Below are positions 1-38,045 of a stretch of DNA of 38,045 nucleotides, in pieces. The position numbers were made by a program, and so were the translations under genes. How positions within the stretch are numbered: the first letter of the stretch is position 1; each line of letters starts with the position of its first letter. Source of the DNA: a virus; the IMG/VR virus record IMGVR_UViG_3300037427_001300, positions 1-38,045 of that record. The stretch is one strand, 5' to 3'. The notes beneath the pieces are model-generated. The model was given only the letters and a program-made list of their open reading frames with translations, was not told the origin of the DNA and did no database searches.

Positions 1-2209
1 TATCTCCTAGTTTAAAATCAGCGTTGGCTTCAGAAGAAAACTGAGCATCATCGTGTGCAAAACTATTATCATAATTATAACATGAAATCATTTTTCCTTT
101 AATAGTATATTCCATAGGAGGAATTGAAGATTCTCCAGGAGCTACTACACATTGTCTGGCTACATAAGCGGTATCTAATAGTCTGTGATTAGGCCCCCAG
201 TACTTTACATCGTTTGCTCTTTCATCCGAATAAAAATCTTTTTGCAGTTTAAATCCTGTACCTGAGGCTAGTTGAGTTAACATAGGAGAAGCCGTTTGAT
301 TAACTATTCCATTATGAAACTCCAAGTATTGTTCGAGAGGTTGTTCAAGTTTTAAAACTCTTTCATGGGTAATCCCTGCTCCTCCTTGATTGCCTCCTGT
401 AACAGAAGTACCTTGTCTGCCGTTAGGCATTCCAATAGGAAATAGTATACTTTGAATACTTTGAGTAGGATAAGCGCTTCCATCTCCGCCTTCAGATATA
501 TCAATTATATTTTGTAGTTGTTGGCTAGTTATCTGTATAGGCCCATAAGCAGTATTATAAGTTATGGCAGTTGTATTGTCTGTTAATCCTTCAAAGCCTG
601 TATTAGGCTCTCCCATTAAAACATCGCCTTTATCTTGCCTACCGTAGCATACTAAATCAGTTTCTGCAGAAGCTGCCCTAGCTAGCTTATCTGGGCCATC
701 TACACATACTAAAGACCCATCGTCTAAGTATAAATTCATAACACTTTGAATAGGCCCTTCTGAAATAGCGTCTACTATCCAAACCGTGTCTGAAGTATCT
801 GCAGTAGATCCTATATCTGCAAATACAGGATTTCCTTTAACTCTTCTAACTCCATAAACAGTAGGAAGATATTTGGCTGCTATATCCATACGTAGATTGA
901 CTTCTCGTACTACGTCTACCATATACTTTTCTTGACGTTTTCCGCCAAACCACCAACCATTTATATCCACCTGCCGTGATTCTTCTACTTGATCGTCATA
1001 CTTTAGTAGTAAATTAATAGCTCTTTCTGACCACATAAATCCATAGTCACCGGCATACGCGGGTTTAAGAGTAGCAGCTGAGTTAGGCTCTCCTTTAGGA
1101 GTAAGAGCTTGATGAAAATCTGCAGAAGTTAATCTTCCTGATAACCGTTTAAAATCTCCCCAATGGCTTTTACATCCCCAAGTCATTTCAGCAGACTGAG
1201 GGTTTTCTTTATAAGTTGCAGTAGTAACTATACCTTGAAAAAGTAGAATAGCTTCATCTCCTGCAGTATTATTACTATCTGCAATCGGCTCCCCTGTTAC
1301 TTCATCTAAAAATATTTTCCATATCCATACTTGTCTATTAACATAATTGGTGGGCATAGTACCTTGTAACAGGTAATTTACTTCTTCACTATTAAGAGTT
1401 ATTCCTTGTGTTTCAGACACTGAACCAAAATAAGCATTATTATAAGTTCTAGCACTTCCTCCAGTTACTAAAGCTCCATCTACAAGAACGGCATTAATAG
1501 TTTTGCCTCCATTAGTAAAACTTGTTATTCTTGCATAGTTGAATAACGTCATAACTTCGTTATCTGGAAGACTTTGAGGAGCAGAAAGTACTAAATTATT
1601 TCCTGACCAAGAAGCAACTTCTAAGTGTCCTGAAGTACTTGCGCCTTCTACTAGTAGTCCTGCAACTCTATTTGTAGTAGTATAATTATCTACAGTTACA
1701 CTACTACTATCACTAGTAGTACCATTGACTGCTACAGTTCCTATAGGGATTTTAATTTTGTCATCTTCTCTAAAGCCTTCTGCAGAGTAATTTACAGTAG
1801 TAGAAGTTAAAGTGATAGTACTTCCAGAACTGTTATCTGTATAAGTATAGTCGCCTTTTATTTGTATATGAGGAGCAGTAGCGTCCAATATAATATTGGC
1901 ATTGCCCATTTTTACCTGTGTAGACTCTGATAATGTGCCGACTTTCTTAACTCTATTAGCTATGTAGTTTTGTATAGGATTAGTTGCTCCTGCTGCAGTA
2001 GTAGATCCATCTTGAAATTTAATATCAAAAGGAGCATCTGTAAAATAAGCATACTTTTCTGCACTTGTATCAAATTTTAAAGCCTCGTTAGGAGGAGTTA
2101 TATCTTCTTCTAAAGCTGGGCGCTCAAACTTAACCAAATGAGCATATCTAAATGGCTTATTTTCATATAAATGTTTCTTTAAAGTTTGATTTCTATCTAA
2201 ACGTCCCAT
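1..2209 (-). CDS. Tail-tip / central tail hub protein, 3' end cut by window edge
   Basis: The reading frame is open from an ATG at 2209 to the window edge, giving about 736 codons with no stop. The ATG overlaps the stop of the preceding gene (TAATG), which implies translational coupling. At about residues 330-365 a stretch with MTWGC, HWGDF and SGRLTSADFHQAL resembles baseplate/hub proteins that describe an 'Fx(G)' crossing of tail-tip domains. Near residue 450, VYGVRRVKG followed by VFAD resembles the 'YG..RVGG' segment of lambda J-type tail-tip proteins. The long Thr/Ser/Asn-rich beta stretches fit a structural protein. It follows tape measure and distal-tail genes, the usual place for the hub and receptor-binding assembly. 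The family assignment is by resemblance and position only. The C-terminus, which may hold the receptor-binding part, lies outside the window. Confidence 0.7.
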   Translation of the reverse strand, partial: MGRLDRNQTLKKHLYENKPFRYAHLVKFERPALEEDITPPNEALKFDTSAEKYAYFTDAPFDIKFQDGSTTAAGATNPIQNYIANRVKKVGTLSESTQVKMGNANIILDATAPHIQIKGDYTYTDNSSGSTITLTSTTVNYSAEGFREDDKIKIPIGTVAVNGTTSDSSSVTVDNYTTTNRVAGLLVEGASTSGHLEVASWSGNNLVLSAPQSLPDNEVMTLFNYARITSFTNGGKTINAVLVDGALVTGGSARTYNNAYFGSVSETQGITLNSEEVNYLLQGTMPTNYVNRQVWIWKIFLDEVTGEPIADSNNTAGDEAILLFQGIVTTATYKENPQSAEMTWGCKSHWGDFKRLSGRLTSADFHQALTPKGEPNSAATLKPAYAGDYGFMWSERAINLLLKYDDQVEESRQVDINGWWFGGKRQEKYMVDVVREVNLRMDIAAKYLPTVYGVRRVKGNPVFADIGSTADTSDTVWIVDAISEGPIQSVMNLYLDDGSLVCVDGPDKLARAASAETDLVCYGRQDKGDVLMGEPNTGFEGLTDNTTAITYNTAYGPIQITSQQLQNIIDISEGGDGSAYPTQSIQSILFPIGMPNGRQGTSVTGGNQGGAGITHERVLKLEQPLEQYLEFHNGIVNQTASPMLTQLASGTGFKLQKDFYSDERANDVKYWGPNHRLLDTAYVARQCVVAPGESSIPPMEYTIKGKMISCYNYDNSFAHDDAQFSSEANADFKLGD

Positions 2210-2934
2210 TACGGTAGTGCCTCCTCTAGCTTAAGTCCAAACTTATATAAGTTATTAGTATTTAAAGAATATTCCTGTGTCTTATTTGTATTTATAACCC
2301 TAATCTTAGGTTTGGTGAATTCTAATTCTGCTCCATTTGATACTTCGTACTGTAAAGGAGGATTGAAAGAAAGCCTTTTCTGTCCACTAGATAGTGCTCC
2401 TACATCCGTATCATGACTTGCATTAGTTTCATATCGTGTAACCATATAAGTTTTTAAATGGTTAGAGTTGCTACTATCAATAATATTAAATATATCACCA
2501 ACTTGCGGAGTACCAGCACCGCCATAAGTTATTTTCATGTATGTTTTTCCTGCGGCTACTGCTGCTCCATCTGCTGCTTGAACAGGATTACTTGCATTAT
2601 CTGCATTAAAAGCTGAATACTGAGGTAAGTAAACAAAGAAAGGTTTCAAAGATCCTTGCATAGCCATCAAAAAGGAATTAACAGGATCAAATTCTGCGCG
2701 AGTCAGAGGGTTATAAGTTATTGCTATATCCCAATTTTGACCTGCTACAGATCTAGTTATAACTCTACCGGAGTGAGTTCGACTAACAATAGTGGGTTGT
2801 TTAGAAGTAAATTTTACACTAGCAAACCCAGGTCCCGTAGTGCCTGTTTCAGACCCTGCAGTATTTACTCCTGCTAAACCAGAATCTAAAATTCTATTAG
2901 TAGGATCAGGTAATATATCCATGTAATTGGCCAT
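2209..2934 (-). CDS. Distal tail-like protein downstream of the tape measure
   Basis: This 241-residue protein starts with an ATG overlapping the tape-measure stop (TAATG) and runs into the tail-tip gene with the same overlap. The N-terminal half holds a beta-rich region with NWDIAITYNPLTRAEFDPV and the FLMAMQGSLKPFFVYLP segment. This resembles the distal-tail/DUF2460-type proteins that attach the tip to the tube, where a short helix is followed by a beta-sandwich. The middle has an insertion rich in Ala and Gly. No enzymatic motif is visible. Its place between tape measure and hub supports a role as the tail adaptor at the end of the tube. The exact family is not certain. Confidence 0.6.
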   Translation of the reverse strand: MANYMDILPDPTNRILDSGLAGVNTAGSETGTTGPGFASVKFTSKQPTIVSRTHSGRVITRSVAGQNWDIAITYNPLTRAEFDPVNSFLMAMQGSLKPFFVYLPQYSAFNADNASNPVQAADGAAVAAGKTYMKITYGGAGTPQVGDIFNIIDSSNSNHLKTYMVTRYETNASHDTDVGALSSGQKRLSFNPPLQYEVSNGAELEFTKPKIRVINTNKTQEYSLNTNNLYKFGLKLEEALP

Positions 2935-5900
2935 TAGTAACTATCTCCCAAAGCCATTGTGTCTAAACCTTCTAAGAAAGTTTCTCCTTGATTATTTGCG
3001 GCTTCCCTTATCATATTAATAATATTTCCTCTTTGAGAAACTAAAGTCTCTTCCATATTTGCGGCATCGATAGCATTTATATTAAAGGTTACGTTAGGAG
3101 TAGCTACCTCAGCATCCGCTTCATCATTAGCCATTATTTGTCCTGGTACTTCTGGTACGAATAACTCAGGTCCTTGTTCTCCTACTACGTAAGCAGCTCC
3201 GCCGGTTGCCCTATATTTTGCTCCAACAAAAGCGGTTCTAGTAAAATCTGAAGCACTAGTTCCTCGACCTCTTTCGCCTCTCATGTATCCTAATTCGCCT
3301 CCTGCCCTGCTTCCTGCTACATCTACTTTATTACTTCTAGAACCAACACTTATAGAAGGAGGACTCTTCGCACCTCCTGCAGAGCCGCCTCCTTGATAGC
3401 TCATACCAGAAATGATAGCTAATTGAGCCGCCCCTAAAGCTAGAACGAATCCCGTCATTATACCTCTAAAAACAGGGCCGAAACCACCTGGATCTGCCCA
3501 TACATTCATAACACCCATTGCGGTTGCCATTATTGTTTGTGCTATCATCATCTTCTTGTTTAAATCAAAGGATTTCTTTTTCTGGGCTTCTTTCTTCTTT
3601 TCAAGAGCCGCAATCATTTGCTCGCCTTTCTTAGTTCCACCATACATTTTTTTCGCTGAAGCTATTTGCCTATCAATTGCTGCTTCTTGCATTTTTGACT
3701 TAGCAGCCATTAGACCAAAGACACTAGACATTGCTCCTGCAACCGCCCCTACACCTGCTGCCACTGCAGATACTTTTCCTCCAACATCTAGGCTTTCCCA
3801 GGCAGTCCCAAATCTCTGCATGAACCCGCCACCATCTTCATCTCCCAGTGCATCTCGAAAGCCCTTAAAAGAATCTGATCCCATTAAATCTGATATTGCG
3901 GAGAAGTTGGCCGTCATGGTAGTTCCTGCATTTGCTAAAGCTTCAAAAATAGGGGCTTGTTCAGTCCCTAGAGACGCTAATTGTGCAAAAGAATCACTAA
4001 ATAAAGAGCCTGCGGCAGCTGCTTTATCTCCAAAACCTAAATTGGCCCTTATATCAATAGGACCTAAGTGGTCTAATTCATTTTGTGCAGCCTCTGCCGC
4101 ATCTTTAGCATTTAGTCCAGCACCTTGATACTCTTTTGTGGTTTTTTCTAAGAAATTAGTTTCTGCCTGTGCTCTTGCATCCGCAAAAACATTCATTACT
4201 CTAGTCGCATATTTTCGTATGCCGCTTCCTGAACCGGCCGCTCCGGTTCCTTCGCCTAGCATGGAGCGTAAAGAAGCTAAACGCAACTTTTGTTTTTCTA
4301 GCTTTAATTCGGTTTTTGAGCCTTTAAGAGTTTGATCAGCAACATCTCTTTGTAGTTCATAGACTTTAGCCATTTCGTTAGGTAGAGTATCTAAAGAATC
4401 TATAACATCTTGAATGGCGCCTTGATCGTCAGGATCCGCTAATTTCTTTGCAGCTTTAAGTTCTTCTCTTAGCAAAACTAATTTTGCCTTCATTAACTTT
4501 TCTTCTATATCTATCTTGTCCTTAGTCATCTGCATTTCTTTTTCTAGCAACTCTTCTCTTCTAGCAGCAAACTTATTAAAGTGCCTTAGTTCATCAGCTG
4601 CAGTTGCATCAATCCCCTGCCTTCCAAGTCCTCCAGTAGCTTTGGACAGTGCAAGTTGATTTTGTGACTCTTTCTCTGCTAAACTTAATAAGGTTTTTTG
4701 AGCTTGTATAGATTGACCTTTTATATCTAATAGTTTCTTTGCGTACTCTATAGTTCTTACTGTAACTCTAGCTGCTTTTTCGTCTGTACTCAATTTTTGT
4801 TCTTCTAAGTTTTTTTGCTCTGTAAGGAGATCTCCATGCTTCTTCATTTCTTCTGTTTTGTCTTTTTCTAGTTGCTTTCCTAGTTCCTTTAGTCTATTCG
4901 TTTCATCTTCACCTTTTGCCATACTCATGCGATACGCCAAATTTGCTTCTCGGGCCTTTATATCGAACATAGTAGTTTCTTCTAATAACTGTAGTTCCTT
5001 ATTTACCCCCTCTAGCTTTTTCTTACGTAACTGTTCTTCTTTTCGCATATGAGCATGAACACCGGCTGGAGTTCCTGCCCGTTTAGCTAAATCTCCCATT
5101 TCTTTGGTTTCACGACCTAGAAGCTTTACTTCAGCTTTATTCTTTATTAGATCCGCGTTCATTTCCTTGAGATGTGCTACCCATAATCCTAGTAAGTCTG
5201 CGTTTTGTAATCCCTCTCTACCAAAAATCCTTGACATATCAGTAGCTTCTAACATATTCTGTATTATCGTCTGACCCATCACGTCTACTTTTTCTGAGCC
5301 CACTCCTGCTAAACCGGCTCGAATATCCTCAAAACCTTTGGCCATTGTACCAAATTTTTCAATAGTTTTTGAAAATCGAGTAGTTTCTTTAGACGCTAAT
5401 TTATTGGATTCTCCATAAGCTTCGGAGGCCGAAGCAGCTAATCCATCATAAGTATTAACTATTTGATCGAAGGGTTTTCTAATCAACTTAATTTGCGTGT
5501 CTAACTGGCCCATAGTTCGTAAGCCTTCTTTTCCTATATTTTCACGCAATGCTTTTAATTTCTCAACTTGAGGGGCTCCTACTCCTCCCTCCTTAAACAT
5601 TCTTGAATTTTGTATTTCTTTAATACTAGCGTTAAGAACGAATTTCAAACTCTTCGTAGCCATTTTTCCTTTAACTTGTTCATGTCGTTCCCACATTGGC
5701 TCCATAGCTGCAATAGCATCTCTGGCACTTTGAATTGCTATTTTTTGCTGCGCAATAGCACCCTTGTTAGCATCCTCCTCAAAACTACCTTTTACCAAAG
5801 TACCTGAGTCTTGAAGCTCCTGTAACTCCTTGAGTTTCTTCTCGGCATTCTCTAAAGCTACTTCTCTTTCCGCTTCTGCCACTAACAGTAATTGAAAAGC

Positions 5901-7685
5901 AGCAGACACAGCTTTATTAAAAGAATCTTGAATCCTGTTTAATCCAGATTCAATTTCTGAAAGAATACCTTGCATACCCCTAAAGCCTGCCATCATTCCT
6001 TCACCGCTGGCGACTCCAAATTTATCCATTACTTCCATAACAGAATCAGAAGTGTCTTGTATAGTATGGAAAGACTCTACAACTTCGTCTGCAGTCTTTT
6101 GAACTTCAGTTTTTGTTTTTTGAAAGAATTCAGATATGTAAGGCCATAACATAGATACCACACTAACAAGGAGTCCTATAGGTCCTAACATTGCCATGAA
6201 TCCAGTGCCAAGGAATCTTGCAGCTGTTCCTGCACTGTACATTACAGTTCTTCCCGCATTCAGAGTTTTATTCATGGTAGTAACAGTTTTAAGACCATCT
6301 AAATTTTGTCTATGATAAGATCCTACTTCTTTTCTTAAGTGTTTAAATCCTTTTATCATCTTACCTCTAGAGGCGTTTTCCAAAGCGTCTGCCTTAGCCG
6401 CGGCGTGTTTAGTTTTTAGGGAATCTTCTTGGACGTGTGTTATAGATTGAGTTGCAGTCTGAAGGTTTGCTAGTTCAGCTGTAGCTGTTTTATACTCTTT
6501 TGTATTCTCTTTACCTGCGGCTGCTAAGTCTGCTACTTTCTTTTTATAAATTCCAATAGAACTAGTAGAACTTCTTAAAGCAGTATCTAACTTAGCTTGA
6601 TCGTCTGTACCGTCTGCTAGTGCCGCGCCATAGGCTTTCATTCCTGCAGCTCCTTTTAAAGCTGCAATATTTGCAATAGCTGTTTGTTTAGTCGTTCCAG
6701 CAATTTCACTTGCTGCAGCTTTAGCTGAGTTAGCAGCACCATACATAAAAGGAACTAATTGCTTAGATATTGTAGAACCAAAAATAGTTATAACACCTAT
6801 CAGAGCACCCATATTATTAGATAAGGCGGATATAAAAGGAATTAAAAACTTATTAAGTAAAGTTAATCCTTCTTTTTGTAAATTTGATAAAGCTGCAGCT
6901 AATCGATCATAGGGGTTAGGATCTAACTTTTCAGCTAAAGCTCCAAACTTTGCGATACCTTGCTCTGCGGTTGCATTCATGAAAGCTTGTACTCTTTCAA
7001 ATTGAGTAAGATCATCCGCAGTTTTTCCTAGTGTAGTGGCGTACTTTTCTGTGGCATCATCTAAACGAACCATGATACCTAATTCGTCCAAAATTTCAGG
7101 CTCTAACTTAGCAACACCTCTAGTCAACCTATCTAAGGCGTCTGTCATGTCCCGACCCAAAGCGATTGAAGCTCCTCTAGCTACAATAGTTAATTTCTCC
7201 ATTTGAGCAGTACTAAAACCAGAAGAGATTCCTAAAGCCATTGAACGCATGGCTTGATCTGTAGAAACGGCATAACCACTAACTTCTTGTAATCTTTCTG
7301 AAGCATAAGTGAGGTTTCTACCCGCAGCAGCTCCAACCATCTTTAACCCTGCAGCTACAGACTCTAACTGTGCGGCTCTTCGTAAAGCGTCAAAAGCAGC
7401 TGTAGCAGCAAAAACATTCGCCGCTAAAGTGGCATAAGCACCAACGAGTCCGGAAGAACCAGACCCGATAGCTTGATTCATTTTTGAAAAGCCTTTTGCA
7501 GAGGATAAATTACTTTGAAAAATACCTTTTTCTCTTCGATTATAATTATCTTGAGATTTACCAGCATTTTTTCGGGCACGATCAGTTCTTTCAACACCGT
7601 CAGCGACAGCATCTATATCTTTACGTACTACTTTGAAACCTTTTGCAGTTGCTTTTATTTCAAATATTAATGATTCAGTAGCCAC
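2934..7685 (-). CDS. Tail tape measure protein
   Basis: This is the largest gene of the window, 1583 residues. It sets tail length and is ejected through the tail at infection. It is mostly helical, with long charged coiled-coil stretches at about residues 600-760 and 880-1180. Hydrophobic segments lie near 490-520 (FLGTGFMAMLGPIGLLVSVV) and 1380-1425 (MIAQTIMATAMGVMNV and FVLALGAAQLAIISGM). The C-terminal segment GGAAYVVGEQGPELFVPEVPG is the typical terminal signature of tape measure proteins. The start codon is GTG at 7685, overlapping the stop of the tail-chaperone extension (TAGTG). The length predicts a tail of roughly 230-240 nm using the usual rule of about 0.15 nm per residue. No lysozyme or peptidase domain was recognised. 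Confidence 0.93.
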   Translation of the reverse strand: MATESLIFEIKATAKGFKVVRKDIDAVADGVERTDRARKNAGKSQDNYNRREKGIFQSNLSSAKGFSKMNQAIGSGSSGLVGAYATLAANVFAATAAFDALRRAAQLESVAAGLKMVGAAAGRNLTYASERLQEVSGYAVSTDQAMRSMALGISSGFSTAQMEKLTIVARGASIALGRDMTDALDRLTRGVAKLEPEILDELGIMVRLDDATEKYATTLGKTADDLTQFERVQAFMNATAEQGIAKFGALAEKLDPNPYDRLAAALSNLQKEGLTLLNKFLIPFISALSNNMGALIGVITIFGSTISKQLVPFMYGAANSAKAAASEIAGTTKQTAIANIAALKGAAGMKAYGAALADGTDDQAKLDTALRSSTSSIGIYKKKVADLAAAGKENTKEYKTATAELANLQTATQSITHVQEDSLKTKHAAAKADALENASRGKMIKGFKHLRKEVGSYHRQNLDGLKTVTTMNKTLNAGRTVMYSAGTAARFLGTGFMAMLGPIGLLVSVVSMLWPYISEFFQKTKTEVQKTADEVVESFHTIQDTSDSVMEVMDKFGVASGEGMMAGFRGMQGILSEIESGLNRIQDSFNKAVSAAFQLLLVAEAEREVALENAEKKLKELQELQDSGTLVKGSFEEDANKGAIAQQKIAIQSARDAIAAMEPMWERHEQVKGKMATKSLKFVLNASIKEIQNSRMFKEGGVGAPQVEKLKALRENIGKEGLRTMGQLDTQIKLIRKPFDQIVNTYDGLAASASEAYGESNKLASKETTRFSKTIEKFGTMAKGFEDIRAGLAGVGSEKVDVMGQTIIQNMLEATDMSRIFGREGLQNADLLGLWVAHLKEMNADLIKNKAEVKLLGRETKEMGDLAKRAGTPAGVHAHMRKEEQLRKKKLEGVNKELQLLEETTMFDIKAREANLAYRMSMAKGEDETNRLKELGKQLEKDKTEEMKKHGDLLTEQKNLEEQKLSTDEKAARVTVRTIEYAKKLLDIKGQSIQAQKTLLSLAEKESQNQLALSKATGGLGRQGIDATAADELRHFNKFAARREELLEKEMQMTKDKIDIEEKLMKAKLVLLREELKAAKKLADPDDQGAIQDVIDSLDTLPNEMAKVYELQRDVADQTLKGSKTELKLEKQKLRLASLRSMLGEGTGAAGSGSGIRKYATRVMNVFADARAQAETNFLEKTTKEYQGAGLNAKDAAEAAQNELDHLGPIDIRANLGFGDKAAAAGSLFSDSFAQLASLGTEQAPIFEALANAGTTMTANFSAISDLMGSDSFKGFRDALGDEDGGGFMQRFGTAWESLDVGGKVSAVAAGVGAVAGAMSSVFGLMAAKSKMQEAAIDRQIASAKKMYGGTKKGEQMIAALEKKKEAQKKKSFDLNKKMMIAQTIMATAMGVMNVWADPGGFGPVFRGIMTGFVLALGAAQLAIISGMSYQGGGSAGGAKSPPSISVGSRSNKVDVAGSRAGGELGYMRGERGRGTSASDFTRTAFVGAKYRATGGAAYVVGEQGPELFVPEVPGQIMANDEADAEVATPNVTFNINAIDAANMEETLVSQRGNIINMIREAANNQGETFLEGLDTMALGDSY

Positions 7686-8092
7686 TAGTTGCTTTTCCTT
7701 TTTATTCTATCATACTCTCGCTTCAATTTCTCTTGCGAAAGTCTGACAGCTTCTCCATCTAACCTCAATAAAATTTCTAAAAATGTATCTTTGTCTTCTA
7801 TCTTATACATCTCTATATAAAGAGGTAGATTAGTGTAGTCTTTTCCTATATAACCTATTTCAGGATATATTCTATCCCCTAAAGAATTAAAAGTATTTAT
7901 TCCATCTATAACTATTTCGGGAAAGTCTTCTACTCCGGGCGGTATCTCTTCTTGAATAGGATCCTGTCCTAATTCATCCATCATGGATAAGTATCTGTCC
8001 TTATCCATTTTAGAGTCTTTATGCTTCTGCCACTTTTCCAGTCTTTCCCACAGTTTTTCTTTCTGACTTTCCACGAAAATTGGCAAGGTCAA
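7685..8092 (-). CDS. Tail assembly chaperone, frameshift extension (GT-like)
   Basis: This 135-codon frame overlaps the end of the upstream chaperone gene by 74 bases and ends at the tape-measure start. The overlap contains no ATG in this frame (only TTG at 8092 and GTG at 8074, neither with a ribosome-binding site). The region therefore looks like the T extension of a G/GT pair, made as a fusion by ribosomal frameshifting rather than from its own start. The peptide is short, charged and helical (e.g. EKLWERLEKWQKHKDSKMDK), as expected. It lies +1 (equivalently -2) relative to the upstream frame, unlike the common -1 shift. The frame opens after a TAA just upstream of 8100. One possible slip site is the AAA codon at 8057-8055 followed by A. 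Confidence 0.7.
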   Translation of the reverse strand: MTLPIFVESQKEKLWERLEKWQKHKDSKMDKDRYLSMMDELGQDPIQEEIPPGVEDFPEIVIDGINTFNSLGDRIYPEIGYIGKDYTNLPLYIEMYKIEDKDTFLEILLRLDGEAVRLSQEKLKREYDRIKRKSN

Positions 8093-8468
8093 AGACCACC
8101 TCGTTTACCCAATTATCAAAATCAGCGGAATTTTGGACTAAAGATTCTGCATTTTCTAAATTAAACTCTAATTGAGAGTCCGGATCATTAGTCCCTAAGT
8201 CTACTAAAATTAGTTCTTCTAAATAAGCTAATTTTAATCCTTTCCAGTTTTTTACTGTAGCTTTTGTAAATTCGTGAACAAATTTATCTTCGTCCAGCTC
8301 CTCTACTGCTTGGTGAGTTTTTCTATCAAATTTTGTTTTGATACATCTTTTTCTTAGATTCAGTAACTCTTTTCTCGAAAGATTAGCTACTTCTATCTCA
8401 AAACCGTCACAGCCCGGAAACTCAATCCATGCTGTTTTGGTATCAACCATTAAGTCTTCTAATTTCAC
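8019..8468 (-). CDS. Tail assembly chaperone (G-like)
   Basis: The protein has 149 residues and sits immediately before the tape measure region, where tail chaperones of long-tailed phages lie. GTG at 8468 is the start, supported by AGGAG eight bases upstream. The N-terminal part (MKLEDLMVDTKTAWIEFPG, then ELLNLRKRCI) resembles small tail chaperones that begin with a beta strand describing 'PGF/FEV' followed by helices. Its last 24 codons overlap the GT-like extension in another frame. The basic C-terminus (GKSERKTVGKTGKVAEA) is a translation of the overlap and is typical of the un-shifted product. It presumably coats the tape measure before tube assembly. Confidence 0.72.
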   Translation of the reverse strand: MKLEDLMVDTKTAWIEFPGCDGFEIEVANLSRKELLNLRKRCIKTKFDRKTHQAVEELDEDKFVHEFTKATVKNWKGLKLAYLEELILVDLGTNDPDSQLEFNLENAESLVQNSADFDNWVNEVVFDLANFRGKSERKTVGKTGKVAEA

Positions 8469-8479
8469 TATTTTTTCTC

Positions 8480-9382
8480 CTAATAAGTGAATAATGTTTC
8501 TAAGTTTGTAGGATTTCCTATCATACGATAATCATATCCTTGAGTAAATACCTCTGTGGGATTTACTCTATTGGTAAAGGAACAAGGAGTTAGTTGAGCA
8601 TCTAACTGTGTATTGTTAGAAGCTAATCCTGCTTGTATCCTTATTGCAATATTTTCTTTCCAGTTTTGTAGATTAGAGGCTTGTGCATCCACATAAGTAG
8701 TAATATTACCTGCTACACTTCTTCCTTCAAGTACAAAACTAGTGGGATAAGTACTGTTTGTTGCTGAAGTAGCTTCTAGTGATGCTTGTACAGTATTATT
8801 CTTATTCCATTTTATATCATTCTGTACCTCTAAAGCTACTCCTGTTACCCTATCTAATACTGTTCCATCTACAGTTACTGTGACTACTTTAGGAATTGAA
8901 TAGGTAGGCGCACTAGCATAACTTCCCACACTAAAAGTGCTATGGGCTATTCTTTCTAATTTGGTTCCTGCTCCTTGAAGTTTTAAGTTTATAACTTTAT
9001 CACGGGCTATTTCAAAAGCTCCTGATTCAAAAACGCAAGTTTGTATTTTATACATTTTACGAGGCGCGTCTGTACTTTTTGAAGGGTCAATATAAAGGTC
9101 AAAAGTTTTTAGTACATCGTCTCCGTCATTGTATAGTAATAAATATAATGGAATATGTTGATATGTCGAACTCTCATCTATCATTAGTAGGTCTAATTCG
9201 AATTTGGCGGGGTTAGCTTCATTTATCTCAGAAGCTTGAATTAGCGCACCAGTATTATGTAAAGTTTTCTGCTTAGAACTTTTTTGTTTAAAAGTTTGAT
9301 TAAAGGAAATGTTCATAACGTGCAATTTATAATAATTACTATTATAGTGCAAGTACACATCACTGTCTCTAAAAAATTCCAC
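8480..9382 (-). CDS. Tail-associated structural protein of unknown family
   Basis: The product has 300 residues. The GTG start at 9382 is supported by CGGAG seven bases upstream and overlaps the stop of the previous gene. It is beta-rich with alternating hydrophobic residues and no catalytic motif. Opening motifs are YLHYNSNYYKLHVMNISFNQ and a C-terminal GYDYRMIGNPTNLETLFTY. In arrangement it resembles tail-tube or tube-initiator-like proteins lying between the major tail protein and the chaperones. The window already has a 492-residue candidate tail-tube gene, so this may be a second tube-like, minor tail or decoration protein. I do not recognise a named family. Confidence 0.55.
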   Translation of the reverse strand: MEFFRDSDVYLHYNSNYYKLHVMNISFNQTFKQKSSKQKTLHNTGALIQASEINEANPAKFELDLLMIDESSTYQHIPLYLLLYNDGDDVLKTFDLYIDPSKSTDAPRKMYKIQTCVFESGAFEIARDKVINLKLQGAGTKLERIAHSTFSVGSYASAPTYSIPKVVTVTVDGTVLDRVTGVALEVQNDIKWNKNNTVQASLEATSATNSTYPTSFVLEGRSVAGNITTYVDAQASNLQNWKENIAIRIQAGLASNNTQLDAQLTPCSFTNRVNPTEVFTQGYDYRMIGNPTNLETLFTY

Positions 9383-10942
9383 TTAAATTCTCCGCGTGTA
9401 AAATCTACCTATTGCTAACTGGGCTGCTATTTCTCTTATCGAAGCATCAATTAATCCTCTGGGGTCTCTTTGTTTAGTAGCCCACCGAGGATCTCCTTTT
9501 CCCATTTCAAATACTTGATAGGGATTCTTCTGATAAGTATAACCAACACTAGGGTACCCTTGAGCAGTTCTAGTAACATCTGTTACTTTTACACCACTTG
9601 CAAAAGTTCCTGTTTGGTTCTGAAGACCTGGCGGTCCCATGTTCCTTGCCACTGTATCTGGCAATTTTTGATTTAATAATGCTATTAAAGAGGTAAAAGA
9701 GTTACCTCCTACCGTAGTTTTTCTTTGTCCTGAAACAGCCCCTACCTTACTTCCTGTTGATTCTAAAGGAGCACCTCGAACAGATTTAACTGTTGCTACC
9801 GCGGTGCCGAGATTAGAAGTAATCCTTGGCTTTGGCTTTTTAGTTTCCTTTTTAGGGGTCTTTTTAAAAGCTTTACTCTTTTTAGTACTTAGCTTTCTAA
9901 CTCTAGGGCTAACGAGTGAGTTTCTTGCTCTTTCTATCACAGAAGGAGAACCCGGCATTGTTAAATATTTAGCATTTTCTTTATAAAAATCCGCAATAAC
10001 ATTTATTAACTCTAGTAGCCCCTTCTTTGTTCCTGGGAAATCTTTTGGAAGTCCTCCGTCTTCTTTGGGGGGACCGGCTTGATACCATTTTTCTTCTTTT
10101 TTATCGACATTCTCTCCCTGACCTTCTGCCAGCAAGTATACTTTACTTGATTTAAACACAGGATTTCCTTTGGCATCAAACTTAAAAGTTACATCATCTA
10201 ATCCTATTGCATACTTTCCTAAACCTATTTTATAAGAAGCTAGTTTTTCATTTACGGCCTTAAAGGCTTCTTTTTGTTCTGGCGTCATATTTTTAGGGGC
10301 TTCTAACTGATCAGGTAAGGCTTCTCCTAAAGCGGTTGCTGTTTCAATAGATACGCCATGTTTATGTCCTAAATGTATAGCTGATCCCATGGAAAACTGA
10401 CTGGCTTTTAATGCCCCTTTATTTCCCTGGGGATCTTCCTCATTGCTTAAATAGCGACCTCCCCAAAAAAAGTCTCTATATCTTTGATTTTTCTTAACTA
10501 CATCATTTAATACAGCAGATTTAATATCACTTAATTTCTTATAAGGATTCTTAGTTCCTCTTTCTAGACTCTTTTTTGGCGCGGTTGGGTTATGTTTAAA
10601 TGCTATTACTCTTAAATACGCTCCCATGTTAGTTGAGGGCATTACTCCTACACTTTCTGCTTCTCCATATCCTTTAGTTAAAGCAATAAGCGCGTCCTCC
10701 ACATAGTCTTCTATTACAGTCTGATTTTTCTTTTTCTCTCTTTTTAATTTTTCCCCTAGTGTTACGTGTTGACCATTTTCATCGTCTGGATTAAAATAGT
10801 GATCTTTTAACTCTTCTGCCATCTGGCTTTTTTTAAACTCTATATCTTGTGCTTCTCTCGCCATCATATTTCTAACAAAATCTGTTTTAGCTAGATTTTT
10901 AGCTAGATCATCTAAAGTCTTTTTTAAAGCAACTGTTGACAT
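9383..10942 (-). CDS. Large hypothetical protein in the tail module
   Basis: This 519-residue protein starts at ATG 10942 with GGAG five bases upstream. The N-terminal third is charged and helical (LKKTLDDLAKNLAKTDFVRN, KLKREKKKNQTVIEDYVEDA). The middle is basic, with a Lys-rich linker near residues 345-375 (TKKSKAFKKTPKKETKKPK). The C-terminus has Gly/Tyr-rich loops and FEMGKGDPRWATKQRDPRGL. It sits between the tail-tube gene and the tail-associated gene, where tail completion, minor tail or scaffold proteins occur. The C-terminal 70 residues could correspond to a smaller head-tail or tail-terminator-like domain with an added N-terminal region. This is inference; no family was identified. 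Confidence 0.5.
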   Translation of the reverse strand: MSTVALKKTLDDLAKNLAKTDFVRNMMAREAQDIEFKKSQMAEELKDHYFNPDDENGQHVTLGEKLKREKKKNQTVIEDYVEDALIALTKGYGEAESVGVMPSTNMGAYLRVIAFKHNPTAPKKSLERGTKNPYKKLSDIKSAVLNDVVKKNQRYRDFFWGGRYLSNEEDPQGNKGALKASQFSMGSAIHLGHKHGVSIETATALGEALPDQLEAPKNMTPEQKEAFKAVNEKLASYKIGLGKYAIGLDDVTFKFDAKGNPVFKSSKVYLLAEGQGENVDKKEEKWYQAGPPKEDGGLPKDFPGTKKGLLELINVIADFYKENAKYLTMPGSPSVIERARNSLVSPRVRKLSTKKSKAFKKTPKKETKKPKPRITSNLGTAVATVKSVRGAPLESTGSKVGAVSGQRKTTVGGNSFTSLIALLNQKLPDTVARNMGPPGLQNQTGTFASGVKVTDVTRTAQGYPSVGYTYQKNPYQVFEMGKGDPRWATKQRDPRGLIDASIREIAAQLAIGRFYTRRI

Positions 10943-10949
10943 TTTATCT

Positions 10950-10978
10950 CCAAGAAATGGCGGGGTTTTACCCCCGCC
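10950..10978 (-). terminator. Weak rho-independent terminator after the tail-tube gene
   Basis: Read on the minus strand, GGCGGGG and CCCCGCC (10978-10972 and 10965-10959) form a 7-bp GC stem with a six-base loop. It is followed by ATTTCTTGG rather than a clean T run. It lies between the major tail gene and the next gene, so it could attenuate rather than stop transcription and would help set the high ratio of tube protein. Confidence 0.55.
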
Positions 10979-10985
10979 TATCCTA

Positions 10986-12464
10986 TTACGCTAGTGCTAC
11001 ACCGTATGCGGTGATTTCCAAATCATCGGGCTCATTACTCTCCATGTCACTTTGCAGTGAGGTGAAGCTGGATTCCAGAGAAATCACATCTTCAATAGAG
11101 TGAGAAGGTACTTCAACGTGACATTGAGGCATCTTAAACTCTACTCTTGGAGAACCTGAACTACCGCCGATCTTAAAGACCATTTCGAAGTCATGAGTAA
11201 TGACATCAAGTGCTGCAGCTGAGGTTAAGTCCTCGTAAAAATCTTTACTTCCATTATTACTTGACGATGTTGCCAAATAACAAGTGAAGCTTCCGCCTAC
11301 ATTTCGTACGCCTGTTACGTGCTCGATTGGTTTATTAACCACACCGAGTTCCTCAGGAGTTAAGTAAGAAAGATTATTCTCAATAGTAATACTTCCTCCT
11401 GTTACCGTTAGGTCGTAGCTAGATGCCATTCCGGCTACACCTGCTGATGTTCCGGAAGTCTTCGGTGCTACTGCCATTGCAGTAAGTCGGTTACGAATAA
11501 AGTTCTCAGTGTCAGCAGATGTTCCGCCTTCATTGATTGCTTTACCAGCATTTGCTCCTCCAGGAGTCGTAACATTAGTAGTTGTAAATGCTGTAATGTT
11601 GTCAATGGTTGCAGCCATGCCGCTCCATTCAACAGTAGCAATACCTTCTACATCGAAATTAATCGTTGCAGAGTTTACAACAGCTTTATTTAGTTTATAA
11701 CCAACACTAGTACCAACCATGAATTCCATACTCATAGTATTTAATGCTGATTTATTTGATGAAGCAGAGCTAAGCATAGCTAATGTTCCATCTCTTTCGA
11801 TCAGAGAGTCTTCTGATTCACCGAGAGTTGCTGAAGTCAGGGTTAAGCCTGATCCAGAGCCTACATCGGTTACACCCGTAGGGGCTGAGGTATAATTACC
11901 ACCAGTAAGTATATCAATAGCTGTTACAGGTCCAGTAGCACCGCCGCCACTGATAGTTTGAACTCGAGCCGTAGCATGAGCACCACCTGTAGCTAAAGTA
12001 CCTCCAGTAAAGGTTAATAGATCGCCTACTGTATATCCAGTTCCTGCAGCATTAATCGCTACAGAAGCAACAGATTGAGAACTAGTAGCCTCATCTAATC
12101 TGGATTTGGAAAGTAGTGCGTTCCATAGACACTCATCAACCAAGTGAACTTTTGAGTCCCCCCAAGAATAAGTAGTACTTGATCCAGGTCGTACATTGTT
12201 TGATGCAATATACGGACGAAGATAAGTAGAGAAGCTCCACTCGACAGGAGCCAAAGAGTCGTTAAACATCTTACGGCCACGTCTTGAACTTCCCACTGTA
12301 CTTTCCATTTCAGCGAGAGTTATCTCACTAGAGTTAGTGGTCTGACTAAAACTAAACCCTTCTAACATGGGAATAGCGAAAGCCTGGCTACTAGCAGGGA
12401 ACGTACCGTCTGCCTTATTAGGGTAGACTTGTAGGGTCGCGTCGCGTTGAAAAAATAGAGCCAT
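10986..12464 (-). CDS. Major tail tube protein (candidate)
   Basis: The product has 492 residues. ATG at 12464 is supported by AGGAG six bases upstream. The N-terminus (MALFFQRDATLQVYPNKADG) and alternating beta segments such as SYLRPYI fit a tube-subunit fold. Residues about 155-215 contain a Gly/Thr-rich insert (AINAAGTGYTVGDLLTFTGG) of the kind often inserted in phage tail and baseplate proteins. The C-terminal part again reads as a tube-like beta domain (FEMVFKIGGSSGSPRVEFKM). It lies directly downstream of the connector genes, is followed by a GC hairpin, and shows less biased, more GC-rich codons than its neighbours, all common for abundant structural proteins. Confidence 0.65.
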   Translation of the reverse strand: MALFFQRDATLQVYPNKADGTFPASSQAFAIPMLEGFSFSQTTNSSEITLAEMESTVGSSRRGRKMFNDSLAPVEWSFSTYLRPYIASNNVRPGSSTTYSWGDSKVHLVDECLWNALLSKSRLDEATSSQSVASVAINAAGTGYTVGDLLTFTGGTLATGGAHATARVQTISGGGATGPVTAIDILTGGNYTSAPTGVTDVGSGSGLTLTSATLGESEDSLIERDGTLAMLSSASSNKSALNTMSMEFMVGTSVGYKLNKAVVNSATINFDVEGIATVEWSGMAATIDNITAFTTTNVTTPGGANAGKAINEGGTSADTENFIRNRLTAMAVAPKTSGTSAGVAGMASSYDLTVTGGSITIENNLSYLTPEELGVVNKPIEHVTGVRNVGGSFTCYLATSSSNNGSKDFYEDLTSAAALDVITHDFEMVFKIGGSSGSPRVEFKMPQCHVEVPSHSIEDVISLESSFTSLQSDMESNEPDDLEITAYGVALA

Positions 12465-12524
12465 AATGGTCTCCTATATAACTTGAGCTGTATTTACTAT
12501 GCGTTTGCTGAAGTAAAGTAAGCT

Positions 12525-12971
12525 CTAATATCGTATTTCTACGATCATCTCGCCGACCCCGAGAGGTTGCAATGCTCCCTCATCGGTGCTTATACTAATC
12601 ACAGTTACCTGAGTCACTTGCTGTGTCCCAGATGTAGTGCGATAGTCAAACTGGCCTGCGTCGTCTAAAACCGTTTCAACGTCCTCTAGTAACTCTTCCA
12701 ATTCAGTTATGGGATCGTCAGCGTTGACATAGACTCGAATTGTAACGGTTAAAAATCTCCATTTTTGTCCGCCTCCGTAGTACTCACGAGTTTCAGTACC
12801 TGAAGACATATGTAGACAAGGGAACGATTCTACTTCGTCCCAGAATTTCATTCGGGATTCTATTGCCCCAGTAAGGTCTTGTTTATAGCCGTCACCGCCA
12901 TCTATTTTTTCAAATAGTTCTGCCATAGCATTTAGTATGGCGGAGCGACGAGTAGTATTTGTACGTGCCAT
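12525..12971 (-). CDS. Tail terminator / head-tail joining-like protein
   Basis: This 148-residue protein starts with ATG at 12971, overlapping the TGA of the preceding connector gene (TGATG), so translation is coupled. The pattern of an N-terminal helix (RSAILNAMAELFEKI), a central strand pair with WRFLTVTIRVYV, an acidic helix (ITELEELLEDVETVLDD) and a C-terminal strand ending in GEMIVEIRY matches the small alpha/beta tail-completion proteins (gpU/Gp17-like) that cap the tube. The identification rests on size, predicted secondary structure and position between connector and tube. Confidence 0.62.
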   Translation of the reverse strand: MARTNTTRRSAILNAMAELFEKIDGGDGYKQDLTGAIESRMKFWDEVESFPCLHMSSGTETREYYGGGQKWRFLTVTIRVYVNADDPITELEELLEDVETVLDDAGQFDYRTTSGTQQVTQVTVISISTDEGALQPLGVGEMIVEIRY

Positions 12972-13570
12972 CAGATAACATCCACAATTCTATACATATC
13001 TAGAATTCTTTTAATGTGATCTGGGAAACCTATATCCTCGCGGATAGTGGTTGACGTTTCATTTTGAAGCGTTGCACCAGCTAAAGACTTTCTACCTTTG
13101 TACTCTTCTTTAAGGTAATAAGTAATTAAGTCATATATAGCTAATCGCAAGTCCTGTGGAGTTGCGGAATATCCAGCTCTGTAAGTCACTTCTACCGATG
13201 CAAAACCTTGTGCCCAAGATTTGGAACTAATGTCTCCATCGATTCTATATAATCTATCATGTTCAGCATCTATATAATAATCAGTATTATTAACCAAAGT
13301 AGTATAAGCACTTGTTATACCCTCTCTTTCTTTTACTGAACTTACGCTTACTAAAGGCGATTCAGTTAAGAAAAGCTCTCCAGTTTGACCATCAGTTATA
13401 TCAAAAATTTCGACCTTGTTACTGCTGTAATGGTCTATAAAACTGGTACCGCAATAGGTTTTTACTAACGTACTTATAGGCGAAAGCAAGGAATCGATTT
13501 TACCATCGTCCTTGAAATGTTCAATACCTTTATAACTTTTGTATTGATCTCTAGTAACTAAATCTGCCAT
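12971..13570 (-). CDS. Head-tail connector protein (gp6-like)
   Basis: The protein has 199 residues and starts at ATG 13570, with AAGGG six bases upstream. It follows the capsid gene and its terminator. The first 50 residues (VTRDQYKSYKGIEHFKDDGK, then LLSPISTLVKTYCGTSF) and the helical C-terminal segment (QDLRLAIYDLITYYLKEEYK) resemble the gp6-type head-tail adaptors of HK97-like phages, which form the ring beneath the portal. A beta insert lies in the middle (YYIDAEHDRLYRIDGD). Position and secondary-structure order agree. A weak helix-turn-helix reading at the N-terminus was not followed further. Confidence 0.7.
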   Translation of the reverse strand: MADLVTRDQYKSYKGIEHFKDDGKIDSLLSPISTLVKTYCGTSFIDHYSSNKVEIFDITDGQTGELFLTESPLVSVSSVKEREGITSAYTTLVNNTDYYIDAEHDRLYRIDGDISSKSWAQGFASVEVTYRAGYSATPQDLRLAIYDLITYYLKEEYKGRKSLAGATLQNETSTTIREDIGFPDHIKRILDMYRIVDVI

Positions 13571-13580
13571 AAAATACCCT

Positions 13581-13611
13581 TGTAAAAACCTGGGGAGGTT
13601 TCCCTCCCCAG
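13581..13611 (-). terminator. Rho-independent terminator after the capsid gene
   Basis: On the minus strand CTGGGGAGG pairs with CCTCCCCAG around a GAAA tetraloop (13611-13590), a 9-bp GC-rich hairpin, followed by GTTTTTAC. It sits between the protease-capsid gene and the connector gene, a place where phages commonly reduce read-through so that capsid is made in excess. Confidence 0.85.
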
Positions 13612-13625
13612 ATTACCCAGTATGA

Positions 13626-16013
13626 TTAAGAAGCCTTATACTGTAGTGCCCACTTGTCAGTAGCACCATTAATAATGTCGGTAAACCCTAGACGCTGGCT
13701 AGCAACCAGTACTCGTCTTTGGTTTGCAACCTCATAATCACTTTCAACCGTAACACCACGTAGACGTGGGATTACAAAGTTTCGCGTATTAACTGCAACA
13801 GCATAGAACTTGCTCACAGCTGCGGTAGCGAACTCATCAGAAACGATTACGGGAGACCCGTAAACCTGGCCTACTTGACCAGTAAGTTTCGTGGCGAGAC
13901 CTTCTACTTGGCTAGAGTCTGCGTATGCAGCATCTGAAATGAGATTATGATACTCTGCCACGGAAACGATGTAAACAACGTCCGAGGGGCGAATACCATA
14001 TTTACCCATGTTCTTACGAGCTGCTAATAGTGCAGCAGCAGTAAGCTTAGCTGTTCCATCAGCAGCGCCAAAGGCAGCACTAGACTGAGTCTTATCAGAA
14101 TCAGCGGCTGCAAGAGCAATAAGACCGTCAGGAGCCGCACCACCAGTACCAAAGGTACCGTCAGCGTGGTTACCAACGAGAATCATGTTCTCAACTGCAC
14201 GAGCGTGTGAACGAATAATACTTTCACGAATCAAAGGAAGAATCGGAATGATTGCATCCTCTTCAGTTTCGTTACCAAGATAAGATTGAGAAATAAGTTT
14301 CTTGGTTGAAAGAGTTCGCTCTGTCAAATCGTTACCACCGAACGGTGTACCATAGGTATCACCTCGTGATTCCAAGTTACCATGAGGGCTTGAGCCCGAA
14401 GCAGCTTGGTTAGTGGTAAACTCAGCGTATCCAGCATCTGGTAAGATGGGTAGGATTTGAGTCGCTGATTGCATAGCGATTTCACGGAAAAGCGGAGCCA
14501 ATACTAGCTCAACTTGAATATCCCGCTCGATATTGCTTGAAACGGTTTGTTCGAAATCAGCAGAAGAAACTTCCACACCTGAATGTGCGTTTACTTTCTG
14601 CATAACGTTCTTGGCAAAGGCAGTTTCATACCCTTTACCAGTAGCTTTCGCTAGAATATAAGCGTCGTTTACGTCGTGCTCAAAGGCTTTCTGCCAGTCA
14701 CTATTCTGACGATCGCCACCGAAAACTCGCTTAGACTCACGGATGTGTTGGATTTCTTGAGACTTCTCATTAATTTCTTTTCGAAGTTCCTCAACAACAT
14801 CTCCTAAGTCCTCTTGATTTTTTGAAACTCTTTGTTCCAAATCTGAGATGAGACGTTCCGCGCCTGTCGTTACGCCCTGTACTACAGCTTGCACCTCAGC
14901 TTTCTTTTCTTCGAGTTCAGCTTCTTCAGTAGCTTTTTGGACTTCAACATCAGCAGCGACTTTTTCAGCCTCTGCTTTAGCAGCCGCTTGATCTTCAGCC
15001 TGTTTCATCTGAATCTCAGCAGCAGTCTTACGAGCTACCTCTTTAGCAAACTCTTCGAGATTAAAGTCTTTGTCAGACATTATACCTTCTCCGAAGACAG
15101 CATTTGCTGTTCCTTTTGATGAGTCCTTATCGGACTGATCTATTTCAACATGAGGATCGTTAACAAACTGTTTTTTCCAGTCCGCATATTCTTCATCTGT
15201 GTCGAACGATTTCGCGACAGAGAAGATAGCGGATTGATTTGCGGGGACAGAAACAACTGACACCTCAAACAGTTCCGCATCCTTGATCCTTAAACCATCG
15301 GTTTCCTCTATGTAGTCAGCATCCTTAACTCGGAAACCGACGCTAAAAGCGCCTAGGATGCCCTCCTTCACCATCTCAGCGATTTTACCCGCAGATTTGG
15401 AGATTATACCATCGATCTTTAGTCCTCTATCAGTAACTTCAAGCCCTGTGGCTTTACCGATTGGAGTATTATAATCGTGGTTAAATAATAAGATAGGATT
15501 GTTTTTGAAATTTTCAAGACCGCCTTGTAACCAAGCGTCTTTTTCAATTACATCACCAGCCCTATCCGTATCATTTGTACTTGCATACCCCTGTATTTTA
15601 ACAGTGCCATCATCATCTGACTGCGCTTTAAATACAGAAGTTAAATTAAAAACTTTATTCATAGACTTATCTTCCTCTCTATCAATCTGACCAGCTTTCT
15701 TTCTAGCCCATGATTGTCCTGGATCTCCTCCCCAAAGTGCCCAAGCTATTCTGCCTGCACTAGGGTATCCTTTTTCACCGGGTGAGAAACCTTCACCTTG
15801 TTTATCGACTTCATGTCGACTAAAATAAGAGTGCATTCTCTTAACAGTTCTAGGAGATAAATTTTCTCTTTTTATTAGCTGGCTAGCTCGAGTGGAACCA
15901 ACATTAGTTCCACCTCTACCAAACTCTTTTCTCCAGTCTAATCCTTTTTGAGCTTCGTTTGCCATGCTCTCTGTAGGCTTGAAGTCGATATCCGATATTG
16001 CTTTATCCGCCAT
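13626..16013 (-). CDS. Prohead protease fused to major capsid protein
   Basis: One 795-residue frame carries three parts. Residues 1-115 form a basic N-terminal module with WRKEFGRGGTNVGSTRA, SPRTVKRMHSYFSRHEVD and GYPSAGRIAWALWGGD, often seen ahead of HK97-type proteases of marine phages. Residues about 118-275 form a U35-type prohead protease with NHDYNTPIG and LGAFSVGFRV, giving the expected His and Ser. Residues about 315-440 are a charged coiled-coil scaffold (delta-like) segment, and about 445-795 an HK97-fold capsid protein (ending TDKWALQYKAS). The ATG overlaps the portal stop. Fusion means protease and shell are made one-to-one and must be cut apart. A separate internal start for the capsid (MSDKDFNLEEF, near residue 312, preceded by GAAGG) is possible. 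Confidence 0.9.
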   Translation of the reverse strand: MADKAISDIDFKPTESMANEAQKGLDWRKEFGRGGTNVGSTRASQLIKRENLSPRTVKRMHSYFSRHEVDKQGEGFSPGEKGYPSAGRIAWALWGGDPGQSWARKKAGQIDREEDKSMNKVFNLTSVFKAQSDDDGTVKIQGYASTNDTDRAGDVIEKDAWLQGGLENFKNNPILLFNHDYNTPIGKATGLEVTDRGLKIDGIISKSAGKIAEMVKEGILGAFSVGFRVKDADYIEETDGLRIKDAELFEVSVVSVPANQSAIFSVAKSFDTDEEYADWKKQFVNDPHVEIDQSDKDSSKGTANAVFGEGIMSDKDFNLEEFAKEVARKTAAEIQMKQAEDQAAAKAEAEKVAADVEVQKATEEAELEEKKAEVQAVVQGVTTGAERLISDLEQRVSKNQEDLGDVVEELRKEINEKSQEIQHIRESKRVFGGDRQNSDWQKAFEHDVNDAYILAKATGKGYETAFAKNVMQKVNAHSGVEVSSADFEQTVSSNIERDIQVELVLAPLFREIAMQSATQILPILPDAGYAEFTTNQAASGSSPHGNLESRGDTYGTPFGGNDLTERTLSTKKLISQSYLGNETEEDAIIPILPLIRESIIRSHARAVENMILVGNHADGTFGTGGAAPDGLIALAAADSDKTQSSAAFGAADGTAKLTAAALLAARKNMGKYGIRPSDVVYIVSVAEYHNLISDAAYADSSQVEGLATKLTGQVGQVYGSPVIVSDEFATAAVSKFYAVAVNTRNFVIPRLRGVTVESDYEVANQRRVLVASQRLGFTDIINGATDKWALQYKAS

Positions 16014-17199
16014 CTTCTGTGTTCTCTTCTGGCCTTCCGCCCTCTGAAGGATTAGCTGCTGATCCTGCTATATTAGCAGGAACCCTAAGATCATCATGTC
16101 CTTCAACAGGACTGAGTCTTAGTGCTTCCCTAGCTTCATTTGGACTCATTACACCGCCATTTACCAAACTAGAGTAATAAGCGGCTTCGTCTTGTAATTC
16201 TGGTCTAAGAGCAGGAATATTACTTATGTCTTCCTTTAAGTCAAAACCAAAATATCGTTCAAATGCAAAGTTAATCTTTCTTACAATAGGTAGTATAGTT
16301 TCTAAGTAGTATAACCTATGGTTGGGTCGGATATTCGCATTATTCCCACTATCTAAAAGTATCGGAGGAACTCCAATCGCTTCTAAGATAATCTTTTCAT
16401 TTTCCTTGATAGATTCTTGGAAATTTAATTCTCTAAAATTAACTTCATTTAAACTGCTAACTTCTAAACCACCATCTAATATAAGTGGTCTATGTCCGCC
16501 TGCTTCTGGATTATATCTTGATCTCCATGCTGCAAGCATCCTTTCTTTAATCTTCTCACTAAGAGTATTCGGACTCTTTATTACTAGACCAGGTACTGCT
16601 CCATTCTTAAAGAAGTTCTCTTGGAACTTTCTCATCGAGCCAAGTAATTGCATTCGCTTATACGCTGGCTTCAATCTAGGAACTCCTCGATACATAGAGT
16701 TAAATGAATTCTCTTTTACATGTATAATCTCTTGAGGACTATACTCTAATCTTCCATCATAAATAAAAGATTTTATGTATGTAGTTTCATCCGTCTCGAT
16801 ATCAACATTTCGAGCTGGTAGTTGATATAGGTGTGCACCATCAAAATAGACAAAAATATTTCCATCTATTAGTAAATCTATAATTAAGTTTCTTTTGAAT
16901 GTATTTATATCCTGAAACGGATTAGGTTCAGTATTCAAAAGTAAATCAATCCTCGATTTTCTAATATTTTGAAATACTGGTGCTAATGGTAATTTTCTCC
17001 CTATATCGACTCTAATTTCTGAAACATCATCTACGATCATGTTTACGGCACGATTAACTACTTCAAATTGTTCGTATGCATTTGCATAGTTTACATAATT
17101 TTCACTAGTAGATACAGTAAAACCTTCCTCACGAGCTATAAACTCTTGGGCGGGATTATTTTTTTCTTCCCTTTTAAATATATTACTATACCATGCCAT
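16003..17199 (-). CDS. Portal protein (HK97-type)
   Basis: This 398-residue protein forms the dodecameric DNA channel at the packaging vertex. Recognisable elements are FEVVNRAVNMIVDDVS, the YRGVPRLKPAYKRMQL wing region, KFQENFFKNGAVPGLVIK, and EAIGVPPILLDSGNNANI followed by the clip/stem-like RLYYLETILPIVRKI. All are typical of the HK97-family portal. The C-terminus is acidic and Pro/Gly-rich. It overlaps the upstream HNH gene by 14 bases and the downstream protease-capsid gene by 11 bases, so the three are translated as a coupled unit. It binds terminase and head-tail connectors. Confidence 0.92.
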   Translation of the reverse strand: MAWYSNIFKREEKNNPAQEFIAREEGFTVSTSENYVNYANAYEQFEVVNRAVNMIVDDVSEIRVDIGRKLPLAPVFQNIRKSRIDLLLNTEPNPFQDINTFKRNLIIDLLIDGNIFVYFDGAHLYQLPARNVDIETDETTYIKSFIYDGRLEYSPQEIIHVKENSFNSMYRGVPRLKPAYKRMQLLGSMRKFQENFFKNGAVPGLVIKSPNTLSEKIKERMLAAWRSRYNPEAGGHRPLILDGGLEVSSLNEVNFRELNFQESIKENEKIILEAIGVPPILLDSGNNANIRPNHRLYYLETILPIVRKINFAFERYFGFDLKEDISNIPALRPELQDEAAYYSSLVNGGVMSPNEAREALRLSPVEGHDDLRVPANIAGSAANPSEGGRPEENTEDGG

Positions 17200-17557
17200 A
17201 CTTATCTCTTTGCTTCTCTACCCATCGTTTTTGTTTGGGGCCTGTTACTAACTTGGGTCTCTTACCATAAATTGAATGCAACTTTAAGTGATGAGTATGA
17301 CAAAGAGTTACTGCCTCATCGTACAGCTCTACCATGTGCTCTTCTATAAATGTATCCCTGACTCCCATGATATCTTCAGCTGTGTGTATTGTGATCTTAT
17401 TTTTACGCAACCAGATATCTAGCAATTCTGTTAATCCGTAAAAGTGATGAAAATCTAGGTTCTCATTACTTGCGCAAATAAAGCATTGCGTCCCCTTCTG
17501 GTACCTCGCCTTTGCTTTATCTCTAACGTATTTTACTAGGTCTCGTTTTAGGTCCAT
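17186..17557 (-). CDS. HNH endonuclease-like packaging-associated nuclease
   Basis: The product has 123 residues. CFICASNENLDFHHFYGL (residues 25-42) and CHTHHLKLHSIYG (about 86-98) form the zinc-coordinating CxxC-type and HH...H positions of an HNH/beta-beta-alpha-Me nuclease. In HK97-like phages a small HNH protein encoded next to terminase and portal stimulates cutting by the large terminase, and this gene lies exactly between them. It is the first gene after the promoter at 17580-17609 and has a short leader of about 16 bases. The C-terminus is basic (QKRWVEKQRDKYGMV), as for DNA binding. It could instead be a homing-type nuclease, but position favours packaging. Confidence 0.8.
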   Translation of the reverse strand: MDLKRDLVKYVRDKAKARYQKGTQCFICASNENLDFHHFYGLTELLDIWLRKNKITIHTAEDIMGVRDTFIEEHMVELYDEAVTLCHTHHLKLHSIYGKRPKLVTGPKQKRWVEKQRDKYGMV

Positions 17558-17579
17558 TTACAGTTTTTCACTTTTAAAA

Positions 17580-17609
17580 ATTATACCAAAGATAGGGTAC
17601 GAAAGTCAA
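17580..17609 (-). promoter_or_regulatory. Sigma70-type promoter for HNH-portal-capsid operon
   Basis: On the minus strand TTGACT (17609-17604) and TATAAT (17585-17580) are separated by 18 bases. The base context GG before TATAAT gives a TGG extended -10. The predicted start lies about 16 bases before the HNH ATG. It gives the capsid genes a transcript separate from terminase. Confidence 0.82.
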
Positions 17610-17632
17610 GAGTTATTTTTTTCTTGGTAGCT

Positions 17633-18934
17633 TTAAAAAGTTCCTGCGGAAACTTCAAAGCTGTATAGTGCGTACCTCAACGCATCCGACATGTGAGAAA
17701 ACCTATCATGCTTAGGCTTTTCTCTTAATAAATTAGGGTTAGGGTCCCACTGATACTGGTCTAAGCATTCTAAAGTATGTTCACACTTCTGACTTACCAG
17801 TAATCGATTATTGTCTACGGCATTTGCGACATGTGCAATACCATCCAGTACTGACTTCTTGGCGTTAATTGTGGATATATCATAGTTCTGTGCGAAGTCA
17901 AATCTAGTCTGCTGCGCTGCCGAATCGATGTAAATATAGTCGATATCCCATTTGTCAATAAGTTTTTGTATCTCAAGAGCGTGTTGCTCCGTTGTTTTTT
18001 CTGCATCAATATACTCGTCTACTACATAATAAAGTTGGCTATCCCAATCGTAAGCAATAACGCAGAAAGCAGTGGGGTCTTTGTATCCTACGTCAAGTCC
18101 TGCAAATACATCCATACCTTCAGGATTAAACTGATCGGTATTAGTAGTGCATTTTTCATAATCAAAATTCCAAATTTGCCCTTCATAAGTATTAAAATCA
18201 GCTAAGTACTCCTGAGAAAATTCAGCCGTGGACATGGACTTTTTGGCCTCTGAGATATCCGTCTCACTAAGTCGAGGGTTTTCATGATAAGTTGCCTTAA
18301 CGGAAATCCATTCTGGAAACTCATCACTAAATCCCCTATAAAAGAATTCAGCAAACCAATTATTCCTGCCTCTAGGAGTAGAAATAAACAACGCCTTGCT
18401 GTTTTGTTTATCTAGTGTAGGTCTCAAAGCGACATTGAAAGCCTCTCGTCCATCGGTCAAAGCTGCTTCGTCAAAAATAATTAGATCATAACTTCTTCCA
18501 ACTACTGAGTCTACCTGATTAATAGATCCCATTCTTATAGTAGAATTATTAGAGAGTTCTATGACTCTATCTTTTGCGTTATCTCTAACTACTTCCAAAT
18601 CAAAGTGCTTTATCAAATTTCTCTGTAGATCAAAAGAAATTTGAGAAAGCGAATAGTTCGGAGACATAAGTAGTACATTACTTCCAGGAACTAAAACCGT
18701 TAGTTGTCCAATTATATTAGCTATATAGGTTTTACCCTGTCGTCGAGACAAGGCTCCTGCTATGAAACGATACTTAGGATTATTTATTGCATTTATAATT
18801 CCTATCTGAGAAGGAATTGCTTCTATGCCTAATAAATCCAGGTAAGGGACTACGGGGAGCTTTATAAATCTTTCTTCGCTTGAGTAGTTCATTAACTGAT
18901 CCCCCAAGACATCCGCTCTGCTGATTTCTAACAT
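17633..18934 (-). CDS. terL: Terminase large subunit
   Basis: The 433-residue packaging motor has an ATPase half with Walker A SRRQGKT (residues 63-69), Walker B LIIFDEA (151-157) and coupling STP (185-187). The RNase H-like nuclease half carries acidic residues at D281 (GLDVGYKD), D337 (IYIDSAA) and D417 (FSHMSDALRYALY). All catalytic positions are intact. It cuts concatemeric DNA and pumps it through the portal. The ATG at 18934 overlaps the previous stop but has no clear Shine-Dalgarno; the ATG 15 codons later has GGGGGA seven bases upstream and may be the real start. The small subunit candidate lies far away, near 27 kb, which is unusual. Confidence 0.95.
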   Translation of the reverse strand: MLEISRADVLGDQLMNYSSEERFIKLPVVPYLDLLGIEAIPSQIGIINAINNPKYRFIAGALSRRQGKTYIANIIGQLTVLVPGSNVLLMSPNYSLSQISFDLQRNLIKHFDLEVVRDNAKDRVIELSNNSTIRMGSINQVDSVVGRSYDLIIFDEAALTDGREAFNVALRPTLDKQNSKALFISTPRGRNNWFAEFFYRGFSDEFPEWISVKATYHENPRLSETDISEAKKSMSTAEFSQEYLADFNTYEGQIWNFDYEKCTTNTDQFNPEGMDVFAGLDVGYKDPTAFCVIAYDWDSQLYYVVDEYIDAEKTTEQHALEIQKLIDKWDIDYIYIDSAAQQTRFDFAQNYDISTINAKKSVLDGIAHVANAVDNNRLLVSQKCEHTLECLDQYQWDPNPNLLREKPKHDRFSHMSDALRYALYSFEVSAGTF

Positions 18935-19186
18935 TTAGTGTACGACTATTCCCGGGTGGGATAGCTCCTCTTGTGGGTTAGTTATTAATTTATTAGCTTG
19001 CGCTAATCTGTATAGGTGGGTGAATCCAGTAGCCATATTTATAGTACCTAAATCATTAGGATCTATCTCATCTAAAGATAGTTCTTCTTTTCCGTACTTA
19101 CGCTGTAGATCCATTAAAGTATTTTGACAGTCATCTAGTACTTGACTAAGCCAAAAATCATGTGGATCTAATTCATTGTCAATCAT
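18935..19186 (-). CDS. Small protein before terL
   Basis: This 83-residue acidic protein overlaps the end of the lipase gene by eight bases and its stop touches the terL start. It is mostly helical (HDFWLSQVLDDCQNTLMDLQ, FTHLYRLAQANKLI). It has no signal peptide, membrane span or recognised motif. Size and position just ahead of terL would fit a small-terminase accessory, but the sequence does not show the helix-turn-helix usual for that role. Function unknown. Confidence 0.6.
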   Translation of the reverse strand: MIDNELDPHDFWLSQVLDDCQNTLMDLQRKYGKEELSLDEIDPNDLGTINMATGFTHLYRLAQANKLITNPQEELSHPGIVVH

Positions 19187-19904
19187 CTTTTAATACGTTC
19201 CTATAAAGCATAGCAGAGTGATCATAAAAAGAGTCAAACCACTGACGCTTTTTCCACGCAGCTTTTCTTCCCCTCCAAGAGTCTTTAAAGCTCTGCCACC
19301 AAGTTAAATTTCTAATCTGGCCATGAGTATTAATATAATTTAAAGTACCCCCATCATAGAATAACCATCCCATTTTCAAAGGGACTCTTGGTACTATATC
19401 ATTATTATTAACAAAACGTTGCCAGTCACCACAGTCTCGTTGTATTCGTTCACAGAATACACGATTACCAACCCTAGGCTGTCCGTAAGTGTATAATTCT
19501 TTTACATTATAACCAGACTTTAAAAGAAACCCAGTCATAATAACTGCCATTGCACCGCCTAAGCTGTGTCCTGTTACTGCGATAGGTTTTTCATCATCAG
19601 GCAAATTCTTTATAACCTTGGGGAAGAGAGAAAAAGCCTCAGACCAGAAGCCCGAGTGAATTTTCTCTCCAGTTCCGGCGGGGTCGATACGCCAAAACTT
19701 TAGGTCAGCCGTTATATCTTTCAGTTGGGAAGGTTCTGTACCTCTACAAGATATAACTGTCGCTTCGGGGGTGAAGAACATCCACGCCTCTGCGTTATCC
19801 GACTCCATGAACTTAGCACGATCAAACGCAGGGTCGTTGGACTCTCCTGGATTACAATAGGCTAACTGAGCTAGCTTAGCGTATGTGTAATTCTTTGTTG
19901 TCAT
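19179..19904 (-). CDS. Class 3 lipase / alpha-beta hydrolase
   Basis: This 241-residue protein has the full class 3 lipase set: the ISCRGTEPSQ oxyanion strand (51-60), nucleophile elbow TGHSLGGA with S114, GQPRVGN (141-147), the acid D169 in NNNDIVPRVP, and H229 in YDHSAMLY. It should hydrolyse acyl esters such as glycerolipids or phospholipids. There is no signal peptide, so it acts from the cytoplasm unless holins release it. It lies in the operon with the holin-like protein and terminase. Membrane disruption at lysis is a reasonable inference; processing of lipid-linked host polymers is an alternative. Confidence 0.88.
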   Translation of the reverse strand: MTTKNYTYAKLAQLAYCNPGESNDPAFDRAKFMESDNAEAWMFFTPEATVISCRGTEPSQLKDITADLKFWRIDPAGTGEKIHSGFWSEAFSLFPKVIKNLPDDEKPIAVTGHSLGGAMAVIMTGFLLKSGYNVKELYTYGQPRVGNRVFCERIQRDCGDWQRFVNNNDIVPRVPLKMGWLFYDGGTLNYINTHGQIRNLTWWQSFKDSWRGRKAAWKKRQWFDSFYDHSAMLYRNVLKDD

Positions 19905-19938
19905 GCCAGCACTCGCACGGATCGCATCGACAGGTTAA

Positions 19939-20112
19939 TCACTCTTCACCGCCTTCTTCTTCCATTGCGGGGGCAGGCTCAGGGGCAGGTGCGGGTGCAA
20001 CGCCTCCATCAGCAGCTTCTGCATCTTCTTTAGTAGCGTGAGTACTTGATACATTACCGTCTTCATCTTGTACCATCCAGTACGCTCCACCAGGTCCTTT
20101 TGCTATTGCCAT
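19939..20112 (-). CDS. 57-residue acidic Pro/Ala-rich peptide
   Basis: An ATG at 20112, with GGAGAAAG just upstream, opens a 57-residue frame that ends at 19939. The N-terminal half (AKGPGGAYWMVQDEDGN) is compact. The C-terminal half is an Ala-Pro repeat (APAPAPEPAPA) ending in acidic residues. It is placed between the Cys-rich peptide and the lipase. I do not recognise a family; small phage proteins of this kind are often linkers or spanin-like accessories, but no lipobox or membrane segment is seen. Confidence 0.6.
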   Translation of the reverse strand: MAIAKGPGGAYWMVQDEDGNVSSTHATKEDAEAADGGVAPAPAPEPAPAMEEEGGEE

Positions 20113-20121
20113 ATCTTTCTC

Positions 20122-20220
20122 CTAACTAGCCTCTTGCCAACATTGGCAGTCCTTGTCTTTGCAATTTTCTTCATTACAAAATTCTTCTGTACAAACACAA
20201 TCTGGGTTATTGCATTCCAT
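20122..20220 (-). CDS. Cysteine-rich 32-residue peptide
   Basis: The ATG at 20220 overlaps the 3' end of the holin-like gene, and TAG at 20122-20124 ends the frame. Seven of 32 residues are Cys (MECNNPDCVCTEEFC, then NCKDKDCQC), flanked by acidic residues. The spacing suggests a metal-binding micro-protein. It is followed within ten bases by the next gene and its ribosome-binding site. Function unknown. Confidence 0.55.
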   Translation of the reverse strand: MECNNPDCVCTEEFCNEENCKDKDCQCWQEAS

Positions 20221-20449
20221 CTATTTTCTCCTCGAGTCTTTCCAAGATTCTCTTGTTGCCCTCGACTTTTGTCTCAACTACAGACATTCTTTGATAAAAT
20301 TCTACTCGGTCATGATCGACTGCTGAGTGTAGCCCTTCTAGTCGCTCGACTGAAGCTTGTACACCAGATGCCCACCATATGATTCCTGCAAACTGTACTA
20401 TTAGGACTGTGAGAGTCCCTAGCTGTATTTTGTCTAACCGAAGTGCCAC
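20207..20449 (-). CDS. Holin-like membrane protein
   Basis: The product has 80 residues. GTG at 20449 is the start, chosen because AGGAG lies seven bases upstream. One transmembrane helix (LGTLTVLIVQFAGIIWWASG, about residues 10-29) is followed by a coiled coil with regular heptads (VERLEGLHSAVDHDRVEFYQ, VVETKVEGNKRILERLEEKI). This architecture is common to small phage holins and spanin-like proteins. It is first in the operon driven by the promoter at 20498-20527, which also carries lipase and terL. No peptidoglycan hydrolase is adjacent in this operon; the SleB-type one is in the operon upstream. Confidence 0.7.
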   Translation of the reverse strand: MALRLDKIQLGTLTVLIVQFAGIIWWASGVQASVERLEGLHSAVDHDRVEFYQRMSVVETKVEGNKRILERLEEKIDGMQ

Positions 20450-20497
20450 GATTTACTCCTAGGCTTGATGCTTTTAGCATCCATAAATTTAACAGTT

Positions 20498-20527
20498 ATT
20501 ATACCAAAAATAGTTCGGTTTTGTCAA
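20498..20527 (-). promoter_or_regulatory. Sigma70-type promoter for holin-lipase-terL operon
   Basis: On the minus strand TTGACA (20527-20522) and TATAAT (20503-20498) are 18 bases apart, with TGG before the -10. The start should lie near 20491, about 42 bases before the GTG. A 9-bp inverted repeat, AAAAATAGT and ACTATTTTT (20506-20514 and 20530-20538), encloses the -35 box and covers the cyclase stop codon, as an operator might. Confidence 0.85.
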
Positions 20528-20530
20528 GGA

Positions 20531-22309
20531 CTATTTTTCTATGGTATATATTTTTACTGGTTCAGACTTTCCTTTTACTAAGGCATCGTCTAAGTAAGTA
20601 TATTCATACCCATCAACTTGACTATATTCGGATATAATTAGATCCGTTTCATAAGTTTTACAACTACTTTCTAAGCGAGCAGCAAGATTAACTGCGTCCC
20701 CGATAACACTATAGTCAAAACGACTACTAGAACCCATATTGCCGACAACACACGGGCCAGAGTTGATTCCGACTCCCGTATTGATTTCAATGCTTCTTTC
20801 GGCCCTGAGAACATCATTCATTTCCTCTAATGCTACTCTCATTTCGATAGCAGCTTTGATTGCATTCTCTCTGTGGTTCGGATCATCTAAAGGTGCGTTC
20901 CAAAACGCCATTATACAATCTCCCATAAACTTATCTATAGTACCACCATGTTTTAAAATTATGTCAGACTGATTAGTTAGAAATATATTTATTAGCTCTA
21001 CCAGCCCTTCTGGGTCTTCTTTAAACTTCTCAGATATTGGAGTAAACCCTCTTATATCTGAAAACAAGAATGTCATTTCTCGTCGTTCGCCTCCTAGCCT
21101 TAAAAGTTTAGGATTATCCTGTAATTTCTTAACCATCCCTGGGTCAAGATAGTGCTCAAACTGTTTCTTAATTTGTTGTTTTAGCTTGAACTCCCTTAAA
21201 TAATTTGTAAAAGATGAAGCAGCCCAAATGATTACTGCAGCTACTATTCCAAAAGAAGGATCTAAAAGTATTTGTTCTGTAGTGAAAGCATTAAAGGTGT
21301 ACCAATAAGAACCTCCAATAGCCAGTATTAATGCGGGGACTGAAAAGTATACTTTAAAACTCAGTAGTAAAAGTATAAATAATCCACCTAACAAAGCTAA
21401 TAATTCTAAATCCTCTGCCCATTCAGGACGCGAAATATTGTTCCCTTGTGCTAAAGTAGAAAGTACAGAAGCTTGAATTTCATGCGGAGCTTTCAAACCT
21501 GCTGGAGTTGCTACTAAAGTGGAAGCACCCTTTGCTGTCACTCCTATTATAGCTGCGACGTTAGGCTGAGGACTCTGAAAGTATTCGATTGCAGATACTT
21601 CTTTGAACTTGGTATTCCAGTTTACCCAGATTCTTGCTTGAGAATCTGTTTTTATAATATCGAAGTTCTGTATCTTTAAAGCTTCTACTCCAATACTATT
21701 AGTTTTTATAGCGTAAGAAGGAGCTTGTGCCAGGTTTCTAAGAAGTTCCATGGAAAAGGAAGGGTACAAAGTATTGTTTATGTTAAAAACTAGTGGTACT
21801 CTTCTTACCAACCCGTCTAATTCATATGCTGTAGAAGTAATTCCATTACCAACAGCACTCTTCTCTATCTCTTCTACGTTATTTAATACTCCGTCAAAAG
21901 GAGTCAAGTAGGGTAGTGGGTCTTCTCCAATAGAAGCAGTACCAACATGAGGGGGCTTTCCTCCAATCTTTGAGTCTGTTGCTGCAGTAGCTACTACTAC
22001 AGAAGTCATACAATCTGAGAAATCTTTATCAGTATCGTATCTGTCTTTTTCTGGAAACAGTACAGTTACTCCAGTTACATTTGAACCAAGTAAACTACAA
22101 AAAGTATTGCGAGGCCAAGGCCATTGACCTATCTTATTTAAGCTTTCATCGTCTATAGATACAAGAGTTATGATCTCAGACTCTGTAGCCTCTATAGTTG
22201 ATATGAAATAGTCAAAAGTCTTTAGTCTTAGTACTTCAACAGGATAGGGATCTAAACTTTTAATACCAACTAAAAGTCCAATGAGCCCTAATCCTATTAA
22301 CCATCTCAT
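20531..22309 (-). CDS. CHASE2-domain class III adenylate cyclase
   Basis: The 592-residue membrane protein has an N-terminal membrane anchor and an extracytoplasmic CHASE2 sensor (about residues 25-295, with VSIDDESLNKIGQWPWPR). Three transmembrane helices follow at about 302-366, then a helical linker and a class III cyclase domain (about 408-592). Catalytic positions are complete: metal Asp D418 (FSDIRGFT) and D464 (FMGD), adenine-specific K460 and D532 (FDYSVIGD), and N541 and R545 (NLAARLE). The K/D pair predicts ATP and cAMP rather than GTP. The gene overlaps the hydrolase stop by a few bases. A signal-responsive cyclase in a phage structural operon is very unusual; it may perturb host cAMP signalling or respond to periplasmic cues. 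Confidence 0.93.
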   Translation of the reverse strand: MRWLIGLGLIGLLVGIKSLDPYPVEVLRLKTFDYFISTIEATESEIITLVSIDDESLNKIGQWPWPRNTFCSLLGSNVTGVTVLFPEKDRYDTDKDFSDCMTSVVVATAATDSKIGGKPPHVGTASIGEDPLPYLTPFDGVLNNVEEIEKSAVGNGITSTAYELDGLVRRVPLVFNINNTLYPSFSMELLRNLAQAPSYAIKTNSIGVEALKIQNFDIIKTDSQARIWVNWNTKFKEVSAIEYFQSPQPNVAAIIGVTAKGASTLVATPAGLKAPHEIQASVLSTLAQGNNISRPEWAEDLELLALLGGLFILLLLSFKVYFSVPALILAIGGSYWYTFNAFTTEQILLDPSFGIVAAVIIWAASSFTNYLREFKLKQQIKKQFEHYLDPGMVKKLQDNPKLLRLGGERREMTFLFSDIRGFTPISEKFKEDPEGLVELINIFLTNQSDIILKHGGTIDKFMGDCIMAFWNAPLDDPNHRENAIKAAIEMRVALEEMNDVLRAERSIEINTGVGINSGPCVVGNMGSSSRFDYSVIGDAVNLAARLESSCKTYETDLIISEYSQVDGYEYTYLDDALVKGKSEPVKIYTIEK

Positions 22310-22758
22310 CTGTAGAACCTATGTCGGCCAATAGCAACCGTAAATTCTAATTTGGATGCCCACTTAGGGTCTACATAGTTGGCATGGTAATGAGTAGCAC
22401 CTTCTGTAATATCAAAGTTTATTATAGAAGCTACTGCAGCAGCATTTATACTCTCTGTCCATGCTTTTCGATTAGTTGCTTCATCAGATCTACCGTCACA
22501 GTACCAAGAAAACTGGCATTTGTTACGAAGTATTCTGCCTTCTTTGCGTTTTGCTTGATAAATAACATCGCATACCTTATTTGGGTACTTTTTATGCTTA
22601 ACTCTGTTTAAAACTACATGAGAAATAGCAATTTTCTCAGCTACTGCTTGAGAACGTGCTTCATGGTATATATTTTCAGCTAAACATAGTAAATCTGTGT
22701 CATATTCAGCCAGTGCTGTTGCTGGAACCAGCAATAAGAGGAGTAATAAGTACTTCAT
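22306..22758 (-). CDS. SleB-type cell wall hydrolase with signal peptide
   Basis: This 150-residue protein starts with a hydrophobic signal segment (MKYLLLLLLLVPATALA). It continues as a Hydrolase_2/SleB-fold domain: AENIYHEARSQ (28-37, holding the candidate catalytic Glu), CQFSWYCDG (81-89), ATHYHANYVDPKW (121-133) and IGRHRFYR at the end. Members cleave peptidoglycan, commonly as lytic transglycosylase-like enzymes. Secretion by Sec would make it a signal-arrest or exported endolysin active in the periplasm. It overlaps the FecR gene above and the cyclase below by four bases each, so all three are coupled. Confidence 0.88.
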   Translation of the reverse strand: MKYLLLLLLLVPATALAEYDTDLLCLAENIYHEARSQAVAEKIAISHVVLNRVKHKKYPNKVCDVIYQAKRKEGRILRNKCQFSWYCDGRSDEATNRKAWTESINAAAVASIINFDITEGATHYHANYVDPKWASKLEFTVAIGRHRFYR

Positions 22759-23846
22759 TGCTGTGTAATACTGATTGTAACATCGTTACCATTATTAACA
22801 ATAATACTGTTTCTCTTTCCTTCGTCTTCAAAGAGAATATTATACCCATAAGTTGATTGGAGATCCAATCTTACTGAATTATTTGTTTGTCTATATAGCA
22901 CTACAAATTCCTCCTGCAAAAAAGTATTAAATTGTGTGTCAGCATCAAAGCCTTTACTAGTTCCTACTATTTCAAAAGTGGTACTATCTTGTAGAAAGTC
23001 TTCCTCTTTTGTTTCTAGGTCATCGAAGTTGTCTAGCAAGTCCATCAAGAAGTCTACGTTTAGAAAATCTATATCAAGTTCTTGAAAGTCTTCTAATAAA
23101 TCCTCTTCTAGTTCATCTTCTAATAGATCTTGATCTAACTCTTCGAATTCTAATAAGTCTTTTTTCTTATTCTGCTCTATTATCTCTTCAGGAACTACTT
23201 CCTTAGGAGGAGACACGATTAACATATTGTCAATCAAAGCCAAAGTTATATCCAAAATTCGTGGCTCTGAAGGAGCTGCTTCTGATGTAGAAACAGTAGT
23301 AGCCTGGTAAGGCTTAGTCAAAGATACTTGGCCTCCCATCGAAGCAACAAGTATTTCTCCAGATGCTATTCCGAATTCATCGGGCAGAAGTATAATTAAT
23401 GTCCGTCCGATCTCATCAACTGTGGCGGTAAAATCAGTGCCCCTTATAGCTATTTCTGCAGTAGGAGTCCTAATTTTAATATTTTCTTTATCTATCTTCC
23501 CTAAAGCACCAGTTATAAAACGAGCGGTGCCAGAGGCAAAGCTAAGAGCTAGTTTCGATTTGGAAGGGTTTGCATCATATACAAACTCGTCAATAACTAT
23601 CGAAGAATGCTCTGTTAATTTTAATATAGAGTCGTCTAAGAATTGTAATGCTACTCTACCTTGTGCAGTTCTAACATCGTCATAGCTTTCAATGCCGAAA
23701 TCTAATTTTGCAGTACTTTCCGCTTGTTTACGAAATACTGCTGCACTACCCTCTAATTCAGTAACACTACCTATATTTGGACTGGCACCGGCATTAGCAG
23801 CCAGCAGCAGAACCAGAATCGTTTTGAACAATACAAAGTGTCGCAT
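22755..23846 (-). CDS. FecR-domain secreted protein with acidic tail
   Basis: The ATG at 23846 was chosen because AGGGA lies just upstream and the product then begins with a clean signal peptide (MRHFVLFKTILVLLLAANAG, cleaved after about residue 21); a longer frame exists. The mature 363-residue precursor has a FecR-type beta domain (residues about 25-180, with VRTAQGRVALQFLDDS, IRTPTAEIAIRGTDFT). An acidic Leu/Asp/Glu-rich stretch (about 235-300) follows, and a C-terminal segment ends in NNGNDVTISITQQ, reminiscent of curlin repeats. FecR domains sense or bind in the periplasm and are often encoded beside CHASE2 cyclases, as here. It overlaps the curlin-like gene by 53 bases. Confidence 0.85.
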   Translation of the reverse strand: MRHFVLFKTILVLLLAANAGASPNIGSVTELEGSAAVFRKQAESTAKLDFGIESYDDVRTAQGRVALQFLDDSILKLTEHSSIVIDEFVYDANPSKSKLALSFASGTARFITGALGKIDKENIKIRTPTAEIAIRGTDFTATVDEIGRTLIILLPDEFGIASGEILVASMGGQVSLTKPYQATTVSTSEAAPSEPRILDITLALIDNMLIVSPPKEVVPEEIIEQNKKKDLLEFEELDQDLLEDELEEDLLEDFQELDIDFLNVDFLMDLLDNFDDLETKEEDFLQDSTTFEIVGTSKGFDADTQFNTFLQEEFVVLYRQTNNSVRLDLQSTYGYNILFEDEGKRNSIIVNNGNDVTISITQQ

Positions 23847-24681
23847 GACTTCCCTGTGTTCCACTACCTGTAGCATTTATATTAACCCAATCATTATTAT
23901 TTGTAGATCGTTGGATTAAATCTATATCCCAGTAGTCACCTGTTATATTTATAATTGAATTATGGCCTGTAGCATCGCTAGAAGCAGCGGCGTTTCCAAT
24001 ACCAATATAATCTAAAGTATTATTGTCTCCATCAATATCCCAGTCTTGATTAACGTAAGGAGAATTTACTGCTACTTTAAACACGTTATCATCGCCATCT
24101 ACATTCCAGTTAAGATTCATATTGTCTGCGTCAGCTCCGGTTACGTTTCCACTACTACCAAACAGATTGGCTAAATTAGAGTGGGTATAGTCACTAGCCG
24201 CATTAAAGAATACAATATTATCATCGCCATCAAAATCCCATACTATACTAGAGTCATTAGAATCTGCGTCTTCTGATATATTTACTGTGAATTGATTACT
24301 AGTACCTGCAACAATGTTGGTAAAGGTAAAATCATTCATATTCTTAATACCAGCAGCATTAAGCTGCCCCGTAAATACGTTGCTGCTACCATTAAATGTA
24401 AAATTATACGTTCCGTCGTTTCCGTTTAGGTCTGTTAAGAACTTGTTAGAACTACCTATTTGATCTAAGTTAAAGCTCAATCCCGTACCATTTATATTCA
24501 TGGCGGCATCAACAGTAGTAGTATTACTAGCGTTATCCGCAACTATATTACCCGAACCTAGCTGTTCTATATCAATCTGTGAATTAGTAGCATTAGTTTG
24601 AGTAATATAAATTTGGTTGTCGGCAGCATAACTATTAATCGCAAACCCAAACAGTACTAAAGCAAGTACCGAATATTTCAT
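23794..24681 (-). CDS. Curlin-like secreted fibre protein
   Basis: This 295-residue protein starts with a signal peptide (MKYSVLALVLFGFAINSYA). It continues with Asn/Gly/Gln-rich beta-repeats: NQIYITQTNATNSQIDIEQL and LGSGN follow the curlin pattern of Gln and Asn at fixed intervals with Gly turns. Later repeats are Asp/Asn-rich (VWDFDGDDNIVFF, WNVDGDDNVFKVAV, DWDIDGDNNTLDY), suggesting at least three divergent strand-turn units. A Cys pair ends the protein (CIVQNDSGSAAGC). CsgA-type proteins polymerise as amyloid on the cell surface after export by CsgG. It lies directly downstream of CsgG and upstream of FecR. Whether it forms fibres is inference. Confidence 0.75.
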   Translation of the reverse strand: MKYSVLALVLFGFAINSYAADNQIYITQTNATNSQIDIEQLGSGNIVADNASNTTTVDAAMNINGTGLSFNLDQIGSSNKFLTDLNGNDGTYNFTFNGSSNVFTGQLNAAGIKNMNDFTFTNIVAGTSNQFTVNISEDADSNDSSIVWDFDGDDNIVFFNAASDYTHSNLANLFGSSGNVTGADADNMNLNWNVDGDDNVFKVAVNSPYVNQDWDIDGDNNTLDYIGIGNAAASSDATGHNSIINITGDYWDIDLIQRSTNNNDWVNINATGSGTQGSHATLCIVQNDSGSAAGC

Positions 24682-24684
24682 TTT

Positions 24685-25515
24685 TTACTCGTCAGGAAAG
24701 GCCCAAAAGCCCTTCTCTTTACCTTCTTGTATGGTTTCGTATACTGCGGTCTCTACTGCTTTCTGCAAGGCTATTGCCATGCTTTCGTTTATAGTAGCTC
24801 CCGCCTCTACTTCTAACAGTTCCGTTCCTACTTCATAAAATCGAAATAAGTCTGCTGAAACTCCCACGGAAAGTAAACGTTTCGTAACCAGAACTTCAAT
24901 TAGAATTTCCCCGGTACTTACAGAGACAGTGCGTAACGAAATAACTACAATATCTTCTCTGTATTGTTTTGAAGCCGCTACTCCTAAATACCTGGCTCCT
25001 GTACCACCTGTTTTAATGTTTGTATCGTAACTTATTATCCCGCCTCTCATTAAGAGGCCCGCAAACAATAGGGGTTGCATCTTTACTTTTTCTTTGAAGT
25101 CCTTTCGAGTACTTCGTATGATCTGTCTTTCCTTTGTAATATGATCTATACCCACACGTTCTACTACTCGGAAAAAGTTTCCGTTTGACGTATGCTTTAA
25201 CGCTCTTATTAAATAGGCTTCCCCTCCTTGTGTTACTGCTGTTGAAAATAAAGCAAATTCAGAGTTACTCTTTCTTTGCCCTGTTAAATCTTTAAAAGAG
25301 CCCCCATACACTGCAACTACTGGTTGCTGTTTGGGAGCCGGAATCATTGCTAGCTTATCAACTTTTAAGCCTTCTACTTGTGCATCTTTAAACCTTTTAC
25401 TTACTATCTTTTCTGGTATCGACGAGCACCCGCTAAGTACCGTCATCGTCAGAGCCAAAGCTGCTAACAGGTACTTCAATCTTGGTACAAAGGTCATCTG
25501 GCTCGCAACTTTCAT
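24685..25515 (-). CDS. csgG: CsgG-like outer-membrane curli secretion lipoprotein
   Basis: The frame extends to 25524; ATG at 25515 is chosen because GAGAGG lies nine bases upstream, giving 276 residues, the usual CsgG length. A lipoprotein signal ends in LSGC (lipid-accepting C30). The mature part shows CsgG features: VVAVYGGSFKDLTGQRKSN, YLIRALKHTSNGNFFRVVER, the stretch RQIIRSTR, YDTNIKTGGTGARYLGV, YREDIVVISLRTVSVSTGEIL and a C-terminal helix pair (INESMAIALQKAVETAVYE). CsgG forms a nonameric outer-membrane pore that exports curli subunits. Its start overlaps the CsgF-like gene by about 80 bases, so the two are translationally coupled. No CsgE, CsgB or CsgD was found. Confidence 0.9.
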   Translation of the reverse strand: MKVASQMTFVPRLKYLLAALALTMTVLSGCSSIPEKIVSKRFKDAQVEGLKVDKLAMIPAPKQQPVVAVYGGSFKDLTGQRKSNSEFALFSTAVTQGGEAYLIRALKHTSNGNFFRVVERVGIDHITKERQIIRSTRKDFKEKVKMQPLLFAGLLMRGGIISYDTNIKTGGTGARYLGVAASKQYREDIVVISLRTVSVSTGEILIEVLVTKRLLSVGVSADLFRFYEVGTELLEVEAGATINESMAIALQKAVETAVYETIQEGKEKGFWAFPDE

Positions 25516-25948
25516 ACGTACCATCCTCTCCGTATTTACCTGGGTAAGTTTCCATAATCAACGTACCATCATCCAACGTGTAATATCTTATATAGTAATC
25601 CTCTGATTGAAAATAAAACCTTCCGTCTACGGATCCTGCTAGAGAGTCTTGTTCAAAAAGAGTCTCTACTAATTCTTTTGACAACCTTGAATAAATACGG
25701 CTTTCAAAGTTACGAAGAAATCTATTAATAGTATTGTTCTCAAGCTCTCGCTCTATTTCTTCTAACTCTGCATCAATCTTATCTTGTATGGCTTTCTTTC
25801 GGGAAGCTTCTTGATTTTCAATAGTCAAGTAGTGCTGAGACTGATTAATTCCCGAGAAAGATGGACTGTTAAACTTATGTGTTATCTGATCCGCTTCTAT
25901 CGGAGTCGCCATCAGTAACAGTAGTATCACTATTATACATTTGTTCAT
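25433..25948 (-). CDS. csgF: CsgF-like curli assembly factor
   Basis: The 171-residue protein begins with a signal peptide (MNKCIIVILLLLMATPIEA). Right after it comes THKFNSPSFSGINQSQHY, which matches the CsgF N-terminal motif (F-x-F-x-N-P-x-F-G-G) that inserts into the CsgG pore. A helical segment (EASRKKAIQDKIDAELEEIE, then FLRNFESRIYSRLSKELVE) and a C-terminal beta domain (GRFYFQSEDYYIRYYTLDDG) follow, again as in CsgF. It couples secretion to surface anchoring of curli. It overlaps csgG downstream and the membrane-protein gene upstream (74 bases). The C-terminal part is acidic and Cys-containing. Confidence 0.78.
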   Translation of the reverse strand: MNKCIIVILLLLMATPIEADQITHKFNSPSFSGINQSQHYLTIENQEASRKKAIQDKIDAELEEIERELENNTINRFLRNFESRIYSRLSKELVETLFEQDSLAGSVDGRFYFQSEDYYIRYYTLDDGTLIMETYPGKYGEDGTYESCEPDDLCTKIEVPVSSFGSDDDGT

Positions 25949-26168
25949 ACTTTAACACCACATCTACTTTTTGCTGAAGACGAATCATATCGTTGTCCAG
26001 CATCCTATTAGCATCAATGCATTTAATTAAAGCAAAGTGCATTTCCTCTAACTTAGGCTCTACTTTATCTGTTATAAATTTCCATACATAATAGATAAAA
26101 TAGCCCATTCCAACTGCAAGAGAAATGGCGAATCCAAACTCAGTAACTATAACGGTTAAATCATCCAT
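25875..26168 (-). CDS. Small membrane protein with coiled coil
   Basis: This 97-residue protein starts with ATG at 26168. A single N-terminal membrane helix (FGFAISLAVGMGYFIYYVW, about 11-29) precedes a helical segment (KVEPKLEEMHFALIKCI, LDNDMIRLQQKVDVVLKY) and an acidic, Asp/Thr/Ser-rich tail. It resembles the gene before it in layout, so the pair may have come from duplication. Such proteins are often called holins or phage membrane proteins of unknown function. It overlaps the CsgF-like gene, which suggests it is transcribed with the curli genes. Confidence 0.6.
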   Translation of the reverse strand: MDDLTVIVTEFGFAISLAVGMGYFIYYVWKFITDKVEPKLEEMHFALIKCIDANRMLDNDMIRLQQKVDVVLKYEQMYNSDTTVTDGDSDRSGSDNT

Positions 26169-26482
26169 TAGTCTCTTCTAACATCTAGCTTTACTTCTTG
26201 CGGTATCCCCTTTTGATTTGTACGATAGTTCTCAGCTCTCGCTATCCTATCTATAGGAGGAGTCAAATGAAGCGCACTACTTACAAGTAAATCAATTTTA
26301 ATTAACTCGTTACAGCCTACTCTCGCTCTATCCTCTAGCATTTTACAAAAAGAAGTTAAAGTCTCAATCTGATCTATAACTCCATCTAGTATCTGTTTTA
26401 ATACTGTGAAGATAAAGAAAGCCATAATCAAAGCGCCAGCAATAGGCGCTCCGACTTCTGATATGAAAGTAAAAACTTCCAC
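26168..26482 (-). CDS. Small membrane protein, holin-like
   Basis: The 104-residue product starts with GTG at 26482, which overlaps the stop of the preceding gene (TAGTG). One hydrophobic helix (VGAPIAGALIMAFFIFTVL) near residues 10-28 is followed by a helical stretch (IDQIETLTSFCKMLEDRARV) and a basic C-terminus (REDs such as PQEVKLDVRRD). Its layout matches the next gene downstream. A holin or a membrane partner of the secretion genes are both possible; I cannot choose. Confidence 0.6.
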   Translation of the reverse strand: MEVFTFISEVGAPIAGALIMAFFIFTVLKQILDGVIDQIETLTSFCKMLEDRARVGCNELIKIDLLVSSALHLTPPIDRIARAENYRTNQKGIPQEVKLDVRRD

Positions 26483-26670
26483 TAAATCAAATAGTTTACC
26501 TGATAGCTATTTGATATTTGCTGGAGTTGTCCAGCTCTATCATAAATAGTTACATTAAAGAAAGTTTCAACAACCTTCTTTTGTCCAGGTTCATCCCCTG
26601 CCAAGACATGGGTAGTCTTGTAGGGCATATTATACGTTGCTGTTATTGGTTGTGTTAGGATTGCTTCCAT
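26482..26670 (-). CDS. 62-residue hypothetical protein
   Basis: The start at 26670 lies within the 43-residue basic ORF that precedes it. Its sequence (MEAILTQPITATYNMPYKTT, VVETFFNVTIYDRAGQLQQI) reads as a small beta protein. There is no signal peptide or membrane span. It is coupled to the following membrane gene by stop/start overlap. Function unknown. Confidence 0.5.
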   Translation of the reverse strand: MEAILTQPITATYNMPYKTTHVLAGDEPGQKKVVETFFNVTIYDRAGQLQQISNSYQVNYLI

Positions 26671-26761
26671 TTTTCTTCCTTTTAAATCCCGCTGCTTTCA
26701 CAACTTTATTAATTCTACCTTTCTTCATCAGTTTATTAAACTGCTTCCATGTTTTTCTCAT
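26630..26761 (-). CDS. 43-residue basic peptide, possible small gene
   Basis: An ATG at 26761 two bases after the terminase-small stop, with AGTGAG just upstream, opens a 43-residue Lys/Asn-rich frame (MRKTWKQFNKLMKKGRINKV, then an Asn/Thr/Ser tail). It ends at 26630 and overlaps the start of the following gene. The amino-acid make-up is plausible for a small nucleic-acid-binding peptide, but coding is unproven. Confidence 0.4.
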   Translation of the reverse strand: MRKTWKQFNKLMKKGRINKVVKAAGFKRKKNGSNPNTTNNSNV

Positions 26762-26763
26762 AC

Positions 26764-27225
26764 TTACTCACTTTTCAGAAGTTTGTCCATTAATGCCCCA
26801 TAATTACCTTGTCCGAATGGTACTTCGGAATTTATCATGACGTTGTTTTGTGTTTTAACAGTAGAGCCATTAGCTTTCTCCAGCTCTGTCTGTGCTTTTA
26901 TTTCATCCATGCGCATCTTATGCGCTAATTGCAGTAAATCTGCAAGGTCTTTATTAGAGTACATTTCTGTCTCTTCCGCTTCCTCTAGCTTTTTGTCAAT
27001 TAACGTGTCCATGACTTCCGCTAGTTTGAATCTGTTTCTATACCCAGCATCTAAATAAACGGAGTCAATATACTTCTTTACTTCGCGCTTGTTTAGGTAC
27101 TCGGACACGACATCGCGCGGTACCTTAAGTTCCGTGCTGACCGCATTGATATCGCCTTTCTCCAAATAGGCATTAGCTATCTCAATGCTTTCTGGGCTGA
27201 TTCGGGTTGTTACTTCTTTACTCAT
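26764..27225 (-). CDS. Small terminase-like DNA-binding protein
   Basis: The ATG at 27225 gives 153 residues; a longer frame with a TTG lies in the promoter and is rejected. An N-terminal helix-turn-helix (EIANAYLEKGDINAVSTELK, VPRDVVSEYLNKREVKKYI) is followed by long helices (RFKLAEVMDTLIDKKLEEAE, DLADLLQLAHKMRMDEIKAQ). The arrangement agrees with small terminase subunits, which bind packaging sites and regulate terL, and the frame opens the late transcript. It is 8 kb away from terL, so another DNA-binding role is possible. The -10 box ends seven bases upstream of the ATG, implying a leaderless transcript with no Shine-Dalgarno. Confidence 0.62.
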   Translation of the reverse strand: MSKEVTTRISPESIEIANAYLEKGDINAVSTELKVPRDVVSEYLNKREVKKYIDSVYLDAGYRNRFKLAEVMDTLIDKKLEEAEETEMYSNKDLADLLQLAHKMRMDEIKAQTELEKANGSTVKTQNNVMINSEVPFGQGNYGALMDKLLKSE

Positions 27226-27232
27226 AGCAGAT

Positions 27233-27262
27233 ATTATGACACAAAAAGACCTCAAGTGTCAA
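27233..27262 (-). promoter_or_regulatory. Sigma70-type promoter, apparently leaderless, for the late operon
   Basis: On the minus strand TTGACA (27262-27257) and CATAAT (27238-27233) are 18 bases apart. The predicted start, about 27226, meets the ATG at 27225 with no leader. A tandem CACTTGACACTTGAGG surrounds the -35, a possible regulator site. This promoter probably serves the genes from the small terminase to the cyclase. Confidence 0.82.
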
Positions 27263-27273
27263 GTGTTATTTTT

Positions 27274-27843
27274 TTATCGGTACATGAAAGTCATGTTAAT
27301 TCTTTTATTGGAGTCTCCAGGCTTAGTAGATACATCATCTGTCTCATGGAATAAACCAGAGTTAAAAATAGTAGCTCTATTATATTTATAAGATACTAAA
27401 TAAGGATTAGCTTCTTGCTCCTCTAAGTAATCACGTATCTTATCAACATGCCTATTATACTCTCCCCAGTGCCAATCTTCTGGCCTAAATACATCATATA
27501 TTAGTAGTCCGTTTTTTGTAGTATCTTCTATAGATTCATCGGGAGTACACCAAATATTAACATTATACTTACCTGGATCGGCATGTGGAGTTACTCCTGG
27601 GCACTCTTGATCGTATACAAATATCCAACCTTCAAAGTAATCTAAGTCCTGTATTACGGGAACTTTTTCTTTTACCGTTTCTGTTAAAGTATGGAATAAA
27701 GGACATTCTTCAAGCTGAATAGAAATGTAACCGCCACCATATTTAGGACGATCTGAGATTAAGTTATTAACAGTGAAGTCTCGAATACCTTCTATATCTT
27801 CTTTAGCAAGGAAATCGTCAACAATTTGTATTGTTAGTTTCAT
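27274..27843 (-). CDS. 2-oxoglutarate/Fe(II)-dependent oxygenase
   Basis: The 189-residue enzyme has the double-stranded beta-helix signature: H87-x-D89 (THADPGKYNVNIW, after GVTP) and distal H166 (GLFHETDD) bind iron, and R181 (NKRINMTFMY) binds 2-oxoglutarate. ATG at 27843 has AAAAGGAA upstream. Phage members hydroxylate proteins or nucleic-acid bases; nothing here tells which substrate. It lies between the porin terminator and the late promoter and has no obvious promoter of its own. Low-copy, cyanophage-like members of this family are frequent in marine phages. Confidence 0.85.
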   Translation of the reverse strand: MKLTIQIVDDFLAKEDIEGIRDFTVNNLISDRPKYGGGYISIQLEECPLFHTLTETVKEKVPVIQDLDYFEGWIFVYDQECPGVTPHADPGKYNVNIWCTPDESIEDTTKNGLLIYDVFRPEDWHWGEYNRHVDKIRDYLEEQEANPYLVSYKYNRATIFNSGLFHETDDVSTKPGDSNKRINMTFMYR

Positions 27844-27894
27844 AAATTTCCTTTTAAAAAAAATTTTGAGGGTGGGTGAATATACTACAAGAGT

Positions 27895-27949
27895 ATAAAA
27901 AAAGAAATGGGACGAAAGAGATAAGCAAAATGTAGGTCTCTTCCGTCCC
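27895..27949 (-). terminator. Rho-independent terminator after the porin gene
   Basis: On the minus strand a 13-bp stem (GGGACGGAAGAGA with TCTCTTTCGTCCC, one GU pair; 27949-27937 and 27921-27909) and 15-base loop are followed by ATTTCTTTTTTT. It ends transcription of the porin at the head of this minus-strand block and insulates the oxygenase downstream. Confidence 0.9.
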
Positions 27950-27980
27950 GGATTCTTAAAAATACATTTGGACTATATTT

Positions 27981-28610
27981 TTAAAAATTATAGGCAACGC
28001 CTATTGAGTGAGTTGAGTCATCAACATCGTCTTCTGACCAAGTCCAAGTATAAGAGACACTTACTTTATCATCGATAAAGCTGTTCCCTAAAACAATACC
28101 TGCATCCATGTTAGAATCCGCGTTGCGACCAACAAAGCCCGAAAGGTCTAAAGGCATATCTACTATATCACTTACTGATACTGAACCTGCGTAGTAATTA
28201 GAATCATTATCCAGGTCTCTATAAATAGTGCCACTTACGGGCCCAAGCGATAAGGTTCCGTAGATTTCCTGAATATCGTCACCGATCTTCAAGTCGTCTC
28301 CGGTATAGGTATATTTAATATAACCCACATCTACTGAAACGTTATCATTTATATCTTTTCCGTAGCCGACTGTTAGGTCGATTTCGGCGGTTGTGTCGTC
28401 ATTGTAATCCACTTGACTTCCCCATGCGTTGGCATAAAAGCCTTTTTCTGTCGTAAGCCCTATGGAACCTTGTAAAACAGGTTTTCCATCGGATTGTGTA
28501 GCTCCCCTCCACACATAGTTGCTCGACATTCCAGCTGAGCCATCTATTTCTACCGCGTTAGCAGTAGTACCAATTGCTCCTAAGAGCATCGCAGTTGCGA
28601 TTTTTTTCAT
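27981..28610 (-). CDS. TorF/Gcw_chp-type outer-membrane porin
   Basis: The 209-residue protein starts at ATG 28610, chosen because it follows GGGGGAAG and opens a signal peptide (MKKIATAMLLGAIGTTANA); a longer frame begins at 28712 but overlaps the promoter. The mature protein is a beta-barrel with Gly-aromatic strands: SGMSSNYVWRGATQSDGKPV, GFYANAWGSQVDY, EIDLTVGYGKDI and closing VSYTWTW...GVAYNF with a terminal Phe. This matches the TorF/TIGR02001 family. A phage-encoded porin could replace or hide a receptor, alter uptake, or be a superinfection-exclusion protein. It is monocistronic: promoter at 28684-28712, terminator at 27895. Confidence 0.88.
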   Translation of the reverse strand: MKKIATAMLLGAIGTTANAVEIDGSAGMSSNYVWRGATQSDGKPVLQGSIGLTTEKGFYANAWGSQVDYNDDTTAEIDLTVGYGKDINDNVSVDVGYIKYTYTGDDLKIGDDIQEIYGTLSLGPVSGTIYRDLDNDSNYYAGSVSVSDIVDMPLDLSGFVGRNADSNMDAGIVLGNSFIDDKVSVSYTWTWSEDDVDDSTHSIGVAYNF

Positions 28611-28683
28611 ATCTTCCCCCACCTCGGAGCAAAAACGGGACCACCAAATAAATGTTCCCTCCATTTTTTCTCCATTGTTGGGT

Positions 28684-28712
28684 AGTATATCAAAGAAAGG
28701 AAAAAATGTCAA
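28684..28712 (-). promoter_or_regulatory. Sigma70-type promoter of the porin gene
   Basis: On the minus strand TTGACA (28712-28707) and TATACT (28689-28684) are 17 bases apart, a near-consensus promoter with a T/C-rich spacer. The leader of about 65 bases contains GGAGCAAAAACGGGACC-type repeats of unclear function. Confidence 0.88.
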
Positions 28713-29020
28713 GACTTATTTTTAACAAAGTGTATGATTAACTCCTCTAGAGTAGTTTGTACTTGAAGTACAGGAACTTCAGCAACTCCGAGGGCAAGTG
28801 CTGCAGAATATCTATGGTGTCCGTTCACTATATTGTTGGTTATATCCACAATTATAGGATTTGGGGTTGGAAACTTCTTTATAGCCTTACAAAGTAAGGA
28901 AGGTACCCTCTCGTGCTGAGAAGGTACCAACCTATCGGGGGCTATATCGAATTTTACGTAGTCAAAGTTATCTAAATCACATTCCCTAACTTGTGGGAGT
29001 TCCTTTCTTCTATAATTCAT
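28709..29020 (-). CDS. ParB-like domain protein
   Basis: The product has 103 residues. Its core (FPTPNPIIVDITNNIVNGHH, RYSAALALGVAEVPVLQV) is the ParB/Srx-like nuclease fold: a strand, NGHHRYSAA turn and the VAEVPVLQV strand. Small phage members of this type have been linked to nuclease, NTP-binding or regulatory roles. The ATG at 29020 overlaps the preceding gene by 11 bases. Its 3' end overlaps the -35 box of the porin promoter. Catalytic activity is not shown. Confidence 0.68.
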   Translation of the reverse strand: MNYRRKELPQVRECDLDNFDYVKFDIAPDRLVPSQHERVPSLLCKAIKKFPTPNPIIVDITNNIVNGHHRYSAALALGVAEVPVLQVQTTLEELIIHFVKNKS

Positions 29021-29306
29021 ACCGTACTTCCGTCTCTAGTTTATGTTTAAAGTCCTCGGTTTTAGAACCTTCCCACTTTCCCTTAAAAGTGAAAGATCCT
29101 CGTTTTATCTTATACCCTAACTCGGAGGAGTATCCCTCAGTTCGTGGGCCTGCTTCAATATAAAAATTTTTTTCAGTCTTATATCCTAATCTAAGATGAT
29201 GTATGTCTTCTTTAGATAGGAACTTGTATTCATTTTTATATTCTATATAGGGTGCCGCGAAGGCGGCTGGTGAGGTAAAAAGTATCAGGGCAATGAGTAC
29301 TCTCAA
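29010..29306 (-). CDS. Small secreted protein, possible outer-membrane strand protein
   Basis: The 98-residue protein starts with TTG at 29306; AAGGAG seven bases upstream decides this start. A signal peptide (MRVLIALILFTSPAAFAAPY) precedes an amphipathic, Lys/Glu/Tyr-rich region (KFLSKEDIHHLRLGYKTEKN, then TFKGKWEGSKTEDFKHKLET) reading as beta hairpins with alternating polar and aromatic residues and ending in EVRYEL. It may be a small barrel or a periplasmic lipid-binding protein. It is the first gene of the minus-strand late block, with an extended -10 upstream. Function unknown. Confidence 0.6.
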   Translation of the reverse strand: MRVLIALILFTSPAAFAAPYIEYKNEYKFLSKEDIHHLRLGYKTEKNFYIEAGPRTEGYSSELGYKIKRGSFTFKGKWEGSKTEDFKHKLETEVRYEL

Positions 29307-29452
29307 TTAAGCTCTCCTTAAAATAAAACTTGAAATCTTATTCAATTTCATGTATATTATATCACCCTAATGTTACAGTTTTATGACATAACGTGTCAAA
29401 ATTCTCATTATTTTTCTTTTTCAAAAATTCCCAAGTTGTACGTGAAAGGGAC

Positions 29453-29477
29453 GCCCGCGCGAAGCGCGGCTGTCAAG
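29453..29477 (+). repeat. Left inverted repeat of the GC-rich cassette
   Basis: The 25 bases begin GCCCGCGCGAAGCGCG and end in GTCAAG. The reverse complement of 32657-32681 matches this at 23 of 25 positions. The two copies face each other across 3.2 kb and enclose the GC-rich gene block. They contain a palindromic GCGCGAAGCGCG core. Confidence 0.75.
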
Positions 29478-29490
29478 TCAATGAACCGCC

Positions 29491-29519
29491 CCGTTTGTTA
29501 TAAGCATATAACTAAACGG
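29491..29519 (+). promoter_or_regulatory. Operator-like dyad abutting a promoter
   Basis: CCGTTTGTTATA and TATAACTAAACGG form a 12-13 bp dyad around AGCA, with one extra T. It ends two bases before the -35 box of the promoter at 29522. A second copy of the core (GTTATAAGC-TATA) lies in the same place before the promoter at 29974, so both are probably under one regulator. Confidence 0.7.
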
Positions 29520-29521
29520 TC

Positions 29522-29551
29522 TTGACAAGAAGGTGATGCATCCCTTATAAT
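29522..29551 (+). promoter_or_regulatory. Sigma70-type promoter, first plus-strand gene
   Basis: TTGACA (29522-29527) and TATAAT (29546-29551) have an 18-base spacer. The start is near 29558, about 22 bases before the ATG of the 54-residue gene. Confidence 0.85.
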
Positions 29552-29579
29552 GGTTACATAAATTAATCGAGGACCGACT

Positions 29580-29744
29580 ATGACCGACTACGTAATCAAG
29601 ACCAAGCAAGGCGCGCTCATCTGCCGCGTTGAGGCTGGCTCAGGCGATGCCGCTGTAAAGCGCGCACGTCAGGCTGGCTATAACGTGATCACTGGCTGCA
29701 CTATCCAAGCTATGGACGGAGGCAAGCAATATGAAATCATTTAA
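29580..29744 (+). CDS. 54-residue small protein
   Basis: The ATG at 29580 has GAGG eight bases upstream and the frame ends with TAA at 29744. The peptide (MTDYVIKTKQGALICRVEAG, then DAAVKRARQAGYNVITG) reads as a compact alpha/beta unit with no membrane span. It is the first gene after the promoter at 29522 and overlaps the start of the next. It has GC-rich codons like the rest of the cassette. Function unknown. Confidence 0.65.
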   Translation: MTDYVIKTKQGALICRVEAGSGDAAVKRARQAGYNVITGCTIQAMDGGKQYEII

Positions 29745-29946
29745 CAAGATTGCTAAAACGTGCGGCGCTTTGTTAGGCGCTGCATTCTGGGCGCTGATGT
29801 GTTGGGGCATGGCGTACACTGGCTTGTTATTCGTAACATTCGAGGGTGCGGTTTGGCTCAATCAAATCATGGGATATGGTATGATGTTCATAGCGTTTTG
29901 CATGACTACCTTGTTATTCCTAATAGCATGGACGAAGCGGCCATAA
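29731..29946 (+). CDS. Small membrane protein (two helices)
   Basis: The 71-residue protein starts at ATG 29731, with GGAGG eight bases upstream inside the previous gene. Two hydrophobic helices (ALLGAAFWALMCWGMAYTGL, LNQIMGYGMMFIAFCMTTLL) and a short basic end (WTKRP) are visible. Two-span, 70-80 residue phage proteins often affect the host membrane, as holins or superinfection-exclusion proteins, but nothing selects a role. Confidence 0.65.
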   Translation: MKSFNKIAKTCGALLGAAFWALMCWGMAYTGLLFVTFEGAVWLNQIMGYGMMFIAFCMTTLLFLIAWTKRP

Positions 29947-29963
29947 GGTTATAAGCTTATACC
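29947..29963 (+). promoter_or_regulatory. Second operator-like dyad
   Basis: GGTTATAAGCTTATACC has a perfect 12-base TATAAGCTTATA core. It lies ten bases before the TTGACA at 29974, the same spacing as the copy at 29491. The bases after each (C-AAACGGT) are shared as well. Confidence 0.7.
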
Positions 29964-29973
29964 AAAACGGTAT

Positions 29974-30002
29974 TTGACACCAGCCCGATATTTTGAGATA
30001 AT
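29974..30002 (+). promoter_or_regulatory. Sigma70-type promoter of the first paralogue gene
   Basis: TTGACA (29974-29979) and GATAAT (29997-30002) are 17 bases apart. The start lies near 30009, about 24 bases before ATG 30033. Confidence 0.82.
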
Positions 30003-30032
30003 ACGCACTTAACTTAACTAACGGAGACTCTT

Positions 30033-30350
30033 ATGAGGAAACCTAACTACACGCCCGAGATGATCGCTGTCATCAAAGGCACAAACGAGCGACCCTTTAA
30101 CAAGGCAATCGCCACAGACATTGCGAGAAGGATTGAGAAATCACCTCGCTCTGTGATCGCTAAGATCAAAAGCATGGGGTTACCCTATGCCGTCCAACGT
30201 CCTGTTAGAAAGGATGGCTCTGCTATCTCTCGAAAAATCGAGACGGTGGCGGCAATAGCCAAAGCTCTCGATATGGATTTAGACGATCTTGACGGATTGA
30301 CTAAGGCACCTCGATCAGCGTTGATCGCTTTGTTAAGGGAGATTCCTTAA
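30033..30350 (+). CDS. Small DNA-binding-like protein, paralogue 1 of 3
   Basis: The 105-residue protein has an N-terminal predicted helix-turn-helix-like unit (NYTPEMIAVIKG, then ATDIARRIEKSPRSVIAKIK) and a second helical part with KAPRSALIALLREI at the end. Two later genes (33851 and 36608) share the order NYx(D/P)E, a K-S-x-R/K-S-(I/V)-I-x-K-(I/L) segment, an arginine-free linker with (V/I)xK and a final alpha hairpin (GL(E)KAPK). The segment SPRSVIAKI looks like a recognition helix. A transcription regulator or nucleoid-type role is plausible. SD: CGGAG five bases before ATG. Confidence 0.72.
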   Translation: MRKPNYTPEMIAVIKGTNERPFNKAIATDIARRIEKSPRSVIAKIKSMGLPYAVQRPVRKDGSAISRKIETVAAIAKALDMDLDDLDGLTKAPRSALIALLREIP

Positions 30351-30351
30351 C

Positions 30352-30552
30352 ATGGCGGCTAACGTCAGCGGATGGATTGGCGCGGCGCTTCTATGCGTCG
30401 CTCCATTCATCATCGATTCGGATCTTGGCAAATGGTTAGCTATGTCTGGCTTGGCAATTCTCTGCTTGCAAGCATGGTCAACCAAATGCTATAATCTGAT
30501 CTTCTTAAACATAATCGGAATCGGAGGCTACACTTATGCTTTATATCTATGA
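30352..30552 (+). CDS. Small membrane protein
   Basis: The 66-residue protein begins one base after the stop of the previous gene. Three hydrophobic segments are visible (WIGAALLCVAPFIIDS, WLAMSGLAILCLQAW, LIFLNIIGIGGYTYALYL). It overlaps the phosphatase gene by 17 bases. Two or three short spans in so small a protein fit a membrane pore or toxin-like protein; function unknown. Confidence 0.6.
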   Translation: MAANVSGWIGAALLCVAPFIIDSDLGKWLAMSGLAILCLQAWSTKCYNLIFLNIIGIGGYTYALYL

Positions 30553-30976
30553 TCTTGATGGCACTGTTATCGATAGCTCTCACCGCCTCGGCGATGGCTC
30601 ACTCGATGATTGGTTTGCTAACAACACACCTGATAACATAGCGTTGGATGGTTTGTTACCACTTGCGGAACATCTCAAGATGCGTAACGAAAGAGGGGAC
30701 GAAACAATGGTTTGCACTTCTCGCCAGATGACGGATGCGGATTATGAATTTGTGGTTGAGAATCTCAACCCGATTTATATCCTACACAGAGCGCATGGTG
30801 ATGACACGCCATGCGGTGCAATGAAACTTGATCTACTCTCTCGCTTTGCTGCTCGCATGGGTTTAGCTTGGGGTGAATTCGTCAAACATTCTGTAATGTT
30901 CGATGATAATGATGATGTGTTGGACACCTTGTCTGACAATGGACTAACAACAATTGACGCGAGGAAATATCAATAA
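30536..30976 (+). CDS. HAD-superfamily phosphatase
   Basis: The 146-residue enzyme has motif I DLDGTVIDSS (D6 and D8), motif II CTSRQ (T61-S62), a conserved Lys (K97) and motif III FDDNDD (D123, D124). This fits a small HAD phosphatase, resembling the phosphatase half of phage polynucleotide kinases, which removes 3'-phosphate. It may act on nucleotides or nucleic-acid ends. SD GGAGG lies eight bases before ATG. No kinase domain is attached here; a PPK2-type kinase is nearby. Confidence 0.8.
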   Translation: MLYIYDLDGTVIDSSHRLGDGSLDDWFANNTPDNIALDGLLPLAEHLKMRNERGDETMVCTSRQMTDADYEFVVENLNPIYILHRAHGDDTPCGAMKLDLLSRFAARMGLAWGEFVKHSVMFDDNDDVLDTLSDNGLTTIDARKYQ

Positions 30977-31620
30977 TGAATATCTTAAACTTTTTTAAAT
31001 CAAAACCACAAGGAACCTTTACTATGGAAAACTTAACACTAACAAGCAGATCAACACCCGAAGAGGTCAGCCCCTTAGACTACCAAGGGCGCGATTCTTT
31101 TAACTATCTCTGGCAATTGCTCGATTTAGAATCTCACTATTCTCAATTCCGAGATTTTGAGGGGATGTATAAGGACGGATTCGCAAGGGCGGCATATAAG
31201 AATAGCAAATCTAGCACTGGTTTCTATCATGGCGGCCAATCTCGAATCATTCAAACGTTGCGAGATATTGAAAAAGCTTTTGGGTTAGATTTCTTATCTC
31301 TAAGGGCGAGGGTCGTTTATATGAAGCGCGATGATTGGGACGTAACAATGAGCGCGGAGCAATTTGTCCATTTTCACAATGACGGTGACAAGGTTATGAA
31401 CAACCTTGATCCTGCTATGCACAAACGCTGGATGAGATTCGGAGGCAAGACAGAATTTTATGCTGTTAAAGAAAAAACGATTCTAGGACGATTCGCTAAT
31501 TCATGGAGAAAACGAAACCTAGAAATAGGGCGCGAGATTATGCAAGGTAAGAGACAGCGTGAGGAGCATGGGGTACCAGCATTCGCTCCACAAGTTGGGC
31601 TTGAGGGTGGGGTGGCTTAA
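30976..31620 (+). CDS. Hypothetical protein of the GC-rich cassette
   Basis: The 214-residue frame starts with ATG at 30976, one base overlapping the phosphatase stop; an ATG at 31024 with AAGGA nine bases upstream may be the true start and removes 16 residues. Aromatic, helix-rich segments (FNYLWQLLDLESHYSQF, FHNDGDKVMNNLDPAMHKRW) fit a globular protein. A basic C-terminus (RKRNLEIGREIMQGKRQREE) suggests binding to nucleic acid or ribosomes. No signature of a known enzyme is visible. It lies between phosphatase and kinase genes. Confidence 0.6.
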   Translation: MNILNFFKSKPQGTFTMENLTLTSRSTPEEVSPLDYQGRDSFNYLWQLLDLESHYSQFRDFEGMYKDGFARAAYKNSKSSTGFYHGGQSRIIQTLRDIEKAFGLDFLSLRARVVYMKRDDWDVTMSAEQFVHFHNDGDKVMNNLDPAMHKRWMRFGGKTEFYAVKEKTILGRFANSWRKRNLEIGREIMQGKRQREEHGVPAFAPQVGLEGGVA

Positions 31621-31672
31621 ATGAATCTCCATCATATCTCCATTGTTTCTTCAATACTTCTGCATACTGATT

Positions 31673-31681
31673 TGGGATAAT
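31673..31681 (+). promoter_or_regulatory. Extended -10 promoter before PPK2
   Basis: TGGGATAAT (TG-n-GATAAT, 31673-31681) lacks a -35 box at the right place. The start near 31688 would put the ATG of the following 33-residue ORF at the first base, so the transcript may be leaderless. The -10 and downstream bases (GATAATACACACT) resemble those of the promoter at 29974. Confidence 0.6.
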
Positions 31682-31688
31682 ACACACT

Positions 31689-31790
31689 ATGAAAAAACTT
31701 AAAAAAATCTTACTCACGGCTTATCTGGTTTATTCCATATCTGCCGATCTACTAATCCTCGGAGGAATCTTATGGTTGATCTTCAACTAA
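31689..31790 (+). CDS. 33-residue hydrophobic peptide ahead of PPK2
   Basis: ATG at 31689 opens a 33-residue frame with basic start (MKKLKKILLTAYLVYS) and two hydrophobic stretches, ending at 31790 in the PPK2 gene's first codons. It contains the GGAGG for PPK2. It may be a leader peptide that couples or controls translation of PPK2, or a small membrane protein. No Shine-Dalgarno is present. Confidence 0.45.
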   Translation: MKKLKKILLTAYLVYSISADLLILGGILWLIFN

Positions 31791-32401
31791 ACAAACTCGA
31801 GCAGCAACAAGCTCGACTAAACAAAATCGCGGAGGGGCTCACCGGCCCCGTTGCGGTTGTCCTAGAGGGGCGCGATACGGCTGGCAAATCTGGAACCATT
31901 CGCGCATTAACTCAATATCTACCGCCTCGGCTTTTTTCGGTTGTTCTATCTACCAAGCCAACGGACGGCATGATGAAAAACTGGCTTGGCCATTGGGCGG
32001 GTAAAATGCCCGAGGGAAAGCAAATCGTTTTCTTTGATCGCTCATGGTATTCTCGCGCATTGGTTCAAAAGATTAACGGTTGGTGTTCTGATCTTCAATA
32101 CTTTAATTTTATGAATTCAATCGAAGCATGGGAAGCTAACAAGGGCGTAAACTTTGTTAAATTCTGGCTCTCGATTTCTGAAGACGAACAAGCGCGAAGA
32201 ATTGAGGAGCGTAGAATCTCGCCTCTGAAATATTGGAAGCTATCGCCTAATGACGAGCGCGCACTTTCCTACTATGACGAAATGACCCTCTTAAAAGAAA
32301 AGGTGATTTCTCGCGGCGGCTGGGAGACAATCGACTTCAACGATAAAGCTCAAGGCAGATTAGAATTACTAACAAAACTTAACACACAACTAGGAGCATA
32401 A
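31772..32401 (+). CDS. PPK2-family polyphosphate kinase
   Basis: The 209-residue enzyme carries the PPK2 signature: Walker A EGRDTAGKSGTI (32-43, K39), TKPTD, Walker B VFFDRSWYSR (86-95, D89-R90), and the lid RRIEERRISPLKYWKLSP (142-159). PPK2 enzymes transfer phosphate between polyphosphate and nucleoside mono- or diphosphates. At 209 residues it is compact compared with bacterial members, with a shortened N-terminus. GGAGG six bases before ATG marks the start. In a phage it could draw on host polyphosphate to recharge nucleotides for replication. The class (ADP- or AMP-preferring) cannot be decided from sequence. Confidence 0.92.
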   Translation: MVDLQLNKLEQQQARLNKIAEGLTGPVAVVLEGRDTAGKSGTIRALTQYLPPRLFSVVLSTKPTDGMMKNWLGHWAGKMPEGKQIVFFDRSWYSRALVQKINGWCSDLQYFNFMNSIEAWEANKGVNFVKFWLSISEDEQARRIEERRISPLKYWKLSPNDERALSYYDEMTLLKEKVISRGGWETIDFNDKAQGRLELLTKLNTQLGA

Positions 32402-32402
32402 T

Positions 32403-32633
32403 ATGCATAAATATATTTCTTTTGTAATCGGCGGCTTGTTAGGACTCGGCTTTGCCTTGGCTATCAATACCGCTCACGATAGCTCGCTCGAGCAATCCGC
32501 AATAATCGCGGAACAGGGCGCGCGCATTGAAAAGCTAGAGGCGGGCATTCTTCGCCATCTTTGTTTTTCGATAGAGAATGGTGACTATCCGTCACCGTCC
32601 GCGGATTTGTTAGCAAGCTGCAAGGCTCGCTAA
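32403..32633 (+). CDS. Small membrane protein with coiled coil
   Basis: The 76-residue protein starts at ATG 32403 with GGAG six bases upstream. An N-terminal helix (ISFVIGGLLGLGFALAINTA) and short coiled coil (LEQSAIIAEQGARIEKLEAG) suggest a Rz-like or membrane-anchored accessory. There are two Cys at 54 and 73. Its stop falls inside a perfect 8-bp inverted repeat (TTGTTAGC and GCTAACAA). It is the last gene of the GC-rich cassette. Confidence 0.6.
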   Translation: MHKYISFVIGGLLGLGFALAINTAHDSSLEQSAIIAEQGARIEKLEAGILRHLCFSIENGDYPSPSADLLASCKAR

Positions 32634-32636
32634 CAA
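32607..32636 (+). repeat. Hairpin at the end of the cassette genes
   Basis: TTGTTAGC (32607-32614) and GCTAACAA (32629-32636) form an 8-bp stem with a 14-base loop covering the stop codon. There is no T run, so it is not a classical terminator. Confidence 0.5.
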
Positions 32637-32656
32637 GCGGGCCAACGCGCGGCGCG

Positions 32657-32681
32657 CTTGACCGGCGCGCTTCGCGCGGGC
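32657..32681 (-). repeat. Right inverted repeat of the GC-rich cassette
   Basis: The bases CTTGAC...GCGCGGGC are the inverted partner of 29453-29477 with two mismatches. Beyond it the base composition stays GC-rich for some 30 bases. It lies 24 bases after the last cassette gene. Confidence 0.75.
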
Positions 32682-32698
32682 ACCGAAAAATGCTAGGG

Positions 32699-32764
32699 AA
32701 ATCAATAACTTACGCCGCGCGGAGGCCTTTTTTTCCTAAAATACCTTATAAATCAATAACTTAC
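32699..32764. repeat. 15-bp direct repeat pair, 51-bp period
   Basis: AAATCAATAACTTAC occurs at 32699-32713 and 32750-32764. Each copy is followed by a few bases and AGGCCTTT, so the similarity extends beyond the core. Confidence 0.7.
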
Positions 32765-32798
32765 CAAAAACATAGGCCTTTCGGCCGGAATGCGTCTC

Positions 32799-32826
32799 AT
32801 TCGCATTTGAGAACCATTCGCATTTG
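32799..32826. repeat. 11-bp direct repeat pair, 17-bp period
   Basis: ATTCGCATTTG occurs at 32799-32809 and 32816-32826. The first copy also pairs with the preceding AATGCG as a 6-bp hairpin. Confidence 0.6.
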
Positions 32827-32842
32827 GGCCACCCTCGAAAGA

Positions 32843-32861
32843 GAAAAAAGCGCGCTGCGCC
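32843..32861 (-). terminator. Weak terminator for minus-strand small RNA
   Basis: Read on the minus strand, a short GCGC-AGC-GCGC hairpin is followed by TTTTTTC. It lies downstream of the two minus-strand promoters at 32906 and 33046, so transcripts of about 55 or 190 bases would result. The stem is only 4 bp and the call is tentative. Confidence 0.4.
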
Positions 32862-32863
32862 TA

Positions 32864-33023
32864 AGTAGTGGACCAACGAAGTAGTAAAATTACGAAGGCG
32901 CGCCGATCATACAGTAGTGCAACAACGATGTCAAGAAAAATTTTAAGGATTGGTGAAATTAAATTAAGCGCCGAAGTCCGCAGTAGTAAATCAACGGCGC
33001 CGACCGCAGTAGTAAATCAACGA
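32864..33023 (+). repeat. Five 16-bp iterons, consensus AGTAGTnnAnCAACGA
   Basis: Copies start at 32864, 32880, 32913, 32982 and 33008. The first two are directly tandem; the last two are 26 bp apart and identical over AGTAGTAAATCAACG, preceded by GCGCCGA-(AGT)-CCGC. The fifth base onward varies most in the middle. Copy 3 fills exactly the spacer between the -35 and -10 boxes of the minus-strand promoter at 32906-32934. Iterons of this kind bind initiators or repressors. Confidence 0.75.
32906..32934 (-). promoter_or_regulatory. Minus-strand promoter overlapping iteron 3
   Basis: On the minus strand TTGACA (32934-32929) and TATGAT (32911-32906) are 17 bases apart. The spacer is iteron 3. Nothing codes on the minus strand downstream, so the product would be a small RNA; an iteron-binding protein would block it. 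Confidence 0.7.
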
Positions 33024-33045
33024 AGGTAAAATTGCGCGGGCGCCG

Positions 33046-33075
33046 ATTATACCACAAGCTGGGCGCGCTTGTCAA
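33046..33075 (-). promoter_or_regulatory. Strong minus-strand promoter into the iteron region
   Basis: TTGACA (33075-33070) and TATAAT (33051-33046) are 18 bases apart, with TGG before the -10. The transcript would start near 33039 and cross the iterons. No gene on this strand lies within 4 kb downstream. Confidence 0.78.
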
Positions 33076-33232
33076 GAACTTTTTTCAATTTCGCCTGTTT
33101 TAATGGTTTGTCAAGTCTTTTATGGGGAAATTACACGAATTTAGGGCAAATTGCAAAAAGTTCTTGACATTTCGAGGCCGCGTCCGGCCCGCGAGAGTTC
33201 ATTTGCGTTCCTGACCAATCGAAATTTAATTC

Positions 33233-33261
33233 TTGACAATTACCTTAATTTCCCGCATAAT
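33233..33261 (+). promoter_or_regulatory. Sigma70-type promoter for 33291-33753 genes
   Basis: TTGACA (33233-33238) and CATAAT (33256-33261) are 17 bases apart. The spacer shares the CCTTAA motif and flanks with the promoters at 33764 and 35427. Confidence 0.85.
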
Positions 33262-33290
33262 ATGTTTTCAAAAGTTGGAAAAGGAAAGAA

Positions 33291-33464
33291 ATGACAGATC
33301 GACAATTTGACATCCTTATGATGCACTCGGGAATGTTGCAAGACGGCTTAGCCTCTTCAGAAGCGATTGCTTATATGACACTAATGGGTGAGTCGACGGA
33401 GAACATATTATGGCTAGTAAACCACGTAAGAGCAAGCGAAAAAGCAAGAGAAGCAACCCAGTAG
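33291..33464 (+). CDS. 57-residue small protein
   Basis: The ATG at 33291 has AAGGA nearby upstream and the frame ends with TAG at 33464. The sequence (MTDRQFDILMMHSGMLQDGL, then EAIAYMTLMGESTENILWLV) is helical with a Met-rich start. It overlaps the next gene by 55 bases in another frame. No family is recognised. Confidence 0.6.
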   Translation: MTDRQFDILMMHSGMLQDGLASSEAIAYMTLMGESTENILWLVNHVRASEKAREATQ

Positions 33465-33556
33465 CGAAGTTTGCTAGAAAGTTTAATCGTGCGGTGACAC
33501 ACCGTGACCGCACAAAGTATTGGAGAAAGAACAAATGGCAGGACGGAGACCAGTAA
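33410..33556 (+). CDS. 48-residue basic peptide
   Basis: ATG at 33410 with GGAG nine bases upstream opens a very basic frame (MASKPRKSKRKSKRSNPVAK, then WRKNKWQDGDQ). It ends at 33556 and overlaps the genes on both sides. It may bind nucleic acid. Function unknown. Confidence 0.6.
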   Translation: MASKPRKSKRKSKRSNPVAKFARKFNRAVTHRDRTKYWRKNKWQDGDQ

Positions 33557-33753
33557 GAAGAACACAAAAGGTATTACGCCACGTGCGTGTGTACAAAGGC
33601 GAAGTAGTAACTCCTGTAAGGTGCGTTTCTACGCAGGCGGGCAGGAAATGGGACATCATCGGTGGACAAGTAGGACGTGATGGTGAGTCCATAAAAGGGG
33701 CTGACGGTAGACCCCTGCCTTATAAATCATTAGGCGAATTGGTCTGGAAGTAA
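33535..33753 (+). CDS. 72-residue basic protein
   Basis: The ATG at 33535 is chosen over an upstream TTG because GGAG lies at a proper distance. The Arg/Lys-rich N-terminus (AGRRPVRRTQKVLRHVRVYK) is followed by a compact Gly-rich part (GRKWDIIGGQVGRDGES, then KSLGELVWK). It could be an RNA- or DNA-binding protein. It is followed closely by the promoter at 33764. Confidence 0.6.
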   Translation: MAGRRPVRRTQKVLRHVRVYKGEVVTPVRCVSTQAGRKWDIIGGQVGRDGESIKGADGRPLPYKSLGELVWK

Positions 33754-33763
33754 AAAATAAATC

Positions 33764-33792
33764 TTGACAACTTCCTTAAAATGCCTCATAAT
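33764..33792 (+). promoter_or_regulatory. Sigma70-type promoter of paralogue 2
   Basis: TTGACA (33764-33769) and CATAAT (33787-33792) are 17 bases apart. It lies right after the previous gene's stop. The spacer CTTCCTTAAAATGCCT resembles that of the promoter at 33233. Confidence 0.85.
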
Positions 33793-33850
33793 AGTTGTCA
33801 TGGAATTGAGAAAGAAATTAAAAAAATTATTTAAGTTTGGGAGAACTAAT

Positions 33851-34183
33851 ATGACCGACACACAAGTTAAGAACTACACTGACGAAATGGTTGTTTCCAT
33901 GGTCGATCAGTACACCGCAACCCCGACTCGCGCAACAGTTGAAGCGCTAGCAGAAGAGTTCGGGAAGTCAGCACGAAGCATCATAGCGAAGTTATCACGC
34001 GAAGGTGTCTACGTAGCGCAACCTAAGACCACCAAATCTGGTATGCCAATCGTTCGCAAGTCGGACATTGTAGGAAGGATTGCAGGACACCTCGGTGTCG
34101 AGTTGGAATCTCCAACTTTGGTCAAAGCGTCTAAAATCGACCTTCTTATGCTCGAAGACGCTATTATTAAAGCTACTTCGTAG
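33851..34183 (+). CDS. Small DNA-binding-like protein, paralogue 2 of 3
   Basis: The ATG at 33851 (SD GGAG seven bases upstream) gives 110 residues; an in-frame ATG at 33800 would place the start at the transcript's first base. NYTDEMVVSMVDQY, TRATVEALAEEFGKSARSII and AKLSREGVY mirror the genes at 30033 and 36608. The predicted helix-turn-helix is followed by a basic linker (KTTKSGMPIVRKSDI) and a second helical unit. The three paralogues suggest a family of phage regulators or DNA-binding proteins. A hairpin (34193-34217) follows the gene. Confidence 0.72.
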   Translation: MTDTQVKNYTDEMVVSMVDQYTATPTRATVEALAEEFGKSARSIIAKLSREGVYVAQPKTTKSGMPIVRKSDIVGRIAGHLGVELESPTLVKASKIDLLMLEDAIIKATS

Positions 34184-34192
34184 TTGCGACCC

Positions 34193-34217
34193 AAGCCCTC
34201 GGGGATATAGAGGGCTT
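34193..34217 (+). terminator. Hairpin after paralogue 2
   Basis: AAGCCCTC (34193-34200) and GAGGGCTT (34210-34217) form an 8-bp stem with a nine-base loop. There is no immediate T run, so it may be an attenuator or the end of the mRNA rather than a strict terminator. Confidence 0.5.
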
Positions 34218-34244
34218 ACCAGAAAAGGTATTGTTTTCGCAAAT

Positions 34245-34253
34245 TGGTATAAT
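34245..34253 (+). promoter_or_regulatory. Extended -10 promoter of the large structured RNA
   Basis: TGGTATAAT (34245-34253) is a consensus extended -10. No good -35 is found 17 bases upstream (AAGGTA). Transcription should start near 34260. Confidence 0.65.
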
Positions 34254-35106
34254 TCCTATGTGACAGTATCTTTTCTAGTACGATAGAGTACAGTAGGGAA
34301 GATCGGGCGTGTGAATATATACACACATATGTCAATAAAGATCGGGGAGAAGATAAAAGTGCCTAACCCCAGCCCTACATTAGTAACCTTGGTGAGCTGC
34401 ACGTAAGTGTCGCGCGTCAGAGATGGCAAAGTCAAGGCTAATGGGCATTAGTAAGAAATCTAAGTCCCAGCGACAAATAGGTATGGTACAGATAGGGGCA
34501 ACAGATAACACCTGTATAATCAACGGAAAACTGTAGCCTGAGAGTACCCTTCCTCCCGTCCTAGGCGCGAGATGGACTACACGAGGCTAATCACCCCGGC
34601 GTGGTGGCCATACCGAAAAAGGGAGCTATATACTACTCGCCGAAGGCTAACCTCAAAAGAAGTAGTAGTATATCGACGGAGGCGTTGTGAGAATAAGTCC
34701 CGACCTGTCAAAGGGCCGCAGCTTAAAACGGGCAATCCGACTCACTTAGCGGTGAGGAGTCCTCAGCTTCGATGTTTAGTAGTACAATAACTACTCGTGA
34801 ATGGTACGGCTGACTACGTTAATCAGTACCTGACCTTACTGGGATTACAGTTCGAACAAAAGAGGTCGCAGGACACGGTACCCTGCATCAACGAATAAAA
34901 GGAGAAACCCTAGCTTTAGCAGACGTTACATATTGGTTGATAACCGAGTAGCAGCATCGACTAGGTAGGTTATATGTTTTTAATCACGATATATCCTCAG
35001 TATTTCCCAACATTAGTTGGAAGCATACGAAAAAATCGAATAGAGTCGGGCGATTATCATAAAGTGATCCATGCCTTATCAGCATGAGGAACTGGGGTAA
35101 TCATTC

Positions 35107-35132
35107 AGTAGGTTGGTGGGGCCTACTGCCAA
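35107..35132 (+). ncRNA. Possible H-type pseudoknot in the structured RNA
   Basis: AGTAGG (35107-35112) pairs with CCTACT (35122-35127), and TTGG (35113-35116) in the loop can pair with CCAA (35129-35132). The short first loop may strain the fold; a simple hairpin is the alternative. Confidence 0.35.
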
Positions 35133-35138
35133 CTAGTT

Positions 35139-35176
35139 AGGTGGGTAATGCACCTCCGGCTTTCGGGTCGGGGGTG
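35139..35176 (+). promoter_or_regulatory. Mutually exclusive hairpins before the 57-residue gene
   Basis: CACCT (35151-35155) can pair with AGGTG (35139-35143) or with the 3' arm of the 11-bp UUCG hairpin (35151-35176). The second hairpin ends nine bases before the Shine-Dalgarno of the gene at 35197. The arrangement could act as a switch or simply close the large RNA. Confidence 0.4.
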
Positions 35177-35196
35177 TTTCCACGAAAGGAGTACAA

Positions 35197-35370
35197 ATGC
35201 GAGAATATAAAGTAGAAGTCCTAGAAACATACGAGCGAGTGAGACGAATGACGCTAAAAGCAGGTAATGAGAAACTCTTAGAAGAACGACTCAAAGACAT
35301 GGTTGAAGCTCAACGCCGCCGACTCGGAATGGATGAAGGCGAACTACAGATACTCGAAGTATCTGATTAG
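35197..35370 (+). CDS. 57-residue acidic-basic helical protein
   Basis: An ATG at 35197, with AAAGGAG six bases upstream, starts a 57-residue frame that ends with TAG at 35370. Sequence MREYKVEVLETYERVRRMTL and EERLKDMVEAQRRRLGMDEG reads as a strand and a long charged helix, a common layout of small nucleic-acid-associated proteins. It follows the structured RNA directly and is followed by a terminator, so RNA and protein probably share a transcript. Function unknown; it might bind the RNA. Confidence 0.7.
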   Translation: MREYKVEVLETYERVRRMTLKAGNEKLLEERLKDMVEAQRRRLGMDEGELQILEVSD

Positions 35371-35397
35371 TGGGAAAATAACACAAACTTTAAGGGA

Positions 35398-35421
35398 GGG
35401 TTGCTTAGGCAGCCCTTTTTT
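35398..35421 (+). terminator. Rho-independent terminator
   Basis: GGGTTGC (35398-35404) and GCAGCCC (35409-35415) pair as seven base pairs around a TTAG loop, followed by TTTTTT. It closes the RNA/57-residue transcript. Confidence 0.9.
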
Positions 35422-35426
35422 ATTTC

Positions 35427-35456
35427 TTGACAAAATACCTCAAATATTGCTATAAT
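35427..35456 (+). promoter_or_regulatory. Sigma70-type promoter of the 35502 gene
   Basis: TTGACA (35427-35432) and TATAAT (35451-35456) have an 18-base spacer containing CCTCAAATA. It begins six bases after the terminator's T run. Confidence 0.88.
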
Positions 35457-35501
35457 ACACTTTCAAAAATTAATCTAACTTTTTTATAAGGAAAATTTTG
35501 T

Positions 35502-35897
35502 ATGGCTGATAAAGTAATAGACTTCCAAGCCGCTAAAGAGCGAATACAATCTTCCAACCTAAAAGATGACGAGTTCAGTATCGAAAACGAAATCAAATGG
35601 GTGGAAGATCAGTTGGATATCGCTGACATAGAGCTTGATGATGTTACAGCTAGTATGGAAGAGTTGACTCAGTATATTCTTGAGTTGACAAACTACATGG
35701 CTGGCATTTCTGTCGCCTTGAGTATAAGGGAGTCAGGAGTGGACGACTGGATGGATGCTCTAAAAGAACAACGTCTAGGAATGAATAGGGAGCTAGTAGA
35801 GGAGGAAGTAGCCGTTCAATTTGAATTAGATTTGGGAGAGGACGAAGAACCTCTAATATTTGATTTTATACCGGAGTTCGATCTGGATGATAATTAA
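35502..35897 (+). CDS. 131-residue acidic protein
   Basis: ATG at 35502 has AAGGA nine bases upstream. The protein is highly acidic and helical (NEIKWVEDQLDIADIELDDV, EELTQYILELTNYMAGISVA), with a Met/Glu-rich coiled-coil centre and an acidic end (FELDLGEDEEPLIFDFIPEF). No motif of known function was found. Its acidity resembles small phage inhibitors that mimic nucleic acid, but that is speculation. Its stop lies just before the next gene. Confidence 0.68.
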   Translation: MADKVIDFQAAKERIQSSNLKDDEFSIENEIKWVEDQLDIADIELDDVTASMEELTQYILELTNYMAGISVALSIRESGVDDWMDALKEQRLGMNRELVEEEVAVQFELDLGEDEEPLIFDFIPEFDLDDN

Positions 35898-35904
35898 AGG
35901 TAGT

Positions 35905-36189
35905 ATGGGTTATACGGCCAGCGGCCGCAGGAAGAAAAGTTACAATTCTAAAAGGAAAATTAAAGATGATGGAAGCATTCTTAGTAGTAGCAGCAATAAC
36001 AGTATCGATAGGGATAGTTTTAGGTCTCACGACTCTAACAGTCCATTTAAAGGTCAAGTCGGACGAGCAACTGAGGACTACCTGGCGGAACGAAGGGCTA
36101 TAAGTAGTAATTATACTATAGCACCCGCATACAACAAAGGTGCCTATCAAGTAATAGGTAAGGATAATTTGGAGGATATTGGACGATGA
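35905..36189 (+). CDS. 94-residue basic, Ser-rich protein
   Basis: The ATG at 35905 (AAAGG just upstream) begins MGYTASGRRKKSYNSKRKIK, a basic start seen in some phage proteins. The central part is Ser-rich low complexity (SSSSNNSIDRDSFRSHDS) and is the same DNA that encodes the hydrophobic frame nested inside. The end is polar (RRAISSNYTIAPAYNKGAYQ). The upstream reading to 35860 lacks a proper start. It overlaps the next gene by an ATGA. Function unknown. Confidence 0.5.
   Translation: MGYTASGRRKKSYNSKRKIKDDGSILSSSSNNSIDRDSFRSHDSNSPFKGQVGRATEDYLAERRAISSNYTIAPAYNKGAYQVIGKDNLEDIGR
35966..36103 (+). CDS. Nested 45-residue membrane peptide
   Basis: ATG-ATG at 35966, with AAAGGAAAATTAAAG upstream, opens a frame inside the 94-residue gene. 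The product has one clear membrane helix (EAFLVVAAITVSIGIVLGLT) and a polar tail (KSDEQLRTTWRNEGL), ending at 36103. One frame gives Ser-rich low complexity and the other a well-formed membrane helix, so the nested one may be the true gene. Either or both may be translated. Confidence 0.5.
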   Translation: MMEAFLVVAAITVSIGIVLGLTTLTVHLKVKSDEQLRTTWRNEGL

Positions 36190-36476
36190 GCAAGATGGGA
36201 GCATTTAACCTAGACTTAGAAGAGTATGTAAACTATATGATAAATCATGGCAATACCTTTGATGGAATTCTAGCAAATGTGCAAGAGCTATTCCATCTAA
36301 GCGACTACGCCGCTGATGAAGTAGTATGGAAACTATGGAAGGAATCAGGAGCTAATGAAAAAGATTATGAGTACGAAGCCTATGGTCCTGATAACTATGA
36401 AGACGATGCCGAAGCATTGGCTAGTGCAGGCTTTGGTACAGATGAAGATTATGGAGGGGATATTGAAACGTTTTAA
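36186..36476 (+). CDS. 96-residue acidic protein
   Basis: The ATG at 36186 overlaps the stop of the previous gene. The protein (AFNLDLEEYVNYMINHGNTF, YAADEVVWKLWKESG) is helical and acidic with a Tyr/Asp/Glu-rich C-terminus (YEYEAYGPDNYEDDAEALAS). No named domain was recognised. Its 3' end overlaps a further small frame. Confidence 0.6.
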   Translation: MSKMGAFNLDLEEYVNYMINHGNTFDGILANVQELFHLSDYAADEVVWKLWKESGANEKDYEYEAYGPDNYEDDAEALASAGFGTDEDYGGDIETF

Positions 36477-36621
36477 GTATGAATTCTATAACTGCGTCAC
36501 GGAGGACAAAACTGTAGTATTATTACCTAGCATCACAGTAGAATGGTGGTACGGTTTTACAATTAAGTTCGGTTTCCTATTTTGGGTAGCCCAACTGGAG
36601 TACAATGATGGCAAACTATAG
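36463..36621 (+). CDS. 52-residue aromatic-rich peptide
   Basis: The frame runs through 36355-36621; a TTG at 36463 preceded by GGAGGGG, or ATGs at 36442 and 36451, could start it. The product is rich in Trp, Tyr and Phe (FKYEFYNCVTEDKTVVLLPS, EWWYGFTIKFGFLFWVAQLE). It has a hydrophobic central stretch and ends just after the start of paralogue 3. Start uncertain; function unknown. Confidence 0.45.
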   Translation: MKRFKYEFYNCVTEDKTVVLLPSITVEWWYGFTIKFGFLFWVAQLEYNDGKL

Positions 36622-36913
36622 TGACGAACAAGTTGAGTACATGGTTGAGAAATACAACTCCACGCCTTCGCGTGAAACAGTAGAGGACTTAGCGAAAGAA
36701 TTAAGTAAAAGTCCGAAATCAATCATAGGAAAGCTAGCACGCGAAGGCGTGTACCAGAAAGTAGAGTATATCTCTAAGACTGGTGAAAAACCAATAACGA
36801 AGATCGAGATTGTGCGCGAGATAGCAGGACAATTGGATCTAGACGAAACACATTTAATGGGCTTAGAAAAAGCCCCAAAAGGAGTATTAAAGCTATTATG
36901 CGACAATATATAA
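36608..36913 (+). CDS. Small DNA-binding-like protein, paralogue 3 of 3
   Basis: The ATG at 36608 is favoured over 36605 because GGAG then lies seven bases away. The 101-residue protein has the family pattern: NYSDEQVEYMVEKY, SRETVEDLAKELSKSPKSII, GKLAREGVY and the terminal GLEKAPKGVLKLL. SKSPKSIIGKL is the likely recognition helix. It is preceded by no strong promoter of its own and lies in a compact cluster. The role is unknown beyond resemblance to regulators. Confidence 0.72.
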   Translation: MANYSDEQVEYMVEKYNSTPSRETVEDLAKELSKSPKSIIGKLAREGVYQKVEYISKTGEKPITKIEIVREIAGQLDLDETHLMGLEKAPKGVLKLLCDNI

Positions 36914-37110
36914 TTGCATTGCACGTTAAATTGCCACCTAATCAAACACCCGAGAGTTGGCTAATAGGAAAATTGAAGTTGGGATCTATTGATTTGGAGA
37001 GCATGGAGGTGCATTATGAGGAGATTAAAGATGAAAGTGAAACTAAAAGCGACACTAAAACCAGAAGTTCTGGAAAAACTACGGGAAATTCTAATAAAGC
37101 ACAAAGTTGA
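36898..37110 (+). CDS. 70-residue small protein
   Basis: ATG at 36898 overlaps the end of paralogue 3. An ordered part (IIALHVKLPPNQTPESWLIG) precedes a Glu/Asp-, Lys- and Ser-rich tail (YEEIKDESETKSDTKTRSSG). The tail's DNA repeats a 14-base word also found at 37131. No family is recognised. Confidence 0.45.
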   Translation: MRQYIIALHVKLPPNQTPESWLIGKLKLGSIDLESMEVHYEEIKDESETKSDTKTRSSGKTTGNSNKAQS

Positions 37111-37201
37111 GTGGGAAGAGGAAATAATTGTTAAAGATGAAAGTAAAAAAGAGTGGAGAAAGAGGTTCGTTACAAACCGTAAAGGTTCGTATGAAATTTA
37201 A
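37031..37201 (+). CDS. 56-residue basic peptide
   Basis: The ATG at 37031 has AGGAG eight bases upstream, inside the previous gene. Sequence MKVKLKATLKPEVLEKLREI then EWEEEIIVKDESKKEWRKRF is a short strand plus helices. It overlaps neighbours on both sides. Function unknown. Confidence 0.5.
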   Translation: MKVKLKATLKPEVLEKLREILIKHKVEWEEEIIVKDESKKEWRKRFVTNRKGSYEI

Positions 37202-37424
37202 ATATCGCGAAACCGGCGAAAAATGGAATGGCCCCACCATGTTGGAGAGAGTTGATATAGCTTGCTTTATAGTTAATTACATAGGTCATGTTTTGTTCAG
37301 CGTATTATCGAATAAATCAATCTTATCTAGCATTTCACCTGACTGGATATATGCTCTCTCCTCTGTTGCTCCTGAGGTCGCAACAGTCGAGAGGTTATAC
37401 TCAATCAACTGTGAAATTCGATAA
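37191..37424 (+). CDS. 77-residue protein with hydrophobic middle
   Basis: The ATG at 37191 has AAAGG five bases upstream; an earlier ATG at 37137 is also possible. The sequence (MKFKYRETGEKWNGPTMLER, VDIACFIVNYIGHVLFSVLS) contains one hydrophobic stretch. No recognised family, and the codon use is looser than in neighbouring genes, so coding is uncertain. Confidence 0.4.
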   Translation: MKFKYRETGEKWNGPTMLERVDIACFIVNYIGHVLFSVLSNKSILSSISPDWIYALSSVAPEVATVERLYSINCEIR

Positions 37425-37579
37425 CAGCGATTTATTCTGTTGATGTAGTTGACTGTAGTAATTAACAAATTTATAAAATATTTTATCACACTTTTCAACA
37501 TATGTAAACTATCTTTTTTGCTTATGTGGATGATTAGATGAGTTGTGTAAGATTAAGTTAACGGAAATTATTTATATTT
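37425..37579. other. AT-rich intergenic stretch
   Basis: These 155 bases hold an AACAG/CTGTT hairpin near 37423-37442 but no T run, no strong promoter and no convincing gene. Confidence 0.5.
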
Positions 37580-37714
37580 ATGACTAGGATGAATGAAAAA
37601 TTGCTCGAAGAAATACTATCGGGCCAACGAGCGGTGGTGGAATTATCGGACCAGAACTGTCGTTCAGTACTTTTACTACTGGTCCAACGGATTCAGCGGG
37701 AGAACCGAAGATGA
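37580..37714 (+). CDS. 44-residue peptide before glutaredoxin
   Basis: An ATG at 37580 opens a frame ending at TGA 37714, four bases into the glutaredoxin gene; an ATG at 37589 is also possible. The sequence (MNEKLLEEILSGQRAVVELS, CRSVLLLLVQRIQRENR) is a basic helical peptide. It contains the GGGAG for the next gene. Coding is plausible, not certain. Confidence 0.45.
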   Translation: MTRMNEKLLEEILSGQRAVVELSDQNCRSVLLLLVQRIQRENRR

Positions 37715-37947
37715 TGCGGGTAGACATATATGGGAGAAAAAAGTGTGCCTATTGTAAGGCAGCGAAGACATTGTGTGAAGTAGAAAAGGTAAACTATAAT
37801 TATCATCAGCTAGATGAGGATTATGCTATAGAAGAATTATTTGAGAAAGTGCAGTTTAAAACTTTCCCTCAAATATTTGTGAACGACGTTGCTGTGGGAG
37901 GCTATACGGAGTTTAAAAAATGGTTTGAAAAGAAGGAGATGAGATGA
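37711..37947 (+). CDS. Glutaredoxin
   Basis: This 78-residue redox protein has the dithiol CAYC motif (residues 12-15), the cis-Pro loop KTFPQIFV (50-57), and GGYTEF (63-68). It reduces ribonucleotide reductase or other disulfide substrates. ATGATG at 37711 has GGGAG upstream; the ATG at 37714 would drop one residue. In phages it commonly serves nucleotide synthesis. The next gene starts in its stop codon. Confidence 0.92.
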   Translation: MMRVDIYGRKKCAYCKAAKTLCEVEKVNYNYHQLDEDYAIEELFEKVQFKTFPQIFVNDVAVGGYTEFKKWFEKKEMR

Positions 37948-38045
37948 CACCATATGAGAGTTTTTGCCACAGAATGTGGTTAGACTATTGTGAAGAAAAT
38001 AAACAGCCACTTGGTGGCGAGAAGCTACTAGGCTATGAGGAATAC
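37944..38045 (+). CDS. Truncated gene at the window edge
   Basis: An ATG at 37944 (AAGGAGATGAG upstream) overlaps the glutaredoxin stop (ATGA). It stays open for 34 codons to the window end (MTPYESFCHRMWLDYCEENK, then an acidic continuation). Too short to name. Confidence 0.55.
   Translation, partial: MTPYESFCHRMWLDYCEENKQPLGGEKLLGYEEY

Follow-up and report, generated by a model that had tools for sequence, protein, structure and literature searches.

A putative curli-type (type VIII) export module in a T5-like marine siphovirus

CsgF and CsgG were identified in pelagimyophages by Zaragoza-Solas et al. (2020), and "sibling capture" was proposed (PMC7029224). Buchholz et al. (2022) modeled the CsgGF of phage Melnitz, with CsgF models unlike the CsgF of E. 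coli, reported that infected cells did not clump, and proposed a role in lysis (PMC9004378). In that study, csgA/B were said to be absent from Melnitz, in contrast to its GenBank record, where two curlin genes are annotated. Wittmers et al. (2022) described the full set, together with FecR and a cyclase, in podo- and myoviral pelagiphages and found viral curli proteins at 65 of 65 GOV2.0 stations. The upstream gene was called a "histidine kinase, sometimes two," and CsgE was reported absent from the pelagiphage and alphaproteobacterial modules (PMC9599517). A Burkholderia operon encodes a FecR-domain protein beside a CHASE2 sensor, and its disruption abolished biofilm (PMC5192318).

The window analyzed here is the whole of a viral record, a linear stretch of 38,045 bases with a GC content of 40% and no tRNAs along its length. 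A first-pass annotation had described a CsgF-CsgG-curlin set in this DNA, and all three ORFs are present in that order on the minus strand (23794-25948). The same annotation held that a pore, its partner, and a substrate together are unusual in a phage. This is contradicted by the full sets in Wittmers et al. (2022) and in the GenBank records of HTVC008M and Melnitz, and by a profile scan in which at least 585 viral contigs encode relatives of CsgG. The csg genes also belong to a conserved block larger than the three that had been named, with TM1, TM2, FecR, and a CHASE2 cyclase, and in the window a SleB endolysin as well.

Layout of the module and its proteins

The minus-strand genes are transcribed in the order small terminase, TM1, TM2, CsgF, CsgG, the curlin-like gene, FecR, SleB-type hydrolase, CHASE2 cyclase, a small TM protein, a class 3 lipase, and the large terminase (Table 1). 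The portal, a protease-capsid fusion, tail genes, and a 1583-aa tape measure follow. The csg block is co-directional and lies between the terminase genes. We take the virus to be a T5-like siphovirus, since its TerL (48-50%), portal (40%), and tape measure (partial) find their best matches in T5-like phages of Vibrio, Pectobacterium, and Escherichia. The same TerL type adjoins the module in six related contigs (L002, L003, L004, L010, L012, and L013). TM2 overlaps the start of CsgF, the longest ORFs of curlin and FecR overlap by 83 nt, and the SleB gene sits between FecR and the cyclase. The coding overlaps first ascribed to the csg genes hold for CsgF and CsgG (up to 92 nt), but CsgG and curlin are 3 nt apart.

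Table 1. Module genes and the adjoining small-terminase gene, with coordinates in the window.
Feature	Coordinates	Strand	Profile match
Small-terminase gene	26764-27255	minus	phrog_3802
TM1, 104 aa	26168-26482	minus	phrog_18771 2.6e-17
TM2, 97 aa, TM1 paralogue	25875-26168	minus	phrog_18771 1.9e-23
CsgF, 171 aa	25433-25948	minus	PF10614 E=3.4e-9, over its cut-off
CsgG, outer-membrane pore lipoprotein, 279 aa	24685-25524	minus	PF03783 E=1.6e-49, over its cut-off
Curlin-repeat protein (putative exported subunit), 295 aa	23794-24681	minus	Family matches to PF07012
FecR-domain periplasmic protein, signal peptide	22755-23876	minus	PF04773 1e-11
SleB-type cell wall hydrolase/endolysin	22306-22758	minus	PF07486 8e-23
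CHASE2 sensor + class III nucleotidyl cyclase	20531-22309	minus	PF05226 1.3e-30, PF00211 6.7e-20

The Pfam match of CsgG spans nearly the whole profile, and residues 24-276 align with a solved E. coli-type CsgG (PDB 3x2r, E=1.2e-42). By inspection, its lipobox reads LSGC; the first-pass annotation had likewise called it full length with a lipobox. A match to a "Salmonella phage" CsgG was set aside because it lies on a 1.5-kb unverified contig. CsgF likewise has the features first ascribed to it, a probable signal peptide followed by FNSPSFSG (by inspection), and this type of pore-binding motif is kept in 10 relatives. The family profile matches a solved CsgF (PDB 6l7a, E=3.5e-5), chiefly through the N-terminal motif; searched against the PDB as a single sequence, the protein gave nothing meaningful, and the solved CsgF was not found. 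CsgE had been called missing, and its profile (PF10627) has no match within the 38-kb linear fragment. The signal peptides and the CsgG lipobox fit export.

The curlin assignment is weak from the window protein alone and is supported by its family. Among its orthologues, 9 of 17 match Curlin_rpt (PF07012, best 8.6e-6), but the window protein has no Pfam match, and its Curlin_rpt score is 10.5 bits where the cut-off is 20.7. In the alignment of the family, the Q and GxxN positions are invariant, and the window protein, which begins with a probable signal peptide (by inspection), has 11 GxxN motifs, where shuffled sequences average 4.2 (p about 0.001). Its AlphaFold model (pLDDT 73, pTM 0.77) predicts strand-turn-strand repeats with GxxN between the strands, and the best structural matches in a viral library are named "Curlin associated" (5.9e-6). 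A fold search of the model against the PDB returned nothing significant (best E 0.06), the single sequence gave nothing meaningful against the same database, and the curlin profile weakly matches the major curlin subunit 8enq (E 0.038). The score under the Pfam cut-off and the negative PDB fold search run counter to an export reading.

TM1 has one TM helix by hydropathy, then a probable coiled coil, and a conserved C-terminal DxRRD. Neither TM1 nor TM2 has a Pfam domain, a kinase domain, or a match to a Pfam holin family; their weak Pfam matches (YvrJ at 0.14, and others) were regarded as noise. No histidine kinase was found directly 5' of CsgF, the position held by these two one-TM proteins of ~100 residues. 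The published "histidine kinase" label (PMC9599517) therefore finds no support here, where we infer from position that it refers to TM1/TM2. Within the phage collection, TM2 occurs in HTVC008M and Melnitz only, which are the isolates carrying CsgG. The TM1/TM2 genes on MAG contigs probably reflect misbinning of phage DNA. The TM pair is near-constant and not universal, since recognizable TM genes are missing from the module in two divergent loci, L026 and L029.

The FecR-domain protein and the SleB-type hydrolase both begin with probable signal peptides (by inspection). The layout of a FecR iron regulator, in which a cytoplasmic anti-sigma part and a TM helix come first, is absent from the window protein, which matches PF04773 only. 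Since FecR here appears to be a soluble periplasmic protein, the "iron regulator" label is not supported. Its AlphaFold model was poor (pLDDT 49) and was left unused. The hydrolase matches phrog_938 endolysin (8e-22) and is 49% identical to one annotated phage endolysin. The cyclase retains the parts alignable to adenylate cyclases of known structure, making cAMP its likely output. The PADLOC name PycC (6e-28) was rejected for this protein, as the match reflects shared class III homology and is poorer than those to solved adenylate cyclases. In comparisons with L010, curlin (dN/dS 0.12), part of CsgG (0.06), FecR (0.07), SleB (0.07), and the cyclase (0.05) all show purifying selection.

Gene order in viral relatives and in bacteria

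In a first scan of 28 viral loci, the order TM-CsgF-CsgG-curlin-FecR-cyclase was found in nearly all. Linkage counts were taken from the best 80 of the at least 585 viral CsgG relatives and are biased to close relatives: among the sufficiently flanked loci of this set, 64 of 64 had CsgF along with a TM protein, 60 of 60 had curlin and FecR, and 32 of 39 had the cyclase (missing or moved in seven), and CsgF, CsgG, and curlin were never apart. The first-pass annotation had called for a survey of gene order in related phages, and relatives with CsgG only were not found in these loci. A scan seeded with TM1 recovered CsgG in 68 of 80 loci. Eleven of the other 12 stop within or just short of the module, which leaves L156 as the only one of the 80 truly without CsgG.

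Genes for lysis lie close to many of these modules. Of 33 distinct loci with full flanks, 20 have a lysozyme or SleB close to the module, and 80 of 81 matches were co-directional, counts that come from mutually related loci and from search seeds drawn from these same neighborhoods; the closeness is suggestive. The layouts vary: a lysozyme accompanied by a small TM gene, holin-like or otherwise, lies either upstream or downstream, or SleB lies inside the module. The "3TM holin" label comes from a Pfam match under the cut-off (0.095).

The FecR and CHASE2 cyclase genes beside curli genes are not purely viral, since a 705-kb contig of Hyphomonas sp. TMED17 (L038) carries CsgF-CsgG-curlin-FecR-cyclase amid ordinary bacterial genes. 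This locus shares the whole run from CsgF to the CHASE2 cyclase with the window as one block, but it has bacterial surroundings and lacks TM1/TM2 and the endolysin. Other Hyphomonadaceae have CsgF-CsgG-curlin only. In the CsgG tree, the TMED17 locus nests among the viral sequences, with a very long branch of its own (1.94), and it may represent either a donor lineage or a back-transfer.

Proposed working and alternatives

On the most likely reading, the module is a curli-type export system that is expressed late and whose cyclase senses the periplasm; it may serve to alter the cell surface. This reading draws on the domain and structure matches, the linkage of substrate, partner, and pore in viral loci, the purifying selection, the pairing of a FecR-domain protein with a CHASE2 sensor in the Burkholderia operon, and the Hyphomonas block. 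Late expression is suggested by the lysis neighborhood and by the site between the terminase genes, and the module would be expressed at about the same time as the lysis genes. The curlin protein would be carried across the inner membrane by the Sec pathway late in infection. It would then cross the outer membrane by way of the CsgG lipoprotein pore, whose mouth CsgF would occupy, with no CsgE gate, and the exported protein may form surface fibers that coat or link infected cells. FecR and the CHASE2 domain would act as a periplasmic sensor pair that sets the cyclic nucleotide levels of the infected cell, and TM1/TM2 may be inner-membrane parts added on the phage side. The purpose is the least certain element: a surface change before lysis could exclude other phages or keep sibling cells near the burst. 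Melnitz has the module, yet Melnitz-infected cells did not clump (PMC9004378), which is counter to the export reading, as are the models of that study in which the phage and E. coli CsgF proteins differ.

The second-ranked explanation, which we consider unlikely, is that CsgG, together with CsgF, breaches the outer membrane in concert with the endolysin, with TM1/TM2 being holin-like and curlin plugging or timing the pore. A related role was proposed for Melnitz by Buchholz et al. (2022) (PMC9004378), and the endolysin within the window's module, the endolysin neighborhoods counted above, and L156, where TM1-TM2 lie directly 5' of a phage lysozyme with csg genes absent, are in its favor. However, a bare pore would not need curlin and FecR, which are always retained in the viral loci with enough flank, or the cyclase, which usually is. 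Many loci have a separate holin-like gene, TM1/TM2 match no holin family, no endolysin was detected near the module in HTVC008M and some other loci, and accessory genes commonly insert next to lysis genes. Curlin, the substrate, is constant in the viral loci, which counts against a role for the pore alone and favors real export. It is equally doubtful that the two ideas combine into a lysis-linked curli system of several marine phage lineages, in which TM1/TM2 would tie secretion and FecR-CHASE2-cyclase signaling to the endolysin/holin cassette and coordinate fiber export with bursting.

Less probable still is a role in uptake and signaling, suggested earlier by Zaragoza-Solas et al. (PMC7029224) and Wittmers et al. 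(PMC9599517). An open CsgG pore would let in nutrients or signals, FecR-CHASE2-cyclase would sense them and tune host metabolism, and curlin would be a plug or ligand rather than a fiber. The linkage of FecR and the cyclase to the pore and the lack of a CsgE match in the record are consistent with this role, but a passive pore needs no CsgF, and among the best 80 of at least 585 viral relatives the cyclase is missing or moved in seven of 39 loci while curlin never is. That the module is passive cargo, acquired from a bacterium and of no present use to the phage, is very improbable: Alphaproteobacteria do carry homologous csg genes, but CsgG is found in at least 585 viral contigs, the module occurs in several phage lineages, gene order is fixed among the best 80 CsgG loci, and dN/dS of 0.05-0.12 disfavors it.

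Export with surface modification is preferred over these alternatives. If phages do make curli, this would alter the adhesion of ocean bacteria during infection and the competition among viruses. TM1/TM2 are a phage-specific component open to direct test.

Comparison with known systems

The curli system of E. coli (csgBAC-csgDEFG) and the window share CsgG, CsgF, and, putatively, a curlin-repeat subunit. The window differs in that no CsgE was found in its record, its curlin repeats have diverged, and FecR, the cyclase, and the TM pair are extra. The Burkholderia BiofilmReg operon resembles the window in that a FecR-domain protein with a signal peptide immediately precedes a CHASE2 sensor. In that operon, however, CHASE2 feeds a histidine kinase, the FecR protein has LysM, and there are no csg genes (PMC5192318).

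Among phages, HTVC008M and Melnitz share TM1-TM2-CsgF-CsgG-curlin-FecR-cyclase with the window, and their CsgG proteins are 42-44% identical to that of the window. Both are T4-like myoviruses (Kyanoviridae) with a second curlin gene between FecR and the cyclase. The pelagiphage module of Wittmers et al. has the same order as the window, with small upstream gene(s) followed by the viral T8SS order CsgF-CsgG-curlin-FecR-cyclase, and both are without CsgE, CsgC, and CsgD. Unlike those pelagiphages, the window is from a T5-like siphovirus, has SleB between FecR and the cyclase, has a single curlin gene, and encodes small TM proteins without kinase domains upstream.

Because the complete set is known from Wittmers et al. 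(2022), the window module is a further case of an already described kind. Its presence in a T5-like phage shows that such modules pass from one phage lineage to another, unrelated one. Relative to the open-access literature, what is new is a third phage lineage (T5-like) and an endolysin inside the module, together with the lack of support for the histidine kinase label, the Hyphomonas locus with FecR and a cyclase beside curli genes, the closeness of endolysins, and the near-total linkage among the best 80 of at least 585 viral CsgG loci.

Module copies on other contigs
The csg block on the Hyphomonas sp. TMED17 chromosomal contig (L038) may represent either a donor or a back-transfer. The phage-type module, with its two one-TM membrane proteins (TM1 and TM2), is found on contigs L033-L037, L039, L041, L042, L045, L052, L059, L077, and L082, which are binned as Pelagibacter, Flavobacteria, Synechococcus, Planctomycetes, and others. 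These contigs are probably misbinned phage DNA.

Gene linkage around the module
Among the loci seen, contig L156 is the sole intact exception to the linkage between the TM pair and the csg genes. In the T5-like relative L012, genes that by eye resemble iron-sulfur cluster assembly genes (IscU/IscA-like; 7430-8454) separate TerS from the module.

Other genes of the window
The two genes located between the cyclase and TerL, encoding the class 3 lipase and the 80-aa TM/coiled-coil protein, could be additional envelope or lysis genes. Two more outer-membrane beta-barrel proteins are probably encoded in the window. The three small helix-turn-helix-like proteins, two of which have weak matches to IF2_N, look by eye like mutual paralogues.

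Window genes outside the module, and loci on two compared contigs
Feature	Location	Strand	Evidence or context
CsgF-CsgG-curlin-FecR-CHASE2 cyclase, without TM1/TM2	L038:8447-14470		Hyphomonas sp. TMED17 chromosome
TM1-TM2 pair, csg genes absent	L156:3515-4781		immediately upstream of phage lysozyme
Prohead protease-major capsid protein fusion, single 795-aa ORF	13626-16013	-	Peptidase_S78 3e-17, Phage_capsid 1e-6
Class 3 lipase	19179-19904	-	PF01764 1.1e-24
80-aa TM/coiled-coil protein	20207-20449	-	
Probable outer-membrane beta-barrel protein	27981-28712	-	Gcw_chp 9.7e-19
Probable outer-membrane beta-barrel protein	29010-29306	-	Phage_OMP, weak, below cut-off
Small helix-turn-helix-like proteins (three)	30033-30350, 33764-34183, 36605-36913	+	by eye
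Polyphosphate kinase 2 (PPK2), phage-encoded	31772-32401	+	PF03976 1.9e-45

Follow-up and report, generated by a model that had tools for sequence, protein, structure and literature searches.

The locus lies in IMG/VR virus record IMGVR_UViG_3300037427_001300, which was analysed as one whole stretch of 38,045 bp (the window). The phage looks aquatic in origin, judging from its relatives and not from the sample record; for example, a protein encoded at 20531-22309 is 43% identical to an adenylate/guanylate cyclase-like protein of Pelagibacter phage HTVC008M. Leftward and rightward genes diverge at 29300-30030, where the GC skew also turns. A gene-poor stretch at 32875-33026, upstream of the transcription unit considered here, contains repeats with AGTAGTAAA..CGAAGG.

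About 1 kb (34184-35196) separates the stop of a D5-like HTH gene (34183) from the start of a 57-aa ORF (35197). The initial annotation had described this interval as free of genes, and no convincing gene was found in it. The only ORFs of more than 60 aa that touch it are frames entering from the upstream gene and a single 72-aa ORF (34572-34790). The latter was rejected as a gene because a 1-nt indel breaks its frame in the closest relative, L002 (related loci carry L numbers). The features of the region are collected in Table 1.

Table 1. Features of the transcription unit, of the RNA within it and of the gene that follows (window coordinates).
Feature	Position	Strand	Remarks
Sigma70-like promoter TTGACA-N17-CATAAT	33764..33792	+	11/12 consensus match; probable start of the unit
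D5-like DNA-binding (HTH) protein gene	33851..34183	+	Real gene, directly upstream of the RNA
M0 hairpin AAGCCCUC/GAGGGCUU, GGGG loop	34187..34217	+	Directly follows the HTH stop; also conserved in L002, L055 and, in two copies, L003
M1, 15-bp hairpin, loop CGNAAAUU-NN-UAUNAUU-NN-UAUG	34221..34276	+	Inner 2 bp of the loop covary
M2, three-way junction P1/P2/P3, joining strand A(G/A)UAAAGAU, P2-loop/P3-loop pseudoknot	34292..34382	+	48.9 bits
Branched arm	34480..34614	+	Predicted from window and L002; several helices with double changes
Long stem (34628/34664 of the initial annotation)	34628..34673	+	L002 lacks 3 nt in each arm
Hairpin CUCAC/GUGAG	34730..34763	+	CCCAC/GUGGG in L002 (change at 34742-34755)
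107-nt block identical in L002	34767..34873	+	Alignment overall 74%; predicted hairpins 34778-34795 and 34803-34830
Predicted stem CCUAG..CUAGG, then conserved AGGUUAUAUGU	34909..34965	+	Common to L003
12-bp UUCG hairpin	35150..35177	+	Just upstream of the RBS of the 57-aa ORF; kept in L002 and L003
57-aa ORF	35197..35370	+	Conserved at the protein level in three relatives; same transcription unit; has a ribosome-binding site
Intrinsic terminator of the unit	35391..35422	+	
Promoter of the next gene	35427..35456	+	12/12 consensus match
Next gene	35502..35897		Marks the syntenic site downstream of M2 RNAs among relatives

The RNA of the window has no promoter of its own, and an ORF follows it. 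The initial annotation had placed an extended -10 promoter at 34245 (TGGTATAAT); this sequence proved instead to be the loop core of M1, a conserved and covarying hairpin. The HTH gene directly precedes the RNA, on its 5' side, in the window, L002, L003, L055 and L184, so that one promoter would serve both. A promoter resembling that of the window is found 489-669 nt before M2 in L002, L003 and L055. The RNA would thus be made as the 3' part of the HTH gene transcript (33.80-35.42 kb) and perhaps cut out afterwards.

Single-sequence folding energy of 34184-35196 was unexceptional (+ strand, z -1.6, with 1/20 shuffles as good; - strand, z -0.7), so the density of hairpins alone would not have been evidence for an RNA. 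Of the dense stable helices described earlier, the named stems exist and are kept in L002, but the energy of the fold is ordinary. Both stems singled out at that time are present. The 10-bp stem has matching deletions in its two arms in L002, and the UUCG hairpin, given as 11 bp at 35151-35176, is one pair longer.

The evidence came from comparison with relatives. L002 was found by a scan with the upstream HTH protein and contains the whole stretch at about 75-80% identity. L003 and L055 are syntenic relatives with gene-poor stretches of similar size, that of L055 carrying a 75-aa ORF. The alignment of the window with L002 has paired changes throughout. RNAalifold scored better on it than on column shuffles in all six alignment windows (z -1.6 to -4.5); on flanking, mostly coding DNA, z ranged from +0.3 to -2.5 and was mostly near zero. 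The fold of 34383-35196 rests mainly on this one pairwise comparison, since only L002 aligns well over its full length. A search for further relatives of the 3' half of the RNA gave only L002, L003 and L055, and only these three have in common with the window the M1-M2 layout between the HTH gene and the 57-aa ORF.

Copies of M0 were located in L003 (1204-1234 and about 1395-1432) and in L055 (6350-6387). Its GGGG loop could pair with the preceding ACCC as a pseudoknot. The 107-nt block has a structural homologue in L003, recognized by eye. L003 also contains a duplicated hairpin module, GUCUGAUAGU..ACUAUCCGUGA(A/G)A (about 1603-1640 and 1728-1765), whose likely single homologue in the window is near 34775-34802. 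At 1350-1379 (partner 1211-1217), with GGCCUCC upstream, L003 has a fragment that resembles a tRNA or tmRNA 3' end, with T-arm, acceptor strand and CCA tail; neither ARAGORN nor Rfam called it.

M1, whose loop reads ATTGGTATAATTCCTATG in the window, is paired at 15/15 positions of its stem in four phages (window, L002, L003 and L055), with double changes at 12 of the 15. When strands were swapped between phages, pairing fell to 6-13 of 15. In other RNAs, the two inner pairs are GG/CC, GC/GC, GU/AC or AC/GU, and when the motif was searched without a pairing requirement, every instance near M2 in those RNAs was paired. This hairpin with its covarying 2-bp core is one of the characters by which members of the proposed M1/M2 family are recognized, and the window has it. 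M1 is present in part of the family, and the scans did not find it in several M2 RNAs. The scan of viral contigs found the M1 loop in further non-coding contexts. At L084 (5730-5800), it caps a lone hairpin that precedes a run of T, so that M1 may also exist by itself as a small RNA or a terminator. At L079, L080, L109 and L124, a long gene-poor stretch begins with M1, has no detectable M2 and is possibly another large RNA; tRNA genes lie some kilobases from M1 in L080, L109 and L124. Bacterial genomes were rejected as a source of M1: the 19 contig matches are about the number expected by chance, and no M1-like hairpin was present in the flanking sequence inspected.

Right after M1, the window reads GGGAAG..GGG..-hairpin-..AAUAAAGAU..., which is a divergent instance of M2, a module recurring in about 40 other viral contigs. 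A model of M2, built from a training set that excluded the window, L002 and L055, matched the window with E 8e-13 (filters off) or 1.5e-11, the second-best match in the window being 12.8 bits; L002 matched with 45.5 bits and L055 with 51.5 bits. An alignment of 22 sequences supports P1-P3, a further stem that extends P2, and pseudoknot pairing of the internal loop of P2 with the loop of P3. Over these sequences, the 17 pairs are standard in 98.7% of pair cells and have double changes in 13 cases. The covariation score, pseudoknot included, was 0.595 vs 0.186 when shuffled and at most 0.132 when slid. Between the window and L002, GUGUG/CACAC becomes GCGGG/CUCGC. In the window itself, the junction was identified by the model match and the pseudoknot (GGG with GCCU) by eye only. 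Since an exact pattern was used to collect these sequences at first, the constancy of GAUAAGG-AGUAAAGAU among them partly reflects the search. A re-scan that left the joining strand free returned mostly the same contigs. Among those that it added, one is a new member whose joining strand resembles that of the rest, and the other six contained no credible match. Genomes of the class of G013 (the genome of L145, Kordiimonadaceae) were searched for M2 by pattern (385) and by model (190). The sole match, L224 (30.8 bits), was rejected because it overlaps ORFs and breaks pairs.

The comparison for compensatory changes proposed in the initial annotation thus found paired changes that keep the helices in L002, in M1 and in M2. 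Such changes show, at the level of aligned sequences, that the RNA is under structural selection, and 34184-35196 almost certainly encodes a real structured RNA. The earlier suggestion of a large ornate phage RNA, possibly of a new class, is borne out by this covariation and by a module recurring in dozens of phages. M2 is single-copy (one per record in 12/12 records searched whole), and a single non-coding copy per record would also suit a DNA-level element with cruciform potential, such as an origin or a packaging or recombination site. That reading is hardly credible: many pairs are kept as G-U (M1 positions 8, 11 and 15 in the window), which are mispairs on the other strand, and transcription signals bracket the gene.

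Known families were searched with Rfam. On 34000-35600, with E up to 5, no family was found and only four sub-threshold chance matches were returned. GOLLD, ROOL, HEARO and OLE gave no match at permissive thresholds in the window, L002, L003, L055, L079 or L080. Because nothing matches Rfam, membership of these four families, of which the initial annotation had put forward GOLLD and ROOL as possible identities and all four as models to search, is unsupported. Those M2 loci that were scanned gave only tmRNA and tRNA matches, all outside the M2 module. Permuted tmRNA (RF04321) was rejected as an identity for the window RNA: a tRNA-like domain with T-arm/CCA and a tag frame were not found, and ARAGORN and Rfam were negative in the window. 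It is thus very unlikely that the RNA is a diverged GOLLD, ROOL, HEARO, OLE or permuted tmRNA, even though its length and phage location are similar, GOLLD and ROOL also occur near tRNA islands (PMC12286853) and the T-arm/acceptor/CCA-like fragment of L003 lies in the same region. Among cultured phages, no relative of the HTH gene was found, and the RNAs gave only short spurious or tmRNA matches. A literature search that covered open papers, but not subscription papers or most preprints, gave no description of M1 or M2. Being absent from both Rfam and the open papers covered, the M1/M2 RNA very probably represents an undescribed family.

Most relatives encode the M2-bearing RNA as a separate gene, about 260-760 nt long, that has its own promoter and terminator and, in the majority of cases, lacks a convincing ORF. 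Where enough flanking sequence was available, most members have a strong sigma70-like promoter whose end is 9-21 nt before M2 and an intrinsic terminator 124-745 nt after it. Where it could be read, the gene after the RNA is the counterpart of the next gene of the window and has its own promoter; this synteny, a further character of the family that the window has, was read only in members in which a terminator was found. The order of the modules varies: M1-M2 in the window, L002, L003, L055 and the L103 group, and M2-M1 in L153, L156, L163, L165, L179 and L190. In L161 and L182, M2 is at the 3' end of the RNA instead. No conserved, plausibly initiated ORF was found in 12 of the 14 RNAs examined, the other two carrying an ORF of ~50 aa with an RBS. 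ORFs of this kind follow M2 in L165, L167 and the L103 group. A 66-aa ATG frame in L163 is not kept in its relatives.

These ORFs bear on a cis-acting role, in which M2 would be the aptamer of a leader or riboswitch-like element controlling the downstream 57-aa ORF or the 3' end of the HTH transcript. The arrangement of the window is suggestive, the RNA being flanked by the HTH gene and by a real, RBS-bearing ORF in a single unit that has no internal promoter, and the conserved joining strands and pseudoknot of M2 look aptamer-like. Such control is nevertheless unlikely. No such ORF lies between promoter and terminator in most M2 genes examined (among them L153, L154, L161, L164, L172, L179 and L183), the gene after the RNA has its own promoter, and ~1 kb far exceeds the usual leaders. 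Action of the M1/M2 RNA in trans is instead reasonably likely, given the stand-alone M2 members.

Permuted tmRNA was present in 21 of 44 M2 loci vs 0 of 77 HTH loci lacking M2, a difference that is indicative only, many loci being close relatives. Among the same 44 loci, tRNA-Trp occurred nine times and tRNA-Cys five times. In all, 25 of the 44 have tRNAs or permuted tmRNA; ARAGORN called none in the window, whose record may be a fragment. This close linkage, together with the compact pseudoknotted junction formed by M2, might suggest a processing element or ribozyme acting on phage tRNA/tmRNA precursors. We consider this improbable, as in many members M2 is transcribed apart from the tmRNA, between a promoter and a terminator of its own, no Rfam ribozyme matches, and no tRNA or tmRNA was called in the window record itself. 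The function that we infer as the most likely, because many relatives keep the RNA beside permuted tmRNA and tRNA-Trp/Cys genes, is a role in translation or ribosome handling during infection. It is a tentative guess from linkage, rather less than an even chance.

Taken together, 34184-35196 is somewhat likely to be a ~1-kb noncoding RNA that acts in trans and is the long form within a new family of phage RNAs, a judgement that leaves any role in translation aside. M2 would be the conserved functional core, perhaps one at which a partner binds, and M1 an accessory module that can be placed before or after M2. More speculatively, and with considerable doubt, the M1/M2 RNAs may be a new modular phage RNA machine, rearranged in order, that cooperates with phage-encoded tmRNA and tRNAs, taking over translation or protecting it during infection; the 1-kb form of the window would be the most elaborate. 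To our knowledge, if ribosomes, introns and RNase P are set aside, very few RNAs are as large and as structured as this one; they include GOLLD and ROOL, two phage RNAs of unknown function. The M1/M2 family would be a third from phages, independent of these two. With its defined conserved core, its short and long forms and its link to permuted tmRNA, it would offer a tractable way into the role of such RNAs. M2 (~90 nt) is small enough for structure determination and pull-downs.

By size and setting, GOLLD and ROOL appear to be the nearest analogues, a likeness that does not make the M1/M2 RNA a member of either. Both are large multi-branched noncoding RNAs of phages and prophages, often located by tRNA genes, with pseudoknots, with conserved and variable parts and with unknown function (PMC12286853). 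The M1/M2 RNA is likewise large, multi-branched, phage-borne, noncoding and pseudoknotted; tRNA or tmRNA genes lie near it in part of the related loci, and none is called in the window. The likeness is one of size and setting, homo-oligomeric RNA nanocages being a further character of GOLLD and ROOL. Unlike them, it has no Rfam match and has conserved modules of its own, and its relatives are mostly 260-760 nt long and linked to permuted tmRNA. The permuted tmRNA of marine phages (RF04321), found in Melnitz and in Pelagibacter phage Mosig (PMC9004378), is also a phage-encoded structured RNA and belongs to the same gene cluster in many relatives, whereas the M2 RNA is a separate neighbouring gene with no tag ORF and no detected tRNA-like domain, and the window has no tmRNA match. 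With riboswitch aptamers and structured leaders, M2 has in common a three-way junction, a pseudoknot and conserved joining strands; it differs from them in matching no known aptamer and, in most members examined, in having no downstream ORF in its transcript.
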